Assembly (NCBI GenBank): GCA_029688905.1
Contig: JARULB010000004.1
Coordinates: forward strand, 186,001-250,000
From: Balneolales bacterium ANBcel1
Lineage (GTDB): Bacteria > Bacteroidota > Rhodothermia > Balneolales > Natronogracilivirgulaceae
Reading direction: 5' to 3'
DNA length: 64,000 nucleotides
Shown piece by piece: positions 1-64,000 of this stretch. The notes beneath the pieces were generated by a model. It ran no database searches. It worked only from the letters and a program-made list of their open reading frames with translations, and was not told the DNA's origin. Each line of letters opens with the position of its first letter. The stretch's first letter is position 1. The translations under genes and the position numbers were made by a program.

Positions 1-52
1 TACCGATCAGCAGGCTGACGGCAATCAGTGCAAGGGGTGCTACAGGCTCCAT
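1..52 (-). CDS. Possible N-terminus of a membrane protein (partial)
   Basis: Reading the minus strand from the ATG at 52, an open frame MEPVAPLALIAVSLLIG runs off the left edge. It is strongly hydrophobic, like a first membrane segment. Only 17 residues are visible, so the family cannot be named and no clear ribosome binding site was seen. It could be a chance frame. Confidence 0.35.
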   Translation of the reverse strand, partial: MEPVAPLALIAVSLLIG

Positions 53-362
53 CAACTGAAAAAAGATTGCGGTTTCGATTACATATCAGGTCGGTCCGGG
101 CGTGGCAACACGTCGGCTTGGACCATGCTCTAATATAGCATGTCGACAGCGAATACTCAGCCCCGGAAATCAAAACGGCAGACGGTTTTCGCAAGTTAGT
201 GCCCCGTTTGGTGACTTTGGATTGCTTTACTCCTGCCGATGGTGTAAATACGGGCGGTGCGTTTCCGCGGATCCGAATGCGCCGGGTCCCGTGCACCTCA
301 TGCGCGGACATGCCTGGCGGCGAGGGGAATTGGCAATCAGGTTGCTGCCATACCGTCGGTAC
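53..362. other. Intergenic, no recognised feature
   Basis: About 310 bases between the possible left-edge gene and the stop of the large membrane protein. Open frames here are short, overlap one another and resemble no family. I see no RNA gene or convincing terminator. It may hold the promoter of the left-edge gene. Confidence 0.5.
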
Positions 363-2822
363 TCATGCGCGGATACGCATGCCCGCGAGGGTCGTAAGGG
401 CGTATGACGCGGCGGCGATGCCCATCACCACACCGAAACCGGACTCCAGCGCAACCAGCGTCGCCAATGCCGTGGCCGAGACCGACAGGCAGCTGTCGAT
501 GCCGCAGGCCCAGGGAATCTGCGACGCGTTGCTGCCGGACAGCAGCCGCAGGCCGAAGGGAAACATCATCCCCATGAAAAAGGCCGGTGGCGCAAGAAGG
601 ATGGTAACGCTGATGATTTTCAGGACCAGTGGCCACGACATGCTGATATCCAGCAGCGGCATGAGCAGCAGGGAGTAGGCGAGCACAAGCGCCACAATAG
701 TGCCTCCGGTCCGCAGGAGGATGCGCCGGGTCGGCGTAAACCGTGAGGAGGCGTAGCTTCCGGTTCCGGAAAAAAGCAGCAGCGCAGCCAGCACGGCGGC
801 GGTCGCGTACACAGGCTGCCCAAGATAGAGAACCAGCTTCTGGATGAGCACCATTTCAAAAAACATGAAGCCGGTCCCGATGCCGGCGAAATAGAGAAAA
901 GTCCAGCGGCGGCGGGTACCCTGCCATCCCACCCGAAACAACGGCAAAAGAATCAGCACCACCGAAGCGAGAACAATCTGGACAAGGGTCACCCCTGCCA
1001 TGACAAACCCCAGTTCCATATACGGCAGCTGATCATCTCCGTACAAGTCGCGCAGTTCGGGGATGCTGCTCCAGGAGATGGAGTGGGAGAAAAAAGGGCG
1101 GTTGTCGGTGGCCGGGCGCACGTCAAACACATAGCTGTCGAACAGGGAGTCGGGGTTTCCGACAAGAAGCGTGTCGACATGATCGAAAAAGGAGCGATCC
1201 TGGGTCCGGTTGAATCTGTCGCGTTCCTCCGGACGAATATCCGCCAGGAAGAGGGGGTCGAAAGAGCGTTCTTCGGAAAAGCGGCGCGCCGTTTCCCGTT
1301 CCTGTTCGGTGAAAGGGGAACGGCTGAGCATGTAGGTGATGGTGCCCCAGCTGCGGATGGCCATGATATGGTCGCCGGGCCGGCTGATTCCGCGCTCATC
1401 GAGCAGCCGGCGCCAGGTGGCCGGAAGCTTGAGTGTGGCCCGTGCCGGGTGTTCGGTCCATATGGTCGATGCGATCATTCCATGCGGGGCAAGGCGGTCC
1501 CACATCTCGTGGAACGCCTCCAGTGTGAGATGGTTCTGCTCCTGCAGGGCGTTCAGGCCGGAAGTGCCGCCGAAAGCTCCTATTACGGGCAGGATGATGA
1601 GGTCGGTCTGCAGCCCCGGATTAGCGGCCATCCAGGAGCGAACGCTGTTGCCGTGAAGCGATACCCCCGGCTGATGGTACAGCGAGTCGTTCCATTGCGG
1701 ATGCTCTTGCGTCAGAAGGTGATTGGCCCGGCGGTGCGGCTCGACGGCATGGATCCGGGAGACGCCGTGATGAACCCCGTGCGAGACATCGGTACCGGTC
1801 GCGGCATGGAGGACCACCATCGTATCCGGACGGCGTACCGCGAAGGGCAGCCCCCGGGTGGAATAGTCCAGGATATGGCTGCCGTTTTGAGCGCTTTTCC
1901 CCAGCAACGTGCCAAAATACTCCCCGTTGTTGAACACGACGTCTCTGACCGGCGGAGCGTCACGATACTGCAGGCTCAGTGAGGGGGCAAAACGCTGCGC
2001 AGGAGCGCTGACAACCTGCAGCAGTCCGTATGGGCTCGAACGCTCGAAGGTCACTTCCGCCTCGGGTAACTGAAGGGCGCCGTATATCGCCTTGTACTCG
2101 GATGTTTGCGGCACCACTGGATGAATAAATCCGGCCAGAGGCACCAGCAGCGACAAAACGATGGCTACAGTAAACCTGCGTCCCGGAAGACGAACAAGCC
2201 ATGCGGCGAAAAGCACCAGCAGCGACAGCAGCGAGGCGGTTTCAGGCAAAGGCATCAGCCAGAACAAGGCGATGGCAACCACGCCGCCCAGGGCGGACCC
2301 GCCCAGATTAAAAAAGTAGATGGTCCCGATTTCAGAAACCTGCCGGTAGAAAACCAGGGTGATTGCCAGGCCTCCAAAGAAAAAAGGCAGGCAGTATACC
2401 AGATAGGAGAAGATCATCACCCCTATCTGTGACCGTTCAAAAAAGAGAAGAAACGCGTCGAAATCACCGAAGACGCCGGCCATCCAGCCGGCAGCCGCCA
2501 TCGAGACACCGCACAGGAGGTAGAGTACCGGCAGAGCGGTGTCGAAATGTCGGTTCATCCATTCCCGGAAGAGTGCCAGGAATGTGCCGGCCGCTCCAAA
2601 CCCCAGCATCGCCATGGATATCACCATATATGCGAAATGGTGCCACTGTGTGATGGAGAGAATCTGCATGATCACCAGCTGAAAGGCGATCAAAGCCATG
2701 GAGGTGATGCCGATGGAAAAGGGAACGGCCGCGCTTCCCGGCGAGGAGAGATCGGACCCACGCTCACTGCCCGGATGAGCGGAAGCCAATAATTTCTGGA
2801 TACGATTCCGGAAAAAGTTCAT
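363..2822 (-). CDS. Polytopic membrane protein with spermidine-synthase-like domain
   Basis: An 819-residue protein with hydrophobic segments at both ends and a soluble middle. The N-terminal third has several membrane helices. The middle (about residues 230-590) resembles the spermidine synthase/SAM-methyltransferase fold, with a degenerate nucleotide-binding stretch 'HAATGTDVSHGVHHGVSRIHAVEP'-like and 'DNRPFF' near its end, both typical of the large 'spermidine synthase-like' membrane proteins. The C-terminal quarter has more helices, including 'MGMMFPFGLRLL'. The normal GxGxG loop is altered, so aminopropyl transfer is doubtful and the substrate is unknown. It begins 8 bases after the stop of the PCMT gene and is probably cotranscribed with it. 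Confidence 0.75.
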   Translation of the reverse strand: MNFFRNRIQKLLASAHPGSERGSDLSSPGSAAVPFSIGITSMALIAFQLVIMQILSITQWHHFAYMVISMAMLGFGAAGTFLALFREWMNRHFDTALPVLYLLCGVSMAAAGWMAGVFGDFDAFLLFFERSQIGVMIFSYLVYCLPFFFGGLAITLVFYRQVSEIGTIYFFNLGGSALGGVVAIALFWLMPLPETASLLSLLVLFAAWLVRLPGRRFTVAIVLSLLVPLAGFIHPVVPQTSEYKAIYGALQLPEAEVTFERSSPYGLLQVVSAPAQRFAPSLSLQYRDAPPVRDVVFNNGEYFGTLLGKSAQNGSHILDYSTRGLPFAVRRPDTMVVLHAATGTDVSHGVHHGVSRIHAVEPHRRANHLLTQEHPQWNDSLYHQPGVSLHGNSVRSWMAANPGLQTDLIILPVIGAFGGTSGLNALQEQNHLTLEAFHEMWDRLAPHGMIASTIWTEHPARATLKLPATWRRLLDERGISRPGDHIMAIRSWGTITYMLSRSPFTEQERETARRFSEERSFDPLFLADIRPEERDRFNRTQDRSFFDHVDTLLVGNPDSLFDSYVFDVRPATDNRPFFSHSISWSSIPELRDLYGDDQLPYMELGFVMAGVTLVQIVLASVVLILLPLFRVGWQGTRRRWTFLYFAGIGTGFMFFEMVLIQKLVLYLGQPVYATAAVLAALLLFSGTGSYASSRFTPTRRILLRTGGTIVALVLAYSLLLMPLLDISMSWPLVLKIISVTILLAPPAFFMGMMFPFGLRLLSGSNASQIPWACGIDSCLSVSATALATLVALESGFGVVMGIAAASYALTTLAGMRIRA

Positions 2823-2830
2823 GCCATATA

Positions 2831-3529
2831 TCAGTCGTCGTCACGCGTAAACGGTACGAACCTGACCGGCATCACGTTGCTTGTACGAATGTCATCACCA
2901 TCCTTTTGCACCAGCATCAAGTTTTGGGTCCGGAATGGGGAGCCGACCGGGATAATCATCCTGCCCCCGTTACGCAGTTGATCCACAAGCGGCGGCGGAA
3001 TATGGTCGGCGGCGGCGGTAACCACAATGGCATCGAACGGCGCGTGCTCCTCCCATCCGTGGTATCCGTCGGCGATTTTGGTATGAACGTTATCATAACC
3101 GGCTTTTTGCAGGTTGCCTTCTCCCCATCTTCCAAGCTCCTCGATGATTTCGATGGTATAGACGTTATCGGAGAATTCCGCCAGAACCGCCGCCTGGTAC
3201 CCCGAACCGGTTCCGATCTCCAGAACTTTCATGTCGGGCCAGGGCTGGATCAGCTCGGTCATCAGTGCCACAATATAGGGTTGTGAGATGGTCTGGCCAT
3301 GGCCGATGGGCTGGGGGCTGTCCTGATAAGCGCGCCTTTCCTGACCCGCAGGAACAAACAGATGTCTGGGTACGCCGCGCATGGCATCCAGGGTCAGCGG
3401 ATGCTCAATACCTCTGGCGGCAATTTGTCTTTCGACCATGCGTTCGCGCTGCTCGCTGTAACGGTCGTTGTCCGACATCCCATGGGAACCTTTTGCCATT
3501 CCGGAGACGAGAACGGCCATCCAGACCAT
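2831..3529 (-). CDS. pcm: Protein-L-isoaspartate O-methyltransferase (PCMT), probably exported
   Basis: PCMT repairs damaged aspartyl residues by methylating L-isoaspartate with S-adenosylmethionine. Family hallmarks are clear: 'RQIAARGI', 'MRGVPRHLFVP', 'QPIGHGQTISQPYIVALM', the SAM loop 'VLEIGTGSGYQAAVLAE', and 'DAIVVTAAADHIPPPLVDQL' with 'GGRMIIPVG'. Unlike cytoplasmic PCMT, the catalytic part follows a hydrophobic stretch (VTVFMVWMAVLVSGMA) that looks like a signal peptide or anchor, so the enzyme may act in the periplasm (inference). The frame is open to an ATG at 3784, but that extension is not protein-like. I chose the ATG at 3529; TTG 3550 or GTG 3541 are possible. The membrane-protein gene follows after 8 bases. 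Confidence 0.85.
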   Translation of the reverse strand: MVWMAVLVSGMAKGSHGMSDNDRYSEQRERMVERQIAARGIEHPLTLDAMRGVPRHLFVPAGQERRAYQDSPQPIGHGQTISQPYIVALMTELIQPWPDMKVLEIGTGSGYQAAVLAEFSDNVYTIEIIEELGRWGEGNLQKAGYDNVHTKIADGYHGWEEHAPFDAIVVTAAADHIPPPLVDQLRNGGRMIIPVGSPFRTQNLMLVQKDGDDIRTSNVMPVRFVPFTRDDD

Positions 3530-3902
3530 AAAGACCGTCACCAAGGCAAGGTTTTGACGAGCGACTCCCGGCTGCGTATGGCATGAACTCCGGTGACCTC
3601 CGGACAGTGCATCCGGATTGTTTCGCACACTGCCGCCGTGTGAAATCACACCTTTGTCCACAAAGGCACATTCAGGCCGTTGCCGCACACATTGGCTGTT
3701 ATCAACTCTGGTTGTCCGATCGGGAGACAAAACGGTACTCATAGCAATATCGGGTTTCATTTTCGTTCCTTGTGGATCCGGCACGCCGAAGCCGGCTGCC
3801 GGTGAAACCAGTCAACCGGCCATTCAGGGTTGCGATCTTTACACCCGCCGGGCCGCACGTTTCATGGGTAACGGCTACATCCAGCGATTCTGATTTGCGG
3901 AT

Positions 3903-4442
3903 TCACGAATTCAGCCACCAGATGGCGGCATTAAGAACGGACGCATAGCTGACCCAGAGGATGTAGGGAATCATCAGATATCCGGCCAGCGGACGTATCC
4001 GGTAGAACAACCGGGTTGTGAGCACAATCAGCATCAGCAGAATCAGGATTTCGATCAGGGCGGCACCCGGCATCTGCCACTGGAAAAATAAAAACGACCA
4101 AAGCATGTTCAACACCAATTGCGCACCATAAACACCGAGGGCCGCAAAACGGGACGGAGTATTGCCGAGCATCATGCTTTCGTAGGATGTGCCCTGTGTC
4201 CAGTAGCTCCGGTCGCCTTGTTTCGGGGTGATGTAAACCAGCCAGGCAGCCACAGCCATCAGCAGATACAGAGTGGGCCATACCACGGGGAATACCCAGT
4301 CCGGCGGGGTAAAGCCCGGCTTTTCGATGGTTCGATACCAGGTTTCGATATGCGGTCGCGTGGCCAGCGAACCGATCAGACCGGCGGCCTGAGCCAGGAT
4401 GATACTTGTAATCAACGCCAGAAAACGGTGCAGTCTGCTCAT
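3903..4442 (-). CDS. tspO: TspO/MBR family tryptophan-rich sensory protein
   Basis: TspO proteins are five-helix membrane proteins that bind tetrapyrroles and related ligands. This 179-residue protein has the family pattern: an N-terminal helix 'ITSIILAQAAGLIGSLAT', then 'WYRTIEKPGFTPPDWVFPVVWPTLYLLMAVAAWLVY', which matches the conserved 'W(Y)..L.KP..(T/N)PP.W.F..VW..LY..MA.A..L'. 'LGVYGAQLVLNMLWSFLFF' is the third and fourth region. It is longer than the usual 155-165 residues because of an insert (about 73-95) between the first helices. It is transcribed away from the glycosylase gene and lies upstream of the PCMT gene. Confidence 0.9.
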   Translation of the reverse strand: MSRLHRFLALITSIILAQAAGLIGSLATRPHIETWYRTIEKPGFTPPDWVFPVVWPTLYLLMAVAAWLVYITPKQGDRSYWTQGTSYESMMLGNTPSRFAALGVYGAQLVLNMLWSFLFFQWQMPGAALIEILILLMLIVLTTRLFYRIRPLAGYLMIPYILWVSYASVLNAAIWWLNS

Positions 4443-4660
4443 GTGTCCGATATTCGTTCTTCCGGAAACATACTAATCAATTTTCCCCTCATTGACTACC
4501 CGTTGCTGCGGTTTTTCCTGTTATGGCAACATCTGACTTCTTACATTCCCTGCTTTCGTTGCTACGATTGCCAGAACATGACCATGAAGAGGTGATATCA
4601 AATGGCCGGATCCATGAACAAGGTGACAGGCCGGCCATCCATTTCAAAACGATACCCAAT

Positions 4661-5383
4661 ATGACCTTCGCCGAGCTGATACTCGCTTTTAATGCATCCC
4701 TCGACCTGGACTCCTCTCTGCTGCCCGATGGGATAGCCGTGATGAACCCGTTTCGCGGTGAATACGCCGAAACCATACGGGATGTCACCAGCCGGTTTTA
4801 TCACAAATATTATTCGGACACCAGCCCGCGCCATCTGATTCTGGGAATAAATCCGGGCCGGTTCGGAGCGGGTGTTACCGGAGTGCCGTTTACCGACACC
4901 AAGCGGATGCGCGATGTCTGCGGCATCGACATGGCCATAGACCCGACTCACGAGCCCTCCTCGGTATTCGTTTATGAGGTGGTGAAGGCCTTCGGCGGAC
5001 CGGCTTCCTTCTACTCCAGATTCTACATCAATTCCGTGTGCCCTCTCGGCTTTACGCGTCGCAACGACAAGGGAAACGAAGTAAATTACAACTTCTACGA
5101 CGACCGGCACCTCCAAAAAGCCGTAACTCCCTTCATCATGGATTGCATTGAAAAGCAGATCGGATTCGGGGCGGCAACCGACCGCTGCTTCTGCATGGGG
5201 CGCGGCAAAAACTTCACCTTCCTGAATGCTTTGAACAAAAAAACAGGATGGTTTGATGAAGTGGTTCCGCTGGACCATCCCCGCTTCGTGGTACAATACC
5301 GCTCAAAAAGGATGGCGGAATATGTGACTTCCTACACCGAAGCGTTGTCCCGAGCCGGTGAATCACCTGCCCGGGATAACTAA
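4661..5383 (+). CDS. SMUG2-like uracil-DNA glycosylase (DUF4918 family)
   Basis: A member of the uracil-DNA glycosylase superfamily, which removes uracil and oxidised pyrimidines from DNA. The first catalytic motif 'LGINPGRFGAGVTGVPFTD' resembles the SMUG 'GMNPGPFGM.QTGVPFG' motif, and 'LDHPRF' near the C-terminus corresponds to the 'HPS' loop. 'FYINSVCPLGFT' lies between them, as in SMUG enzymes. Family members usually begin near 'MTFAELILAFN', so I place the start at the ATG at 4661; the same frame is open to an ATG at 4523, adding 46 unconserved residues. It is a single gene, divergent from tspO and convergent with pdhC. Confidence 0.85.
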   Translation: MTFAELILAFNASLDLDSSLLPDGIAVMNPFRGEYAETIRDVTSRFYHKYYSDTSPRHLILGINPGRFGAGVTGVPFTDTKRMRDVCGIDMAIDPTHEPSSVFVYEVVKAFGGPASFYSRFYINSVCPLGFTRRNDKGNEVNYNFYDDRHLQKAVTPFIMDCIEKQIGFGAATDRCFCMGRGKNFTFLNALNKKTGWFDEVVPLDHPRFVVQYRSKRMAEYVTSYTEALSRAGESPARDN

Positions 5384-5403
5384 CCTGTTTCCGGCTTCAG
5401 CTC

Positions 5404-6741
5404 CTAAAGCAGCATGGAGGCCGGATCTTCCAGAAGTTTGCGAACCGTATTGAGGAACTCGGCGGCTTTGGCTCCGTCCACAACGCGATGGTCGCTGGAA
5501 AGTGTGACCTTCATACGCTTGCCCGGGACCACCTGTCCGTCTTCGACCACCGGCACATCCCGGATGGCGCCTACGGCGAGGATCGCTGCGTTGGGCGGAT
5601 TGATGATGGCCGTAAACTCCTCGATGCCGAACATGCCCAGGTTGCTGATAGTGAACGTACTGCCTTCCCAATCCTGGGGCTGCAGTTTTTTGTCACGCGC
5701 CCGGGCGGCAAAATCCTTGGTTTCGATGGATATGTCACGCAGCCCTTTTTGATCGGTGTGACGAATTACCGGAGTAAGCAGCCCCTCGTCCACGGCAACG
5801 GCAATCGCAATATTGACATCGCCGTTGAGTCGAACCACATCCCCTTTCCAGGAAGCGTTCAGCCACGGATGGCGCCGCAAGGCCACCGCACACGCCTTGA
5901 CTACCAGATCGTTGAAACTGATCTTTACGTCGCTTATCTCATTCAGCGAAGCCCGGACAGCCATCGCCTTCTTCATGTCGATATCGATGGTCTCATAGAA
6001 ATGCGGACTGGTGAACTTGCTTTCCGCCAATCGCTTGGCAATGGTCTTGCGCATCTGTGAGACTTTGAGGTCTTCGTCCTCGCGCATGCTTGTGCCCGAT
6101 ACCGAAGGTTTGGGCGCTTCCGCCTTCTCTTCCTTTGCATCCGATTTTTCGGGTTTCGCATCGGCGGCGTCTTTCTTTTCGGCCGCAGCCGGCGCAGCTT
6201 CACCCTTGTAGTTTTCGATGTCGGCCTTGATGACGCGCCCCTGCGGACCGCTGCCTTCTACCTTGCTCAGATCAATGCCCTTCTCCTCGGCCATCTTTTT
6301 TGCAAGCGGGGAAGCCTTCACGCGACCGCCGTCATCCGATTTCTGATCGGCACCCTTCTCATCGGCTTCCTCCGACGTGTCCTCAGACGACTCCTCTTCT
6401 TCCGACTCGTCCTTATCCTCCGATGGTTTCTTTTCCTCCTTCTTGTCGCCATCGCTCTCTTTTGCGGAAGCTCCGTCGCCTTCCAGGTCGGAGATATCCT
6501 CACCCTCTTCACCGAGAATAACCAGTTTGGCTCCCAGCGGTGCGGAGTCACCTTCTTCGACCAGGATTTTCAATACCGTACCGGGATCAAAAGCTTCCAG
6601 ATCCATGGTCGCCTTGTCGGTCTCCACTTCGGCAACGATGTCGCCGGCTTCCACCTTGTCGCCTTCTTTGATATTCCACTTCGCGATGGTCCCCTCTTCC
6701 ATGGTATCGCTCAGTTTGGGCATGTCAATTATTGTAGCCAT
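5404..6741 (-). CDS. pdhC: Pyruvate dehydrogenase E2, dihydrolipoamide acetyltransferase
   Basis: E2 transfers the acetyl group from lipoamide to coenzyme A in the pyruvate dehydrogenase complex. It has one lipoyl domain (1-80) with the modified lysine at 43 in 'ETDKATM'. A very acidic, Ser/Lys-rich linker spans about 85-140. The peripheral subunit-binding domain follows (142-178, 'ASPLAKKMAEEKGID...GSGPQGRV'), then a second Ala/Lys/Glu linker and the catalytic domain from about 220. The active-site motif 'DHRVVDG' is at 417-423 (His418, Asp422). It is the last gene of pdhA-pdhB-pdhC, 29 bases after pdhB. A branched-chain 2-oxoacid role cannot be fully excluded. Confidence 0.93.
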   Translation of the reverse strand: MATIIDMPKLSDTMEEGTIAKWNIKEGDKVEAGDIVAEVETDKATMDLEAFDPGTVLKILVEEGDSAPLGAKLVILGEEGEDISDLEGDGASAKESDGDKKEEKKPSEDKDESEEEESSEDTSEEADEKGADQKSDDGGRVKASPLAKKMAEEKGIDLSKVEGSGPQGRVIKADIENYKGEAAPAAAEKKDAADAKPEKSDAKEEKAEAPKPSVSGTSMREDEDLKVSQMRKTIAKRLAESKFTSPHFYETIDIDMKKAMAVRASLNEISDVKISFNDLVVKACAVALRRHPWLNASWKGDVVRLNGDVNIAIAVAVDEGLLTPVIRHTDQKGLRDISIETKDFAARARDKKLQPQDWEGSTFTISNLGMFGIEEFTAIINPPNAAILAVGAIRDVPVVEDGQVVPGKRMKVTLSSDHRVVDGAKAAEFLNTVRKLLEDPASMLL

Positions 6742-6770
6742 AAGACTTCCTGTGTCAGATTGTAGAAATA

Positions 6771-7751
6771 TTAGTTTCGGTAGGTGACGGTGTTGACCGC
6801 GTCAATTACATTTTTGGGAGACGGCAGCCATGCGTCAAAAAGTTTTTTGGAAAACGGGGCGGGCACATCGGGGATAGTCACCCTTTGAACGGGGGCATCC
6901 AGATAATCAAACGCCTCGCGCTGGATCTGGAATCCGACTTCGGCCGCTACCCCGGCGAACGGATGCGATTCGTTCACCACCACGCAACGGTTGGTTTTCT
7001 TCACCGATTTGATAACGGTTTCCATATCAAATGGTTTGATCGTCCGGGGATTGATAAGCTCCACTTCGACACCGTCTTTGGAGAGTTCTTCGGCGGCCTG
7101 TTTGGCGACGTGGTACAACTTCCCGTCGGCCACGATGGTCACATCCGAGCCTTCCCGCTTGACTTCCGCTTTCCCGATCGGCAGCAGGTACTCCTCGTCC
7201 GGCACCTCCTGCTTCATACCGTACATTTGCTCCGATTCCAGAAAAATGACCGGGTTGTCGTCCCGGATCGCCGCTTTCAGCAGACCTTTGGCATCGTAGG
7301 GATCAGACGGGTGGATGGTGATCAGGCCGGGAAAATGGCCGTAAAGACTTTCGTAGGCAACCGAGTGGGTGGCGGCCAGCTGACCTGCCGAACCGTTCGG
7401 CCCACGGAATACTATGGGGATTTTGACCTGTCCGCCGCTCATGTGGCGTATTTTGGCCGCGTTATTGATGAGCTGGTCCATACCAACCACCGCGAAGTTA
7501 AACGTCATAAACTCCACGATCGGCCGCAAACCGTTCATAGCCGCGCCGACGCCCAGCCCGGAAAAACCAAGTTCCGAAATGGGAGTGTCGATGACACGCT
7601 TTTCGCCGAACCGGTCGAGCAGCCCCTGGGTAGCCTTGTAGGCTCCGTTATATTCGGCAACCTCTTCGCCCATGATAAAGACATTCTCGTCGCGCTCCAT
7701 CTCTTCGGCTATGGCATCGCGGATTACTTCTCTGAATTGTTTCTGCGCCAT
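6771..7751 (-). CDS. pdhB: Pyruvate dehydrogenase E1 component, beta subunit
   Basis: The beta subunit forms the thiamine-diphosphate-dependent E1 heterotetramer with PdhA and decarboxylates pyruvate. The 326-residue length is normal. Motifs include the N-terminal 'FREVIRDAIAEEMERDENVFIMGEEVAEYNGAYKATQGL', 'IDTPISELGFSGLGVGAAMNGLRPIVEFMTFNF' and the C-terminal 'INPRTIKPFDMETVIKSVKKTNRCVVVNES'. It lies between pdhA (58 bases upstream) and pdhC (29 bases downstream). Confidence 0.95.
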   Translation of the reverse strand: MAQKQFREVIRDAIAEEMERDENVFIMGEEVAEYNGAYKATQGLLDRFGEKRVIDTPISELGFSGLGVGAAMNGLRPIVEFMTFNFAVVGMDQLINNAAKIRHMSGGQVKIPIVFRGPNGSAGQLAATHSVAYESLYGHFPGLITIHPSDPYDAKGLLKAAIRDDNPVIFLESEQMYGMKQEVPDEEYLLPIGKAEVKREGSDVTIVADGKLYHVAKQAAEELSKDGVEVELINPRTIKPFDMETVIKSVKKTNRCVVVNESHPFAGVAAEVGFQIQREAFDYLDAPVQRVTIPDVPAPFSKKLFDAWLPSPKNVIDAVNTVTYRN

Positions 7752-7809
7752 GATTACGTTCTTACTGAATTTCTGTTAGTGTCTGATTGAAAGGAAGGAT
7801 GCGGTCAGG

Positions 7810-8886
7810 TCAGGTCAGGTACGGGAAATCATCATTCGCGTAGACATCCTTGTAAAGCTCTTCTTCATCCGGGAAGGGGCTGTTGTCAGCGAATTCAATG
7901 GACTCAAGCACCACCTTCTCCACTCTTTCGTCAATGGCAGCGATCTCTTTTTCGCCGGCCACTTTTTTACTAAAGATGTAGGTTTTGAGCCGTTCAATGG
8001 GATCGATTTTCTTGTACTCCTCGAGTTCATCCTTGGTGCGGTAGTTGGCGGGATCGCTCATGGAGTGACCGCGATAGCGGTATGTGACCACTTCCAGGAA
8101 ATAGGGCTCGTTGGTTTTGCGAACTTCTTCCGCCACTTCGCTCATTTTTTCGATGATGCTGAACACATCCATCCCGTTCACACGTCCGTTCTTCATACCG
8201 TAGGCGAGCGCGCGCTCATGGAGGTTTCCTGCACTGTGACGCTGAACCGCGGTGCCCATGGAATAGCCGTTGTTTTCCACCACGTATATTACCGGCAGCT
8301 TCCAGAGCTGTGCCAGGTTGAAGCTCTCGTTGAGAGAACCCTGGTCAACCGCGCCATCCCCGAAATAACAGACGGCGATCCGCCCGTTTTCCTTGTACTT
8401 GTTGGCAAATGCGAGGCCCGCTCCGAGCGGCAGGTGCGCGCCGACAATGGCGTGACCTCCCCAGAAATGCTTCTCGGGTTTGAAAAAGTGCATCGAACCG
8501 CCTTTGCCCTTGCTGCAGCCGTCTTTCTTGCCGAACAGTTCTGCCATGCATTCGTTAGCACTGACATCCCTGGCCAGGGCCATGCCATGATCGCGGTAGG
8601 CGGTGATCATGTCGTCGTCATCCTGCAAGGCGTAAACGGACCCGGTGGATACGGCTTCCTGTCCAATATACAGGTGCAAAAAGCCTCCGAATTTGCCTTT
8701 CTGGTACATCTGCATCGAGCGTTCCTCGAACCGGCGCTGCAGCTGCATGGATTCGTAAAGTTCCAGAAGTTCATCTTCTGAAATGTTCAGGCCCTTGTGT
8801 GTTTTTTGTGTTGCTTTGGGAAGATCGGTGGCCTTGATAATGGAGGCCGTTTTACTTGTGATATTATCTTTCTTCTTGTTGGACAT
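7810..8886 (-). CDS. pdhA: Pyruvate dehydrogenase E1 component, alpha subunit
   Basis: The alpha subunit binds thiamine diphosphate and Mg2+ and carries out the decarboxylation step. The cofactor motif 'GDGAVDQGSLNESFNLAQLWKLPVIYVVENN' is intact, as are 'RRFEERSMQMYQKGKFGGFLHLYIGQEA' and the phosphorylation-loop equivalent 'YRYRGHSMSDP'. The N-terminus has about 35 extra Lys/Thr-rich residues before the conserved domain. It is the first gene of the pdhA-pdhB-pdhC operon. Since ThDP is the cofactor, the thiamine genes at the right end supply this enzyme among others. Confidence 0.95.
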   Translation of the reverse strand: MSNKKKDNITSKTASIIKATDLPKATQKTHKGLNISEDELLELYESMQLQRRFEERSMQMYQKGKFGGFLHLYIGQEAVSTGSVYALQDDDDMITAYRDHGMALARDVSANECMAELFGKKDGCSKGKGGSMHFFKPEKHFWGGHAIVGAHLPLGAGLAFANKYKENGRIAVCYFGDGAVDQGSLNESFNLAQLWKLPVIYVVENNGYSMGTAVQRHSAGNLHERALAYGMKNGRVNGMDVFSIIEKMSEVAEEVRKTNEPYFLEVVTYRYRGHSMSDPANYRTKDELEEYKKIDPIERLKTYIFSKKVAGEKEIAAIDERVEKVVLESIEFADNSPFPDEEELYKDVYANDDFPYLT

Positions 8887-9172
8887 TTATACTCCGAACG
8901 TTTTTTACATATCGTTTAAAAACAAAATCATGCCGAGCCGTATCCCACCCAGCTTTTAACAGATACCATCCTCGCCCCGGCATCCGGCCTCAGCTTTTAA
9001 AATGCGGCTGCCAATATACAGAAATCTGACGAGATTTGTCAGTGTAAACACTACAGCTCCCTATTTCATTCTGCTGTAGCGGTTTTTTTCAGACAGAATA
9101 GAAAGGCCGGACAATTGGGCGAAGCGATGTGCATCCATCCCGCTTCACAACTCCCCGGAAAGCATGAATGGG

Positions 9173-11848
9173 TCAGGAGAGCAGTGATTTCGCCTGGTCA
9201 AAAACTTCGGGTAGTTTCTCCGGCTGCTTGCCTCCGGCCGTAGCCAGATTCGGCTGACCGCCTCCGCCTCCGCCCACGGTTTTTGCCAGCGTGCCGACCA
9301 GGGCTCCGGCCTTGATTCCGTCGGCGACAAGATCTTCGGTGACCGCCGCCATCAGGTACACCTTCCCTTTTTCCGTATCTCTTGCTCCCAGAATAATCAC
9401 CGTATTCTCTCCGGTTTTCTGCAGCGCGTCATACCCCATCTGCTTGAGCGCGCCCATATCCGCTCCTTCCATCTCGCCGGCCACCAGGCGAATACCTTTG
9501 CCTGTGGTCACCGGATTTCCAATCAGACGATCGAGCGTGAGTCCGGCCTGAAGCTGACTCAGCTTCCGAAGCTCTTTCTCAAGCTGCTTCTTTTCATCGA
9601 GCAGTTTTGCAATTTCTTCATCCGGCCGGCCGGCACTGCTGCCCAGAAGCTGCCGGACTTTAAGCAGCACCTGTTTCTCCCGGCGCAGGTACTCGTCGGC
9701 GACGGATCCGCCAACCGCCTCAATCCTGCGAATTCCCGCGGCCACCGAACTCTCGGACACCAGGCGCAGGTATCCGATTTCACCCGTTGCGTTCACATGG
9801 GTCCCACCGCACAACTCCTTTGAGTAATCCGGGTCGAAGGTCACAATCCTGACCCGTTCTCCGTATTTTTCACCAAACAGCATGGTGGCTCCGCTCTTCT
9901 TTGCTTCCTCAACCGGCACATCGCGCTTTTCCTCCATGGGTATGTTCCGGCGGATGTTCTCGTTGACCAGCTCTTCGATCTCGTTCAGGGCATCCGGCGA
10001 CACCGGCTCATAATGCGAAAAGTCGAATCGAAGGCGGTCGGGTGCCACCAGCGACCCTTTCTGGGCCACATGCCCACCGAGCACCTTGCGCAAGGCGGCG
10101 TGCAGCAGGTGCGTAGCGCTGTGATGCCGTTCAATTTCGGTCCGTCTTTGCGAATCGACAGCCGCCTTCCAGGCGCCATCGGTATTGTCGGGCTTCCGTT
10201 CCAGCAGATGGACCCGGTGTCCGTCGATATCTGTGACATCCACAACCCGGATGGTTTCGCCGGAGTCGTCACACACCAGCGTTCCGGTGTCGGAGACCTG
10301 ACCGCCGCTTTCGGCGTAAAACGGAGTGCGATCAAGGATCACCGCCGGCTTGCCGTTCAGTTCCTGAAGTTCCAGTATCCTGCAGGAGCTCTCCCGTTCA
10401 TCATATCCTGTAAACCGAGATCCGTCCTCAGCCGGGGTCCGGAAAAGGCCGGTGGCCGATGACTCATCCGCATCGTCACCCTGCTTGAACCTGCCGGCTT
10501 TGCGGGCGCGATCCTTCTGCTCGTTCATCAACACCTGGAACCGGTCAAGGTCCACTGAAATACCGCGCTCCCGGGCCATGAGCTCGGTCAGATCCACCGG
10601 AAACCCATAGGTGTCATGAAGCTTGAACGCATCTTCGCCGGAGAGCTGCTCCTTGCCATCGGTCATTTGGTGGAAATAGGCGATCCCCTGGTCGAGGGTA
10701 CGCAAAAATGACGTTTCCTCCGCTGTTATGACCTTCTTGACATGCGTGCTTTTCTCAACGATTTCCGGAAATACTTCACGGAACTGCGCTACAAGCACAT
10801 CCACCAGATCGCTCATAAACGCTTCCCGGATCTCCAGGCGATCCCAGGCGTAGCGGCTGGCGCGACGCAGAATCCGCCGGATCACGTAGCCACGCTCCTC
10901 ATTGCTGGGTGCTGCCCCATCGGTGATGGCGAAGCTGACAGCGCGAATATGGTCGGCAATCACCCGCATGGCGATATCGGTTTCATCGGACCGGCCATAG
11001 GGAATGCCCGCCCGCTTACTGATAGCTTCCAGAAGCGGGGTAAAGACGTCGGTGTCGTAATTGGATTTTTTTTCCTGGAGCACGGCAACAATACGTTCGA
11101 AACCCATACCGGTATCGACATGCCTGGCCGGCAGCGGCTGAAGCGCCCCGTCTTTTTGCCGGTTGAACTGGATAAAAACCAGGTTCCATATCTCCATCAC
11201 GCGGGGATCATCCTGGTTGACCAGCGTCGCGCCGTCCACCTTCTTGCGCTCCTCATCGGGACGCAGGTCGATGTGCACCTCGGAACAGGGTCCGCAGGGC
11301 CCGGTATCACCCATTTCCCAGAAATTGTCCTTTTTACCGAATTTGAGGATATGGTCTTTGGGGATGGGGGTCTCGGACGCCCAGAATTCGGCGGCCTCAT
11401 CGTCGGCCGGCAGTCCGTCGTCGGGATCACCCTCAAACACGGTGGCGTAAAGCCGGTCGGGTTCGAGTCCCCAGTGATCCACCAGCAGTTCCCAGGCCCA
11501 GGCGATCGCCTCTTTTTTAAAGTAATCGCCGAACGACCAGTTCCCCAGCATTTCGAACAGGGTGTGATGATAGGTGTCGTGCCCCACCTCTTCCAGGTCG
11601 TTGTGCTTGCCGCTGACCCGTATGCATTTCTGGGTGTTGGCCGTTCTGTGCCAAACCTTCCCGGAACGTTTCAATCCCTCCTCTTCCCCAAGGAAAATGG
11701 GTTTGAACGGATTCATGCCCGCATTGATGAACAGCAGGGTGGGATCATCTTCCGGCACAACCGGGGCGCTTTCAACAATCAAGTGCTCTTTTTCACGAAA
11801 AAAATCAAAAAACTCCTGACGGATCTGGTCGGATGAACGAACGGACAT
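9173..11848 (-). CDS. alaS: Alanyl-tRNA synthetase
   Basis: AlaRS charges tRNA-Ala and edits mischarged Ser/Gly. The 891-residue protein has the class II catalytic domain ('[15 protein letters not shown]', '[27 protein letters not shown]'-like, '[20 protein letters not shown]', 'DTGMGFERI'), the editing domain with the zinc ligands 'HSATH' (His576, His580) and 'CGGTH' (Cys680, His684), then a coiled region and a glycine-rich C-Ala domain ('[15 protein letters not shown]'). The frame is open upstream to 12052, but that part is the translated 8-bp repeat; the family start '[17 protein letters not shown]' gives the ATG at 11848. It is divergent from the M3 peptidase gene. Confidence 0.97.
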   Translation of the reverse strand: [891 protein letters not shown]

Positions 11849-11963
11849 GTACTGTGGATTTTGGATAGAGATATGTGGCAGCGGGCTGCAAAGCCCGGTA
11901 CCGTGATAGGAAACACAACAACGGAATTGCCGGCTTCTGTTCGGGCGGCATCCTCGGAGATGC

Positions 11964-12031
11964 GCCTGTAAGCCTGTAAGCCTGTAAGCCTGTAAGCCTG
12001 TAAGCCTGTAAGCCTGTAAGCCTGTAAGCCT
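11964..12031. repeat. Perfect 8-bp tandem repeat (AGCCTGTA), about 8.5 copies
   Basis: The unit AGCCTGTA is repeated head to tail without a mismatch, with seven full units (11971-12026) and partial units at both ends, 68 bases in all. It lies 116-183 bases upstream of the alaS start codon and 167 bases before the M3 peptidase start, in the region that must hold both promoters. Such arrays change length by slippage. Confidence 0.95.
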
Positions 12032-12197
12032 CGAAAAATACAAAAAGATCAAAAAACATGCTTATCCCCGGAAATGGAATCGTATTCTTTACTTTGTATA
12101 TTGTAAAGATGCATTTTGCCATTTAATGGGATGCCGAACTCTTGTTTTTCTTTATGCAACTCGGACTCCGCCTATCACAAAAACCTACTGTCACAAA

Positions 12198-14369
12198 ATG
12201 AAACTGTCTCTATTTCCAATTCTCAGTATCGCACTGTGGATGTCGGCCTGTTCGCCCGAATCCGGCGAAACCATTACCGAACCCGAAGCCGCGCCACAAG
12301 CCCCTGAAGTTATGCTCAGTCAAGACAACCCCTTTTACGCTCCAAGCACCCTTCCCTTTGAAGCGCCCGATTTCGACGCCATTCGAACAGAGCACTACAA
12401 GCCGGCCATGGAAGTGGGCATGGCTCAGGAAATCCAGGAATACGAAGCCATAGCCAATAATCCGGAACCCCCAACCGTAGAAAACACCCTTGTGGCCATG
12501 CAGCGCACCGGCGAGCTGCTCACCCGCGTGCAAAGGGTGTTTTTCAACATGACATCCGCCCACACCAACGAACAGATTCAGGAGATTCAGGCGGAGATGG
12601 CCCCCAGGTTCTCCGAACACTCCGACAACATTCTGCTCAATCCGGCTCTTTTTGCCCGTGTCCAGACCCTGTATGACAGCCGGGACGAGCTGGATCTGGA
12701 TCCCGCCACTGCCAAACTGCTCGATGACACCTACCGGAGTTTTGTCCGTGCGGGCGCCCTCCTGAACGAGGAGGAGCAGCAGCGTATCCGGGAGCTGAAT
12801 TCCGAGATTTCCTCCCTGCAGACCAGCTTCCAGGAAAATCTGTTGGCTATGACCCGCGAACGGGCAGTGATCATCGAAGATGAAAGCAAACTGGAGGGGC
12901 TGAACAGCGGCCGCATTGCCGCTGCCAGAGAGGCCGCCGAAGAGCGCGGACATGAAGGCAAATACCTGCTCTCCATCACCAATACCACACGTGTGCCGCT
13001 GCTCACCAGCCTCAAAAACCGTGACGTACGCCAGCAGCTGTGGGAAGCCTCAGCCTATCGCGGTATAGGTCAGAACGACGGCATCGACACACGTCCCACC
13101 GTCCTTCGTCTGGTTGAACTCCGCGCCGAACGTGCGCAGCTGCTCGGCTATGCCAATTTCGCCGAGTTTGCCCTTGATCCCCAGACCGCCGGGCACCCCG
13201 ACTATGTACTGGACATGCTCACCGATCTGATCCCCTCGGTCCGGGCCAATACCGAACGGGAAGCGGAAATGATCCGTGCCAGAATGCTGGAAGACGGCAT
13301 CGATGACGAAGTGATGCCCTGGGACTGGGAGTACTACGCCGAGCGGGTTCGCGAAGCCGAGTACGATATCGATGATGAAGAGGTGCGCCCCTATTTTGAA
13401 CTGAACCGGGTTTTGGAGGATGGCGTATTCTACACCATGAATCGCCTCTACGGAATCTCGTTTGAAGAGCGCGACGATCTACCGGTCTATCATCCCGACG
13501 TACGGGTGTTTGATGTGATCGATCACGACGGCGAGCAGCTGGGTCTGTTCTATGCCGACTATTTTGCACGTGACTCCAAACGCGGCGGCGCGTGGATGAG
13601 CTCGTTTGTAGGGCAGTCTCATCTGCTTGATCAGAAGCCTGTTATTGTCAATGTGCTCAACATCCCCAAGCCGGCCGAGGGTGAACCCGCCCTTATCAGC
13701 TTCGGCAATGCTACCACCCTGTTCCATGAAATGGGCCACGGGGTGCACGGACTCTTTTCCGACGTGAAGTATCCCTCCCAGGCGATGACCGCTGTGCCGC
13801 GTGATTTCGTTGAGTTCCCGTCCACGTTCGAGGAAGACTGGGCCATCCACCCCGAGGTACTGGCCAACTACGCCGTCCACTACGAAACCGGCGAGCGCAT
13901 CCCCCAGGACCTGCTCGACCGCGTCATCGCCGCGCGTGATTTCAACCAGGGATACGAGACCCAGGAATACCTGGCTGCGACGATGGTCGACATGGAGTGG
14001 CATCTGCTCGGGCCGGATGATGTGCCGGACGATGTGACCGCTTTTGAGCAGGCAGCGCTCGCCAAATACGACCTCGACTATGATCCGGTCCCCCCGCGTT
14101 ATAAGTCACCCTATTTCGCGCACATTTTCACCGGAGGCTATTCTGCCAACTACTACGCCTATATCTGGAGCGAGGTGCTTGCTGCCGATGCGTTTGCCTT
14201 CATGCAGGAGCGCGGCGGTCTGACCCGCGAAAACGGCGATCATTACCGCGATCTTATTCTTTCGCGCGGCGGAAGCCTGGAAGCAATGGAGCTGTATCGT
14301 GAATTCCGCGGCGGAGAACCGGGGGTTGAGGCGCTTCTGAGGCGCCGCGGCCTGGAAGTCGCCAACTGA
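12198..14369 (+). CDS. dcp: M3 family zinc metallopeptidase (Dcp/oligopeptidase A type), lipoprotein
   Basis: M3A peptidases cleave short peptides. This 723-residue protein carries the active-site motif HEMGH (His510, Glu511, His514), with the third ligand region 'VEFPSTFEEDW' about 28 residues later, and the C-terminal 'YKSPYFAHIFTGGYSANYYAYIWSEVLAADAFAFM' of dipeptidyl carboxypeptidases. The start at 12198 gives a lipoprotein signal ending 'ALWMSAC'; an upstream ATG at 12126 would spoil the signal peptide. It probably digests peptides in the periplasm or at the outer membrane. The protein is acidic, with runs such as 'DIDDEEV'. It is a single gene followed by a strong terminator. Confidence 0.92.
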   Translation: MKLSLFPILSIALWMSACSPESGETITEPEAAPQAPEVMLSQDNPFYAPSTLPFEAPDFDAIRTEHYKPAMEVGMAQEIQEYEAIANNPEPPTVENTLVAMQRTGELLTRVQRVFFNMTSAHTNEQIQEIQAEMAPRFSEHSDNILLNPALFARVQTLYDSRDELDLDPATAKLLDDTYRSFVRAGALLNEEEQQRIRELNSEISSLQTSFQENLLAMTRERAVIIEDESKLEGLNSGRIAAAREAAEERGHEGKYLLSITNTTRVPLLTSLKNRDVRQQLWEASAYRGIGQNDGIDTRPTVLRLVELRAERAQLLGYANFAEFALDPQTAGHPDYVLDMLTDLIPSVRANTEREAEMIRARMLEDGIDDEVMPWDWEYYAERVREAEYDIDDEEVRPYFELNRVLEDGVFYTMNRLYGISFEERDDLPVYHPDVRVFDVIDHDGEQLGLFYADYFARDSKRGGAWMSSFVGQSHLLDQKPVIVNVLNIPKPAEGEPALISFGNATTLFHEMGHGVHGLFSDVKYPSQAMTAVPRDFVEFPSTFEEDWAIHPEVLANYAVHYETGERIPQDLLDRVIAARDFNQGYETQEYLAATMVDMEWHLLGPDDVPDDVTAFEQAALAKYDLDYDPVPPRYKSPYFAHIFTGGYSANYYAYIWSEVLAADAFAFMQERGGLTRENGDHYRDLILSRGGSLEAMELYREFRGGEPGVEALLRRRGLEVAN

Positions 14370-14411
14370 TTTCGTTGCAAAGGCTGTTGTCATACAGCCG
14401 GTAGTTTTACC

Positions 14412-14458
14412 AGGCGGTCATCTTTTCGGATTCACTCCGAAGGTGACCGCCTTTTTTC
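14412..14458 (+). terminator. Rho-independent terminator of the M3 peptidase gene
   Basis: A long hairpin with arms AGGCGGTCA.CTT.TCGG and CCGA.AGGTGACCGCCT is followed directly by a run of six T on the plus strand. It begins about 40 bases after the stop codon at 14369. It also separates this gene from the converging export operon. Confidence 0.9.
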
Positions 14459-14593
14459 TACCTGAAAACTGCGGTGTGCCTGCCGATGCGGTTTTCCGGC
14501 CGTTCCACTTTCCGGCCGCCCCCTCTTCCGGCCGTTCGTGATGGTGCCGCAGCGCCATAGGACGCCCTCATCCCATCATCCCGTCAGGCCGTT

Positions 14594-15766
14594 TCAGCCG
14601 GCCAGTACTTCCGTTCTGCGTATCCGGAGTTTGATGATCAGCAGAGTCAGCAGATAGGGAATGAGGGTGAGCATGATCAGATAGAACACTTCGCTCTGCA
14701 GATGCACCAGTTCGGCCCCCGCCAGAATCATCTTCCGGAATCCCTCTAAAAAATGGGTGGTCGGGATGAGATGGGCGACAAACTGCACCGAACCCGGCAT
14801 CTGATACAACGGCCAGGTGAATCCACTGATCAGGAATGCCGGAGCGGCGATCACCATCAGTATTTCGGTGGCTTTGAGCTGCGACGGAATGGCCGCGCTC
14901 ACCATGATTCCGATACTGCTCATCGCCATCACAAACAAAAACGAAAACAGATAGATGCCCCACAGATAGCCGTCGATCGGAATCTGGAACCAGTACATGA
15001 GTCCGTGCAGGTTGAACAGCCACATCAGCATGCCCATCAGCCAGTACGGGAAGGTTTTGGCGAGCAGAATCAGAAATGCCGAGCGGGTTTGGCCTACCAG
15101 TTCGGCAAATGTATTCTCCTCGTACTCCTGGCTGAACGAAATGGCGAGCACCAGCAGAAAGACCTGCTGCAATACCATCCCCAGAAGACCCGGGAGTAAA
15201 AAGATGAGATAGTTGTTGGAGGGGTTGAACCACATCTGTACGGTGGTCGCAAACGCGCCGTGCCGCTCTTCGGCCACCTGCGGGGGCACTCCCGCCTTTT
15301 TGATCGACTCTATCTGAATGCCCGCGTTCATGGTACCGAGCACCTGCTGAATGGAGCGACTGGTGTAGTTGGTGATGACCATATTCATGGCATTCATCGC
15401 CACATGCACCTCGGGGTTGCGGTTTTGCTGGATATCGGCTTCGAAGCGGTCGGGGATGGTGACAACGGCATAGTAATCGCCTTTGATAAAGCCGTCCCGA
15501 AGTTGAAGGTCATCGTGGAACACCCTCGCGACCCGGATGTTTTCGTTTTCATCCAACGCGTCAATAACGCGATCGGCCATAATGCCCCCGTCCATGTTGA
15601 CCACGGCAATCGGTGTATCGTAAAGCTGGGCGTCCTTGTACAGCAGACCGAAAATGGGTCCGTATAACAGAGGCGCTCCAAGGAAAATGAGTAGTGCGAC
15701 CGAGTTTTTTGAAAATCGGCGGAACTCACGCAGCACGATGTGGAAAAAGATTCTGACTTGGGACAT
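14594..15766 (-). CDS. ABC-2 type transporter permease (YbhR/YhhJ-like)
   Basis: A membrane subunit of an ABC-2 exporter, as in YbhFSR/YhiH drug efflux systems. An N-terminal helix ('SVALLIFLGAPLLYGPIFGLLY') is followed by a long extracytoplasmic domain ('DTPIAVVNMDGGIMADRVIDAL', about 45-165), then five C-terminal helices including 'LPGLLGMVLQQVFLLVLAISFSQEYEENTF' and 'GFTWPLYQMP'. The ATG at 15766 starts 'MSQVRIFFHIVLREFRRFSKN'; an upstream ATG at 15823 adds 19 residues. It is the last gene of the tetR-tolC-hlyD operon. No ATP-binding subunit and no second permease are encoded next to it, which is odd. Confidence 0.88.
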   Translation of the reverse strand: MSQVRIFFHIVLREFRRFSKNSVALLIFLGAPLLYGPIFGLLYKDAQLYDTPIAVVNMDGGIMADRVIDALDENENIRVARVFHDDLQLRDGFIKGDYYAVVTIPDRFEADIQQNRNPEVHVAMNAMNMVITNYTSRSIQQVLGTMNAGIQIESIKKAGVPPQVAEERHGAFATTVQMWFNPSNNYLIFLLPGLLGMVLQQVFLLVLAISFSQEYEENTFAELVGQTRSAFLILLAKTFPYWLMGMLMWLFNLHGLMYWFQIPIDGYLWGIYLFSFLFVMAMSSIGIMVSAAIPSQLKATEILMVIAAPAFLISGFTWPLYQMPGSVQFVAHLIPTTHFLEGFRKMILAGAELVHLQSEVFYLIMLTLIPYLLTLLIIKLRIRRTEVLAG

Positions 15767-15937
15767 GTGTCGATTGTTGATGTGTAAGCCTTCAGGTTCC
15801 TGCTCCGGGTTTGCATCTCCCATTTAGGCGGAAAAAGACACGGAGTTGTGGGAAATTGCCCGTTTCGGTTCCGATTTGTTCGGTCGGACAGAAGCAGGCG
15901 GACCAAGGTCCTGTCAAAACTCCTGCCCACAGAGTTG

Positions 15938-16927
15938 TTATGGTTCGATCAGAAACGTCATGTTGTGTTGAAGCGCCGCGGCCTCTTCGGGGCGGACCGG
16001 CCGAAAATGCAGCTCATAAACCGATTCCCCCAACTGATGACGCGGATACATGGTGGTGATGGAGGCGTACTTCGGCAGCGGTGCAATGCGCTGGAGGGTA
16101 ACTTCCAGTTCGCGATGGTCAAATCCACCGCTGACCATGTAGGTGCTACCGGTCTGAAATCCTTCCATCATCGACTCGGGCACCGTAAAGCGAAACTTGG
16201 GAGCTTCGGTCACATACCCCGAGAACAGATTGTATCCAGGGGTCGCCAGTTCGCCGGACCTGAGCACCACATCCTGTACCCGCAGATCGGCGGGCGCGGT
16301 GATCACACGATCCTGCCAGGCGATCTCGGCTTCCCGCAAGGCGGCTTGCGCCCGCTGCAGATCGCCGCGGGCCATTTCGATTTTCTCGCTTCGAACGCCG
16401 GAGTCTGCATCCTCCTTTTGAGCCCGGGCGGCTTCCAGCTGTGAGCGGGCGGATCGGTACTGCGCCCGGATTTTCTCATACTCCTGGGCCGCAATCAGCG
16501 AATCGTTGAACATGTTCTCCATGCGACGATAGCTGGCGGCGGCAAACTCGTATTGTGCGCGGGCCGCATCCAGCTGTGCGTCGGCACGGCGGCGGTCATA
16601 GGTAGTCGCACCTGCTCGGGCCATCTCGTATTGCGCACGAGCCGAAGCAACCGCTCCGCCGGCCTGATCCAGTTTGGCGGCTATTTCCGGGACATCGATG
16701 ATGGCCAGCGTATCTCCGGCGCGGACCATATCGCCCTCTTCAACCCTCACCTCACTGATTCTTCCGGGTACTTTGGATGCGATGTAAACCGTCTCCAGCT
16801 TAACCCTGCCCTCAAGCAGATCCTGGCGGTTGAACTCTTTCTGTCTGGATGCCATCAGGGCCAGTGATGCGGCAGACAACCCGAAGATCAATGCCAGCGA
16901 TGCGATAACTACTTTTTTTCTTTTCAC
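15938..16927 (-). CDS. HlyD/EmrA-family membrane fusion protein
   Basis: A periplasmic adaptor linking an inner-membrane exporter to a TolC channel. An N-terminal anchor ('VVIASLALIFGLSAASLALMA') leads into the lipoyl-like half 'VYIASKVPGRISEVRVEEGDMVRAGDTLAIID'. A long Ala/Arg/Gln-rich coiled coil follows (about 80-205), then the second half-motif 'RVITAPADLRVQDVVLRSGELATPGYNLF'. At 329 residues it is normal for the YbhG/EmrA class. The start is a GTG that overlaps the stop codon of tolC (16924-16927), so translation is probably coupled. A 171-base gap separates it from the permease. Confidence 0.92.
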   Translation of the reverse strand: MKRKKVVIASLALIFGLSAASLALMASRQKEFNRQDLLEGRVKLETVYIASKVPGRISEVRVEEGDMVRAGDTLAIIDVPEIAAKLDQAGGAVASARAQYEMARAGATTYDRRRADAQLDAARAQYEFAAASYRRMENMFNDSLIAAQEYEKIRAQYRSARSQLEAARAQKEDADSGVRSEKIEMARGDLQRAQAALREAEIAWQDRVITAPADLRVQDVVLRSGELATPGYNLFSGYVTEAPKFRFTVPESMMEGFQTGSTYMVSGGFDHRELEVTLQRIAPLPKYASITTMYPRHQLGESVYELHFRPVRPEEAAALQHNMTFLIEP

Positions 16928-18303
16928 AGTGAACCTCCCGTGTTCTTGTTTTCCAGCATTACGATATGTTCGATTTCCATCATCCCCGCCGCCCGCAACA
17001 GGCCGATGGCCGCCCGCCGCTGTTCATAGACTGCTTCCAGCCACCCCATTTCCGCCCGTCGGTAATCGGTTTCCGCTTCCAGCTTCTCCGATACCGGTGC
17101 AAGTCCCAGCCGGTAGCGCTCCGTTGACAGCCTCAGGGCGGTCTCAGCTTCATTCACAATTTCATGTGCCACATCAAGCTGCTGTCCGGCCACCGAAAGG
17201 GATACCTCCGCCCGGTGCCGGTCCAGTGCCAGCAGCGACTCCACCTCCTCCAGCCTTTCCCTGGCGATCATATAGTCGCGCCTGGCTTTTTGCACATTCC
17301 GGGAGCGGTTAAAACCGTCGAACAGATTCCACCGCAAACCGACACCCACGGCTCTCGCCGGCTCCAGGACCGAGAGGTCATCTTCATAGAGTTCCTGCCG
17401 GAAAAATGCGTAAACCTGCGGCATGTAGTCGGACTGTGCCGCCCGGTGCTGCTGACGGCTCGCCTTGCCGACTTCCTGCAGAGCCCGCACCTCGGGACGA
17501 TCCGACTGCGGCAGGGCGTCATCGACAGGCAGGATTTCCAGCGCTCGTGGCCGACCGTCTTCCGGACCGTCTGCAAACTCCTGCCAGGATATCCCCGTTA
17601 GATGCTCCAGATTGCGTGCCGCCAGTTCCCGCTTTCCTATCCAATCGATGCGCTCCTTCTTCAGGTCCTGGTCAGCGATCCGCAGCCGGGTGAGGTCATA
17701 GGCGGGAATCAACCCTTCCGTGTAGGCTTTATTGGCAACACGCTGCTCCTCGGCAAGCCGCTCCTCCGCCTTCTCCAAAACCTCCAGTGCCTGATCAATC
17801 AAAGCCAGGCGATCGTATGCGGCGGCAACTTCCTCCAAAAGCTCCTGTTTGCCGGCCTCCACTTTGTGTAGAGCGGCCTGTTCGCCATGCCGTGCCGCCT
17901 GACCCAGTCGGGGAACCTTGAATCCCGTAAACAATACCTGCGATACCTCGACCGATGCCCGGAAAGTGTGGCGCTCCTGGAGGGTTATCGGAGGCAGATG
18001 GATATCCAGGCCTTCGGTGCCCGGCAGAGGCAAACTCAGGGGGTCCAGCTGAAAACGGATCCGCTCATCCAGCGAGCGATATGAAGACTCCAGTCGCACA
18101 TTCGGCAGATAGGTTTGGTAAGCGATATGCCGGTCGAACCGTGCCTTGTCGGCTTGCGCTTCCGCGATTCTGACGGAATGGCTCTGGTTCAGTGCCTCTC
18201 TAAGTACCTGATCCAGCGACGGCCGGGCATCGGCAGGGGCAGCTGCCGTCATGCAAATAACTCCCAATCCGACCCACATTCTGCTGAGTTTTCCTGCTGT
18301 CAT
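16924..18303 (-). CDS. TolC-family outer-membrane efflux protein
   Basis: TolC proteins form the outer-membrane channel and periplasmic tunnel of tripartite exporters. A signal peptide ('MWVGLGVICMTAAAPADA') precedes two repeats of the outer-membrane efflux fold. Heptad-rich helices such as 'AAAYDRLALIDQALEVLEKAEERLAEEQRVANKAYTEGLI' and the second-half equivalent 'AETALRLSTERYRLGLAPVSEKLEAETDYRRAEMGWLEA' are typical. I use the ATG at 18303; a TTG at 18315 would add four residues. It is followed by hlyD with a 4-base overlap. Confidence 0.92.
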   Translation of the reverse strand: MTAGKLSRMWVGLGVICMTAAAPADARPSLDQVLREALNQSHSVRIAEAQADKARFDRHIAYQTYLPNVRLESSYRSLDERIRFQLDPLSLPLPGTEGLDIHLPPITLQERHTFRASVEVSQVLFTGFKVPRLGQAARHGEQAALHKVEAGKQELLEEVAAAYDRLALIDQALEVLEKAEERLAEEQRVANKAYTEGLIPAYDLTRLRIADQDLKKERIDWIGKRELAARNLEHLTGISWQEFADGPEDGRPRALEILPVDDALPQSDRPEVRALQEVGKASRQQHRAAQSDYMPQVYAFFRQELYEDDLSVLEPARAVGVGLRWNLFDGFNRSRNVQKARRDYMIARERLEEVESLLALDRHRAEVSLSVAGQQLDVAHEIVNEAETALRLSTERYRLGLAPVSEKLEAETDYRRAEMGWLEAVYEQRRAAIGLLRAAGMMEIEHIVMLENKNTGGSL

Positions 18304-18502
18304 ATACCGTTCCAATGTTTAATTCTCTGTGATACCCCTTTCTGTTATGTACTGAGACAGAGTGCTCCCGCTCACACCAGGCTATGCTGTGATAAAGAGC
18401 AGGGCCACGCCGTCAAGCGAGGCCCTGTAGTGGGGTTTTTGTTGGGTTAATCGTTCAAGCAATCCGCCGGGGCGGCGGTTGTGATCTTGAATTCAATAAG
18501 AA

Positions 18503-18517
18503 TAGAACTAAATTCTA
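18503..18517. promoter_or_regulatory. Palindrome TAGAA-N5-TTCTA upstream of tolC
   Basis: A perfect 5-5-5 inverted repeat, 200 bases before the tolC start. Its arms resemble those of the palindrome upstream of tetR (AGAAT/ATTCT), which makes both candidate sites for the TetR repressor. No experiment or motif search supports this. Confidence 0.4.
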
Positions 18518-18530
18518 CACTACAAATATA

Positions 18531-18546
18531 GAACCTTGTTCGGTTC
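18531..18546. promoter_or_regulatory. Palindrome GAACC-N6-GGTTC upstream of tolC
   Basis: A perfect inverted repeat GAACCTTGTTCGGTTC. It lies between the two ATTCTA-type palindromes in the tolC promoter region and could be a second kind of operator or part of an extended TetR site. Confidence 0.35.
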
Positions 18547-18568
18547 CTGTCAAGATAAATCGAACATC

Positions 18569-18590
18569 ATTCTATTTATTTTGTTAGAAT
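18569..18590. promoter_or_regulatory. Palindrome ATTCTA-N10-TAGAAT upstream of tolC
   Basis: Six-base arms, perfectly inverted, with a 10-base AT-rich spacer. The arm sequence recurs at 18503-18517 and, as AGAAT/ATTCT, at 19530-19542 in front of tetR. Confidence 0.4.
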
Positions 18591-18823
18591 ACTGTTTTTA
18601 CTATATTTACCTGTCAAAAAAAGCAAGGTTTCCAGCGCGGTGCAGAAGAAATTTTCAGCAGCGAAGCGCAACGTGAACGTACAGACCCAGTGCCAAAGAA
18701 TTATGCGAGAGAAGAAAAGGCCGGTCAACGACAGGGAGCACATAGAGTAGCGGCGACAGTACAGGGCACATTCCGGCAGTTATGAACCGGTGTAAAAAAG
18801 AAGCGCTGTGTCCGGAGAGAGGA

Positions 18824-19495
18824 TCAGTTGACGGATTTGCGCAGCTGATAGACTCTGTTGATGAGTGTATCCAGATCGGACATGGCGCGATCCACCGTTT
18901 CGGTCGGAAGTCCGCGTGCCTGCAGCTTCCAACGAGCCAGAAATTTGCCGACTTCGTCCGGGGTGCGGTCCAGCTCCTCCTTCAAGACCTTCATCATCAC
19001 ATTGACCACCGATCCGAAATGGCAGGAGAAAGCAAGCTCCCGGTCGATTCCCTCGTAGAAATCGGAATACCTGGAATAGCGGGTTACCGCCTTCTCCTCA
19101 AAAAAACGGATAATCCGGTCTCTGAATCCCGGATAGGTGGCTCCGCCCAGAATAGCTTTGGCGAATCGCTTTTTTTGGAAGATCGCCGTAATTTTCAGGT
19201 AATCGTCCAGGGCTTCGATGGCGTAATGGGGATAATCCGACAGATTGATTTTTTCCAGATCATCGGTACTCCAGATCTCCTCGCACAGATGATCGATCAC
19301 CTCCATCACCATCTCGTCCTTGTTCGAAAAGTAGAAATAGACATTTCCGATGGATGTGCCCGCTTTTTTGGCTACATCCTGCATGGTCGTCGCTTTGTAC
19401 CCATGCTCAATGATCAGCGACTCCGCTGCCTTGAGCATCTGCTGCTTTCGGCGGGAAACCCGCTCTTCCATATATGCTGTTCTGCGATACGCCAT
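18824..19495 (-). CDS. TetR/AcrR family transcriptional regulator
   Basis: A 223-residue repressor. The N-terminal helix-turn-helix is clear: 'KQQMLKAAESLIIEHGYKATTMQDVAKKAGTSIGNVYFYFSNKDEMV' (about 17-63). The C-terminal ligand-binding part is not recognisable to a substrate class. Being just upstream of tolC-hlyD-permease on the same strand, it most likely controls that exporter and itself. An AGAAT-ATA-ATTCT palindrome lies 35 bases before its start codon. Confidence 0.93.
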   Translation of the reverse strand: MAYRRTAYMEERVSRRKQQMLKAAESLIIEHGYKATTMQDVAKKAGTSIGNVYFYFSNKDEMVMEVIDHLCEEIWSTDDLEKINLSDYPHYAIEALDDYLKITAIFQKKRFAKAILGGATYPGFRDRIIRFFEEKAVTRYSRYSDFYEGIDRELAFSCHFGSVVNVMMKVLKEELDRTPDEVGKFLARWKLQARGLPTETVDRAMSDLDTLINRVYQLRKSVN

Positions 19496-19529
19496 GAGCC
19501 TTTCTTTCGTTCAGGTAACTTCCATGAAT

Positions 19530-19542
19530 AGAATATAATTCT
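19530..19542. promoter_or_regulatory. Palindrome AGAAT-ATA-ATTCT upstream of tetR
   Basis: A 13-base inverted repeat with perfect five-base arms, 35 bases upstream of the tetR start codon. The position and the shared arms with sites before tolC suggest autoregulation by this TetR protein. Confidence 0.45.
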
Positions 19543-19554
19543 TTTCTTCGGAAT

Positions 19555-19619
19555 AAAAAAGCCGGCAGGCGTCGCAATGCCTGACCAGGATCCGTCTTTC
19601 GTTGTCAACCAGAGCCGGC
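19555..19619 (-). terminator. Candidate terminator after the GHL10 gene
   Basis: On the minus strand two GCCGGC arms enclose an inner CAGGC/GCCTG hairpin, followed by TTTTTT. It lies about 60 bases after the stop of the GHL10 gene and before the tetR promoter. The outer arms are self-complementary and the loop is long, so the call is tentative. Confidence 0.45.
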
Positions 19620-19677
19620 ACGTGCCACGGGCAGCGCCGTTTGCACAGCCATACACCGCAAAAATCGTTGTTTTTCG

Positions 19678-21420
19678 CTACTCACAGGCAAGCCGCACGA
19701 TTACCGGTTCGCTCTCAATGCTGTTCCGGCTCACGGCTGTAATCACAAAAAAAGTCGGCCGAACATTATCACCGCACCGGGACATCATCCGGCGATCCTC
19801 GAATTCCCTGCGGCCGGTCACCTCCACCCTGTTTCGGACGGACACAACGCTCTCTCGCATGGCATCATCGATGTCATTGCCACCCCTGCGATTACGGTTC
19901 ATGTTCCCGACATCGATCCGGTCCACCCGATGATGTTTCCCCGTTTCATGGCCGGTTTCGCTATCCCGGTTACGCGGCAATGTGCTGTTCCACGCCTCCA
20001 GCCATTCGTATTCCTGTGACCCCGGACCGATCCGGTACACGGCATAACGAGCCGGCGTTTCATGCACCCCATATCCTTGCGGCCGGTTCCAGGTAAGGAT
20101 AACGCGACCGTCGCCGCTGCGCGAGACAAACACTTCATCCACCGGCGGAGGCGCTATCCGGCTTTTCCACGGCATGGATGGTGTAAGTGCCGGGTTGCGA
20201 TGAAGCTTGTCACGGATCATTCGGGTATAGCCTTTGGGATCTTCCAGCAGGTGAGTCGCCCGGAAGTAGATATTGCCCTGCACCCTGTCGTTGTCCCGGT
20301 TCAGGAAAAGCTGCTCGGCGGCCTGTTCCGTACTCCAGTCAAACGGCGGCATCATGCGGTAGGGCGAGAGTCCGACGTACAAATGGCGGCCATGCACATC
20401 CGCGAGATCCGACCAGTAATGCAGCAGCCGGGCGTAATCGGCCTTTTCGTGACCCGGTTCAAAATAGAGCTGGGGAGCGATATAATCGATGATCCGCTGA
20501 TCGAGCCACGCCTCCGCGTCGGCGTACAGGCCGTGATACCCCTCGAAGCCGTTGGTTCCGGCATCGCTGTTCTTGCGGATTCCGAACGGACTTATTCCGA
20601 ACGACACATGCGGAGCCAGAGCCTGGATACTGTCGTGCACCTGTGCCACCAGCCTGTTGATGTTATCGCGCCGCCACTCGTGGATGTCACGATGCCCCCG
20701 ATCGTGCCGCAGAAAGGTGAGGGAGTCCTCGCCGGATACCGCCGGGGTATAGGGATAGAAATAATCGTCGAAGTGGATGCCGTCGACATCATAGCGCCGG
20801 ATGATGTCGGTCACCACACTGCTGATGTAATCGCGCACCTCCGGCAGACCGGGGTCTAGCATCGTATATCGAACAAGTTCATCACTTTCGAAGACAAGCA
20901 CCCAGCCGGGCTCCCTGCGGCTGATATTGTTCCCGGAAAGCGCGTACCCGTTGCGATACCGCTCCACCCTGAGCGGATTGAGCCATGCGTGTAGCTCCAT
21001 CCCGCGGCGGTGCGCCTCTCGGATGAAAAAGGAGAGCGGATCGTAAAACGGATCGGGGGCGCGGCCCTGCTCTCCGGTAAGCCAATACGACCAAGGATCG
21101 TAGGATGAGGCGAAGAGCGCGTCCGCTTCGGCCCTGACCTGCAAAAGCACCGCGTTTATTCCGATCGCGTTCAGACTGTCAAGCAATTCAACCGCGTCCC
21201 GCTTTTGCTCGGCGACGGTCCGGGTTCCGGATGCCGGCCAATCGAGATTGACCACGGTTGCGACCCAGGCACCGCGGAACTCCTGGCCGGGCGGTTCCGG
21301 CTCGGCAAGCCGGTCGGCCATGCGCTCGGGAGCCTTGCACCCGGCTAAAAACAACAACACCAGGGCCACGCAGACCGGATAAAAACGCGAAAAAAAACGA
21401 GAATCAAGCGAACTCTTCAT
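19678..21420 (-). CDS. GHL10-family glycoside hydrolase lipoprotein (DigH/YddW-like)
   Basis: The GHL10 (DUF187) family includes E. coli DigH (YddW), an outer-membrane lipoprotein that cuts peptidoglycan glycan strands stripped of peptides. This 580-residue protein has a lipobox ('LVLLFLAGC') and the domain start 'EFRGAWVATVVNLDWP', then 'GINAVLLQVRAEADALFASSYDPWSYWLTGEQG', 'RRGMELHAWLNPLRV', 'VVTDIIRRYDVDGIHFDDYFYPY' and 'IAPQLYFEPG'. After about residue 400 the sequence turns into a fibronectin-III-like tail. The start at 21420 gives a proper lipoprotein signal. It is a single gene, and its substrate fits the wall-recycling genes that follow. Confidence 0.88.
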   Translation of the reverse strand: MKSSLDSRFFSRFYPVCVALVLLFLAGCKAPERMADRLAEPEPPGQEFRGAWVATVVNLDWPASGTRTVAEQKRDAVELLDSLNAIGINAVLLQVRAEADALFASSYDPWSYWLTGEQGRAPDPFYDPLSFFIREAHRRGMELHAWLNPLRVERYRNGYALSGNNISRREPGWVLVFESDELVRYTMLDPGLPEVRDYISSVVTDIIRRYDVDGIHFDDYFYPYTPAVSGEDSLTFLRHDRGHRDIHEWRRDNINRLVAQVHDSIQALAPHVSFGISPFGIRKNSDAGTNGFEGYHGLYADAEAWLDQRIIDYIAPQLYFEPGHEKADYARLLHYWSDLADVHGRHLYVGLSPYRMMPPFDWSTEQAAEQLFLNRDNDRVQGNIYFRATHLLEDPKGYTRMIRDKLHRNPALTPSMPWKSRIAPPPVDEVFVSRSGDGRVILTWNRPQGYGVHETPARYAVYRIGPGSQEYEWLEAWNSTLPRNRDSETGHETGKHHRVDRIDVGNMNRNRRGGNDIDDAMRESVVSVRNRVEVTGRREFEDRRMMSRCGDNVRPTFFVITAVSRNSIESEPVIVRLACE

Positions 21421-21631
21421 TAGACAGGCACACATTCAGTTCTTTGGGATGACTGGGTAGCGGTAACGAACGAGCCCCTAAGCGGTTCAACAGAACCCCG
21501 CCCGATTTCCCCAAATGGAAAATACAAATCTAAATATATTGGTTCTCATGAATTACCGGAGAAAAGTCGGTGTCATAGCCTGACTGCAAGGCCTCTTCAC
21601 CGAATCCGCAACGTTACACCAGACATTACCC

Positions 21632-22483
21632 ATGAAACTGCTTCTCGCCGACAGTGGATCCACGACAACCGAATGGTGCCTGCTGCAGGATAAGACCCCG
21701 TCGCAGACCATTTCGTCCACCGGCATCAATCCGTATTACCTGGATGATGATGCGATTCTGTCCGAAATCCGGACCAGCGTTCTTCCCGTTTTTGCGGATG
21801 TCGACGCGATCCGGTTTTACGGAGCAGGGTGCCACAGCAGGGAAACCGCGTCACGTATCCGGTCCGCTCTGACCACCGCTTACGGCGACATACCCATTGA
21901 AGTAAAATCCGATCTTTTCGGGGCGGCTCGGGCGCTTTTCCACCGGCAGGGGGGTATCGCCTGCATTCTCGGAACCGGCTCCAATTCGTGCCATTACGAT
22001 GGTGAGCGCATTATGGATCAGATCCCGCCGCTTGGGTTTATCCTGGGGGATGAGGGCAGCGCCGGCTGCTTCGGCCGGAAAATTCTGCAAGGATACTTTT
22101 ACCGTGAGATGCCGGAAGAGCTTCGGGAGTGGCTGGAGGCGCATCACGAAATGTCCAGGGAAACGGTGCTGAACGCAGTGTATCATGGATCCAGGCCCAA
22201 CCAGTATGTAGCCGGTTTCAGCAAGATGTTTGACGCCTGGCCCGGTCATCCGTGGCTTGCCGATTTGTTGCAAACGGGCATTTCGGAGTTTCTCGATCGC
22301 CATGTACGCCGATATGACGCGGGCCCGGAGGTCGCGGCTGGATTTGTCGGTTCCCTGGCATACGCTCACAAGGAGCTTATTATTCAGGAGCTGCAGGAGC
22401 GAAACATTCCGCCCGGACCCTTTTTGCGCTCACCGATGGAGGGGCTGAGGAAGTATCATTTGGATCATCAGTCCGAATTTTAA
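21632..22483 (+). CDS. BadF/BadG/BcrA/BcrD-family sugar kinase (GlcNAc/MurNAc kinase-like)
   Basis: A 283-residue ASKHA-fold kinase. The phosphate 1 loop is 'LLADSGSTTTEWCL', the phosphate 2 region 'GGIACILGTGSNSCHYDG' and 'GFILGDEGSAGCFGRKILQGYF' are typical of N-acetylglucosamine kinases of this family, including the small Bacteroidota type. Clostridial MurK of the same family phosphorylates both MurNAc and GlcNAc. The likely job is phosphorylating amino sugars freed by NamZ and NagZ; this is inferred from the neighbours. It is divergent from the GHL10 gene. Confidence 0.85.
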   Translation: MKLLLADSGSTTTEWCLLQDKTPSQTISSTGINPYYLDDDAILSEIRTSVLPVFADVDAIRFYGAGCHSRETASRIRSALTTAYGDIPIEVKSDLFGAARALFHRQGGIACILGTGSNSCHYDGERIMDQIPPLGFILGDEGSAGCFGRKILQGYFYREMPEELREWLEAHHEMSRETVLNAVYHGSRPNQYVAGFSKMFDAWPGHPWLADLLQTGISEFLDRHVRRYDAGPEVAAGFVGSLAYAHKELIIQELQERNIPPGPFLRSPMEGLRKYHLDHQSEF

Positions 22484-22527
22484 AAGGAAAGAACCGATGA
22501 CAATCCACCATTCATGTTTCTCAATGG

Positions 22528-24378
22528 TCAATAATTCCTGATAGTACCATAAACTGAATAAGACTCCTCCTCAATATTGTACAATGGACGAAGGGTATAC
22601 GTTTTCCCACCATTATTAAGTGTAAAAGAGTTATCACCTTCCACCTTCATATTTCCAACTATTTCTTCTATCGTCCCCTTTAATATGAGCTCCGTATCTG
22701 TTTCGAAAGCAAGCAGTGACGGACCGTAAAACAGGGCTACTACATTAGTATCGTCAGGTGTGGATTTCGCATAAAAATCATAATCAAATACAAGCTTTAC
22801 TTCATCACTATCATCCCAAACACGGTTTATTTCAAGGTAGGACAGTGGTTCAATTTTCTTTTCCTGCAACTCGCCGTTAATAAACACTTCAACACTTTTT
22901 GCCCAGGACGGAATAAATAGATTCATGCCAAATTCCGTTTGCTCCCCGGCTGTTACTTGAAAAATAACCGAGGAATCTACGGGAAATTCTCCTTGCTGAC
23001 TCACAGTGATACCTTTTTCTTTCCAGGTCACTTGTGAAGGCACATAAAGATTAACCCAAAGGTCCGCATCATTATAAAAGTAAATACCTTTATTGAGCGA
23101 GGCATAAGCTTCGATGCTTGAACCGTTACAACAGTGGAAATCATTTTCCTTCAAAAATATTTTCTCTCTGGGCGACCCCAGTGGCAGGTGATAAACTACC
23201 TTTCCGGTTCTGGCGCTCTGTGCGGCAAGTACCGCATTATAAAAAGTATTCATGTACGCATCGGCATATCGTGGATCTGTGGTCCAGGAAAAAAGTTTGG
23301 CACTCAGTTTCTGGGTGTTATGCGTCACACAAGTTTCCCCGATCTCTCTTGTAAAGGTATTGCTTAACTGCCCGGGCACCCCCCAGTGTTCGGCTGTGAG
23401 TGATGTGGGTGTTACGGCATTTGGACGCGGCCCGCTGCTCGTACCATTCACATACGTATGATCGTTCATGAGCATTTCCCAGAAATTCATGGCGGCGTCA
23501 TGGTACTTTTTCTCGCCGGTAATCGCATAACGCTCGGTAAATCCGTTAATCAGCACGACATGTGTGTTTGAATGCAGACCGTTCAGAATATTGGTGTTTT
23601 CCGCGAGTGGCACGGCGAACCAGTCGCGATCGAACAGTTTGGCCAGATCCAGATGGGCGGAATCTCCCGAAATGTTATACAATCTGTACAGCACTTCGTT
23701 CATGGCTCCGGCTTCATTCGCCGGGTTGGCTCCAACGCTGTACAAAACGCCCTCAATTGTCGATTCGTCCAGTTTTGACATGCGCTGATCCACATAACCG
23801 GCCATATCCACAACCATATCATACGCCAATGTGTTGCCCAGACGCGTATACACATCCAGCAGTCCTTGCATAATCTTGTGATAGGTATAGTATGGCGCCC
23901 AAACGCCTCCGAATTCTGCTTCCAGTCGATCGAAGTCTTCTTCCGGAAAGGCACTGAGGTACCCGTTTCCAAATATTTGCTGACATTCGTGCAGTTCCGC
24001 AACCATGTATTCGATGCGTTCGGCCAGGTTGCTGTCCGCGTGACTTTCAACGATCATTGCAGCAGCGGATACATAATGTCCGACAAAATGCCCCTTCAGT
24101 CCTATATCCGGTGATTCCCAACCCTCCAGCGGTTTTGCATCAGAGGACAATCCAGCGTTTACCCTGAAATTGTGAAGCAGCCGGTCGGGGTCGAGAGATG
24201 AGATATATTGCTTGTTCAACTTTTCCCGCTCCTCTATCCAGGCGGGTTTTAGTGTGACATCCGCGTTGGAAAAAGCATGGACTTTTCCAATCTGTTCATT
24301 TTCAGCAAAATGCTGTCCGGAAACACTGAATTGAACAAACAATAAATAGATCGTGGTATATAAGAAAACTTTTATCAT
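22528..24378 (-). CDS. GH127 beta-L-arabinofuranosidase-like glycosidase (DUF1680)
   Basis: GH127 enzymes release beta-L-arabinofuranose with a cysteine nucleophile held in a zinc site. The equivalents are present: Glu348 and Cys350 in 'GETCVTHN', and Cys416/Cys417 in 'DFHCCNGSS', matching the Glu-x-Cys and Cys-Cys pattern of the Bifidobacterium HypBA1 enzyme. The 616 residues begin with a signal peptide ('YTTIYLLFVQFSVSGQ') and end in a beta-sandwich. The coding DNA is visibly richer in A and T than its neighbours, which suggests later acquisition. Stop codons of this gene and the kinase face each other 44 bases apart. Confidence 0.9.
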   Translation of the reverse strand: MIKVFLYTTIYLLFVQFSVSGQHFAENEQIGKVHAFSNADVTLKPAWIEEREKLNKQYISSLDPDRLLHNFRVNAGLSSDAKPLEGWESPDIGLKGHFVGHYVSAAAMIVESHADSNLAERIEYMVAELHECQQIFGNGYLSAFPEEDFDRLEAEFGGVWAPYYTYHKIMQGLLDVYTRLGNTLAYDMVVDMAGYVDQRMSKLDESTIEGVLYSVGANPANEAGAMNEVLYRLYNISGDSAHLDLAKLFDRDWFAVPLAENTNILNGLHSNTHVVLINGFTERYAITGEKKYHDAAMNFWEMLMNDHTYVNGTSSGPRPNAVTPTSLTAEHWGVPGQLSNTFTREIGETCVTHNTQKLSAKLFSWTTDPRYADAYMNTFYNAVLAAQSARTGKVVYHLPLGSPREKIFLKENDFHCCNGSSIEAYASLNKGIYFYNDADLWVNLYVPSQVTWKEKGITVSQQGEFPVDSSVIFQVTAGEQTEFGMNLFIPSWAKSVEVFINGELQEKKIEPLSYLEINRVWDDSDEVKLVFDYDFYAKSTPDDTNVVALFYGPSLLAFETDTELILKGTIEEIVGNMKVEGDNSFTLNNGGKTYTLRPLYNIEEESYSVYGTIRNY

Positions 24379-24605
24379 TTACTTGCTGAGTGATTTGTCG
24401 CGATTTCCATTTTCCTAAAGTATAACTCTGAATGCGCGCTTTGAACAGCTTATAGATTCTGGGCGTTCCTGACAAAAATTGACCTATAAAGAATTCCGTA
24501 ATCTAGATAAATGCGGTCTTTCGGACTATTTTTTATATTATTTTCATGCAATTATTTTATAAAAAATCTGTCTTATCGGACGGTTCAATATTTCATATTT
24601 AAACT

Positions 24606-25541
24606 ATGCGCAACAAATATATCTGCGGTGGAGTCATCATCCTACTGACCTTCCTCGTAAACACACAAGCCCCGGCACAGAAATATTCCAAAAGCTGGAC
24701 CGACATCAATTACGCCGGAAGCTCCGAGAGCTGGCACAATCTGGATATCTATCTGCCCGCTATCGAAAAAGAAGCCTATCCGGTTGTGATCTACATATAC
24801 GGGAGCGCCTGGTATGCAAATAATGCCAAGGGGGCGGATATGGAGACCATCGGCAAGGCGCTGCTGGATGCGGGGTTTGCCGTGGTGACGCCGAACCATC
24901 GCGCCAGTACCGACGCCACATTCCCCGCCCAGGTACACGATATCAAGGCAGTTATCCGCTATGTCAGGGCCAATGCGGACAAGCACCGACTGGACACCGC
25001 CTTTGTCGGAATTTCGGGCAGTTCTTCCGGCGGACATCTTGCCGCCATGGCCGGCACAACCCGGTTCACAGAGCAGTTTACCGTTGGCAATGAAACGGTG
25101 GACATCGAAGGAAGTCTGGGCGATTTCACCCATGCCTCCAGCTCGGTCGATGCCGTGGTCAACTGGTTTGGACCTGTCCATTTCCCCGTCACAAATACCT
25201 GCGGCAGCGAAATCGATCGCGACGCGGCAAATTCACCGGAGTCCACCCTCATCGGAGAGTCCATCCTGGATAACGAAGACCTCGGCGCGTTGATCAGCCC
25301 GATCACCTATATCGACGCGGGCGATCCACCCTTTTTGAACATACATGGAGATGAGGACAGGATCGTGCCCTTGTGCCAAAGCGAGTTGCTGCACGAAGCT
25401 CTTGTGGAGTCCGGTGTGTCCAGCCGGCTGGTCATCGCAGAAGGCGGCGGACACGGTCCCGGTGTGCATGTCGATGAGTACCTGGAGATGATGGTCGACT
25501 TTTTCTTGAAGCAGGCCACGAAGCAGGGTGGCAGTAAATGA
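24606..25541 (+). CDS. Alpha/beta hydrolase, BD-FAE/carboxylesterase type, secreted
   Basis: A 311-residue esterase with an N-terminal signal peptide ('VIILLTFLVNTQAPAQ'). The fold motifs are 'YPVVIYIYGSAWYANNAKG' (oxyanion region), 'VGISGSSSGGHLAAM' with the nucleophile Ser in GxSxG context, 'PPFLNIHGDEDRIVPLCQSELLHEAL' with the Asp, and 'GGGHGP' with the His. Relatives act on short-chain esters such as acetylated or feruloylated sugars. Divergent placement from the GH127 gene suggests, but does not prove, joint work on plant or algal glycans. Confidence 0.88.
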   Translation: MRNKYICGGVIILLTFLVNTQAPAQKYSKSWTDINYAGSSESWHNLDIYLPAIEKEAYPVVIYIYGSAWYANNAKGADMETIGKALLDAGFAVVTPNHRASTDATFPAQVHDIKAVIRYVRANADKHRLDTAFVGISGSSSGGHLAAMAGTTRFTEQFTVGNETVDIEGSLGDFTHASSSVDAVVNWFGPVHFPVTNTCGSEIDRDAANSPESTLIGESILDNEDLGALISPITYIDAGDPPFLNIHGDEDRIVPLCQSELLHEALVESGVSSRLVIAEGGGHGPGVHVDEYLEMMVDFFLKQATKQGGSK

Positions 25542-25598
25542 TCGCCGGCAATTGCTATAATTCATAGACGTTGTTAGTATTTGTGACGCTCATTTCCA

Positions 25599-27323
25599 AT
25601 GTTCATGATTGCCATGGCCCTCCGTTTTTTCCTGATTATTACTGTTATCATTTTCGTGACCGCCTGCAGTTCCGATAGGCCTGCGGGCGATGATCCGGCA
25701 CTCGACGAAACCGCCACCGGAGCAGAGGCGATCGGCTCCACTGCATCCCCGGAGAATCCGTCGGATGAGCCGTTCCAGGATGATTTTTCTTCCAGGGAAC
25801 AGGAGTCATGGGAACAGGCCGGCCATACCGCCGGTCAGGATCCCGGCAACGAATCCGGTTCCCGGGAAAGCTTCGACTCCTGGGACGATGTGGACCCGCA
25901 ACCAATCCCCTGTGGCGATGCGGCCGGCGAGGGCTTCGACCAGGATGACCCCTCCGGAGCGCTGCAACCCTGCGGCGATCAGCCCGTCACTCAGTCGCCG
26001 GTCGAAGTATCACCTTCGGAGCTGACCTCGGAGAGATCGTCACCCAACGCTACCGGCGCAGACCCACACAGGTCATCCGCAACAAACCGACCGGCCGGCA
26101 CTTCGGAAAACCGCTCCATGCACAGGAACCACACGCCCGGATCCGGTGCAACAACACGCACCGGCCTCGATGTGCTAATTGAACGTGATTTCGACCTGCT
26201 GCAAGGCAAACGGGTCGGACTGATTACAAACGCCACCGGTGTTGATCAAAACCTGACCTCTGTCGTTGACCTGTTCCACCATGCCGATGCGGTTGACCTC
26301 GTCGCGCTTTTCGGTCCCGAACACGGGGTGCGCGGCGATTACGATGCCGGCGCTTATGTTGAAAGCTATACGGATGAGCGGACCGGCCTGCCGGTTTTTT
26401 CGCTGTATGGCCCCACCCGCAAACCCACCGGGGACATGCTTTCGGGCATTGATGTGCTCGTCTTCGATATCCAGGATATCGGGGTGCGCTCCTACACCTA
26501 CATCAGCACCATGGGCCTGTCGATGGCGGCGGCGGCACAGCACGATATCGCATATGTGGTGCTTGACCGCCCCAATCCGCTGGGCGGTGAGCGGGTGGAA
26601 GGAAACATCGCACGACACGATCACCTTTCATTCGTGAGCCCGTTCCCGATTCCGTATGTCCATAGCCTTACCGTCGGCGAGCTGGCCGGAATGCTCAACG
26701 GCGAGGGAATGCTGGAGAACGGAGTACAGGTGGATCTGTCGGTTGTCCCGATGGAGAACTGGCGCCGGGAAATGCTGTTCGGAGACACCGGGCTGCATTG
26801 GGTGCCCACATCCCCGCACATTCCGCGGGCCGGCTCCCCCCTGTTTTATGTGATGACCGGCATCACCGGGGAACTGCAGCAACTCTCCGAAGGGGTCGGA
26901 TATACGTTACCGTTCGAGGTATTCGGAGCAGAGTGGATTGACGGGGTGAGGTTCGCGGAACGACTCAACGAGCGGGGCCTCCCGGGCCTGCGGTTCCGTC
27001 CGGTTTCGTGGCGTCCTTTTTATGGACGTGATGAAGGCAAGCGCCTGGAAGGTGTGCAAATTCATGTCAGTGACGGAAGGCGGGCGGATCTGATGGCGGC
27101 GGCGTTTCACCTGCTGGAAGTGCATCATGAGCTCTACCCGGAAAAGAATCCGTTTGAGCGGGCCGGAGAAGATCGCCTGCGCATGTTCGACCTGGTGGCC
27201 GGATCTCCGGAAATCCGGAAGCGGTTCATGGAGTCGATGCGCTACGAATATATTCGCGGATATCTGGAAAAAGACAGGGAGGCGTTCCGGGAGCGGTCGA
27301 AAGAATACCGGCTGTACGAATAA
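25599..27323 (+). CDS. namZ: NamZ-type exo-beta-N-acetylmuramidase (DUF1343), lipoprotein
   Basis: DUF1343 proteins include NamZ, which releases MurNAc from the non-reducing end of peptidoglycan fragments. The domain starts near residue 188: 'VLIERDFDLLQGKRVGLITNATGVD', then 'LVALFGPEHGVRG', 'DVLVFDIQDIGVRSYTYISTM', 'YVVLDRPNPLGGERVEGN' and 'YTLPFEVFGAEWIDG'. A lipoprotein signal ('IIFVTAC') is followed by about 160 residues of Asp/Ser/Pro-rich, low-complexity linker with two 'PCGD' motifs. It probably sits on the outer membrane or in the periplasm. It converges with the nagZ gene, and the kinase gene lies about 3 kb away. Confidence 0.9.
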   Translation: MFMIAMALRFFLIITVIIFVTACSSDRPAGDDPALDETATGAEAIGSTASPENPSDEPFQDDFSSREQESWEQAGHTAGQDPGNESGSRESFDSWDDVDPQPIPCGDAAGEGFDQDDPSGALQPCGDQPVTQSPVEVSPSELTSERSSPNATGADPHRSSATNRPAGTSENRSMHRNHTPGSGATTRTGLDVLIERDFDLLQGKRVGLITNATGVDQNLTSVVDLFHHADAVDLVALFGPEHGVRGDYDAGAYVESYTDERTGLPVFSLYGPTRKPTGDMLSGIDVLVFDIQDIGVRSYTYISTMGLSMAAAAQHDIAYVVLDRPNPLGGERVEGNIARHDHLSFVSPFPIPYVHSLTVGELAGMLNGEGMLENGVQVDLSVVPMENWRREMLFGDTGLHWVPTSPHIPRAGSPLFYVMTGITGELQQLSEGVGYTLPFEVFGAEWIDGVRFAERLNERGLPGLRFRPVSWRPFYGRDEGKRLEGVQIHVSDGRRADLMAAAFHLLEVHHELYPEKNPFERAGEDRLRMFDLVAGSPEIRKRFMESMRYEYIRGYLEKDREAFRERSKEYRLYE

Positions 27324-27389
27324 TCTAGACATCCGCAGCCGCAGGGAAGCGTGCGCATTATCAGTCCACGCCCCGTTTCGGCAGCCGTT

Positions 27390-28655
27390 TCACACCATAT
27401 CTGCAACCCGGGTTTCCGTCAGCTGCCTCTTCAGGCGCAAAATCCGTGCGGCCGATCGGTCAATCTGTGCTTCGCTGATATGTCCCCGGTCGAGCATCTC
27501 CCTCACCACCCCGAAAAACCGGGCGGCAACCTGCTCATCATACACCATATTATTTCCAAACAGCAGGATGTCAACTCCGGCCTGCAATGCCCGGCGAATC
27601 ACCTCCTCTTCACCGTAGTGATCGGAAATCGCCTTCATCTGCAGGTCGTCGCTCACAATTACTCCGTCGAAGCCGAGTTCATCCCGCAGCATCCCCTGCA
27701 GGATAGCCGGCGACAATGTGGCGGGGTGGTCCGGATCCAGTCCGCGGTGAAACACATGCGTCGTCATGACCATATCACACTGCCCGTTCTGCAAAAGCCG
27801 GCGGTAAGGTATCAGCTCAGCCGCCTGCCAGGTATCGGTGACATCGGTCAGGCCCAGGTGGGTATCATCCCGTGAACTGCCATGACCCGGAAAGTGCTTG
27901 AGCACGGCTCCCACACCCGCCTCCCGGTGTCCGCGCACATACGCTTCGGCGTGCCGTGCCACGATCTCCGGATCATCCGAAAAGCAGCGATTCCGTCCAT
28001 AAATCGCTTTGTTCTCCTTGTTCAGAGCCAGGTCGACACACGGAGCAAAATTGAGGTTGCAGCCGTGCTGTCGCAATACCTCCGCAATTTCGGCGGCGTG
28101 GGAACGGGTCAGCGACGGGTCGTTTTGCGTGCCCAGCTCCCGGTGCGAAAGTGTCTCCGGAAAACCGTATTCGGGCCGCAGACGGTTGACCGTCCCTCCC
28201 TCCTGGTCGATCGCGATAAAAAGCGGAATTGCGGCTTCGGCCGACAGTCCGGCGGTGAGCTCCGAAAGCTGCCGGGGCGAGCGGATATTGCGGCCGGTTG
28301 TCCCGGACTGCACATCATAATCAAACAAAATGACTCCACCGAGGTGATATTCCCGGATGTCGCGCAGGATGACACGTACGGGGTTTGTGGAGTCTGCGGA
28401 TGCTGCCTGATGCGTCGAACCCGGACGCCTGCCCGGATCCGCATCATCGGTGAAGCCCGGGTGTTCCGAGGGTGCGGATGGGGCATTGGCCTGTGTCGGA
28501 GCTGCAGCATCCGTTGCAGATGATGATTTTTCGGCACCGGTTTCCGCGCCGGGAATTACCGTACCCCGAAATCCGACCATCAGCATCTGGCCGATTCTCT
28601 GATCCTGCGTGAGATCTGCAACGTCGGGTACCGGACTGGAGGGTGTTGGAGACAT
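27390..28655 (-). CDS. nagZ: Beta-N-acetylhexosaminidase NagZ (GH3), with disordered insert
   Basis: NagZ removes N-acetylglucosamine from GlcNAc-anhydroMurNAc products in the cytoplasm. Typical motifs are 'IDQEGGTVNRLRP', 'KHFPGHG' (253-259) with the general acid/base dyad Asp264/His266, and 'VSDDLQM' with the nucleophile Asp near 336. There is no signal peptide, in agreement with a cytoplasmic site. An Ala/Ser/Pro/Asp-rich insert of about 58 residues (35-92) splits the first conserved segment 'MLMVGFRG' from 'LGGVILF'. I take the ATG at 28655, with 'DLTQDQRIGQMLMVGF' as the family start; an ATG at 28703 is also possible. Confidence 0.92.
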   Translation of the reverse strand: MSPTPSSPVPDVADLTQDQRIGQMLMVGFRGTVIPGAETGAEKSSSATDAAAPTQANAPSAPSEHPGFTDDADPGRRPGSTHQAASADSTNPVRVILRDIREYHLGGVILFDYDVQSGTTGRNIRSPRQLSELTAGLSAEAAIPLFIAIDQEGGTVNRLRPEYGFPETLSHRELGTQNDPSLTRSHAAEIAEVLRQHGCNLNFAPCVDLALNKENKAIYGRNRCFSDDPEIVARHAEAYVRGHREAGVGAVLKHFPGHGSSRDDTHLGLTDVTDTWQAAELIPYRRLLQNGQCDMVMTTHVFHRGLDPDHPATLSPAILQGMLRDELGFDGVIVSDDLQMKAISDHYGEEEVIRRALQAGVDILLFGNNMVYDEQVAARFFGVVREMLDRGHISEAQIDRSAARILRLKRQLTETRVADMV

Positions 28656-28948
28656 GTTATTTTGGTTTATCAATCCCTGGTAATTCTTGAGCTTCTGCAA
28701 CATTTATAGCCGTGCCGGGCAGCTACGTTAATAAACCTGCTGATCAAGCGCCAGGAGAGTCACCTTCAACAGCGGCGGTTTCTACATTTTCTTGCGGTTT
28801 CCGGTGGTTATGATTACTATGAATAAGAGAGTACACATTAGCATATTATTGCAACAGGAACAACGACAAAGGGGCTACAGGGGACAGGCTCACCGACATT
28901 TTTTGACCCCGCTGATTTATTCCATTCAACCCAAAATCAGAGACCATC

Positions 28949-29821
28949 ATGAGACTAATCATCGTTATTCTCGGTTTTTCTTTCGTCGGCCTTACGGGAT
29001 GCAGTCTGCTCGACACTTCCGACTCCAACGACTCCGGACTGGCCGGTGTGTGGTTTAGAATCGACACCCTTGACACATCACAGCCCGAACCCAAATTGGA
29101 ATTCAGTGGGTCGGAGATTGAGTTGTATGAGGATGCGGAATCAGATGCAGGGACCATGTTCCCCATCGGGATCAACAGTTATACCGGCGAACTGGCAAGG
29201 ATAGACAACCCAAACTATATTACCTTTCCTATCCAGGAAGTGAAAGAGGATTATTTTGTCAGAATTAATCCCTATAACAGACATGGCATGTATGAGACCG
29301 TGCACTATGATATTTCCGCTCATACACTTACACTAAAATTTGATAACGGCTTAACCCGCTCTTACAATCGGGCCCGGTTGGGCTATGCTCCTGTAGATGG
29401 CTATGATTCTCAACTTGGTGTCGATATCAACGGGGTGCCGACTCAACCCACCCAGGTCGTTACACGACCGCCATCAGCATCTGCAAGAATAATTGATCAA
29501 AACGAAAATGAAACGCATTTTGAATTTGGCTCACCATTAGACATCAAAGATAACGCTGAATTTATGATCAATTTCTCATACGATGATGGAACAGACCATT
29601 ATACCATCAGGGAAGGGGACGTAATATATTACTTTCGTGAAGGGCGTGATGAGCATTTTTTTCTTGCTGCCGATGCCGATTCTTCCGGCTACGTGAGGGT
29701 TGATGACTTCGATACCGAAAACAACCGGATCAGCGGATCTTTTGCATTCCGTGCTGTAAGTAGTGACGGCGAACTTCGCACATTCACCGACGGCACGTTT
29801 GATCTGCCGGTTTATGAGTGA
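28949..29821 (+). CDS. Hypothetical lipoprotein
   Basis: A 290-residue protein with a clear lipoprotein signal ('VILGFSFVGLTGCSLLD', modified Cys at 18). The rest is acidic and looks beta-rich, with segments such as 'VWFRIDTLDTSQPEPKLEFSG', 'RARLGYAPVDGYDSQLG' and a C-terminal half opening 'PSASARIIDQNE'. I do not recognise a family or active site. It is divergent from nagZ and convergent with the DUF1460 gene, so it has no operon partner. Confidence 0.75.
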   Translation: MRLIIVILGFSFVGLTGCSLLDTSDSNDSGLAGVWFRIDTLDTSQPEPKLEFSGSEIELYEDAESDAGTMFPIGINSYTGELARIDNPNYITFPIQEVKEDYFVRINPYNRHGMYETVHYDISAHTLTLKFDNGLTRSYNRARLGYAPVDGYDSQLGVDINGVPTQPTQVVTRPPSASARIIDQNENETHFEFGSPLDIKDNAEFMINFSYDDGTDHYTIREGDVIYYFREGRDEHFFLAADADSSGYVRVDDFDTENNRISGSFAFRAVSSDGELRTFTDGTFDLPVYE

Positions 29822-29918
29822 GTACCTTGATGCATTTCGTGCCAATAAACCAGCGGATACCGCCGAAATATCATGACGGCCTGGGCAGGTCACGACAATA
29901 CCGTATTGTCCCGGTTGT

Positions 29919-30812
29919 TCAGGATGGACTCAGCCGTGCGATCACAATCCCTTTGATCGTCTCCTGGCGCCGGACATACTCATAGATCGTCCCGGGATCG
30001 GTGATGACCGACCCGGTGAGGCTCGCATGATAAAAACCGGCACGATCCCCATCCATCAGAACCAGTCCCGTGTGGGAGATGTCCAGTTTGTCGATGGTGG
30101 TCACGAACGCAAGGACATCGCCGCTTTGGAATCGTGATTCGAATTCCGGAATTCGATCGGCGGGAATATAGCGCAGAACGCGGTCGTCCAGCTGCTTCTC
30201 GGTTGCGCGAACCATGCGCCAGTTTCGTTCGTTCTCGGCCAGATGACGATAGCGCTCCCGGTTTTCGGACATAAACCGCACCGGTCCGATGGCGGGCAAG
30301 TCTTCATCCTGGAAAAGCAGTGTGAGCAAGCCCTTGTCATCGTTGGTCATCAGCCAGTCGCTAAAATAATGGAGGCGGCTGCCGTACCCATCCACCCTGC
30401 CCTCACGATACCGGATGGCTTCGAGATGTGACCGGAAATCATCGACCGAAGTGGATCCGCCGAGGGTGGTCATCGCGAGCGCGAGCGCGAGCGCCATTTC
30501 GACATAGATCACGCAGTCGGTTCCATCCAGCGTTACGACCAGCTGCTCCTCGCCTGACTGATCGAGCAGACCGTCGACATAGGGCAGCCCCATCTGCTGT
30601 TCGGCGTAAAAGGAGATCAACGCCGGGACTTCGGTGTCCTGGCGAAACGTGTGCCATCCGCGGTCCAGCCAGTCCGACAGTGTGCTGTCCGGTGAACTCC
30701 CGGTGTGATGATGCCGGATCAGCTTCTTTTCCGGCGTGGCCACAATTCCGCCGGATCCGGTCAACTGACCGGCCGTAAGCAGCAAAATGATTAGATGAAA
30801 AAACATGTGCAA
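29919..30812 (-). CDS. DUF1460 N-acetylmuramoyl-L-alanine amidase-like protein
   Basis: DUF1460 proteins have an NlpC/P60-like cysteine peptidase fold and act on peptidoglycan stem peptides. The 297 residues start with a signal peptide. The probable catalytic Cys is 100 in 'LDGTDCVIYVE', followed by 'YGSRLHYFSDWL' and 'DISHTGLVL', where the His of the active site would lie; all three match the family. An in-frame hexamer repeat in the DNA gives 'ALALALA' next to the Cys helix. It follows the DUF4922 gene by 30 bases and is likely in one operon with it. Confidence 0.87.
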   Translation of the reverse strand: MHMFFHLIILLLTAGQLTGSGGIVATPEKKLIRHHHTGSSPDSTLSDWLDRGWHTFRQDTEVPALISFYAEQQMGLPYVDGLLDQSGEEQLVVTLDGTDCVIYVEMALALALAMTTLGGSTSVDDFRSHLEAIRYREGRVDGYGSRLHYFSDWLMTNDDKGLLTLLFQDEDLPAIGPVRFMSENRERYRHLAENERNWRMVRATEKQLDDRVLRYIPADRIPEFESRFQSGDVLAFVTTIDKLDISHTGLVLMDGDRAGFYHASLTGSVITDPGTIYEYVRRQETIKGIVIARLSPS

Positions 30813-30842
30813 TGGTGAGTGATGAAGATGCTCTGGGGCGGC

Positions 30843-31862
30843 CTACCGGAGGTGCCGGATAATCTGTTCAAAATCTGCCGGATCGATGCTCACCTCCCGG
30901 AACATGGACGACAGCTGCTCCACGGAGACCCGTTCATAATCACCGGCATTCGGAAAAATGCAAACGCCGCCGTATTCGACAGCAGCCGGACTAAAAATCA
31001 TTCTCCGCTCATCTTCAAGATAATAACAATTCGGTCGATGCCTGGAGCGGAGGAAGATAAACACGCGCCATCCGGGAGGATCAAAGGTAACCAGAATATT
31101 CATTTTTGGTTCATCATATACAGCCCATCCGTGATTGCTGCCGGAGTGGCCGCTTTTACCGGCGGCCGCCTTTTTTTGAAGGACAAGGGAGTGATATGCT
31201 TCGTAGATGTCCAAAAAACGGACGTTCAGCGCGTCACGGTTTGGGGAGCTCAGCATCACAAACCGCCGGAGTCCGTCGTCGATTTTGGTCAGTTCCACCC
31301 TTTCGTCAGGCCCGGCAGGAGTGTCTCCATTCTCTGGCGATCCGCTGTGCCGGCGTTCGGCCGCCACGATGCGGGTTCCAAATTGATCCGCCAGCTCTCT
31401 CCAGTTCCGGTCAATGGGTAGAAATCCCCGTTCACCGGCCTGAAAATGGAGGTGGTCGGGTGCCGATGCGCCGCACTGCGGACCATTATAGAGCAGTATT
31501 CCGGCAGATCCGAGGGCTTTGGCAAGATCGAGCATATCCCCGAAAGTGTCGCGGATCAGCTGGGGCTGATGCCGCCGGTGCGGGATGGTCAGATGCCGGT
31601 GAAAAACAGGCCTTGGGTTTGCGAGCAGTTCATACTCCCCGTGGAGTATCGATTTTTGATCCGCTGGCCGGTTCTCCGGACACAAAAAGCATGAACGTTC
31701 GCTGATGGACCTCATATCTACCCGTGCCATGCTGGAGGTGTAGCGTGCCGGGTTGTATTGCACGCGCCAGGGTATGCCATGGATAGTCAGCGTCCGTTCC
31801 CGGACCCGATCCAGGGCTTTATGTTTTCCGTCACCGGGGAAAAAGTCGCTGAAACGTATCAC
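30843..31862 (-). CDS. DUF4922 HIT/GalT-superfamily protein
   Basis: A 339-residue protein of the DUF4922 family, related to histidine-triad nucleotidyltransferases and phosphorylases. The marker is 'YNGPQCGASAPDHLHFQAG' (125-143), with His137 and His139 in the HxH position, plus 'FLCPENRPADQ' and 'VFHRHLTIPHRRHQPQ'. Such enzymes usually transfer a nucleotide to or from a phosphorylated sugar; the substrate here is not known. It is directly upstream of a cell-wall amidase-like gene, close to NamZ, NagZ and a sugar kinase, which hints at an activated amino-sugar substrate (inference). Confidence 0.85.
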   Translation of the reverse strand: MIRFSDFFPGDGKHKALDRVRERTLTIHGIPWRVQYNPARYTSSMARVDMRSISERSCFLCPENRPADQKSILHGEYELLANPRPVFHRHLTIPHRRHQPQLIRDTFGDMLDLAKALGSAGILLYNGPQCGASAPDHLHFQAGERGFLPIDRNWRELADQFGTRIVAAERRHSGSPENGDTPAGPDERVELTKIDDGLRRFVMLSSPNRDALNVRFLDIYEAYHSLVLQKKAAAGKSGHSGSNHGWAVYDEPKMNILVTFDPPGWRVFIFLRSRHRPNCYYLEDERRMIFSPAAVEYGGVCIFPNAGDYERVSVEQLSSMFREVSIDPADFEQIIRHLR

Positions 31863-32041
31863 GTAGCCACCCTTATTGAGCTGATATCAAGGTATCGAAA
31901 CCGATCCTCAACTAAAAGTCAAAAAAAAGTGGCCAAGCACATGAACCGAAGGTCACAAAGTGCTATGATCATGACCGGGCCGGCATCGGGACACACAGGC
32001 GCACTGCCTATAAACAGCACCGGCTCCTTTAAAATCATCTG

Positions 32042-32072
32042 TTGGAATTGGATAAGTATCTGCCTATATTTA
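32042..32072 (+). promoter_or_regulatory. Possible Bacteroidota-type promoter for the ars operon
   Basis: TTGG, a 19-base spacer and TATATTTA resemble the group's -33 TTTG and -7 TAnnTTTG elements with normal spacing. It lies 69 bases before the arsR start. The match to the -7 element is incomplete, and no ArsR operator could be fixed by eye. Confidence 0.35.
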
Positions 32073-32140
32073 TCGGTGCTTTACGATGAATAAATAATAT
32101 ACACGTCTGCATCACCGGCAGAACCATACAAATCCAATCC

Positions 32141-32500
32141 ATGAACATTCCCGACAGCCCTGCGAGTATTTCACCCGGGTTCGATCTGGAGGATCCCTCA
32201 ATCCGGCGCACGGCACAACTGACCAAGGCACTTGGCCACCCCGTCCGCCTGGCAATTCTCCAACTGCTTTGCAATCGTGACACCTGCTTCTGCGGTGACT
32301 TCACCGATGTGCTGCCTCTGGCTCAATCCACCGTCTCCCAACACCTAAAAATGCTGAAGGAATGCGGGCTCATCACCGGTACCAGTCGGGGAGTGCGCAC
32401 CTGCTACTGTCTGGATCCCGATGGCGTCCGCGAACTCCGTCAAACGCTGATCAACCTGGCAAACCGGTTCGAAGTAACCACTCAGGCGGACGGCTGCTGA
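32141..32500 (+). CDS. arsR: ArsR-family repressor (arsenite-responsive)
   Basis: A 119-residue winged-helix repressor that normally leaves DNA when it binds arsenite. The recognition part is 'AQSTVSQHLKMLKECGLI'. Upstream of it, 'CNRDTCFCGDF' carries the closely spaced cysteines typical of the As(III) site of ArsR ('ELCVCDL' type). The gene order arsR-arsM-acr3 fits an arsenic resistance operon, and the regulator is first in it. Confidence 0.92.
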   Translation: MNIPDSPASISPGFDLEDPSIRRTAQLTKALGHPVRLAILQLLCNRDTCFCGDFTDVLPLAQSTVSQHLKMLKECGLITGTSRGVRTCYCLDPDGVRELRQTLINLANRFEVTTQADGC

Positions 32501-32565
32501 CTCCGATGCGAGAAAATACCTCGCCGCTGTGCGATTAAATAATTAACACCCGAATACGTAAACTG

Positions 32566-33414
32566 ATGAATTCCAATCTCGAAGAATCCCAAAAACTAAA
32601 AGCCCTTGTACGGGAAAGATACAGTAACATCGCCGGGAAATCGGAAAAGGGAAAACAGGCTGGCTGCTGCAACCCTTTGCGTTGCAGTGATTCAGGTGCC
32701 GCGGAACAAACCGAAGACGACAACTGTTTCGACATCATGACCGAGTCCTATGACGGGCTCGAAGGCTACCATCCCGATGCCGACCTTAGCCTTGGATGTG
32801 GCATCCCGGTCGAATTTGCCGGGCTAAAGCCGGGTCAGTCCGTTCTGGATCTGGGCTGCGGTGCCGGAAACGACATCTTTGTTGCCCGCTCGATAGCAGG
32901 CGAAACGGGTCACCTGACCGGCCTTGATTTTTCCGGGGCCATGATCCGGAAAGCCCGTGCCAACGCGGAAACATTGGGATACGACAATGTCCGTTTCATT
33001 GACGGTGACATTGAAGAGATGCCGCTGGAGTCAGATACATTCGATGTGGTGCTTTCCAACTGTGTTCTCAACCTGGTACCGGACAAAATGAAGGCGTATT
33101 CCGAAATTTTCCGGGTACTCCGACCGGGCGGGCATTTCAGCATCTCCGATATTGTCATTGAAGGCTCCATACCGGAATCAATCCGGAAAGCGACGGAAGC
33201 TTACGTTGGATGCGTTTCCGGCGCCCTGCAAAAAGAAGAGTACCTGGCGATTGTCGGTGCCAACGGCTTTTCGGACGTGACGGTCCGCAAGGAGCGGGAA
33301 ATTGAAATTCCCCGGGAATGGCTCGTCCGGCAACTCGGCGAAGAGCAGGCCGCAAGTGTGGATCACCAATCCTTTCGCGTGCTCAGTATCACCCTGAATG
33401 GAAACAAACCGTAA
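32566..33414 (+). CDS. arsM: Arsenite S-adenosylmethyltransferase
   Basis: ArsM methylates As(III) using S-adenosylmethionine. The SAM loop is 'VLDLGCGAGNDIFVA'. Cysteines expected to bind arsenic are present: 'LGCGIP' (Cys78), 'LSNCVLNLVPDK' (Cys166) and 'AYVGCVSGAL' (Cys216). The N-terminus has an extra Cys cluster, 'GCCNPLRC'. At 282 residues it is normal for a bacterial ArsM. It starts 65 bases after arsR and precedes the efflux gene by 14 bases, so the operon both methylates and expels arsenite. Confidence 0.95.
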   Translation: MNSNLEESQKLKALVRERYSNIAGKSEKGKQAGCCNPLRCSDSGAAEQTEDDNCFDIMTESYDGLEGYHPDADLSLGCGIPVEFAGLKPGQSVLDLGCGAGNDIFVARSIAGETGHLTGLDFSGAMIRKARANAETLGYDNVRFIDGDIEEMPLESDTFDVVLSNCVLNLVPDKMKAYSEIFRVLRPGGHFSISDIVIEGSIPESIRKATEAYVGCVSGALQKEEYLAIVGANGFSDVTVRKEREIEIPREWLVRQLGEEQAASVDHQSFRVLSITLNGNKP

Positions 33415-33428
33415 ATTAAGTACCCGTT

Positions 33429-34634
33429 ATGTCCCACCCGCCAACAGAAAAAATCAGCAAGAAGATGTCCCTTCTGGACCGCTACCTCACGGTCTGGATT
33501 TTTGCCGCCATGATCATCGGAGTCTTAATCGGCTTCTTCTTCAAGAGGTACGTAGAACTGTTCAATTCGGCTCTCACTGTTGGTGAGCATACCAATTTGT
33601 TGATTGCCGCCGGCCTGATCCTGATGATGTACCCGCCCCTGGCCAAGGTTAAATACGAACTGATGCCGAAGGTTTTCTCTGATGTGAAGATTCTCGGCCT
33701 GTCACTGATCCAAAACTGGCTGATCGGCCCCGTTCTCATGTTCGGGCTTGCCGTCGGGTTTTTTGGTTTTGTCGCACCGGCGCTCTTCGGTCCGGATCCG
33801 CGCTGGGGCTATTACATGGTGGGACTGATCCTGGTCGGCATCGCCCGGTGCATCGCCATGGTGCTGGTTTGGAACCAGCTGGCCAGAGGCAACAGCGAAT
33901 ATGCGGCCGGACTGGTAGCACTGAACAGTGTATTCCAGATCGTTACATTCGGGTTTTATGCATGGGTGTTCATCACGGTGCTGCCGCCATTATTCGGTCT
34001 TGAGGGGCTGGTAGTGGATGTAACCATTGGTGAGATTTTTGCCAGTGTCATGATCTACCTCGGTATTCCGTTTGGGGCCGGAATCCTGAGCAGGGTGATT
34101 CTGGTGCCCCTGAAAGGCCATGCCTGGTACGACAATGTCTTCATCCCAAAGATTTCGCCCATTACACTGATCGCACTGCTCTTCACCATTGTGGTCATGT
34201 TCAGCATGCAGGGCGACCAGATCATCTACCGCCCGCTGGATGTGGTGTGGATAGCCATCCCGCTCACTGCCTATTTCGTGCTCATGTTCCTTATCAGCTT
34301 TTTTATGGCTTCAAGGCTTGGCGCGGACTATAGCCGGAGCACCACTCTGGCCTTCACCGCCTCCGGTAATAACTTCGAACTGGCCATCGCCGTAGCCATC
34401 GCCGTGTTCGGCATTGCATCGCCCATTGCCTTTGCCACGGTAGTCGGTCCACTGGTGGAAGTCCCCGTACTGATCGGACTGGTCCACGTAAGCCTCTATT
34501 TCCTCCGGAAATATTTTGGAGGAGTCGAAAGCAGTGACCACCCGGCGGCTCATGCTGCCGCAGAATCCGCCGAGATCTGTGACACGGCCAAGCAGGTATC
34601 CGGTTCAATAGACCGGACCACAACATCCGAATGA
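33429..34634 (+). CDS. acr3: Arsenite efflux transporter Acr3
   Basis: Acr3 is an inner-membrane carrier of about ten helices that pumps out As(OH)3. The family pattern is present: '[20 protein letters not shown]', '[19 protein letters not shown]', '[35 protein letters not shown]' with the conserved Cys in 'GxxRCxAMV', and '[23 protein letters not shown]' with a conserved Glu. Length (401) is slightly above normal because of a C-terminal tail. It sits between arsM and the unknown gene, overlapping neither. Confidence 0.95.
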
Positions 34635-35282
34635 ATGCGTATAATCCCGGGAATCCTCTTGCTGTCCGGAATCACCGCGTTCGTTTTATACTTCGCTTTG
34701 TGCGCCGATTCCGGTGAAGCTCCCGGTGTGAACGAGAAAGGTATTGTAAATGAGGAGCTGGATCGACTACCACATGAAGTCACGGTGAGAAACCGCAAAA
34801 TCGTGTTCGACAGAAGCTCCGCAAGTCCAAGGCCGCGTGAAGAATATGCCCGGCTTCCGTACGAAATTGTAATCGGCGAGGATGTCAGGCTCATTGAATC
34901 GGATGTGACACTTCTGCCCGGGGAATCTCCGGTCGTATTTATGGAACGGATACTCGCGGATCAGATGCCACCCATGGAGGAGCTCGACGCGTACCCTGAG
35001 TCCATGTACCGGTATTATGTGTCGTTTCATCCGATGGATGAGGATGAAGCAGCGGCGCGCCCGTCTGCCGACCGGCCGGATGCGGACCCGGCTGAGGAGG
35101 GAGTGTCCGCCTATATCCGGGTTATGAATTTTCCTGATGATTCCGTAGGTGGCAGGGAAACGCGCTATGACTTCATTGTATCCGATGGCGGTGATTGGAT
35201 CCTGGTCTGGCAGGGGGAAGGCTCTTTCTGCAGGCGACCGGGTCAGGAGTTCTGGCAGCCCGCAGACCAGTTGTGTCCCTGA
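34635..35282 (+). CDS. Unknown exported protein coupled to acr3
   Basis: A 215-residue protein with an N-terminal hydrophobic segment ('IPGILLLSGITAFVLYFALCAD') that looks like a signal peptide or lipobox-type signal. The rest is acidic and rich in Pro and Asp. The C-terminal part, 'GGDWILVWQGEGSFCRRPGQEFWQ', has two Cys, one at each end of a Trp-containing stretch. I recognise no family. The ATG touches the acr3 stop codon (TGAATG), so it is translationally coupled to the arsenite exporter and probably belongs to the ars operon. A role in arsenic resistance is only inference. Confidence 0.7.
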   Translation: MRIIPGILLLSGITAFVLYFALCADSGEAPGVNEKGIVNEELDRLPHEVTVRNRKIVFDRSSASPRPREEYARLPYEIVIGEDVRLIESDVTLLPGESPVVFMERILADQMPPMEELDAYPESMYRYYVSFHPMDEDEAAARPSADRPDADPAEEGVSAYIRVMNFPDDSVGGRETRYDFIVSDGGDWILVWQGEGSFCRRPGQEFWQPADQLCP

Positions 35283-35777
35283 GACCTTATACTCAATAAT
35301 AGCCTAACTCATTATCAAGCAATCAGATAAAGATACTCCCCGTAAGTGCCATTATACAAATATACACGTAAAAATATACCCGATAAATCAGGGCATGGCT
35401 GGCGGGCCGTTTCTCGAAACGATAGCTGCCCTCGATATACCTGCACCCAGGCCGGCAAGCGATCCAGGAAAAAACTGACTTCAAGTTCGGATCTTTACGG
35501 AATGATCTGCTAAGCGCCAGGACGCGACTATTCCGACAGTAGATTCTCTGCTTCTATCTGTCCATCCATTACGTGTTGAAGATTGTTGTTCAACCGCCCG
35601 GAAGGTTTTACTTTACGTTTCATGGATGTTGTCTATCAGATTTTTAGTTGTCTTTTGTCGGTAGACCAGACCTGACCTTTGAACTGACCTATACAACTTT
35701 TTACACAGATTTAAGGACATCACCATCACGAAGTGCGATAAAAAATTTAAATACATCCAACCAGATAATTGATAAAA
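35283..35777. other. Intergenic, no gene recognised
   Basis: About 495 AT-rich bases between the ars operon and the serine hydrolase gene. Short frames exist on both strands, but none has family features. I see no terminator hairpin with a T-run after the ars operon, nor a repeat. Confidence 0.5.
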
Positions 35778-37073
35778 ATGAATTATTCAGTTTCAGCCAG
35801 TACCTGTTTTGGGATACTGGTTATTATGATGATGGTGACAGCGTGCGGAACAGCTTCCGACGAACAGGAAACGACAGGTGTTAATTCCGGGACTGCTCCT
35901 GTCATCAACGCATCAGCCACCGCACGGATCGACGCTACCCTGCAGCGTTTTGTGGATGCCGGTGACATAGCGGGTATTTCGGCCCTGATTTATGAGGATG
36001 GTGATGAAGTCTATTTCAGCGCTTACGGTATGGCCGACCTTCGCCGGGATATCCCAATGGATCGTCAAACGATCGTCCAGATCTACTCCATGACCAAACC
36101 CATTACCGGCACCGCGCTCATGCAACTTTACGAAAAAGGCGCTTTCGATCTCGATGATCCGGTTTCAATGCACCTTCCCGAATTTGCCGGAATCCAGGTA
36201 TATGCCGGAGAGGATGCGTCCGGAGAACCGATCCTTGAAGATCCGCGACGCGAAATGACCATTCGCGATCTCACCCGTCATACCGCCGGTTTCGCCCCGA
36301 ACTCTCATGAAACCGAAACCGGTCGTATGTTGATGGATGCCAATCCCATGAATTTGGAGCATACGCTGACCGATATGGGAGAACGACTGGCCTCGGTCCC
36401 CCTCGAATATCATCCCGGGGAACGCTGGCTTTACGGTATATCCGTGGACGTTCAGGCTCTGCTCGTAGAACGTTTATCGGGGATCCCGTTCGCTGAGTAT
36501 TTGAATGAACACATTTTGACGCCCCTGGGCATGAATGAAACCCGTTATTTTCTGCCGGAGGGTGATCGCGATCGTTTTTCCGGCATGTATAATCGTGACA
36601 GCGACGATGGCACGCTTACGCAGCAGCCCGATGATATGGCCCTCTATCTAAATGGCCGCCAATGGCCCATGACCCCCGGTGGATACGGCCTGGTCTCTAC
36701 ATTGGATGATTACATGCGGTTTGCCCGTATGCTGCAAAATGAAGGAGAGCTGGACGGCGTACGAGTACTGGATGCCCAAACGGTGCAGCTCATGGCGACC
36801 AATCATTTGTCTGATTCGGTAACCGAGCGGTCATGGCTGCCGACAAAAGGCCAGGTCGGTTTCGGAATCAATTTTGCCGTTCGGGTGGAGCCGCCAGAGT
36901 CGGAGGACGAAAATTTTGGCCATGTCGGCGAATTCTTCTGGGACGGAGCAGCCAGTACGCTTTTTTGGGTCGATCCGAAGAATCAGTTAACGGCCGTCCT
37001 GTTTGTCCAGCTGATGCCTTATGATGAGATCGGGCTGCACAAGGCATTCAGAGATGCTGTATATGGGACATGA
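35778..37073 (+). CDS. Serine beta-lactamase-like hydrolase (class C/S12 type), lipoprotein
   Basis: S12-type enzymes include beta-lactamases, D-peptide hydrolases and esterases. The lipoprotein signal ends 'MMMVTAC' (Cys23). The catalytic SxxK is 'SMTK' (104-107). The second motif is 'YGIS' in 'ERWLYGISVDVQALLVERLSG', and the third (KTG/HxG) is 'FGHVGEFFWDGAASTLFWVDP'. This arrangement is typical of EstB-like 'serine hydrolases' rather than true AmpC. Its stop lies 3 bases from that of the AmpG-like permease on the other strand. Work on wall peptides is possible but unproved. Confidence 0.85.
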   Translation: MNYSVSASTCFGILVIMMMVTACGTASDEQETTGVNSGTAPVINASATARIDATLQRFVDAGDIAGISALIYEDGDEVYFSAYGMADLRRDIPMDRQTIVQIYSMTKPITGTALMQLYEKGAFDLDDPVSMHLPEFAGIQVYAGEDASGEPILEDPRREMTIRDLTRHTAGFAPNSHETETGRMLMDANPMNLEHTLTDMGERLASVPLEYHPGERWLYGISVDVQALLVERLSGIPFAEYLNEHILTPLGMNETRYFLPEGDRDRFSGMYNRDSDDGTLTQQPDDMALYLNGRQWPMTPGGYGLVSTLDDYMRFARMLQNEGELDGVRVLDAQTVQLMATNHLSDSVTERSWLPTKGQVGFGINFAVRVEPPESEDENFGHVGEFFWDGAASTLFWVDPKNQLTAVLFVQLMPYDEIGLHKAFRDAVYGT

Positions 37074-37076
37074 CCG

Positions 37077-38954
37077 TCATTGATCACTTTCCTTCTTCCC
37101 GAAATCCTTGTCCAGCGGGATGAACCAGGCGGCGATAAACGCCGGAATCGTCGCGATCATCACCCAGATAAAGAAATTGGGATAACCAATCAGCTCCTGA
37201 ATCCAGCCACTGAACATGCCCGGCAACATCATCCCCAGCGCCATGAAACCGGTGGTGATGGCGAAGTGTGACGTTTTGTGCTCACCCTCCGACACGTAGA
37301 TCATGAACAGCATGTAGGCGGTAAATCCGAAGCCGTATCCGAATTGTTCGAGCGCGATCGACGCACTGATGACCACCAGGCTGTCGGGTAACATCTGCGA
37401 GAGATAGATATAGACCAGATTCGGAATGTTCATCGCAAATACCATCGGCCAAAGCCAGAATTTGAGGCCGTGACGCGCCGCCATGATCCCCCCCAGAATC
37501 CCGCCGGCGGTGAGGGCCAGCAGCCCGACCGTCCCGTAGGCAAGTCCAAGCTGACCGGTCGTCAGCGCCAGTCCGCCCAGTTCCTGCGGATCCAGCAAAA
37601 ACGGCGATGCCAGCCGCACAATCTGGGCCTCGGCAAACCGGTAGAGCAACAAAAAGGCGAGAATAGCGACAATTCGGTCCTTGCGGAAGAAGAGCACGAA
37701 AGTCTTGAAGAATTCACCGAAGATACTTTGTCCGGGATCGCGCGGTGCCGGACGGTCGGCCGCCGGATATGGCAGGATAAACCGGTGGTAGAAAAAGAAA
37801 ACCACAAACATGCCGGCCAGGAAGAAAAATGTGATGGACCAGGCGAGCGGGATGTTGCCCGACCGAACCTGAAATTCGGCGGAGCTTGCAAAATCGAGCT
37901 GATCCTCGATCTGGATCACCGCCATCGCCGGCACATTCCAGTTCTCGCGTGTGAACCGGAAATAGCTCCCCTCCACCAGGGAGATGCTTTTGTCTCCGCG
38001 TACCCGTCCGAAGTTGAGCACCACCTCTTCTCCAGGATCCGGCGGACCCGAAAGATGAAAATAGACCACTCCGACGTTTCCGGTGTACTCAGTGTCGATA
38101 TCCATCTCATCCGGCCCAAACCGGGTAGCGATAAACCCTTCCAACGGATGGATGAGCGTCCGCCTGAACCATCCCGGTTCCTCCTCCGCTTCGGTCTCCT
38201 GCAGCGCAAGGTCCTGTTCCAGCGCCGGATTGAACCCCTGATCCAGGTTCCACTCACGGGCCAGGGAGACGATCGAATCCACCTCACTGCGCAACCGGTT
38301 TTCGGTGCTGATTTCCAGCTCTGCCGGTTCGGCGATAATCCGCAATGCACCCTCCCGCTCCGTAACGCGCATCTCCTCCGGGTGCGTAATTTCGGTAAGA
38401 CCGACCTCCGGGTTCGATCGCGCGCGAATATCCACATCATCCAGACCGGTCACACTTTCGACATATCCGGCGAGAATCACCAGCAAACCCTGGCCGGAAA
38501 TCATCGCGATGCGGTAAAACGTGCTCCGTACCCCCACAAACCACGCCTGTTCGTGCTTGCTGAGGCCGAGCATGTAAAGCCCGTCGGCGGCGATGTCGTG
38601 CGTCGCCGAGCTGAACGCCATCAGCCAGAAAAAGACCAGGGTCCATTGAAGGAACCCGGGAAGCGGGGTGGTCAGCGCCACCCCCGCCATGCCCGCGCCG
38701 ATGACCAACTGCATGACGATGATCCACCACCGTTTGGTTTTCAGCAGATCCACCAGCGGACTCCAGAGCGGCTTGATCACCCACGGCAGGTAAAGCCAGC
38801 TGGTGTACAACGCGATTTCGGTGTTGGATACGCCCAGCCGGTTGTACATCACCACCGTCACGAACATGACGATCACGTACGGCACTCCCTGGGTATAATA
38901 GAGCGTAGGGATCCAGGCCCATGGGTTGCGGTAGGTCGGTTTATCCTGCGTCAT
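37077..38954 (-). CDS. ampG: AmpG-type muropeptide permease (PAT/MFS family) with inserted domain
   Basis: AmpG imports GlcNAc-anhydroMurNAc muropeptides for recycling. The N-terminal half has family motifs: 'TQGVPYVIVMFVTVVMYNRLGVSNTEIALYTSWLYLPWVIKPLWSPLVDLLKTKRWW' and 'DIAADGLYMLGLSKHEQAWFVGVRSTFYRIA'. The C-terminal half resumes near 371 with 'WSITFFFLAGMFVVFFFYHRFI'. The protein has 625 residues, while relatives usually have 430-500. The extra length is one soluble block (about 166-370) with a beta-sandwich-like signature 'FRFTRENWNVPAMAVIQIEDQ'. A second truncated copy of its 5' end occurs at 43440-43766. Confidence 0.88.
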   Translation of the reverse strand: MTQDKPTYRNPWAWIPTLYYTQGVPYVIVMFVTVVMYNRLGVSNTEIALYTSWLYLPWVIKPLWSPLVDLLKTKRWWIIVMQLVIGAGMAGVALTTPLPGFLQWTLVFFWLMAFSSATHDIAADGLYMLGLSKHEQAWFVGVRSTFYRIAMISGQGLLVILAGYVESVTGLDDVDIRARSNPEVGLTEITHPEEMRVTEREGALRIIAEPAELEISTENRLRSEVDSIVSLAREWNLDQGFNPALEQDLALQETEAEEEPGWFRRTLIHPLEGFIATRFGPDEMDIDTEYTGNVGVVYFHLSGPPDPGEEVVLNFGRVRGDKSISLVEGSYFRFTRENWNVPAMAVIQIEDQLDFASSAEFQVRSGNIPLAWSITFFFLAGMFVVFFFYHRFILPYPAADRPAPRDPGQSIFGEFFKTFVLFFRKDRIVAILAFLLLYRFAEAQIVRLASPFLLDPQELGGLALTTGQLGLAYGTVGLLALTAGGILGGIMAARHGLKFWLWPMVFAMNIPNLVYIYLSQMLPDSLVVISASIALEQFGYGFGFTAYMLFMIYVSEGEHKTSHFAITTGFMALGMMLPGMFSGWIQELIGYPNFFIWVMIATIPAFIAAWFIPLDKDFGKKESDQ

Positions 38955-38978
38955 AAGCCGGATTCAGGGAGATTGACA
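38709..38978. repeat. Direct repeat copy 1: 5' end of the AmpG-like gene
   Basis: About 270 bases covering codons 1-85 and some upstream bases, repeated in the same orientation at 43521-43790. The copies align at a constant offset of 4812 with only about ten differences seen by eye and no gaps. Confidence 0.9.
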
Positions 38979-39284
38979 GTGCGAATGGAATCAGATCAAA
39001 ACGTGTAAGACGGGGTAACGGGAGCATGTCCCGGGCCAAACGATGTCAATCTAATAAATCTTTCTGTAAATTCACTACTTGCTCTATTAACACAAGACAT
39101 TTAAAATTGCGCCGGTCAGAATACCGTAAAAAATTGGCACAAAGTGTTCCCGCCCTCTCCAGGAATTTGCTGTGACCTGATGTATATCTGGCACGGGATT
39201 TTTCGATCAACATTCATAATCTTGTACTTTTTAGGTACTGAATTAAACGGAATTGCCAGTTATTTTCTATTCGGAAAGTTTTCC
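38955..39284. other. Intergenic, AT-rich; promoter of the AmpG-like gene
   Basis: About 330 bases between the AmpG-like start and the stop codon of the GLUG gene. The first 24 bases belong to the duplicated sequence. The rest is AT-rich and contains no recognised gene, RNA or terminator. Confidence 0.5.
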
Positions 39285-40904
39285 TTATTTGATCAGCATC
39301 ATCTGCCGGGTTTGAACAAAATCACCGGTAGTCAAGTGGTACAGATATACTCCGCCGGCCAGATCAGAGGCATCGAAATGAGCGGTGTGCGATCCTGCCG
39401 GCATGGTACGGTCAATCAGGGTGGCCACCCGGCGGCCCATCACATCGTAGACAACCAGCGAAACTTGACGACCTTCCAGTAGGTCATAACGAATCACCGT
39501 AACCGGATTAAACGGGTTGGGGTAATTCTGATACAACGCCACCTTCTGTGGCCGGTCAGAATCAGGCATTGCAAAAGTGGGCTCTTTACCTTCTCCGACG
39601 AGCGGTACGATCAGCGTATCGCTGCGGTTCGGGGCATCGTGCACGATGTGCATTTCGGCCTCATAGCTATCCGCGCTTTCCGGATGGAAGGTAATCGCCA
39701 CGTCCTGACTGCTGCCGGCTTCCAGTGAAAAAGAAGAAAACTCATTGTCTATGGCAAACGGGCCGGAATCCGCTCCAGCGAGATACACCTCACCACTCAA
39801 CGAGGTATTCCCGGTATTCCGGATGGCCACTTCCCCGATACCGGAACTGTCCGTGCTAACCCGGCCAAAATCACGCTTCGCGGTATCGATCCGGATGATC
39901 GACACCAGAGGCTGGTCCACGGCATTATCAGGATCCTGCCATTTCAAGACCGGGTGGCCCCCGGTCAATTGCCAGGTATTATCGAAATCAAGTTTATACA
40001 TGTGGATAAAAGCATCTTGGCCGGTCATCTGTTCGGTGATCAGGCCGGTAATGTCTGCGTCTGTTTCAGACCCGATCCCATCATTTTGACCTGTTGTTTC
40101 GATCCCCCAATAACTCTCACTGATACTTGCCATAAAGGGATCACCAAACAGTCCACCGGTATCTTCACCTCCAACAACCTCCCCCATAGCAAATGATTGA
40201 TATGTACCTCTCATCATGCCCCACAAGGGCCAAACTACCATTGTGCCTCCGATGAGGCCTCCAACCCTGTCACTACCCATCACAAAAACATCTGTGTACG
40301 ACGACATCACCCAGTACTCGTGTCCTTCAGGATTTCCATCAATAGCAAGTGTACCAATCAACCCTCCAACCGTATTATCCCCGGTAACCTTTCCGACAAC
40401 GTAACAGGATTTAATCACTGATATAGAATTATGCCCCACCAGTCCTCCCACATGTTTATCGCCTGTCACATTGATATCTTCAAGTCCAAGATTTACAATG
40501 ACGGCATTGCCTGTTGACCCGAACAAACCCACTTCATCTTCCTTCCCACGGTTAATAGTTAGCCCGGTGATGACATGCCCGCCGCCATCGAAATGGAAGT
40601 CGATAAATTGTAAAGGCTTAAACCCTTTGCCACCATTCCAGTCCGCTGTTTCAGAGGCATCTATATCATTCATGAGTACAAAATGAGCAGCCGGGTACTC
40701 ATCAATCTTTTGTAGCTGCTCTATGGTCTCAATCTGGTATGGATTATCCCCTGTACCTGAACCAGCGGCAAACTCGGCGTTGGCCTGGGCGGAGGAAAGC
40801 AATATGCCCAGTATCATGGCTGACAGACGTTTATTGCCGCAAATATTTGTGACATCGCCATATATAAGGCCAATAGCTTTACATAACTGATATATCTTGT
40901 TCAT
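39285..40904 (-). CDS. Secreted GLUG-repeat protein with type IX sorting domain
   Basis: A 539-residue surface protein. A long signal region (first 44 residues, alternative ATG at 40817) leads to 'GSGTGDNPYQIETIEQLQKID', the usual opening of GLUG proteins. Several GLUG units follow ('VGGLVGHNSISVIKSCYVVGKVTGDNTVGGLIG', about 140-290). A choice-of-anchor D/Ig-like domain (about 340-440) precedes the type IX sorting domain 'LYQNYPNPFNPVTVIRYDLLEG...TRQMMLIK'. Relatives often act in adhesion or matrix binding. It is followed, 59 bases upstream on the same strand, by a second gene of the same design. Confidence 0.88.
   Translation of the reverse strand: MNKIYQLCKAIGLIYGDVTNICGNKRLSAMILGILLSSAQANAEFAAGSGTGDNPYQIETIEQLQKIDEYPAAHFVLMNDIDASETADWNGGKGFKPLQFIDFHFDGGGHVITGLTINRGKEDEVGLFGSTGNAVIVNLGLEDINVTGDKHVGGLVGHNSISVIKSCYVVGKVTGDNTVGGLIGTLAIDGNPEGHEYWVMSSYTDVFVMGSDRVGGLIGGTMVVWPLWGMMRGTYQSFAMGEVVGGEDTGGLFGDPFMASISESYWGIETTGQNDGIGSETDADITGLITEQMTGQDAFIHMYKLDFDNTWQLTGGHPVLKWQDPDNAVDQPLVSIIRIDTAKRDFGRVSTDSSGIGEVAIRNTGNTSLSGEVYLAGADSGPFAIDNEFSSFSLEAGSSQDVAITFHPESADSYEAEMHIVHDAPNRSDTLIVPLVGEGKEPTFAMPDSDRPQKVALYQNYPNPFNPVTVIRYDLLEGRQVSLVVYDVMGRRVATLIDRTMPAGSHTAHFDASDLAGGVYLYHLTTGDFVQTRQMMLIK
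39357..39501. repeat. 145-bp identical block, copy 1 (sorting domain)
   Basis: This stretch encodes part of the type IX sorting domain of the GLUG gene at 39285-40904. It matches 41036-41180 base for base, while the flanking sequence differs. The identity is at DNA level, including third codon positions. Confidence 0.95.
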
Positions 40905-40963
40905 GATTTAACAATTTTGGTGTACAGTAGAGGCTTTTTTATTTACTATTCGGAAAAACTTCC

Positions 40964-42778
40964 TTATTTAACCACGGTCATCTGCCGGGTCTTGCTAAAT
41001 TCCGGGGTCGTTAACCGGTAGATATATATACCACTGGCCAGATCAGAGGCATCGAAATGAGCGGTGTGCGATCCTGCCGGCATGGTACGGTCAATCAGGG
41101 TGGCCACCCGGCGGCCCATCACATCGTAGACAACCAGCGAAACTTGACGACCTTCCAGTAGGTCATAACGAATCACCGTAGTCGAATTAAACGGGTTGGG
41201 ATAGTTTTGGTGCAATATCGGTTGATCCGGGAGTGAGCTGACTTGTTCTGCTGTTGTTGGTTCGTGTCCAGAGCCTCTCATGTAAATTTCCACAGGGCTG
41301 TCAATATTTGGGGCATCGTGTTCTACATAAAGTGTGCCTTCATGGATATTTGCACTTTCAGGCCGGAAAATCACATGAATAACATCTTCGCTTTGAGGAG
41401 CCAGCATGACTGACTCCCCGCCATCTCTGAGCTCAAAGCCATCCCCCGATACCGATACTTCAATCTGTATTGGAATCGTACCACTGTTCTCTATGGGTAA
41501 TGTACGAGTGCGGGATTTTCCAACATCCTCACCCAAAAAATTAATGTACTTCCTGGGAAACCGTAAAATGGCTGCATCGGGAGCTTCTACGGTATCGTTG
41601 GGTTTCTGCCACTGAAACACAGGATAGCCCTCCGTCAGCTGCCAGGTTTCATCAAAATCGAGTTCAAACATATGGATATAAGCCTGTTCGCCCGTCATGT
41701 CGGCAGTCAGAAGGCCACGGGCATTGTGACGTATGTCGCCTCCTTGGAAGGGTAATGCCGGATTTGCGGAGTTTGGCCCTACTCCTTCGGATTGACTGCT
41801 TGTTTCCGTATTCCAATAACTCAAATCCAGAATACTGCTATTATCACCAATCAAGCCCGCCGTATTTTCTTCGCCACTTACTTCACCTAATGCATAGGCT
41901 TCCAATACCCAACTGCTCCCAGCCGGGACAACCGGCAGACTATTGTAACCAAGTAATCCCCCCACCCGGTTTTTTCCGATAACATTTCCTGTGGCATATA
42001 CAGCTTGTAATGTATGGTTACTTCTCCCCGACAACCCTCCAACATTCTCTGAGCCCTGAACATCGCCGGTGGCATATGACTTTTCAATCGTTCCCAAATT
42101 ATCTCCGGCCAATCCGCCCACTTGATCATTACCGGTGACCTGCCCTGTTGCATATGACTTTTCTGTTAATCCCCCATTGGTACCCATGAGCCCGCCCACA
42201 TAGTTATATCCTTCAACGTTCACCGCTGCATGGGCTCTGATAACTATTGCTGAACTGTAACCCATCAATCCCCCCACATTATTTTCACCTGTGACCATCC
42301 CGGTTACCGAAACATCGTGTACTTCGGCTTGCGGTAATTGATGTTGTCCCAGAAACCCGATTAGTCCCCCTACATTTCGGTGACCGGTAATTTCAACATC
42401 ACGCAGATGCGTGTTTGTGATCGTTGCCCCTCCGGCCGCTCCAAATAAACCCACCTGACTGGAATCGTTGCGTTGTATGTATAATCCGGTAATAACAAAC
42501 CCCTGGCCATCAAAAAAACCTTCAAACCGGGACGAATTTAATCGCCCGATCGGCTCAAATCCCTCGCCGCCGTTCCAGTCCGCGGTCTCCGACGCGTCGA
42601 TATCGGCCGTCTGAATGAAATGTTTGTCCAGGTACTCCTGCTCGCCGATGGCCTGAAGCTGCTCCAATGTGGCCACCTGATACGGATTTGCTTCGCTGCC
42701 GTCGCCGTCGGTGAACTGGGCTTTCAGAAGTACCGGGGTTAGCAGCATAATCATTGTGATGGGAATCCATTGCTTCAT
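40964..42778 (-). CDS. Secreted GLUG-repeat protein with type IX sorting domain (second copy)
   Basis: A 604-residue relative of the downstream gene. It has a cleavable signal ('ITMIMLLTPVLLKAQF'), the opening 'GDGSEANPYQVATLEQLQAIG', and at least seven GLUG repeats (about 100-340; e.g. 'GGLMGTNGGLTEKSYATGQVTGNDQ'). A choice-of-anchor D domain (about 405-505, 'FRPESANIHEGTLYVEHDAPN') and a type IX sorting domain end the protein. The two genes share short near-identical stretches in the N-terminal part ('DIDASETADWNGG') and an identical DNA block in the sorting domain. Confidence 0.88.
   Translation of the reverse strand: MKQWIPITMIMLLTPVLLKAQFTDGDGSEANPYQVATLEQLQAIGEQEYLDKHFIQTADIDASETADWNGGEGFEPIGRLNSSRFEGFFDGQGFVITGLYIQRNDSSQVGLFGAAGGATITNTHLRDVEITGHRNVGGLIGFLGQHQLPQAEVHDVSVTGMVTGENNVGGLMGYSSAIVIRAHAAVNVEGYNYVGGLMGTNGGLTEKSYATGQVTGNDQVGGLAGDNLGTIEKSYATGDVQGSENVGGLSGRSNHTLQAVYATGNVIGKNRVGGLLGYNSLPVVPAGSSWVLEAYALGEVSGEENTAGLIGDNSSILDLSYWNTETSSQSEGVGPNSANPALPFQGGDIRHNARGLLTADMTGEQAYIHMFELDFDETWQLTEGYPVFQWQKPNDTVEAPDAAILRFPRKYINFLGEDVGKSRTRTLPIENSGTIPIQIEVSVSGDGFELRDGGESVMLAPQSEDVIHVIFRPESANIHEGTLYVEHDAPNIDSPVEIYMRGSGHEPTTAEQVSSLPDQPILHQNYPNPFNSTTVIRYDLLEGRQVSLVVYDVMGRRVATLIDRTMPAGSHTAHFDASDLASGIYIYRLTTPEFSKTRQMTVVK
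41036..41180. repeat. 145-bp identical block, copy 2 (sorting domain)
   Basis: Partner of 39357-39501, identical over its whole length, in the sorting domain of the second GLUG gene. Confidence 0.95.
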
Positions 42779-43439
42779 ACGTCCCTCCGTTGTTGATTCA
42801 TTGATGTAAAAAAGTTATTCGACCAATTCGTGCTATTTATTTTTAAGAGAATGAAGGTGTCAGATCCTTTCAAAAAAACTTCCTGGAAAGTGACTATTAA
42901 CAACTTTTCAAAACTTGATACTAATAGAACAAGTCGATTTCGCTATTCGCACTCAAAAGCAAAGTTTTGTGTTGCAATGTTATAGGGAAACATCTTTTAT
43001 TCATTGTTCTCCTCCTGTGATGTATGTAGTGCTTCGGTTGGCCGGATAAATTACCGCCGGCTTTATTCCGGATTGCGATACCCCTTCCGTTATATTTTAG
43101 TCAAATCAATCTGATCATTTCCCGCAATTTTCAGGTACGTTATGCGGAGATGTTCAGATAACGTGTAGAAATGAAATACTGTTTTTGATTCGTAATTGTG
43201 GGGAACAGGCAATCACAACGCTATTGCTCATGCGTTGCAATCCATGAGTCAATTCTGCCTTGATGTGGGTTTCAGCATCCATCCATGGTGTTTCCAAATA
43301 AGTAATTGGAATGCTCTCTAACTTGTCATCTAAAAAGAATTATGTTTTACTTTTGTAATGGCAAGTAAATATCATCGAACTTGAGTACCTGTAATCAGTT
43401 TCTCTATAACCGTATCGGTTGATGGATGGCTATTTCTGG
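42779..43439. other. Intergenic, AT-rich, with one inverted repeat
   Basis: About 660 bases between the GLUG gene and the truncated AmpG-like copy, clearly lower in GC than the flanks. The only structure noted is ACGTTAT/ATAACGT with a 13-base spacer at 43138-43164. No protein family, RNA gene or transposase remnant was recognised. Confidence 0.5.
43138..43164. repeat. Inverted repeat ACGTTAT-N13-ATAACGT
   Basis: Perfect 7-base arms in AT-rich noncoding DNA. It could be an operator or the end of a small mobile sequence. It is too short for a full integron attC site and no second copy was found by eye. Confidence 0.5.
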
Positions 43440-43766
43440 CTACGACCCATCACCGGACAGCAGTTGTGTATCTTCTAATTCGATCACAAAAACGATAAAC
43501 AGGCCGGCGAGAATCACCAGCTGCATGACGATGATCCACCACCGTTTGGTTTTCAGCAGATCCACCAGCGGACTCCAGAGCGGCTTGATCACCCACGGCA
43601 GATAGAGCCAGCTGGTGTACAACGCGATTTCGGTGTTGGAAACGCCCAGCCGGTTGTACATCACCACCGTCACAAACATGACGATCACGTACGGAACTCC
43701 CTGGGTAAAATAGAGCGTCGGGATCCAGGCCCATGGGTTGCGGTAGGTCGGTTTGTACTGCGTCAT
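43440..43766 (-). pseudogene. Truncated second copy of the AmpG-like permease
   Basis: A 108-residue frame whose first 85 residues match the AmpG-like protein at 37077-38954 with very few changes. It then joins 'LAGLFIVFVIELEDTQ', which resembles the helix 'LAGMFVVFFFYH' at 379-390 of the full protein, and stops. The insert and ten other helices are missing, so it cannot be a working carrier. An internal deletion after duplication of the whole gene, or of a relative without the insert, would give this structure. It lies alone between AT-rich regions. Confidence 0.85.
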
Positions 43767-43790
43767 AAGCCGGATTCTGGGAGATTTACA
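43521..43790. repeat. Direct repeat copy 2: 5' end of the AmpG-like gene
   Basis: Partner of 38709-38978, same orientation, offset 4812. The similarity continues about 24 bases upstream of the start codon and then ends abruptly. Confidence 0.9.
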
Positions 43791-44166
43791 AATTCGGGAA
43801 GTTCCAGCCGTTACGGCCGATACGGTTCAGAGACGGAAAAAGAGAGCCTGCGAAGCTCAGGTCACAGCAAACGAACCACTTCTGCGCTCTGTGGTCGGAA
43901 GATACTATTTTATTAACATTATTTTCTTCGTCTGCACATACTCCCCATTCTCAACCCTTCGCAAGCTTACTTTATCTTTGCTTTCCCGGCGAAACAACAT
44001 CCCGGCTCCTAATTACCTTTCGGGTAGCATGTAAGCCGGCGGCGGTGCATATTGTGGATGGATGCCTGCGGAACATTTCCATCCTCATGATCACTCCGCA
44101 GGTATTCACTTTTCTGTTAATTCAGTTACACCCCATTTTGACGCGAGCTATGCCGATCACTCCACC
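43767..44166. other. Intergenic, no recognised feature
   Basis: About 400 bases between divergent genes. The first 24 bases belong to the AmpG-like repeat. Nothing else was recognised; the promoter of the beta-propeller lipoprotein is expected here. Confidence 0.45.
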
Positions 44167-45021
44167 ATGACACGTATTTCCCTGATTTGCACCGTTTCTA
44201 TCCTGCTGCTTCTCTCCTCCTGTTCGGAACCGGATTCCGATAAAACGGACGAGGTATCATCAGCCGTGGACGCGCCCGTTGCCGGTACCCCGCAAGTTGT
44301 CGCATCGGGTGACGGATTGCTGTTCATGGCTCCGATCTGGTCACCCGACGGATCCCTCATCGCGTTCACATCCGGGCAGTACCGCGGACTCTGGGTCGTA
44401 CGTCCCGACGGATCAGACCTTGCACAAATCACGGATGCCGAGTCCGCCGGATACCGTTTCCAATGGGCCCCGGACAACACCGCCATTACCGCACGAATTG
44501 CGCGCTATGACGGTCCGGAACGCTATTTTGCCATCGCATCTTATCATATCGAAACGGGCAGCAAGTCCATTCTGGAGGATTTTTCCAGGGCCTCCATCGA
44601 TCCGCCCGCGAAACCTGTCGAACTGCCGCGAGATTTCGGTGAACAAACGGCGCTTAACGCCACCTTCTCTCCCGACAGCACAAAAATCGCCTTCCAGCTC
44701 ATGGGTGATACTGTTTATGTGATGACGGCGGATCAACCGAAATCTCCACCCGACACATACAGACAACTGGGTCAGGGCGAACAACCGGTCTGGATGCCGG
44801 ACGGTGAACACATCATCGTAACCGTATCCGGCGACGACGGCCATCACATCACCGAATCCGACCTCTACGCGGTTCATTCAGAAAGCGGAGAACGGATACT
44901 GCTCACCGGCCATACCGACCTGATCGCCCTGCAACCGGACATTTCACCCGACGGTCGGCACCTTGTCTTTTCCTGCTACAACAGCGGCAATATTTACATT
45001 ATGGAGCTCTTGTTACCCTGA
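44167..45021 (+). CDS. TolB/WD40-like beta-propeller lipoprotein
   Basis: A 284-residue lipoprotein (signal 'CTVSILLLLSSCSEPD') with repeated PD40-type blades: 'APIWSPDGSLIAFTSGQYRGLWVVRPDGSDLAQIT', 'FQWAPDNTAITARIARYDG', 'ATFSPDSTKIAFQLMGDTVYVM', 'PDISPDGRHLVFSCYNSGNIYIM'. Such domains commonly bind proteins or peptides; no catalytic part is attached. I chose the ATG at 44167 because it gives the lipoprotein signal; the frame is open 35 codons further. It stands alone, 204 bases before the aminotransferase gene. Confidence 0.85.
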   Translation: MTRISLICTVSILLLLSSCSEPDSDKTDEVSSAVDAPVAGTPQVVASGDGLLFMAPIWSPDGSLIAFTSGQYRGLWVVRPDGSDLAQITDAESAGYRFQWAPDNTAITARIARYDGPERYFAIASYHIETGSKSILEDFSRASIDPPAKPVELPRDFGEQTALNATFSPDSTKIAFQLMGDTVYVMTADQPKSPPDTYRQLGQGEQPVWMPDGEHIIVTVSGDDGHHITESDLYAVHSESGERILLTGHTDLIALQPDISPDGRHLVFSCYNSGNIYIMELLLP

Positions 45022-45225
45022 CCAACCGCCGATCGCTTTCGTAAATAATCACGCTATCGATTATATTTCCAACAATTCACAGCTGATACGGCTACCGGCC
45101 GACTGCTCCGGCAGCAAACGGACGTCCCGAAAATATTTCACAATTGCTCGCATGAGAACCGGATCGGCCAGATCATTCAACACCTATACAAACCAGCAAT
45201 CAGGAGCGCCTCAACGAACCGGCAA

Positions 45226-46407
45226 ATGACACAGAACATAATCACCGACGCAAGGCTTGGCCGATTCCGGGACCAGTTTCCGCACACCGAACGGGGAATC
45301 TGTTACCTCAACCACGCTGCCCAGTCGCCGCTGGCCAAAGTCACCATCGACGCCATCAACGACCACCTCGGTGAGCGGCACAACGGAATGATGATGCCGT
45401 TCGCCAAAGACATCAAAATCATCGAACAGTGCCGCGAACGTATCTGTGAACTGATAAATGCCGGCGATACGCGACATATCGCCTTCATCGGCAACACCTC
45501 CGAGGGGCTGAACCGGGTTACCTCCGGACTCGACTGGCAGCCCGGCGACGAGATCATCCTCAACACCCTGGAGTTTCCATCAAACGTCTATCCATACCGA
45601 AAGCTGGAAAAACAGGGCGTGAAGTGTGTTTTTGTGGATGCGGATGACGGCACGGTACCGGTCAGCCGGCTTGAGGCGGCAATCACCCCGCGTACCCGGA
45701 TGATCGCGATCAGCGCCGTGCAGTTCCTGAGCGGCTACCGGGCGGATATGGAGGCGATCAGCGCGCTTTGTCGTCGTCACGGGCTCTGGTATGTGGTGGA
45801 TGGGATCCAGGCGGCGGGATCCCTGCCGGTTGATGTACAGGCGTGGGGCGTGGACGCGTTTGCCACCGGCGGACTCAAATGGCTCATGGCGCCGACCGGT
45901 ATCGGCTTTCTCTACCTCTCGGAACGCCTCAATGAGCAGCTGCGAACTCCCGATCCCGGATGGCTTTCGGTGGATGAGCCATGGGATCTGTTTCGCACCG
46001 ATCAACCCCTGCGCTCCGATGCCGGCCGTTTTGAGGGCGGGGTCGTCAACATCCCCGGTGTTTACGGCCTCAACGCTTCCATCGGCCTGCTGCTGGAAAC
46101 CGGTATTGAGCACATATTCGATCGTATCCTCCAGTGCACCAGCCAGCTTCGATCCGCGTTGGAGGAGTCGGGGCTGAAGGCGTTCACCACCTCCGACCCA
46201 AACCACGCTTCCGGCATTCTCACCTTCCACCTCCCGGAAACCCGATCACGCACAGACGAAATTCCGGGGCTCGAAGAGGTGTTCCGTACAAAGAAGGTCT
46301 TCGTTTCAATACGTGACAACAAACTCCGTTTCGCACCGCACGGCTACAACACCCCGGAGGAAATCGACATTGCGGTGCAGCAGGTCCGGGCTATCCTGAT
46401 GGATTAA
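45226..46407 (+). CDS. Class V aminotransferase (cysteine desulfurase/isopenicillin epimerase-like)
   Basis: A PLP enzyme of 393 residues. The Schiff-base lysine is Lys218 in 'FATGGLKWLMAPTGIGFLYLSE'. The Asp that pairs with the pyridine nitrogen is in 'HGLWYVVDGIQAAGSLPVDVQ', and the opening 'ICYLNHAAQSPLAKVTIDAINDH' is normal. The loop with a catalytic Cys of true IscS/SufS desulfurases is not evident, so the substrate remains open. It precedes the YihY/BrkB gene by 39 bases; the two may be cotranscribed. Confidence 0.88.
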   Translation: MTQNIITDARLGRFRDQFPHTERGICYLNHAAQSPLAKVTIDAINDHLGERHNGMMMPFAKDIKIIEQCRERICELINAGDTRHIAFIGNTSEGLNRVTSGLDWQPGDEIILNTLEFPSNVYPYRKLEKQGVKCVFVDADDGTVPVSRLEAAITPRTRMIAISAVQFLSGYRADMEAISALCRRHGLWYVVDGIQAAGSLPVDVQAWGVDAFATGGLKWLMAPTGIGFLYLSERLNEQLRTPDPGWLSVDEPWDLFRTDQPLRSDAGRFEGGVVNIPGVYGLNASIGLLLETGIEHIFDRILQCTSQLRSALEESGLKAFTTSDPNHASGILTFHLPETRSRTDEIPGLEEVFRTKKVFVSIRDNKLRFAPHGYNTPEEIDIAVQQVRAILMD

Positions 46408-46446
46408 GAGCCGACAAAGATAACCGGTGACCCAAACCGCCGTACC

Positions 46447-47412
46447 ATGAAATTCCCCATATATCAGAAAGTAAAGCATTTTTTTGTCGAGACGGCCATC
46501 GTGCTGCGCGATACTCTCCGCGACTGGGTAGCCGACAATGTGCCGACCTATGGAGCCGCTCTCGCGTTCTACACGATTTTTTCCATTGCGCCCCTGCTGC
46601 TCATTATGGTCGCCGTCGCCGGATTCGTATTCGGAGAATCGGCGACTACGGGCCAGCTCGAAGAATACATGAGCCAGCTGATGGGCGCCGACCTGGCGCG
46701 AACCATCCAGAATTTTGTCCTTGACGCCTATCAGCCCCGCTCCGGCATCATCGCCACCCTGATCAGTTTGGGAATCATTATTTTCATGGCCACAACGATC
46801 ATCACACAGCTGAAAAACGCCTTGAACAACATATGGAATGTGGAAGTCAGGCAGGCGGACAGCAGCATCAAGCGATTTCTCATCAACCGCCTGATCGCGC
46901 TGGCGCTCATTCTCATTTTTTCCAGCCTGTTTGTGCTTTCCATGATGATGGACGTGGTACTGAATACGCTCGAATCGCAGATTGACCCGGTGATTCCCGG
47001 CGGAGTTCAAATCTGGAACAAGGTGAACTCGATCTTTTCATTTCTTGTGCTTGTGATACTGTTTGCCGTGATCTTCAAAATGCTGCCCGACATACGGGTT
47101 CGCTGGTCGGATGTCGCTGTGGGCGCGGTGGTCACCGCCCTGCTGTTCGTTCTTGGCCAGTATCTCATCGGCGTGTATATGGGGATGGCAACCACTTCCA
47201 CCTACGGAGCTGCGGGGTCGTTCGTGGTTTTCCTGGTCTGGGTTTACTACAACACGATGGTCTTTTTCCTGGGCGCGGAGTTCACCTACATCTATACCAT
47301 GCGGCATGGAGCAGGGGTAGAAGCAGCCAGTCATGCGAAATTCACCCGAATGTACACCGATGAAGACTACTACAAAGACATCAGCGATGATGACGAAGCT
47401 TCCGAATCGTGA
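46447..47412 (+). CDS. YihY/BrkB-family inner-membrane protein
   Basis: A 321-residue membrane protein with about six helices. Family segments are 'DWVADNVPTYGAALAFYTIFSIAPLLLIMVAVAGFVFGE', 'ITQLKNALNNIWNVE', 'FKMLPDIRVRWSDVAVGAVVTALLFVLGQYLIGVYMG' and 'STYGAAGSFVVFLVWVYYNTMVFFLGAEFTYIY'. The name 'ribonuclease BN' was wrongly applied to this family; members are thought to be transporters or flippases, with no firm substrate. The C-terminal 40 residues are acidic and soluble. Confidence 0.9.
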   Translation: MKFPIYQKVKHFFVETAIVLRDTLRDWVADNVPTYGAALAFYTIFSIAPLLLIMVAVAGFVFGESATTGQLEEYMSQLMGADLARTIQNFVLDAYQPRSGIIATLISLGIIIFMATTIITQLKNALNNIWNVEVRQADSSIKRFLINRLIALALILIFSSLFVLSMMMDVVLNTLESQIDPVIPGGVQIWNKVNSIFSFLVLVILFAVIFKMLPDIRVRWSDVAVGAVVTALLFVLGQYLIGVYMGMATTSTYGAAGSFVVFLVWVYYNTMVFFLGAEFTYIYTMRHGAGVEAASHAKFTRMYTDEDYYKDISDDDEASES

Positions 47413-47634
47413 TTCCTCGGTCATTACGGCCCTCCGCAACCGGTCCGAATCGTACCATTGTTCCTGCTGCGAACACCGGCACGCCCTTTCATTGTTACAG
47501 AGGGTACATACCGGTTCATTCTCCTGTTTGCGATACTTGCAGGAAAGTGATCAGCATTTGCAATATATTAGGCAGCAGGTAAAAACTACAAAACATAATA
47601 ACACCAAAACCCCAACAACTTAACTTTTGTTTTG

Positions 47635-49854
47635 ATGAGCTCAGAGGATAAGAAAAAGCAGCCGACCAAAAAAAACAATCAGCTCCATTTGCAACTATTC
47701 AGTATTCATGGATTGATTCGGGGTGAAAATCTTGAGCTGGGGCGTGATGCCGATACCGGCGGCCAAACCAAGTATGTTGTGGAACTGGCCAAGGCGCTGG
47801 GAGACCTAGAACGCGTCAAACAGGTGGATCTGGTCACCCGGCTCATCGACGACAAAAGGGTAAGCTCCGATTATAAGAAGCCCATAGAAGAGATTAGCGA
47901 CAGCGCCCGGATTGTAAGAATCCGCTGCGGCGGGAAACGGTATATGCGCAAGGAGCTGCTCTGGCCTCACCTTTCGGAGTTTGTCGACAATGTGGTGCGT
48001 TTCAATAAAAAAGAGAACATAACGCCGGATCTGCTTCACGGCCATTACGCCGATGCGGGGTACGTAGCCCGTCAATTGTCCAAACTGATCGGCACCCCCT
48101 ATGTGTTCACCGGTCACTCGCTGGGGCGTTCCAAAAAGAATTCGCTCTCCAACAAGGGAATGACCCAAAAGCAGATGGTTGAGAAATTTAATATCAATGA
48201 GCGGATCCAGGCAGAGGAGGATATCCTCAGAACTGCCGCCCATGTAATCGTGAGCACGCATCACGAAATCGAAAAACAGTACAAGCTGTATGATAATTTC
48301 GATAAAGCGGCCTTCACGGTTATCCCTCCCGGTATTGATGTGGAAAAATTTTATCCCTACTACTACGACCACGACGAAAATTTCCAAAAGCCGGAATCCT
48401 GTCTGCAGGCGCGTGACAAGATGGAGCAGGAGTTCGCACGGTTTTACTACAACAGCGACAAACCGCTGATTCTCACTATTTGCCGGCCGGACAGCCGCAA
48501 GAACATTCAGGGACTGATCACCGCCTACGGCGAAAACAAGGAGTTGCAGGCCATCGCCAACCTCGCAGTATTTGCCGGAATCCGGAAGGATATCGACAAC
48601 CTCGATGACAATGAAAAGGAGGTGCTTACCGAGATGCTCCTGCTCATGGACAAGTACGATCTCTACGGCAAGATGGCACTTCCAAAAAAGCATGATCCGA
48701 CCAACGAGGTACCGGAGCTGTTCCGGATTGCCGCCGATCGCAAGGGTGTGTTCGTCAATTCCGCCTTTTCGGAGCCTTTCGGCATCACTCTGATCGAGGC
48801 GGCATCGGCCGGAGTACCGATTGTAGGTCCGGATGACGGTGGTCCGCAGGATATCGTAAAGAACTGCCAAAACGGGATACTGGTAGACACCAGCGACAGC
48901 ACCGCCCTGGGCAACGCCATCAAGTCTGTGCTGATCGATGAGGAGAAATGGCGGGAATACTCCAACAACGGAGTTAATGGTGTACGGGAACACTATTCCT
49001 GGACCGCACACGCCGATACCTTCCTGAAATCAGTGGATGATGTAATTGGCGACCACGCCAAATCCACAAAAAAGCATGGTATATCACAGGCCCCCGGATG
49101 GCGTTTTGCCGACCTGGAGAAAATGCTCATCACCGATATCGACGACACACTTGTCGGCGACGATGACGCGCTCGAAGCATTCATCGAAGTCATGGAGAAA
49201 AACCGGGAGTACGTGGGCTTTGGCGTAGCAACCGGACGCAGCCTGGAACTGGTAGAGGAGATCCTCAAGGAGAAAAACATCCCCACCCCGGATGTGATTA
49301 TATCGTCGGTCGGTACCGAGATCTACTATGGCCCCGACCTCGACAACCTCAGTCAGGATTCCGGATGGCGCAATCACATCTCCTACCAGTGGAAACCCGA
49401 CCGCATCAAAGAGGTGCTTTCACAATTCGATTTTCTGACTCCGCAGAACCGGGACGGGGAGCGCGATTTCAAGCTCAGCTTCAATATGAACCCCAATGAC
49501 GACAACCTCGCCAAGGTTCATCAAAAGCTGACCGAAAAAAATCTTCGCTACCAGCTGATCTACTCTCACGGCGCGTATCTGGACATCCTTCCATTGCGTG
49601 CATCCAAGGGCAAGGCAATTCAGTATCTTGGAAAAAAATGGGACATCCCCCCGGAAAGAACATTGGTTTCCGGCGATTCGGGCAATGACTACGAAATGCT
49701 CTATGGCAAACGCCTTGCGGTGGTGGTCGGTAACCACGCGCCGGAAATTGAACGCCTGCGGGGCAACCGGCGCGTCTATTTCGCCGACAGCAACTATGCG
49801 GCCGGAATCATTGAGGGCGTCAGGCACTACCGCTTTATGGACACGGAAAAGTGA
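47635..49854 (+). CDS. spsA: Bifunctional sucrose-phosphate synthase/sucrose-phosphate phosphatase
   Basis: The glycosyltransferase half makes sucrose-6-phosphate from UDP- or ADP-glucose and fructose-6-phosphate, and the second half removes the phosphate. The SPS part has 'HGLIRGENLELGRDADTGGQTKYVVELAKALG', 'HGHYADAGYVARQLSKLIGTPYVFTGHSLGRSK' and the nucleotide-sugar motif 'NSAFSEPFGITLIEAAS'. From about 495 follows the HAD domain, with 'TDIDDTLVGDDDA' (Asp501, Asp503) and 'VSGDSGNDYEML'. I prefer the ATG at 47635; a TTG at 47632 is in frame. Sucrose is a compatible solute, in keeping with a salt-tolerant host. Confidence 0.93.
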   Translation: MSSEDKKKQPTKKNNQLHLQLFSIHGLIRGENLELGRDADTGGQTKYVVELAKALGDLERVKQVDLVTRLIDDKRVSSDYKKPIEEISDSARIVRIRCGGKRYMRKELLWPHLSEFVDNVVRFNKKENITPDLLHGHYADAGYVARQLSKLIGTPYVFTGHSLGRSKKNSLSNKGMTQKQMVEKFNINERIQAEEDILRTAAHVIVSTHHEIEKQYKLYDNFDKAAFTVIPPGIDVEKFYPYYYDHDENFQKPESCLQARDKMEQEFARFYYNSDKPLILTICRPDSRKNIQGLITAYGENKELQAIANLAVFAGIRKDIDNLDDNEKEVLTEMLLLMDKYDLYGKMALPKKHDPTNEVPELFRIAADRKGVFVNSAFSEPFGITLIEAASAGVPIVGPDDGGPQDIVKNCQNGILVDTSDSTALGNAIKSVLIDEEKWREYSNNGVNGVREHYSWTAHADTFLKSVDDVIGDHAKSTKKHGISQAPGWRFADLEKMLITDIDDTLVGDDDALEAFIEVMEKNREYVGFGVATGRSLELVEEILKEKNIPTPDVIISSVGTEIYYGPDLDNLSQDSGWRNHISYQWKPDRIKEVLSQFDFLTPQNRDGERDFKLSFNMNPNDDNLAKVHQKLTEKNLRYQLIYSHGAYLDILPLRASKGKAIQYLGKKWDIPPERTLVSGDSGNDYEMLYGKRLAVVVGNHAPEIERLRGNRRVYFADSNYAAGIIEGVRHYRFMDTEK

Positions 49855-49872
49855 TGCCGGTCACACACCGGA

Positions 49873-51513
49873 CTATTTCACGTAGGTCATGCGTTTGGTG
49901 AATGTCCGTTCGCCTGCCTGCAGCCGGTACAGGTAGATTCCGCTGGACAGGCCGGTCGGCTCAAAAGTTTGAATATGTTCGCCGCCGGGCATGGGACGGT
50001 CGATGAGCGTCTGGATGTGGCGGCCCGTGATATCAAAAACTTCGAGCGTCACATGAACCTGCTCCTGTAGTGAAAACCGAATCCTTGTCGACGGATTGAA
50101 GGGATTCGGATAATTTTGCTCGAGGCGTGTACGGAGCGGGACTTCCTCCGGTTCCTCCACGGAAGATGCAGACAGCGCGAGGGCGTCCACGGTGATATTG
50201 TTGAAACGATGGTTCCCGCTTTCATTATCGGGTTCGGAACCGGGTCCGCTCGCCGTAATCCGAATGGCGAAATTCGGATTGTCGCCAACCTCCTCCATTT
50301 CGGAAAAGTCGTATTCGTGCAGGATGTAGTTTTCACCGACCTGCACCGATGCGTGTTTCAGTCCGTCGGACACAAAATTCTCTCCATCAATGGAGTAGGC
50401 GATATCCTGATTCAGGGCTCCATTTGAGGTTCGTTTCACGGCATAACGGAACACCACATCGGAATAGCCGGTTGTCGGCAGCCTGAGGGTAAATGGGCCG
50501 GAGGGGTTGCGCAAGCGCAGGGCCCGGTCGGATTCCTCCTCATAGGGGATGGAGCGTGCGTTGAACGGAGTCGGGGCGTTCACACGGTCCCAGCGGGCCC
50601 CGTCATAGCGGATGGTAGCACCGGCGACGGTACTGTGTCCGCCGACAATGCCGCCCGCACTGATGTCTATGCCAAGCGGAAAGGTAAATTCGCCGTTATC
50701 CGGATCGTCCGGGTTGGGGATGTCATTGAACTCCCAAAGGTGGATGAGGCTGCGATCCGGCCCGTCATCGATCCATCTGCCGTCGAGGGTGACATTGTTG
50801 ATTCGCTGGTTGCCACTGTCATTTCCGGGGTCGGATCCGGCGCCGGTCATGGTGATCCGGATCCTGAAATCAGGATTATCATCCACGCCCGCGATTCCGG
50901 AAAAATCAAATTCCACCCATTTGTACTGGTCCTCATTGACCTGTACGAGGTTACCCGACAATCCTTCATCGGTATACGTTTCGCCGCCGTCAACAGAGTA
51001 CTCCACCAGCTGATCACGCGCTCCGTTGGAGGTCCGGCTGACAGCATAACGGAAAACCACATCACGGTAACCGGATGTCGGCAGGAACAGGTGCAGGGAA
51101 CCGGCCGGATTTCTGAGCCTCAGGGCGCGGTCATCGTCCTCTTCATACGGCTGTTCGCGGGCGTTAAGTGGCGTAGGGTCATTGACCCGGTCCCAGCGGG
51201 CTCCGTCATACATAAGAAAGGCGCCGTACCGCCGGCTGGAAACGTCCATAAGCAGCGTCGTGGCGATGGCAAAATTGGAATCGTTGGGAATCTCGTTGAA
51301 GTTCCAGTGGTGAATCAGGATTTCATCTTCCGCCTGCACGATTGCGCCTTGGGTGGATTGGAAATTTGGATTCGAAAAAGCAGACGAATTGCCATTTCCG
51401 CCAGTCGGCTCCCCGGCCTGAATCACGCCGGCTCCCGCGCCAAGAGTGATACACGCGGTAATCAGCATCAAACGGATAGCATTATAAAAAAAATGGTAGC
51501 GGGTTTTCATCAT
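49873..51513 (-). CDS. Secreted two-module protein with type IX sorting domain
   Basis: A 546-residue protein with a signal peptide ('IRLMLITACITLGAGAG'). It has two copies of a module of about 190 residues (about 62-250 and 255-450). Both contain 'YDGARWDRVN.PTP.NAR', 'YEE..DRALRLRNP.G', 'VVFRYAV.RTSNGA' and 'DNP(D/N)F.IRIT..G.GS', and look like beta-sandwiches, possibly ligand-binding. The C-terminus is a type IX sorting domain ('LEQNYPNPFNPSTRIRFSLQE'). No catalytic residues are apparent. It converges with the sucrose gene, 18 bases away. Confidence 0.82.
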   Translation of the reverse strand: MMKTRYHFFYNAIRLMLITACITLGAGAGVIQAGEPTGGNGNSSAFSNPNFQSTQGAIVQAEDEILIHHWNFNEIPNDSNFAIATTLLMDVSSRRYGAFLMYDGARWDRVNDPTPLNAREQPYEEDDDRALRLRNPAGSLHLFLPTSGYRDVVFRYAVSRTSNGARDQLVEYSVDGGETYTDEGLSGNLVQVNEDQYKWVEFDFSGIAGVDDNPDFRIRITMTGAGSDPGNDSGNQRINNVTLDGRWIDDGPDRSLIHLWEFNDIPNPDDPDNGEFTFPLGIDISAGGIVGGHSTVAGATIRYDGARWDRVNAPTPFNARSIPYEEESDRALRLRNPSGPFTLRLPTTGYSDVVFRYAVKRTSNGALNQDIAYSIDGENFVSDGLKHASVQVGENYILHEYDFSEMEEVGDNPNFAIRITASGPGSEPDNESGNHRFNNITVDALALSASSVEEPEEVPLRTRLEQNYPNPFNPSTRIRFSLQEQVHVTLEVFDITGRHIQTLIDRPMPGGEHIQTFEPTGLSSGIYLYRLQAGERTFTKRMTYVK

Positions 51514-51688
51514 GGCAAATAATCCTGAAAGTGAAGTTCAGTATGAATGGTTCGTGCTCCGATGCGCTTGTGGCAATGTTCCGTGCGGAATCAAAAACAC
51601 AACATGATCTAATATGGAATCTGGAGCGGTAACGGGCTGCCCGGCGGCTGCAGTATTGATGACCGAAAATATAACAAGCCTGTGAACC

Positions 51689-53491
51689 CTATGCCATCCG
51701 TTTACGCTCATTCGGATCCCGGTACTTCTTGCGGACCCGGAAGCTCACGGGTGTCACTTCCAGCAGCTCATCATCGTCGATGAATTCCATATACTGTTCC
51801 AGGCTCAACTTTCTGGCGGTTGCGATTTTAACGCTGTCCGCACTTTGGGAAGCCCGGTGGTTGGTCAGGTTCTTTTTCTTGACGACGTTGACGATCATGT
51901 CGTCACTGCGGTTGTTGATACCAACTACCTGCCCCATATAGACGGGATCCCCCGGGTTCACAATAAACTGCCCGCGGTCCTGGAGTCCTTCCAGGGCGTA
52001 TTGTGTGACGCCTCCGTTATCAAGGGCAATCAGCACTCCGTTGGCCCGGCCCGGGATATCGCCTTTGTAGGGCTCGTAGGTATCGAATTGCTGATGGATC
52101 ATTGCCGTGCCGCGGGTCTCGGTCATGATATCGCCACGGAAGCCGATCAGTCCGCGTGACGGAACCCGGAACTCCAGTCGGGTCATTTCCATCTCCTGCG
52201 ACATGCTGTTCAGGGCTCCCTTCCTGCTCATCAGAATTTCAATCACACGGCTGCTGTACTGTTCTTCCACCGTTACAATCACCTCCTCAACCGGCTCGTG
52301 CATCACGCCATCCACTTCGTGCATGAGCACTTCCGGGCGCGATACGGCAAACTCGTACCCTTCACGCCGCATGGTTTCCACAAGAATGGCCAGCTGCAGC
52401 TCACCACGTCCAGACACCTTGAAGATATCGGGGTTATCGGTGGTATCCACCCGCAGCGATACATTGGTACGCAGCTCTTTCATGAGCCGGTCCTTAATCA
52501 TGTTGGAGGTGACATATTTGCCCTCCTGTCCGGCAAACGGAGAGTCGTTTACCCGGAAATACATGGCGATGGTAGGCTTGTCGATATCGTAGTAGGGAAC
52601 GGGAGCCGGATCCTGTTCCGATGCCATCGAATCTCCGATTTCGGTATTTTCGTATCCGGCCAACGCGGCCACATCCCCGGCTTCGACCCGGTCGACGGCC
52701 ACCTTTTCCAGTCCGGCATACGTAAAAAGTTTTGTGATACGGGACTTTTCCTTGACCTTACCGTCGCGGCTCACCAGCAGAATCGGCTGGTTGCGTTCCA
52801 CGGCTCCCTGCTCAATCCGCCCAATGGCGATACGCCCGACGTAATCATTCCACTCCACGTTGGAAACCAGCATCTTGAACGGTTTTTCAACCGGCCTCTC
52901 CGGTTCGGGAACATTCGATACGATTACATCGAACAGCGGAGCCAGGTCTTCGTTGGTATCGGTGAGGTTGGTGCGGGCGAATCCCTTGATGCCGACCGCG
53001 TAAAGCACCGGAAAATCGAGCTGCTCGTCGGTGGCGTCCAGGCTTACAAAGAGGTCAAATACTTCGTTTACCACCTCATCGGGACGGGCGTCGTGGCGAT
53101 CGATCTTGTTGATCAGCACAATAGGGCGATATCCCAGGGCAAGGGACTTGCGAAGAACGAAACGGGTTTGCGGCAGCGGGCCTTCGGCGGCATCCACCAG
53201 CAGGATCACTCCATTGACCATCTTGAGGATACGCTCCACCTCTCCCCCGAAATCAGCGTGACCGGGAGTGTCGACAATATTGATTTTGGTGCCATGCCAG
53301 TTTACAGCCGTGTTCTTGGCCATAATGGTGATTCCGCGTTCTCTCTCCAGCGCGTTGGAGTCCATCACCCGTTCCATAACTTCCTGGTTCTCCCGAAAGG
53401 TGCCGCTCTGCATGAGCATCTGGTCAACCAGGGTCGTCTTGCCGTGATCAACGTGGGCAATGATGGCAATGTTTCTGATGGGTTGGTTCAT
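51689..53491 (-). CDS. typA: Ribosome-associated GTPase TypA/BipA
   Basis: TypA/BipA is an EF-G-like translational GTPase important under stress. The 600-residue protein has the G1 'AHVDHGKTT', the switch I 'ERERGITI', G3 'DTPGHADFGGEV' and G4 'NKIDRHDARP', followed by domain II ('IGRIEQGAVERNQPI') and the family C-terminal domain ('TRGTAMIHQQFDTYEPYKGDIPGRANGVLIALDNG'). The start is the ATG at 53491, giving 'MNQPIRNIAIIAHVDHG'; the frame is open 62 codons further but that part is not protein-like. Confidence 0.96.
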   Translation of the reverse strand: MNQPIRNIAIIAHVDHGKTTLVDQMLMQSGTFRENQEVMERVMDSNALERERGITIMAKNTAVNWHGTKINIVDTPGHADFGGEVERILKMVNGVILLVDAAEGPLPQTRFVLRKSLALGYRPIVLINKIDRHDARPDEVVNEVFDLFVSLDATDEQLDFPVLYAVGIKGFARTNLTDTNEDLAPLFDVIVSNVPEPERPVEKPFKMLVSNVEWNDYVGRIAIGRIEQGAVERNQPILLVSRDGKVKEKSRITKLFTYAGLEKVAVDRVEAGDVAALAGYENTEIGDSMASEQDPAPVPYYDIDKPTIAMYFRVNDSPFAGQEGKYVTSNMIKDRLMKELRTNVSLRVDTTDNPDIFKVSGRGELQLAILVETMRREGYEFAVSRPEVLMHEVDGVMHEPVEEVIVTVEEQYSSRVIEILMSRKGALNSMSQEMEMTRLEFRVPSRGLIGFRGDIMTETRGTAMIHQQFDTYEPYKGDIPGRANGVLIALDNGGVTQYALEGLQDRGQFIVNPGDPVYMGQVVGINNRSDDMIVNVVKKKNLTNHRASQSADSVKIATARKLSLEQYMEFIDDDELLEVTPVSFRVRKKYRDPNERKRMA

Positions 53492-54094
53492 AGCGTTCTC
53501 CAATAGTGGCGTCCGGAGGCGTTTCGAGCGCCCGTTTATAATCGTTGTCGTTCGTGGCACAATGTGATAGCCGGCGAAGAAACCGGTTGCCGTCACACTG
53601 CAGGGCAGGTTTGGCAGTGCCGATGCCGGACAATTTGGTGGTGCGACTGGCGGCCGGCAAAGTCCTGTAAGCCTCAATAATTTGAAGCTTGGTAAGATAT
53701 GGATTTTCCAGGACTCAAACCCGGAATATTGTCTCCGGATGTTTTTTTCTGGCAGCCCCTGATGACATAGCCGGGGTCGTGAACATTAGACATCTGAACT
53801 TTTGCCGGGTTCTGTTCTTTCACGGAATCTTGCGGCAGCAGAGGCGTCAAAGTCGAAGATACGGGCACGGGACACGGTCGGCATGGGCCCGTACAATGGC
53901 CCATCAAGCCGCAAAAAACCGTTTCCAAATTTTGCTTGATATATTACCCGGATTTTATTTACATTACAAGTAAGCGCTTACATATACGTGTATCATGCAA
54001 AGACAATCTGACGGTCCGACTCACCGTTGAAGGTTACCTGGAACATGAGTGACATGATATGCGGCTTAACAATAAAATAAACGAGGATACAACC
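53492..54094. other. Intergenic region with operator upstream of the starch-binding-like gene
   Basis: About 600 bases between divergent genes. The typA-proximal part shows no feature. The other end holds the GTAAGCGCTTAC palindrome, preceded by the T-rich stretch 53910-53965 that may contain the promoter. Confidence 0.6.
53970..53981. promoter_or_regulatory. Perfect LacI-family-like operator GTAAGCGCTTAC
   Basis: A 12-base palindrome with the central CG and flanking T/A typical of LacI/GalR/CcpA-type operators. It lies 114 bases before the start of the starch-binding-like gene. A sugar-responsive LacI-family repressor is the likely ligand; none is encoded in this window. Confidence 0.6.
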
Positions 54095-55129
54095 ATGAGT
54101 AACAAGATACTGCGTATGTTTTTTGCACTGGTGATCGGATTCGGCCTTACCGGGGCATATGCCTGGGCAAACGACCAGGTCGCCGATGAACACGGTGACG
54201 AGTATGAAGTCACTTTCAATGTGGACATGTCGGAAGCCGAAGATTTTGATCCCGAGGCCCATGATGTTTTTGTAACCGGTTCCATGGCGGAATGGGCCGA
54301 ACCCGGAAGCAATCCGGATTTTATGATGGCACCCCATGCCGACAACCCCGATATCTATACACTTACGGTAACACTTCCGGCCGGTGAGTATATGTACAAA
54401 TACTTCCTGGTAGAAGACGAGCCCGACTGGGACGGCGGCGAATGGGATGGCGACCCCAACCGTGAAGTAGTGGTAAATGAGGATACCGAGGTGAATGACG
54501 TCTGGGCAGTTCCCCCTGTCTACATCACCTTTAACGTAGATATGTCCGGCGCCGAAGATTTTGACCCGGAAGCGCACGAAGTGTTTGTTACCGGCACATT
54601 CACCGGATGGGTCGAGCCCGGAAGCAATCCTGATTTTGTGCTGGCTCCCCACGAAGATGACGAAAACATCTACACCATTACCGTCTTCATCGACCAGGGA
54701 GAACATATGTACAAGTACTTCATAGTGGAAGATGCCCCCACCTGGGACGGCGGCGAATGGGACGGTGACCCCAACCGTGAAATCAACGCTACCGAGGATA
54801 TGGAAGTCAACGACGTCTGGGCAGTGGTACCGACCAGCTCCGAGCCGGTAGCCGAAGCTCCCCGCCATATCGAACTTCAGCAAAACTATCCCAATCCGTT
54901 CAACCCGACCACCCAAATCCGTTACAACCTGGATCAGTCCGCCCAGGTAACTCTGGAAGTGTACAACGCGCTTGGGCAACGGGTAGCTACCCTGGTGAAT
55001 CAGGAGCATCAGGCAGCCGGTCAGCATACCTACAGCTTTGACGGGAGCAACCTCTCATCAGGCATGTACATGTACCGTCTGACTGCCGGCGAGCATATGC
55101 AGACCCGTGTAATGACACTGATCAAATAA
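54095..55129 (+). CDS. Secreted protein with two starch-binding-like domains and type IX sorting domain
   Basis: A 344-residue, strongly acidic protein with a signal peptide ('FFALVIGFGLTGAYAWA'). Two domains of about 105 residues follow (about 36-140 and 147-255), each with 'TFNVDMS.AEDFDPEAH.VFVTG', 'W.EPGSNPDF', 'PDW/TWDGGEWDGDPNRE' and 'YMYKYF.VED'. The pattern resembles CBM20/CBM48-like or SusE/F starch-binding modules. The C-terminus is a type IX sorting domain. An AGGA sequence 8-10 bases upstream supports the ATG at 54095. A LacI-family-type palindrome lies upstream and a terminator downstream. Confidence 0.87.
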   Translation: MSNKILRMFFALVIGFGLTGAYAWANDQVADEHGDEYEVTFNVDMSEAEDFDPEAHDVFVTGSMAEWAEPGSNPDFMMAPHADNPDIYTLTVTLPAGEYMYKYFLVEDEPDWDGGEWDGDPNREVVVNEDTEVNDVWAVPPVYITFNVDMSGAEDFDPEAHEVFVTGTFTGWVEPGSNPDFVLAPHEDDENIYTITVFIDQGEHMYKYFIVEDAPTWDGGEWDGDPNREINATEDMEVNDVWAVVPTSSEPVAEAPRHIELQQNYPNPFNPTTQIRYNLDQSAQVTLEVYNALGQRVATLVNQEHQAAGQHTYSFDGSNLSSGMYMYRLTAGEHMQTRVMTLIK

Positions 55130-55742
55130 TCCCGCATGTCCGGGCGGCATCGTCACAGGTTGCCGAACCGACTGATATGCTTTGCCGTTGACTTAATCCG
55201 GCAAACGCCGCACTGCTTGTATGGCAGACGGCGCAAAATTACTGAAAGGCCATGCTCCACCGGAGTGTGGCCTTTTTTTATGCCTTACCCGTTCTCCCCG
55301 CAGCCATATCCAGCCGTAATCTCATGTTACCATAATAACCCCATACAATCGCAACCTCATCCTGCCAAAATTTCTCCTACCCGCCTTCCGGCTTCCCGTT
55401 TTGCATCACCCGCCAATACCTTTGAGCTCATTGAATCAGCGCATCCGGTAAGAGCGTACCTCACATTTCTTTCGGGTGTCTCCGGCCAGTTCGAAAGTTC
55501 TTGAAATTGCCCATACCCTTTATTATGTTGACTGAAGAAAGTATTTAACCTTTTGATAAATCCGGAAATAAACCTGCACCTCCGGAAATACTGCACCGGG
55601 AAAGTGAATCGCCGGGAATTATTTAGATTGTCACAGCGCGCAAGGCATCGCTTTCCTTTGACATACATGGCGGTTATGGTACCAGAGCACAGTACATCGC
55701 CGGCAGACCGTCATCAACGGGTACACATAATGGGGAGCCTCT
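55130..55742. other. Intergenic, contains the terminator at 55246-55279
   Basis: About 610 bases between two genes on the same strand. Apart from the terminator, nothing was recognised. The second half is expected to hold the promoter of the large GLUG gene. Confidence 0.5.
55246..55279 (+). terminator. Rho-independent terminator after the starch-binding-like gene
   Basis: The arms AAGGCCA.GCTCC and GGAGT.TGGCCTT enclose a 3-base loop and are followed by a T-run of seven. It lies about 115 bases after the stop codon at 55129. Confidence 0.9.
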
Positions 55743-58700
55743 ATGACGAACTCGCTACGAATACTTCTGACCATCATTTTTGTCGTTTCTTCCTCCGCTC
55801 TGTCGCCACTGCAAGCACAGTTCGCAGGTGGGAACGGATCTGCAGAAGCCCCCTGGCAGATTGAAAGTCCGACCCAACTGCTCAATATCGACGATCACCT
55901 GGACGGATATTTTATCCAGACCGGCCACATAGACATGGCCGGCATCAGTTTCACAGCCATCGGAAGCCCCTCGAACCCGTTCACCGGGTATTACGACGGA
56001 GCACATTATGAGATCCGCAACATGAGCATTTCCGAACCGGAAATGAACGAGCAGGCACTCTTCAGGGCGGCCGAAGAAGCCGTATTCCGCAATATGATCT
56101 TCACTGATGCTTCCGTGGAAGGAAGCAGAAGAGTTGGCATCCTGGTCGGGGTTGCCGAGGGCATAATCTTCGAAAACATTTCGGTAAGCGGTGAGGTGAT
56201 TTCCCACGGAAGTACAGGAATGAATTGGTCAGAGGCCGGTGGCATGGCCGGCTCGATTCGAGGTGGCATCGTGCGTCATTGTATTGCGGATGTGGTAGTC
56301 ACAGGACACAGAACAGTTGGCGGTTTGATCGGATCCTTCACCAATTCTGCTGAAATATACCAATCGGCTTCCTACGGCCAGATTTCGGGGCAAGGATCAA
56401 ATAGTGGTGGTCTTATCGGTCTTATGGGCGGCACCGGTGTCATCACCGACAGCTACAGCCATGCCAACGTGGAAGGTGATAATACCGTCGGCGGACTGAT
56501 TGGCAATTTTTCTGCACAAGGTGGACGCATCCAGAACTGCCTGAGCACCGGACGGGTGACCGGCACCGGCGACGACGTGGGCGGGCTACTGGGCTCGGTC
56601 TTCTCGGCAACACGCATGAACATCAGCCACTGTTTCTGGAATGCTTCCGCCTCCGATATCACAGCAAGCGCGGGCGGAGCGGGCGTGAAAGGCCTGTCCA
56701 TGACAGAACTGATGCAGCGCGAAACCTACAACGGCTTCAATTTCCACTCCCTCTGGCAGATCGATGATGGCAACTCCTACCCCTCATTCCAGGACTTGTC
56801 CGATTACGAGATCCCCGAACCGGCTTCCATCGATGAGCTTCAGGGCGATGGCACAGCCGATGAGCCCTGGTTGATATCCTCGCCCTCCGAGCTGCTGGCC
56901 ATAGCGGATAATGTCCACGGACACTACCGACTGACCGCCGATATTGACCTGGAGTCCAGTGCCATCTGGAATTATGGGCGGGGATGGACGCCTCTGGGGG
57001 GCATCAATGAAGGGGAGCACTTCACGGGTGTTCTGGACGGTGACGGCCACCGCATAACCGGCATGGTGATCAACGCCCCCATGCGTGATCACACCGGGAT
57101 CATCCGTCATGCTGAAGATGCCGTTATCCATGACCTCATACTGGAGCATCATTATGTGATCGGCTCGGATTACACCGGCGGAATTATCGGAGAGGGCGAA
57201 TCGGTGGTCATGGAAAATATTCAGCTGAATGGTGATATACGATCAGCAGGCGGCAGATGGTCTCAGGCCGGTGGTATTGCAGGCAGGGCAGATAACAGCG
57301 TGTTTCGCCATAATCTTGCTCATGTAACCGTTACAGGGACGCGAAGAGTGGGTGGGCTTATAGGCGACTTTATCGACTCGGAGATGTATCATTCGGCCTC
57401 ATACGGTCATGTGTGGGCCGATGTAAGTAATGCAGGTGGGCTCATCGGTAATTCCAGCGGCGCAGGTGTGATCACCGACTGCTACAGCCATGCCGACGTG
57501 GAAGGCGAAAGACATGTTGGCGGACTGATCGGCAATTTCCAAAGTGGACGCATCCAGAACTGCCTGAGCACCGGCCGGGTAACCGGCACCGGTGATGATG
57601 TGGGCGGACTTCTGGGCTCGGTCTTCTCGGCAACACGCATGAACATCAGCCACTGTTACTGGGACGAAACCACTACCGGCCAAAGTGAAAGCGCGGGCGG
57701 AGAGGGTGTGAAAGGCCTTTCCACATCGGAGCTGATGCAGCGCGAAACCTACGACGGCTTCAATTTCCACTCCCTCTGGCAGATCAATGATGGCAGTTCC
57801 TACCCCTCTTTCCAGGCCCTGTCCGAATACGAGATTCCCGAACCGGCTTCCACCGATGATCTCCGAGGCTCTGGCAACAGCGACTCGCCCTGGCTCATTT
57901 CCTCGCCCTCTGAGCTGCTGGCCATGGCGGATAATGTCCACGGCCACTACCGACTGACCGCCGATATTGACCTGGAGTCCAGTGCCATCTGGAATTATGG
58001 GCGGGGATGGACGCCTCTGGCCGGCACCGATGAAGGCGAGCGCTTCACGGGTGTGCTGGACGGTGACGGCCACCGCATCACCGGCATGGTGATCAACGCC
58101 CCCATGCGTGATCACACCGGAATCATCCGTCATGCTGAAGACGCCGTTATCCGGGACCTCATCCTGGACAATCATTATGTAATCGGATCGGACTACATCG
58201 GCGGGATTATCGGAGAGGGCGAATCGGTGGTCATGGAAAATATTCAGATGAATGGTGATATACGGTCAGCAGGCGGCAGATGGTCTCAGGCCGGTGGTAT
58301 TGCTGGCAAGGTAGATAACAGCGTGTTTCGCCATAATCTTGCTCATGTAACCGTTACCGGGACACGAAGAGTGGGCGGGCTTATAGGCGACTTTATCGAC
58401 TCAGAGATATATCAGTCGGCCTCATACGGACATGTGTGGGCCGATGTAGGTAATGCAGGCGGCCTCATCGGTCATTCGGGCGGCACCAGTGTAGTCGGCG
58501 ACAGCTACAGTCATGCCAGCGTAGAAGGTGAAAATCACGTTGGCGGCCTGATTGGCAATTTTACCTGGGGAGACATCCTGAATACCTACAGCATCGGGCA
58601 GGTGACCGGTAGCGGCGATGATGTCGGCGGGCTGATCGGTTCTGTATTTTCCGCATCTCCTGAAAAAAGTTATTGGAACACCGAAACTTCGGGACAGATG

Positions 58701-59162
58701 CAAAGTGCCGGCGGTGACGGCGTGATGGGACGCACCACCGATGAGATGACCTGGCCTTATGCCGAAAACACCTATGAAGAATGGGATTTCAATCAGGTGT
58801 GGAAGCATGACAGCGATGGAATCGCCAACGATGGCTATCCCTTTATTCATGAAAGGTTAACAGTGACCGATGCTCCTGTTGCCGAGACCCATATCCCCTC
58901 CCGGGTGCGTCTGGATCAAAACTACCCCAACCCCTTCAATCCCTCAACAACCATTGTCTACGCAACCGTCGAAAGCGGACAGGTGCGTCTTTCCGTATAT
59001 GATATCCTGGGAAGACGCGTGGCACTGCTTGTGGACGAATACCGGCCGGCAGGTGAACACTCCGTTCACTTCCACACAAGAGGGCTCTCCAGCGGCGTCT
59101 ACTTGTACCGCCTGCAGGTTGGTGATGCGGCCCGGACCCGCAAAATGCAGTTTCTCAAATAA
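55743..59162 (+). CDS. Giant GLUG-repeat secreted protein with type IX sorting domain
   Basis: A 1139-residue surface protein. The signal peptide is followed by three large modules, each opening with 'GNGSAEAPWQIESPTQLLNI' or 'GDGTADEPWLISSPSELLAIADNVHGHYRLTADIDLES'. Each has several GLUG units such as 'TGTRRVGGLIGDFIDSE' and ends with an 'YWN/DETTT.GQ..SAGG.GV.G.....EM' segment. Modules 2 and 3 are nearly identical. A final domain ends with the type IX sorting signal 'LDQNYPNPFNPSTTIVYATVESG'. It is the third GLUG gene in the window. Confidence 0.9.
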   Translation: MTNSLRILLTIIFVVSSSALSPLQAQFAGGNGSAEAPWQIESPTQLLNIDDHLDGYFIQTGHIDMAGISFTAIGSPSNPFTGYYDGAHYEIRNMSISEPEMNEQALFRAAEEAVFRNMIFTDASVEGSRRVGILVGVAEGIIFENISVSGEVISHGSTGMNWSEAGGMAGSIRGGIVRHCIADVVVTGHRTVGGLIGSFTNSAEIYQSASYGQISGQGSNSGGLIGLMGGTGVITDSYSHANVEGDNTVGGLIGNFSAQGGRIQNCLSTGRVTGTGDDVGGLLGSVFSATRMNISHCFWNASASDITASAGGAGVKGLSMTELMQRETYNGFNFHSLWQIDDGNSYPSFQDLSDYEIPEPASIDELQGDGTADEPWLISSPSELLAIADNVHGHYRLTADIDLESSAIWNYGRGWTPLGGINEGEHFTGVLDGDGHRITGMVINAPMRDHTGIIRHAEDAVIHDLILEHHYVIGSDYTGGIIGEGESVVMENIQLNGDIRSAGGRWSQAGGIAGRADNSVFRHNLAHVTVTGTRRVGGLIGDFIDSEMYHSASYGHVWADVSNAGGLIGNSSGAGVITDCYSHADVEGERHVGGLIGNFQSGRIQNCLSTGRVTGTGDDVGGLLGSVFSATRMNISHCYWDETTTGQSESAGGEGVKGLSTSELMQRETYDGFNFHSLWQINDGSSYPSFQALSEYEIPEPASTDDLRGSGNSDSPWLISSPSELLAMADNVHGHYRLTADIDLESSAIWNYGRGWTPLAGTDEGERFTGVLDGDGHRITGMVINAPMRDHTGIIRHAEDAVIRDLILDNHYVIGSDYIGGIIGEGESVVMENIQMNGDIRSAGGRWSQAGGIAGKVDNSVFRHNLAHVTVTGTRRVGGLIGDFIDSEIYQSASYGHVWADVGNAGGLIGHSGGTSVVGDSYSHASVEGENHVGGLIGNFTWGDILNTYSIGQVTGSGDDVGGLIGSVFSASPEKSYWNTETSGQMQSAGGDGVMGRTTDEMTWPYAENTYEEWDFNQVWKHDSDGIANDGYPFIHERLTVTDAPVAETHIPSRVRLDQNYPNPFNPSTTIVYATVESGQVRLSVYDILGRRVALLVDEYRPAGEHSVHFHTRGLSSGVYLYRLQVGDAARTRKMQFLK
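56891..58936. repeat. In-frame tandem duplication, unit 1023 bp
   Basis: Module 2 (from about 56891) and module 3 (from about 57914) of the GLUG protein repeat at a 1023-base spacing, equal to 341 codons. Long stretches are identical at DNA level, for example the coding sequence around 'ADNVHGHYRLTADIDLESSAIWNYGRGWTPL'. The end of the second unit is not sharply defined. Confidence 0.8.
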
Positions 59163-59340
59163 GGATTTTTTTCCGGCAGGTCGCTTGCCAGGTATTCCGG
59201 TTATCCGAAATCTTCTTGTTTCGGGTACCCGGGATATGCCTGGTTCGGCTTTTCCTGGCCAGTATCTCCTTCTTGTAGTGGGATAACAGTATCTGTTCCA
59301 GAGGTGTGCTCATGCAGCCAATATAGCGGAAAGTCCGGGT

Positions 59341-59376
59341 AAAAAAAGGGCCTGCAAGTATCGATCTTGCAAGCCC
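59341..59376 (-). terminator. Rho-independent terminator of the tmRNA gene
   Basis: On the minus strand an 11-base-pair stem, GGGCTTGCAAG with CTTGCAGGCCC (one G-T pair), and a 7-base loop ATCGATA are followed by seven T. It begins 8 bases after the encoded CCA end of the tmRNA. Confidence 0.95.
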
Positions 59377-59384
59377 AATTTTAC

Positions 59385-59757
59385 TGGTGGAGGTGCCGGG
59401 AATTGAACCCGGGTCCGAGATAACGCCCCATCAAGCTTCTACATGCTTAGTCGCCCTATGTATCTCGCCTGAAGGGTTGCCGGGCAACAAGGCGATCTTC
59501 AGGCCAGGCCGGGTCAGGTTTCGCGTAACGCCACCGGCCGGGACGTCACACTATCTTGCTCAGGTTTGGCGCCCTGAGAGGCAGTTAGCAAGAAAACCGC
59601 CAAACGGACGGAATGGCGCTGTTAGGCTGCCATTCGGAACTGAGTATTTTCAGCATTTACATTTAAAGTGCCACTGATTTTTTTACGAGATACCCGTGAC
59701 GGAAACTCGGCATGCCACTTGTGATCACGATCACCCCGTCGAAGCCATGTCACCCCC
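59385..59757 (-). ncRNA. ssrA: Transfer-messenger RNA (tmRNA)
   Basis: tmRNA rescues stalled ribosomes and tags their products for degradation. The 5' end GGGGGTGACATGGCTTCGAC (59757 downward) pairs its first seven bases with CACCTCC at the 3' end, which is followed by ACCA, so CCA is encoded. The T arm 'CCGGGTTCAATTCCCGG' is intact. After a run of seven A, the tag frame reads GTA AAT GCT GAA AAT ACT CAG TTC CGA ATG GCA GCC TAA, giving VNAENTQFRMAA. Total length is 373 bases. Which codon is the resume codon was decided by analogy with E. coli. Confidence 0.96.
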
Positions 59758-60176
59758 TTCGGGAATTCGTCAAACCGCTTCAACAGCCGGCTCTGTGTTA
59801 TCGGTGCCGCTCAATGCTTGCGGCAGACACCTAAGGTAACCAGCGCAAGCGTCAATCACAATGGTACAACGTGCGAACACCGCTTTTCTTGCAACAGGTT
59901 TTCCGTTCTCAAAAAAAACACCGTCCCGCAGGGAACATCCGACAGATTGTTTTCACACAAACCGATATTGCTTTGGCAAATGTGTATCTTCAGACATGCT
60001 GATCTTCATCAAAGGCAGCGCCCGCCGGACGCTTCCATGAACCTTATGGCGCTGCCCGACTGTTCCGTTATTCTGAATTCCCATACAGAAAGCCCGCCTC
60101 CTGTTTTACAGACCAAGGGACCGGGTTTTCCAAACCGAAAGACCGAATCCAACCCGATCACAAACTTTCTGAAACC
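59758..60176. other. Intergenic between divergent tmRNA and dehydrogenase genes
   Basis: About 420 bases. The tmRNA promoter should lie in the first 60 bases, but I could not identify it. Frames in this stretch are short and not protein-like. Confidence 0.5.
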
Positions 60177-61340
60177 ATGAAAATTGCCATTATTGGAGCG
60201 GGTTCTGTTGGATCCGCACTCACCCATGTCCTGATGGAGCAGGAGGCCATCAATACGCTCATCATCCTCGATCGCAATGGGAATGCCCTGGACGAACTCA
60301 AACAGGAGATGGCCGGACACCCTTCCATTTCCAAAATGCGCACCTTCAAGGTTGGTATGGAAGAATACGCTTCGATTCTGACCCTGATCAAGGATATGGA
60401 TGTGATGATCTCGGCACTTCCATACAAGTATAACCTGGAGCTCGCCCGGATTGCCGCTAACAACGAGTGCCATTTCCTTGACCTCGGCGGCAATGACCAG
60501 GTGTTTGAAAAACAGCTGGAACTCGACGACCTTGCCGCGAGAAACCGTACCTATATCGTCCCCAACTGCGGCCTGGCTCCAGGCCTTCTCAACATCATCG
60601 CCTATAACGGTTACAAACAGTTTGACAGTGTCTCGACCCTGGAGATTATGAGCGGCGGCCTCCCCCTGAACCCCAAACCACCTCTCAACCATCACCTCAG
60701 CTTTTCGGCTGTCGGCTTTCTTGAAGAACACCTGCCCCCGGTGCTGGCTGTCCGCGACGGCAAACCGGTTAACGTGGAACCCCTCAGCGGACTTGAACCG
60801 GTTTCGTTTACTTCCCATCCCGAGCTGAAAGGCCTGGAAAAGTTCCACACCGGCGGCCATATCACCTCCATAGCAAAAACCCTGGCCGGTTCGGTGGACA
60901 ACATCAGCTATAAAACCATACGGCACCGCGGCAACCACGATATTATGGAGGCGCTGATAAAACTCGGATTTGCCGAGAAACGGATCATCGATATCGGCAC
61001 CAGCATGACGTACCGTGATCTGCTGATCCGCAAGTTTCGCTCCCAGCTTCCCGAAAACCTGCCCGATATTGTTCTGGCCAAGGTGCGCCTCATCGGAAAA
61101 ATCGATGGCAAGTCGCAAACACACCGATACGAACTGGTCTATGAGTACAACCCCGATGACGGCCACTCCGCGATCATGACCTGCACCGCCGTGCCCACCG
61201 CCATGATCGCCATGTCGGTGCTCAATGGCGAAGTCTCCGGCTCTCCCGGTGTGAAGGCGCCAGAAGAGGTCATCGATGCCGAACCATTCCTCAAAAACCT
61301 TGAGGAATGGGGAATCAACATCAAAAAATCGATAGAATAG
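60177..61340 (+). CDS. Saccharopine dehydrogenase family protein
   Basis: A 387-residue oxidoreductase. The Rossmann start is 'MKIAIIGAGSVGSALTHVLM'. 'ALPYKYNLELARIAANNECHFLDLGGN' and 'NCGLAPGLLNIIAYNGYK' are the family's middle motifs, and 'GGLPLNPKPPLNHHLSFSAVGFLEEH' occurs in lysine-6-dehydrogenase and saccharopine-reductase relatives. The likely substrate is lysine, saccharopine or a carboxylated polyamine; this cannot be resolved from sequence. No lysine gene is adjacent, and the thiamine operon follows on the same strand. Confidence 0.87.
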   Translation: MKIAIIGAGSVGSALTHVLMEQEAINTLIILDRNGNALDELKQEMAGHPSISKMRTFKVGMEEYASILTLIKDMDVMISALPYKYNLELARIAANNECHFLDLGGNDQVFEKQLELDDLAARNRTYIVPNCGLAPGLLNIIAYNGYKQFDSVSTLEIMSGGLPLNPKPPLNHHLSFSAVGFLEEHLPPVLAVRDGKPVNVEPLSGLEPVSFTSHPELKGLEKFHTGGHITSIAKTLAGSVDNISYKTIRHRGNHDIMEALIKLGFAEKRIIDIGTSMTYRDLLIRKFRSQLPENLPDIVLAKVRLIGKIDGKSQTHRYELVYEYNPDDGHSAIMTCTAVPTAMIAMSVLNGEVSGSPGVKAPEEVIDAEPFLKNLEEWGINIKKSIE

Positions 61341-61426
61341 AATCACTGGAACAAAGCCCGATTGTCCACGACATGATGGAATGCTGGACACCGAACCTTT
61401 TGTTCTGGACAATAATAACATACTCC

Positions 61427-61504
61427 ACCATAGGGGTGCCGTGAAATCGGCTGAGATTACACCCTCAACAACCTGATCCGGGTCATGCCGGCGAAGGAAA
61501 TGGT
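61427..61504 (+). promoter_or_regulatory. TPP riboswitch (THI element)
   Basis: The RNA binds thiamine diphosphate. Consensus blocks are in order: AGGGGTGCC, GGCTGAGAT, ACACCC, ACCTGATCCGGGTCAT and CCGGCGAAGGAA. Outer arms ACCAT (61427-61431) and ATGGT (61500-61504) form P1. It lies upstream of thiM and is followed by a terminator, so high TPP should stop transcription of the thiamine genes. Confidence 0.97.
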
Positions 61505-61511
61505 CATTTGA

Positions 61512-61568
61512 AGCCATATCCCCCTCTCCGACAGAATACAACCGGCGAAGGGATGTGGCTTTTTTTTT
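61512..61568 (+). terminator. Riboswitch-controlled terminator before thiM
   Basis: Arms AGCCATATCCC and GGGATGTGGCT form an 11-pair stem (with one wobble), followed by at least eight T. It lies directly after the riboswitch and 55 bases before the thiM start, which is the usual expression platform for control by premature termination. Confidence 0.93.
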
Positions 61569-61622
61569 GCCGGCCGCCGATTCGGCTAAACCGACTTATG
61601 AATCCCAAAAACAGATTTTGCC

Positions 61623-62432
61623 ATGACGACCGAATCTCTTTCCCGTGACATCACCACAATTCAGCAATCGAATCCTCTGGTCCACAGCATCACCAACCAT
61701 GTGGTGATGAATACCACCGCCAACAGCCTGCTGGCACTGGGCGCTTCCCCGGTGATGGCTCATGCCCGGGAAGAAGCCGCGGATATGACCCGAATCGCCG
61801 GGGCATTGGTCCTGAACATCGGTACATTGAGTCCGTTGTGGGTGGAAGCCATGCATCTTTCCCTGGAAGCCGCCGTGGACGCCGGTACACCGGTAGTGCT
61901 GGATCCCGTCGGTGCCGGAGCTACTTCCTACCGAACGAATACGGCTCTTGCACTGCTTAAAACCGGCGGCATCACCGTGCTTCGTGGCAACGCATCGGAA
62001 ATTCTGGCCCTTACCCCGGCCGGGGGCCGGACCAAGGGCGTTGACAGTACCGACGACGCCGACCAGGCCCTGGATGCCATCCGGGAGCTGGCTCTCCGGC
62101 ACGATGTCATCGTTTCGGTAAGCGGTAAAACCGATCACATTATCTCTGCAGAACAGCACATCCGGGTTCAAAACGGAACCGCCCTGATGGCGCGCATCAC
62201 CGGAATGGGCTGCACCGCCTCGGCATTTACCGGTGCTTTTTGTGCCGTGAATGAGGAGTACCTCCAAGCCGCCGCCCACGCAATGGCGACCCTCGGCATT
62301 GCCGGCGAAATTGCCGAAATGGACAGCCGCGGTCCCGGCAGCTTTCCGGTCGTTCTGCTTGACACCCTCGCGAAACTGGATGCGGAAACCGTCACCAAAC
62401 TGGCCAAATTCGATGAAGGTGAGCAAAACTGA
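61623..62432 (+). CDS. thiM: Hydroxyethylthiazole kinase
   Basis: ThiM phosphorylates the thiazole moiety of thiamine for salvage. The 269 residues show 'NPLVHSITNHVVMNTTANSLLALGASPVMAHAREE', 'VLDPVGAGATSYRTNTAL', and 'LMARITGMGCTASAFTGAF' with the anion-hole Gly and Cys of ribokinase-like folds. It is the first gene after the TPP riboswitch, and thiE starts inside its last 20 bases. Salvage of thiazole is therefore directly coupled to thiamine phosphate formation. Confidence 0.95.
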   Translation: MTTESLSRDITTIQQSNPLVHSITNHVVMNTTANSLLALGASPVMAHAREEAADMTRIAGALVLNIGTLSPLWVEAMHLSLEAAVDAGTPVVLDPVGAGATSYRTNTALALLKTGGITVLRGNASEILALTPAGGRTKGVDSTDDADQALDAIRELALRHDVIVSVSGKTDHIISAEQHIRVQNGTALMARITGMGCTASAFTGAFCAVNEEYLQAAAHAMATLGIAGEIAEMDSRGPGSFPVVLLDTLAKLDAETVTKLAKFDEGEQN

Positions 62433-63120
62433 CTTATACAAGAAAGGGGCGCGGAGCCATCCTCCCGCCACATCCCGCCCGGCGACACCGGATTATCGCC
62501 TCTATCTGGTAACCGACAGCGGGATGACCGGGCCCGGGCGCCTGGCAGATTGCGCGGCCGAAGCTGCCATGGGTGGAGCCACTATGGTCCAGTATCGAGA
62601 AAAGTCCGCTTCCACCGCACAATTGATCCGGGAGGCAGAAACCCTGCTCCATAAGCTGCGGCCAATGGGTATTCCGCTCATCATCAACGACCGGGTGGAT
62701 GTGGCCCTGGCTATCGGTGCCGACGGCGTACATGTCGGGCAGAACGACATGGATCCGCAAACGGCACGAAGGCTCATGGGACCCGATGCTATTATCGGCT
62801 ATTCGGTTGAAACACCGGAACAGGCTCAAATGGCAGAGTTATGGGACATCGACTACCTGGGAGTGAGCCCGATTTTCGCAACACCGACCAAAACCGATAC
62901 CGGAATCCCGTGGGGGCTGGACGGCCTTCGCACACTGCGGACATCCACACGCATTCCGCTTGTCGCTATTGGCGGTATGAACCGGGAAACCATCGCCGAA
63001 ACCCTCAAAGCCGGGGCCGACGGAGTTGCGGTTGTCTCGGCTATTTGTGCCGCCGGCGACCCCCGAATGGCCGCAAGGGAACTGCTGGCCATCATTGATT
63101 CGGCATTAAACGCAAAATGA
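62413..63120 (+). CDS. thiE: Thiamine-phosphate synthase
   Basis: ThiE joins HMP-diphosphate and thiazole phosphate. A TIM-barrel protein of 235 residues, with 'MVQYREKSASTAQLIREAE', 'PLIINDRVDVALAIGADGVHVGQNDM' and 'YLGVSPIFATPTKTDTGIPWGLDGLRTL' as diphosphate-binding motifs and 'AIGGMNRETIAETLKAGADGVAVVSAI' near the end. The start at 62413 overlaps thiM by 20 bases; a longer frame from 62251 translates unrelated sequence. About 25 extra basic residues precede the barrel. Confidence 0.95.
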   Translation: MKVSKTDLYKKGARSHPPATSRPATPDYRLYLVTDSGMTGPGRLADCAAEAAMGGATMVQYREKSASTAQLIREAETLLHKLRPMGIPLIINDRVDVALAIGADGVHVGQNDMDPQTARRLMGPDAIIGYSVETPEQAQMAELWDIDYLGVSPIFATPTKTDTGIPWGLDGLRTLRTSTRIPLVAIGGMNRETIAETLKAGADGVAVVSAICAAGDPRMAARELLAIIDSALNAK

Positions 63121-64000
63121 CAGCCATGGAAGAGCACCCCCTCAAACAAATCGGCGAATTCGGATTAATCGACCGGATATTATCCTGGTTCGGTGCCGAA
63201 ACGACCGACCTGGAAGGCGCCGGAGACGACTGTACCGTATTAAAACGCAACGGCGACTCCGTCGATCTGGTAACCACCGACCTGCTGATTGAAGAGACAC
63301 ATTTTCTGTTTGAAAAAATCACGCCATACCAACTTGGGCATAAAGCCCTGGCGGTTAATCTGAGCGATATCGCCGCTATGGGTGGTCGCCCCAAAAATGT
63401 CTGGCTCTCTATCGGACTCACCACACGGGCCGACCTCAACTGGCTCGAAGATTTTTTTTCGGGGATGAAGGACCTGGCTCATAAATACGGAGTCAAACTG
63501 ATGGGAGGCGATACCACACGCTCTCAGAATCACCTGGTCATTAATATCATGGTGACCGGTGAGGCTGCTCCCGACAGAGTGAAATTCCGATCCTCCGCCC
63601 GCCCGGACGACATCATTTTTGTAACCGATCCAGTCGGCGATTCCGGTGGCGGGCTGCAATTGCTGCTGGAGGGAGATCTCTACACAACCGATCCGGATGA
63701 GCAGAAACTGATAACCGCTCACAACCTGCCCTGGCCCTGTGTTGACGAAGGGGTTTGGCTGGGGCAGCAACCTGCCGTTCATGCCCTCATTGACGTATCG
63801 GACGGGATTTCATCGGACGCCGGGCATATTGCCAACCGATCCGGAGTGGCCATGAACATCGAGCTGTCAGCCCTGCCGATAAGCAGCGAACTGAGACGGG
63901 TCGCCCGGAAACGCAACTGGGACCCGGTGCAACTGGCCTGCTCGGCCGGTGAGGATTATGTTCTGATGGGTACATGCGCCCCGGCAGAATGGGACACCCT
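63117..64000 (+). CDS. thiL: Thiamine-monophosphate kinase (partial, runs off right edge)
   Basis: ThiL makes thiamine diphosphate from the monophosphate. The ATG at 63117 overlaps the thiE stop (ATGA). Visible motifs include 'GAGDDCTVL', 'DLVTTDLLIEETHF', 'LAVNLSDIAAMGGRP', 'LMGGDTTRSQNHLVINIMVTG' and 'VGDSGGGLQLLLEG', all typical of the AIR-synthase/ThiL fold. The frame is open to base 64000, about 294 residues, and a complete ThiL is usually about 320-350, so only the end is missing. Confidence 0.95.
   Translation, partial: MTAMEEHPLKQIGEFGLIDRILSWFGAETTDLEGAGDDCTVLKRNGDSVDLVTTDLLIEETHFLFEKITPYQLGHKALAVNLSDIAAMGGRPKNVWLSIGLTTRADLNWLEDFFSGMKDLAHKYGVKLMGGDTTRSQNHLVINIMVTGEAAPDRVKFRSSARPDDIIFVTDPVGDSGGGLQLLLEGDLYTTDPDEQKLITAHNLPWPCVDEGVWLGQQPAVHALIDVSDGISSDAGHIANRSGVAMNIELSALPISSELRRVARKRNWDPVQLACSAGEDYVLMGTCAPAEWDT

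Follow-up and report, generated by a model that had tools for sequence, protein, structure and literature searches.

Some islands that integrate in the 5' end of a gene supply a replacement 5' end, as SXT does in prfC. Variable segments bordered by direct repeats are frequent in bacteria; they make up 10-18% of all variable segments in three species, E. coli, S. aureus, and S. pyogenes, and have been proposed to originate by illegitimate recombination (PMC2884548). Homology-facilitated illegitimate recombination is a known route to such insertions, as cited in PMC2884548, and merodiploid formation is a known route to a gene plus a second copy (PMC3784515).

We analyzed a window of 64,000 nucleotides that spans bases 186001-250000 of contig C4; the genome measures 3.32 Mb and is 98% complete. 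Within it, two genes for GLUG surface proteins lie between direct repeats of the 5' end of an ampG-like gene (Table 1). We refer to the repeat at the intact gene as copy A, to the outer repeat as copy B, and to the sequences upstream of them as leaders A and B.

Table 1. Positions of the features discussed, numbered from the first base of the window
Feature	Position	Strand	Basis
NamZ	25599-27320		window neighborhood
NagZ-like hydrolase	27393-28703		window neighborhood
Intact ampG-like MFS transporter, 625 aa (copy A)	37077..38954	-	BT1, MFS_1, TIGR00901
Direct repeat copy A: ampG 5' end plus 24-nt leader	38688..38978	-	repeat search, genome DNA search
Native leader of ampG, conserved in the empty same-genus locus	38955..39121	-	117/163 identical to L088
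15-bp inverted repeat, left member, TTTGCTGTGACCTGA	39166..39180	+	genome search
GLUG1, 539 aa: Glug repeat, subthreshold choice-of-anchor-type Ig-like region, T9SS sorting tail	39285..40904	-	domain profiles
GLUG2, 604 aa: Glug repeats, T9SS sorting tail	40964..42778	-	domain profiles
AT-rich noncoding stretch, 37.7% GC	42779..43499	.	composition, homology search
Truncated ampG relic (copy B): codons 1-83, 225-nt in-frame deletion, codons 158-163, unrelated sequence, stop	43440..43766	-	alignment to ampG
Direct repeat copy B	43500..43790	-	repeat search, genome DNA search
15-bp inverted repeat, right member	43857..43871	-	genome search
PD40 beta-propeller lipoprotein-like gene, native outer neighbor; likely true start near 44168	44062..45021	+	PF07676; adjoins ampG in L088
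Class V aminotransferase, native neighbor	45226..46407	+	gene order in relatives

Repeats and gene content of the locus

A repeat search placed the two 291-nt copies on the same strand, 4812 bp apart and 93.8% identical. A genome-wide DNA search returned exactly these two sites (E values of 3.5e-231 and 3.2e-125). Across codons 1-83, copies A and B differ at 10 of 249 nt (96.0% identity); nearly all of the remaining mismatches fall in the final codons, beyond the true break of copy B. The longest stretch without a mismatch between the copies, 81 nt, amply suffices for RecA. The original prediction, which extended the repeat over codons 1-85 and the upstream bases at about 96% identity, was right in spacing and orientation, and its identity estimate holds for codons 1-83. 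The ampG register is lost from codon 84-86, however, and the shared upstream bases, though present, amount to only ~24 nt before the ATG. We rejected an assembly artifact as the source of the repeat, because the copies differ at 18 sites and sit on a 394-kb contig.

Both GLUG genes were confirmed between the copies, as predicted. Their products each combine Glug repeats with a Por_Secre_tail/TIGR04183 domain, scoring 38.0 and 43.7 bits against a cutoff of 23, which places both among proteins with a T9SS type A sorting domain. The 3' end region of GLUG2 is 87% identical to that of GLUG1 over 277 nt. Beyond its first ~50 nt, the AT-rich stretch has no detectable homologue in its own genome or the family genomes, and no family genome contains the sequence at 42825-43499. 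The cassette has a G+C content of 38-50%, versus 56-59% in the flanking genes; this is a weak sign of foreign origin, as low G+C is common in noncoding DNA.

A second GLUG cluster lies near a contig end elsewhere in the genome (L131, 3299-6686 of G000:C10). One of its genes matches GLUG2 at the 5' end and GLUG1 at the 3' end, with 83-86% identity, and the next GLUG gene is frame-broken. No ampG piece was found in this cluster. Given these paralogues, the GLUG genes may be home-grown rather than foreign. The window also encodes a 1139-aa GLUG-like protein with a sorting-tail-like C terminus (55743-59159), whose internal repeats are spaced 1023-1029 nt apart and are 72-86% identical.

The product of the intact gene scores 159 bits against TIGR00901 (AmpG family), below the family cutoff of 350, and we therefore describe it as an AmpG-like transporter. 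The TIGR00901 match is split by an insert of ~190 aa (codons ~171-364), which is missing in sister-family orthologues of about 430 aa. With NamZ and the NagZ-like hydrolase, the gene forms a peptidoglycan-recycling neighborhood (19681-28703 and 37077-38954). NamZ is directly convergent with ampG in relatives; in the window the two are separated by ~10 kb holding ArsR-like and ACR3/SBF-type genes and a beta-lactamase-family hydrolase.

The outer ampG fragment

The reading frame of copy B is 108 aa long and departs from ampG after codon 83. Past codons 84-86 it is out of the ampG register, reading LVILAGLFIVFVIELED... to a stop at 43440. At the inner break of copy B, 18 nt match ampG codons 158-163 exactly and continue the reading frame of codon 83. 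The motif GCTGGT would be common to both parent sites if codon 83 had started with C, as it does in L088, the same-genus relative, and in eight of nine other relatives. This scar is a 225-nt in-frame deletion across microhomology; by joining codon 83 to codons 158-163, it indicates that copy B was formerly longer. A search of 42830-43503 found no further ampG parts. By eye, another deletion might link copy B with codon 380 (LAGLFIVF versus LAGMFVVF), a candidate that we rejected as indistinguishable from chance.

Six changes in codons 1-83 are specific to copy B, and nonsynonymous change among them is confined to codon 4, which is variable among relatives. Codon 20 deviates from the family in copy A, not in copy B. 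Without constraint, ~75% of changes would be expected to be nonsynonymous (P of 0.016-0.038, depending on how codon 4 is counted, from six changes only). Since its changes are mostly synonymous, copy B probably spent most of its divergence within a working gene, and it is probably a recent remnant of a functional ampG allele with ~4% sequence difference.

The locus in relatives and the two leaders

The nearest relatives in our comparison set are Balneolales/Balneolaceae genomes, several of them metagenome assembled. In L088 (G001:C118, SLLW01000295.1), the only same-genus genome compared, the gene order is YihY, aminotransferase, PD40, leader, and ampG codons 1-94; GLUG genes are absent between PD40 and ampG. 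The aminotransferase is followed by ampG in L028, L065, and L027, and YihY is followed by ampG in L031, again without GLUG genes. The cassette is thus missing from the same conserved position in all five, the pattern of an insertion flanked by a gene fragment. A second copy of the ampG 5' end is absent from every family genome, and a donor genome carrying this cassette was not found.

We compared both leaders with that of L088. Leader A matches it at 117 of 163 positions with a score of 116, versus a maximum of -16 for shuffled sequences. Beyond position -24, leader B scores -44 against L088 (shuffled mean, -38) and is no better than shuffled sequence when aligned to either L088 or leader A. 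A scan for Bacteroidetes-type promoters (TTTG-N17-23-TANNTTTG) was uninformative for both leaders.

The leader type distinguishes two histories. Excision by recombination between the repeats would leave leader B in front of ampG, yet L088 has a leader of the A type. By this comparison, the empty locus in L088 is not an excision product and looks like the state before insertion. Gain of the cassette in the lineage of the window is the best reading, since loss from relatives by repeat recombination would have left leader B, which the sole relative with an alignable leader lacks. Loss in every relative instead of gain is formally conceivable.

The L088 contig stops at ampG codon 94, and its end is unusual. 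Over ampG nt 141-282 (L088 3381-3523) it differs from the window at 2 positions, versus 15 over nt 1-140 (89% identical; P of 0.0003), a pattern suggestive of interspecies recombination or of a chimeric end of a metagenome-assembled contig. The empty-site argument uses the L088 leader and PD40, which lie ahead of this suspicious ~140-nt end.

Origin of the insert and alternative readings

Probably, a lineage-specific, duplicative event brought in two surface genes, through recombination that was either homologous or illegitimate, and the spare ampG later decayed. The ancestral family order would have been SPS, YihY, aminotransferase, (PD40), and ampG. In the lineage of the window, ~4.7 kb would have been inserted into this order, separating PD40 from the native ampG leader. 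The insert would have brought the two T9SS-secreted GLUG genes, and its outer end would have carried part of a different ampG allele. The most likely route would be recombination with DNA of a related strain, with ampG as the homologous anchor; a rearranged sister chromosome recombining at ampG could be the source of the same event. The joining may have been a merodiploid or a homology-facilitated illegitimate event. An event of the latter kind would have one homologous and one nonhomologous join; both joins of copy B, at -24 and at codon 83, are sharp. The redundant outer ampG would then have decayed by deletion.

Two other sources were rejected. Campbell-type integration of a circle predicts the native leader at the outer copy, but the L088-like leader precedes the intact copy, and a further step would have to be assumed. 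For a plasmid or phage source, a single plasmid and a single unannotated phage record showed ampG homology, and this was only generic.

The GLUG genes could instead have arrived between two resident copies left by an old tandem ampG duplication, with the outer copy decaying later. The traces of a longer ampG in copy B and its mostly synonymous changes fit this order of events as well. However, no relative has two ampG copies, and the conserved leader is missing from copy B upstream of -24, so we consider a resident duplication unlikely.

A 15-bp inverted pair brackets the GLUG insert. The sequence TTTGCTGTGACCTGA occurs at only two sites in the 3.32-Mb genome, allowing up to one mismatch, and both are perfect and inverted. 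When both flanks were simulated 300 times with a Markov model, no trial gave a pair reaching 15 bp (longest, 11), a result that somewhat overstates the weight of the pair, as it was spotted after looking at the flanks. The pair may mark the insert ends or be a template-switch scar. It would also suit a mobile cassette that lacks a transposase, ends in 15-bp terminal inverted repeats, and is moved in trans. Against such a cassette, no direct repeat lies beside the 15-mers as a target-site duplication, no transposase was recognized by eye among the window open reading frames, and the genome holds no further copies. The 19 other family genomes contain two single sites, with one mismatch each, and no pairs. 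Movement in trans would also leave the ampG fragment unexplained, and we regard it as very unlikely.

The repeats themselves could support excision. Joining copy B to copy A in silico at three test crossover points gave one open 625-codon frame each time. The predicted deletion outcome, removal of 4812 bp with the ampG frame restored, thus stands, and excision is in principle a physically possible, one-way loss rather than a regulated switch. The product would carry PD40, leader B, and ampG. The original prediction went further, proposing a cost-free on/off loss of two surface proteins. Deletion between direct repeats runs one way, and nothing here would bring the cassette back; we found no reversal route encoded between or beside the copies. 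Nor is excision plainly cost-free, because the intact gene would lose leader A, which is conserved with L088.

In a contingency locus of this kind, RecA would delete the cassette in part of the population and give surface-protein-negative cells with ampG intact. The long direct repeats, their 81-nt identical run, and the restoration of ampG by any crossover speak for such a locus. However, the cells could not switch back and would lose the native leader, and the empty locus in L088 carries leader A rather than leader B. Copy B, moreover, is a relic in decay that has itself suffered an internal deletion, and the ~4% divergence between the copies argues against frequent exchange between them. 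We therefore hold a contingency function to be highly improbable. Nothing indicates a purposeful switch, and the locus is an ordinary genome rearrangement. The most remote reading is an undescribed nonautonomous surface-gene cassette, with a target-gene 5' fragment as homology arm and 15-bp inverted ends, that enters and leaves beside ampG by recombination between strains.

Comparison with described systems

On the favored reading of acquisition beside a conserved gene, the locus records one step in the gain of secreted GLUG surface proteins, with the spare-copy scar still visible. More generally, a switch-like repeat can be distinguished from an insertion scar by the leader type in cassette-free relatives. 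If excision does occur in populations, it would be a simple path to surface-protein loss.

As with SXT in prfC, a partial copy of the target gene lies at the far end of the insert. Unlike SXT, the insert has no recognized integrase or short att core, and the intact gene keeps its native leader. The locus resembles the variable segments of PMC2884548 in that it spans a few kb, is specific to a strain or species, sits between conserved genes, and has direct repeats at its flanks. The repeats of those segments are mostly under 30 bp, whereas here the repeat is a 291-nt gene fragment, and the empty state in relatives does not look like a deletion product. Mobile insertion cassettes are likewise reported to hold passenger genes between short inverted repeats without a transposase (for example, PMC3913671); unlike them, this insert has no transposase family match, no target-site duplication, and a single copy. 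Transformation merodiploids (PMC3784515) share with this locus an intact gene plus a second copy from partly homologous incoming DNA, with the spare free to change. Those merodiploids span ~100-900 kb and were made in the laboratory, whereas here the second copy is a short relic.
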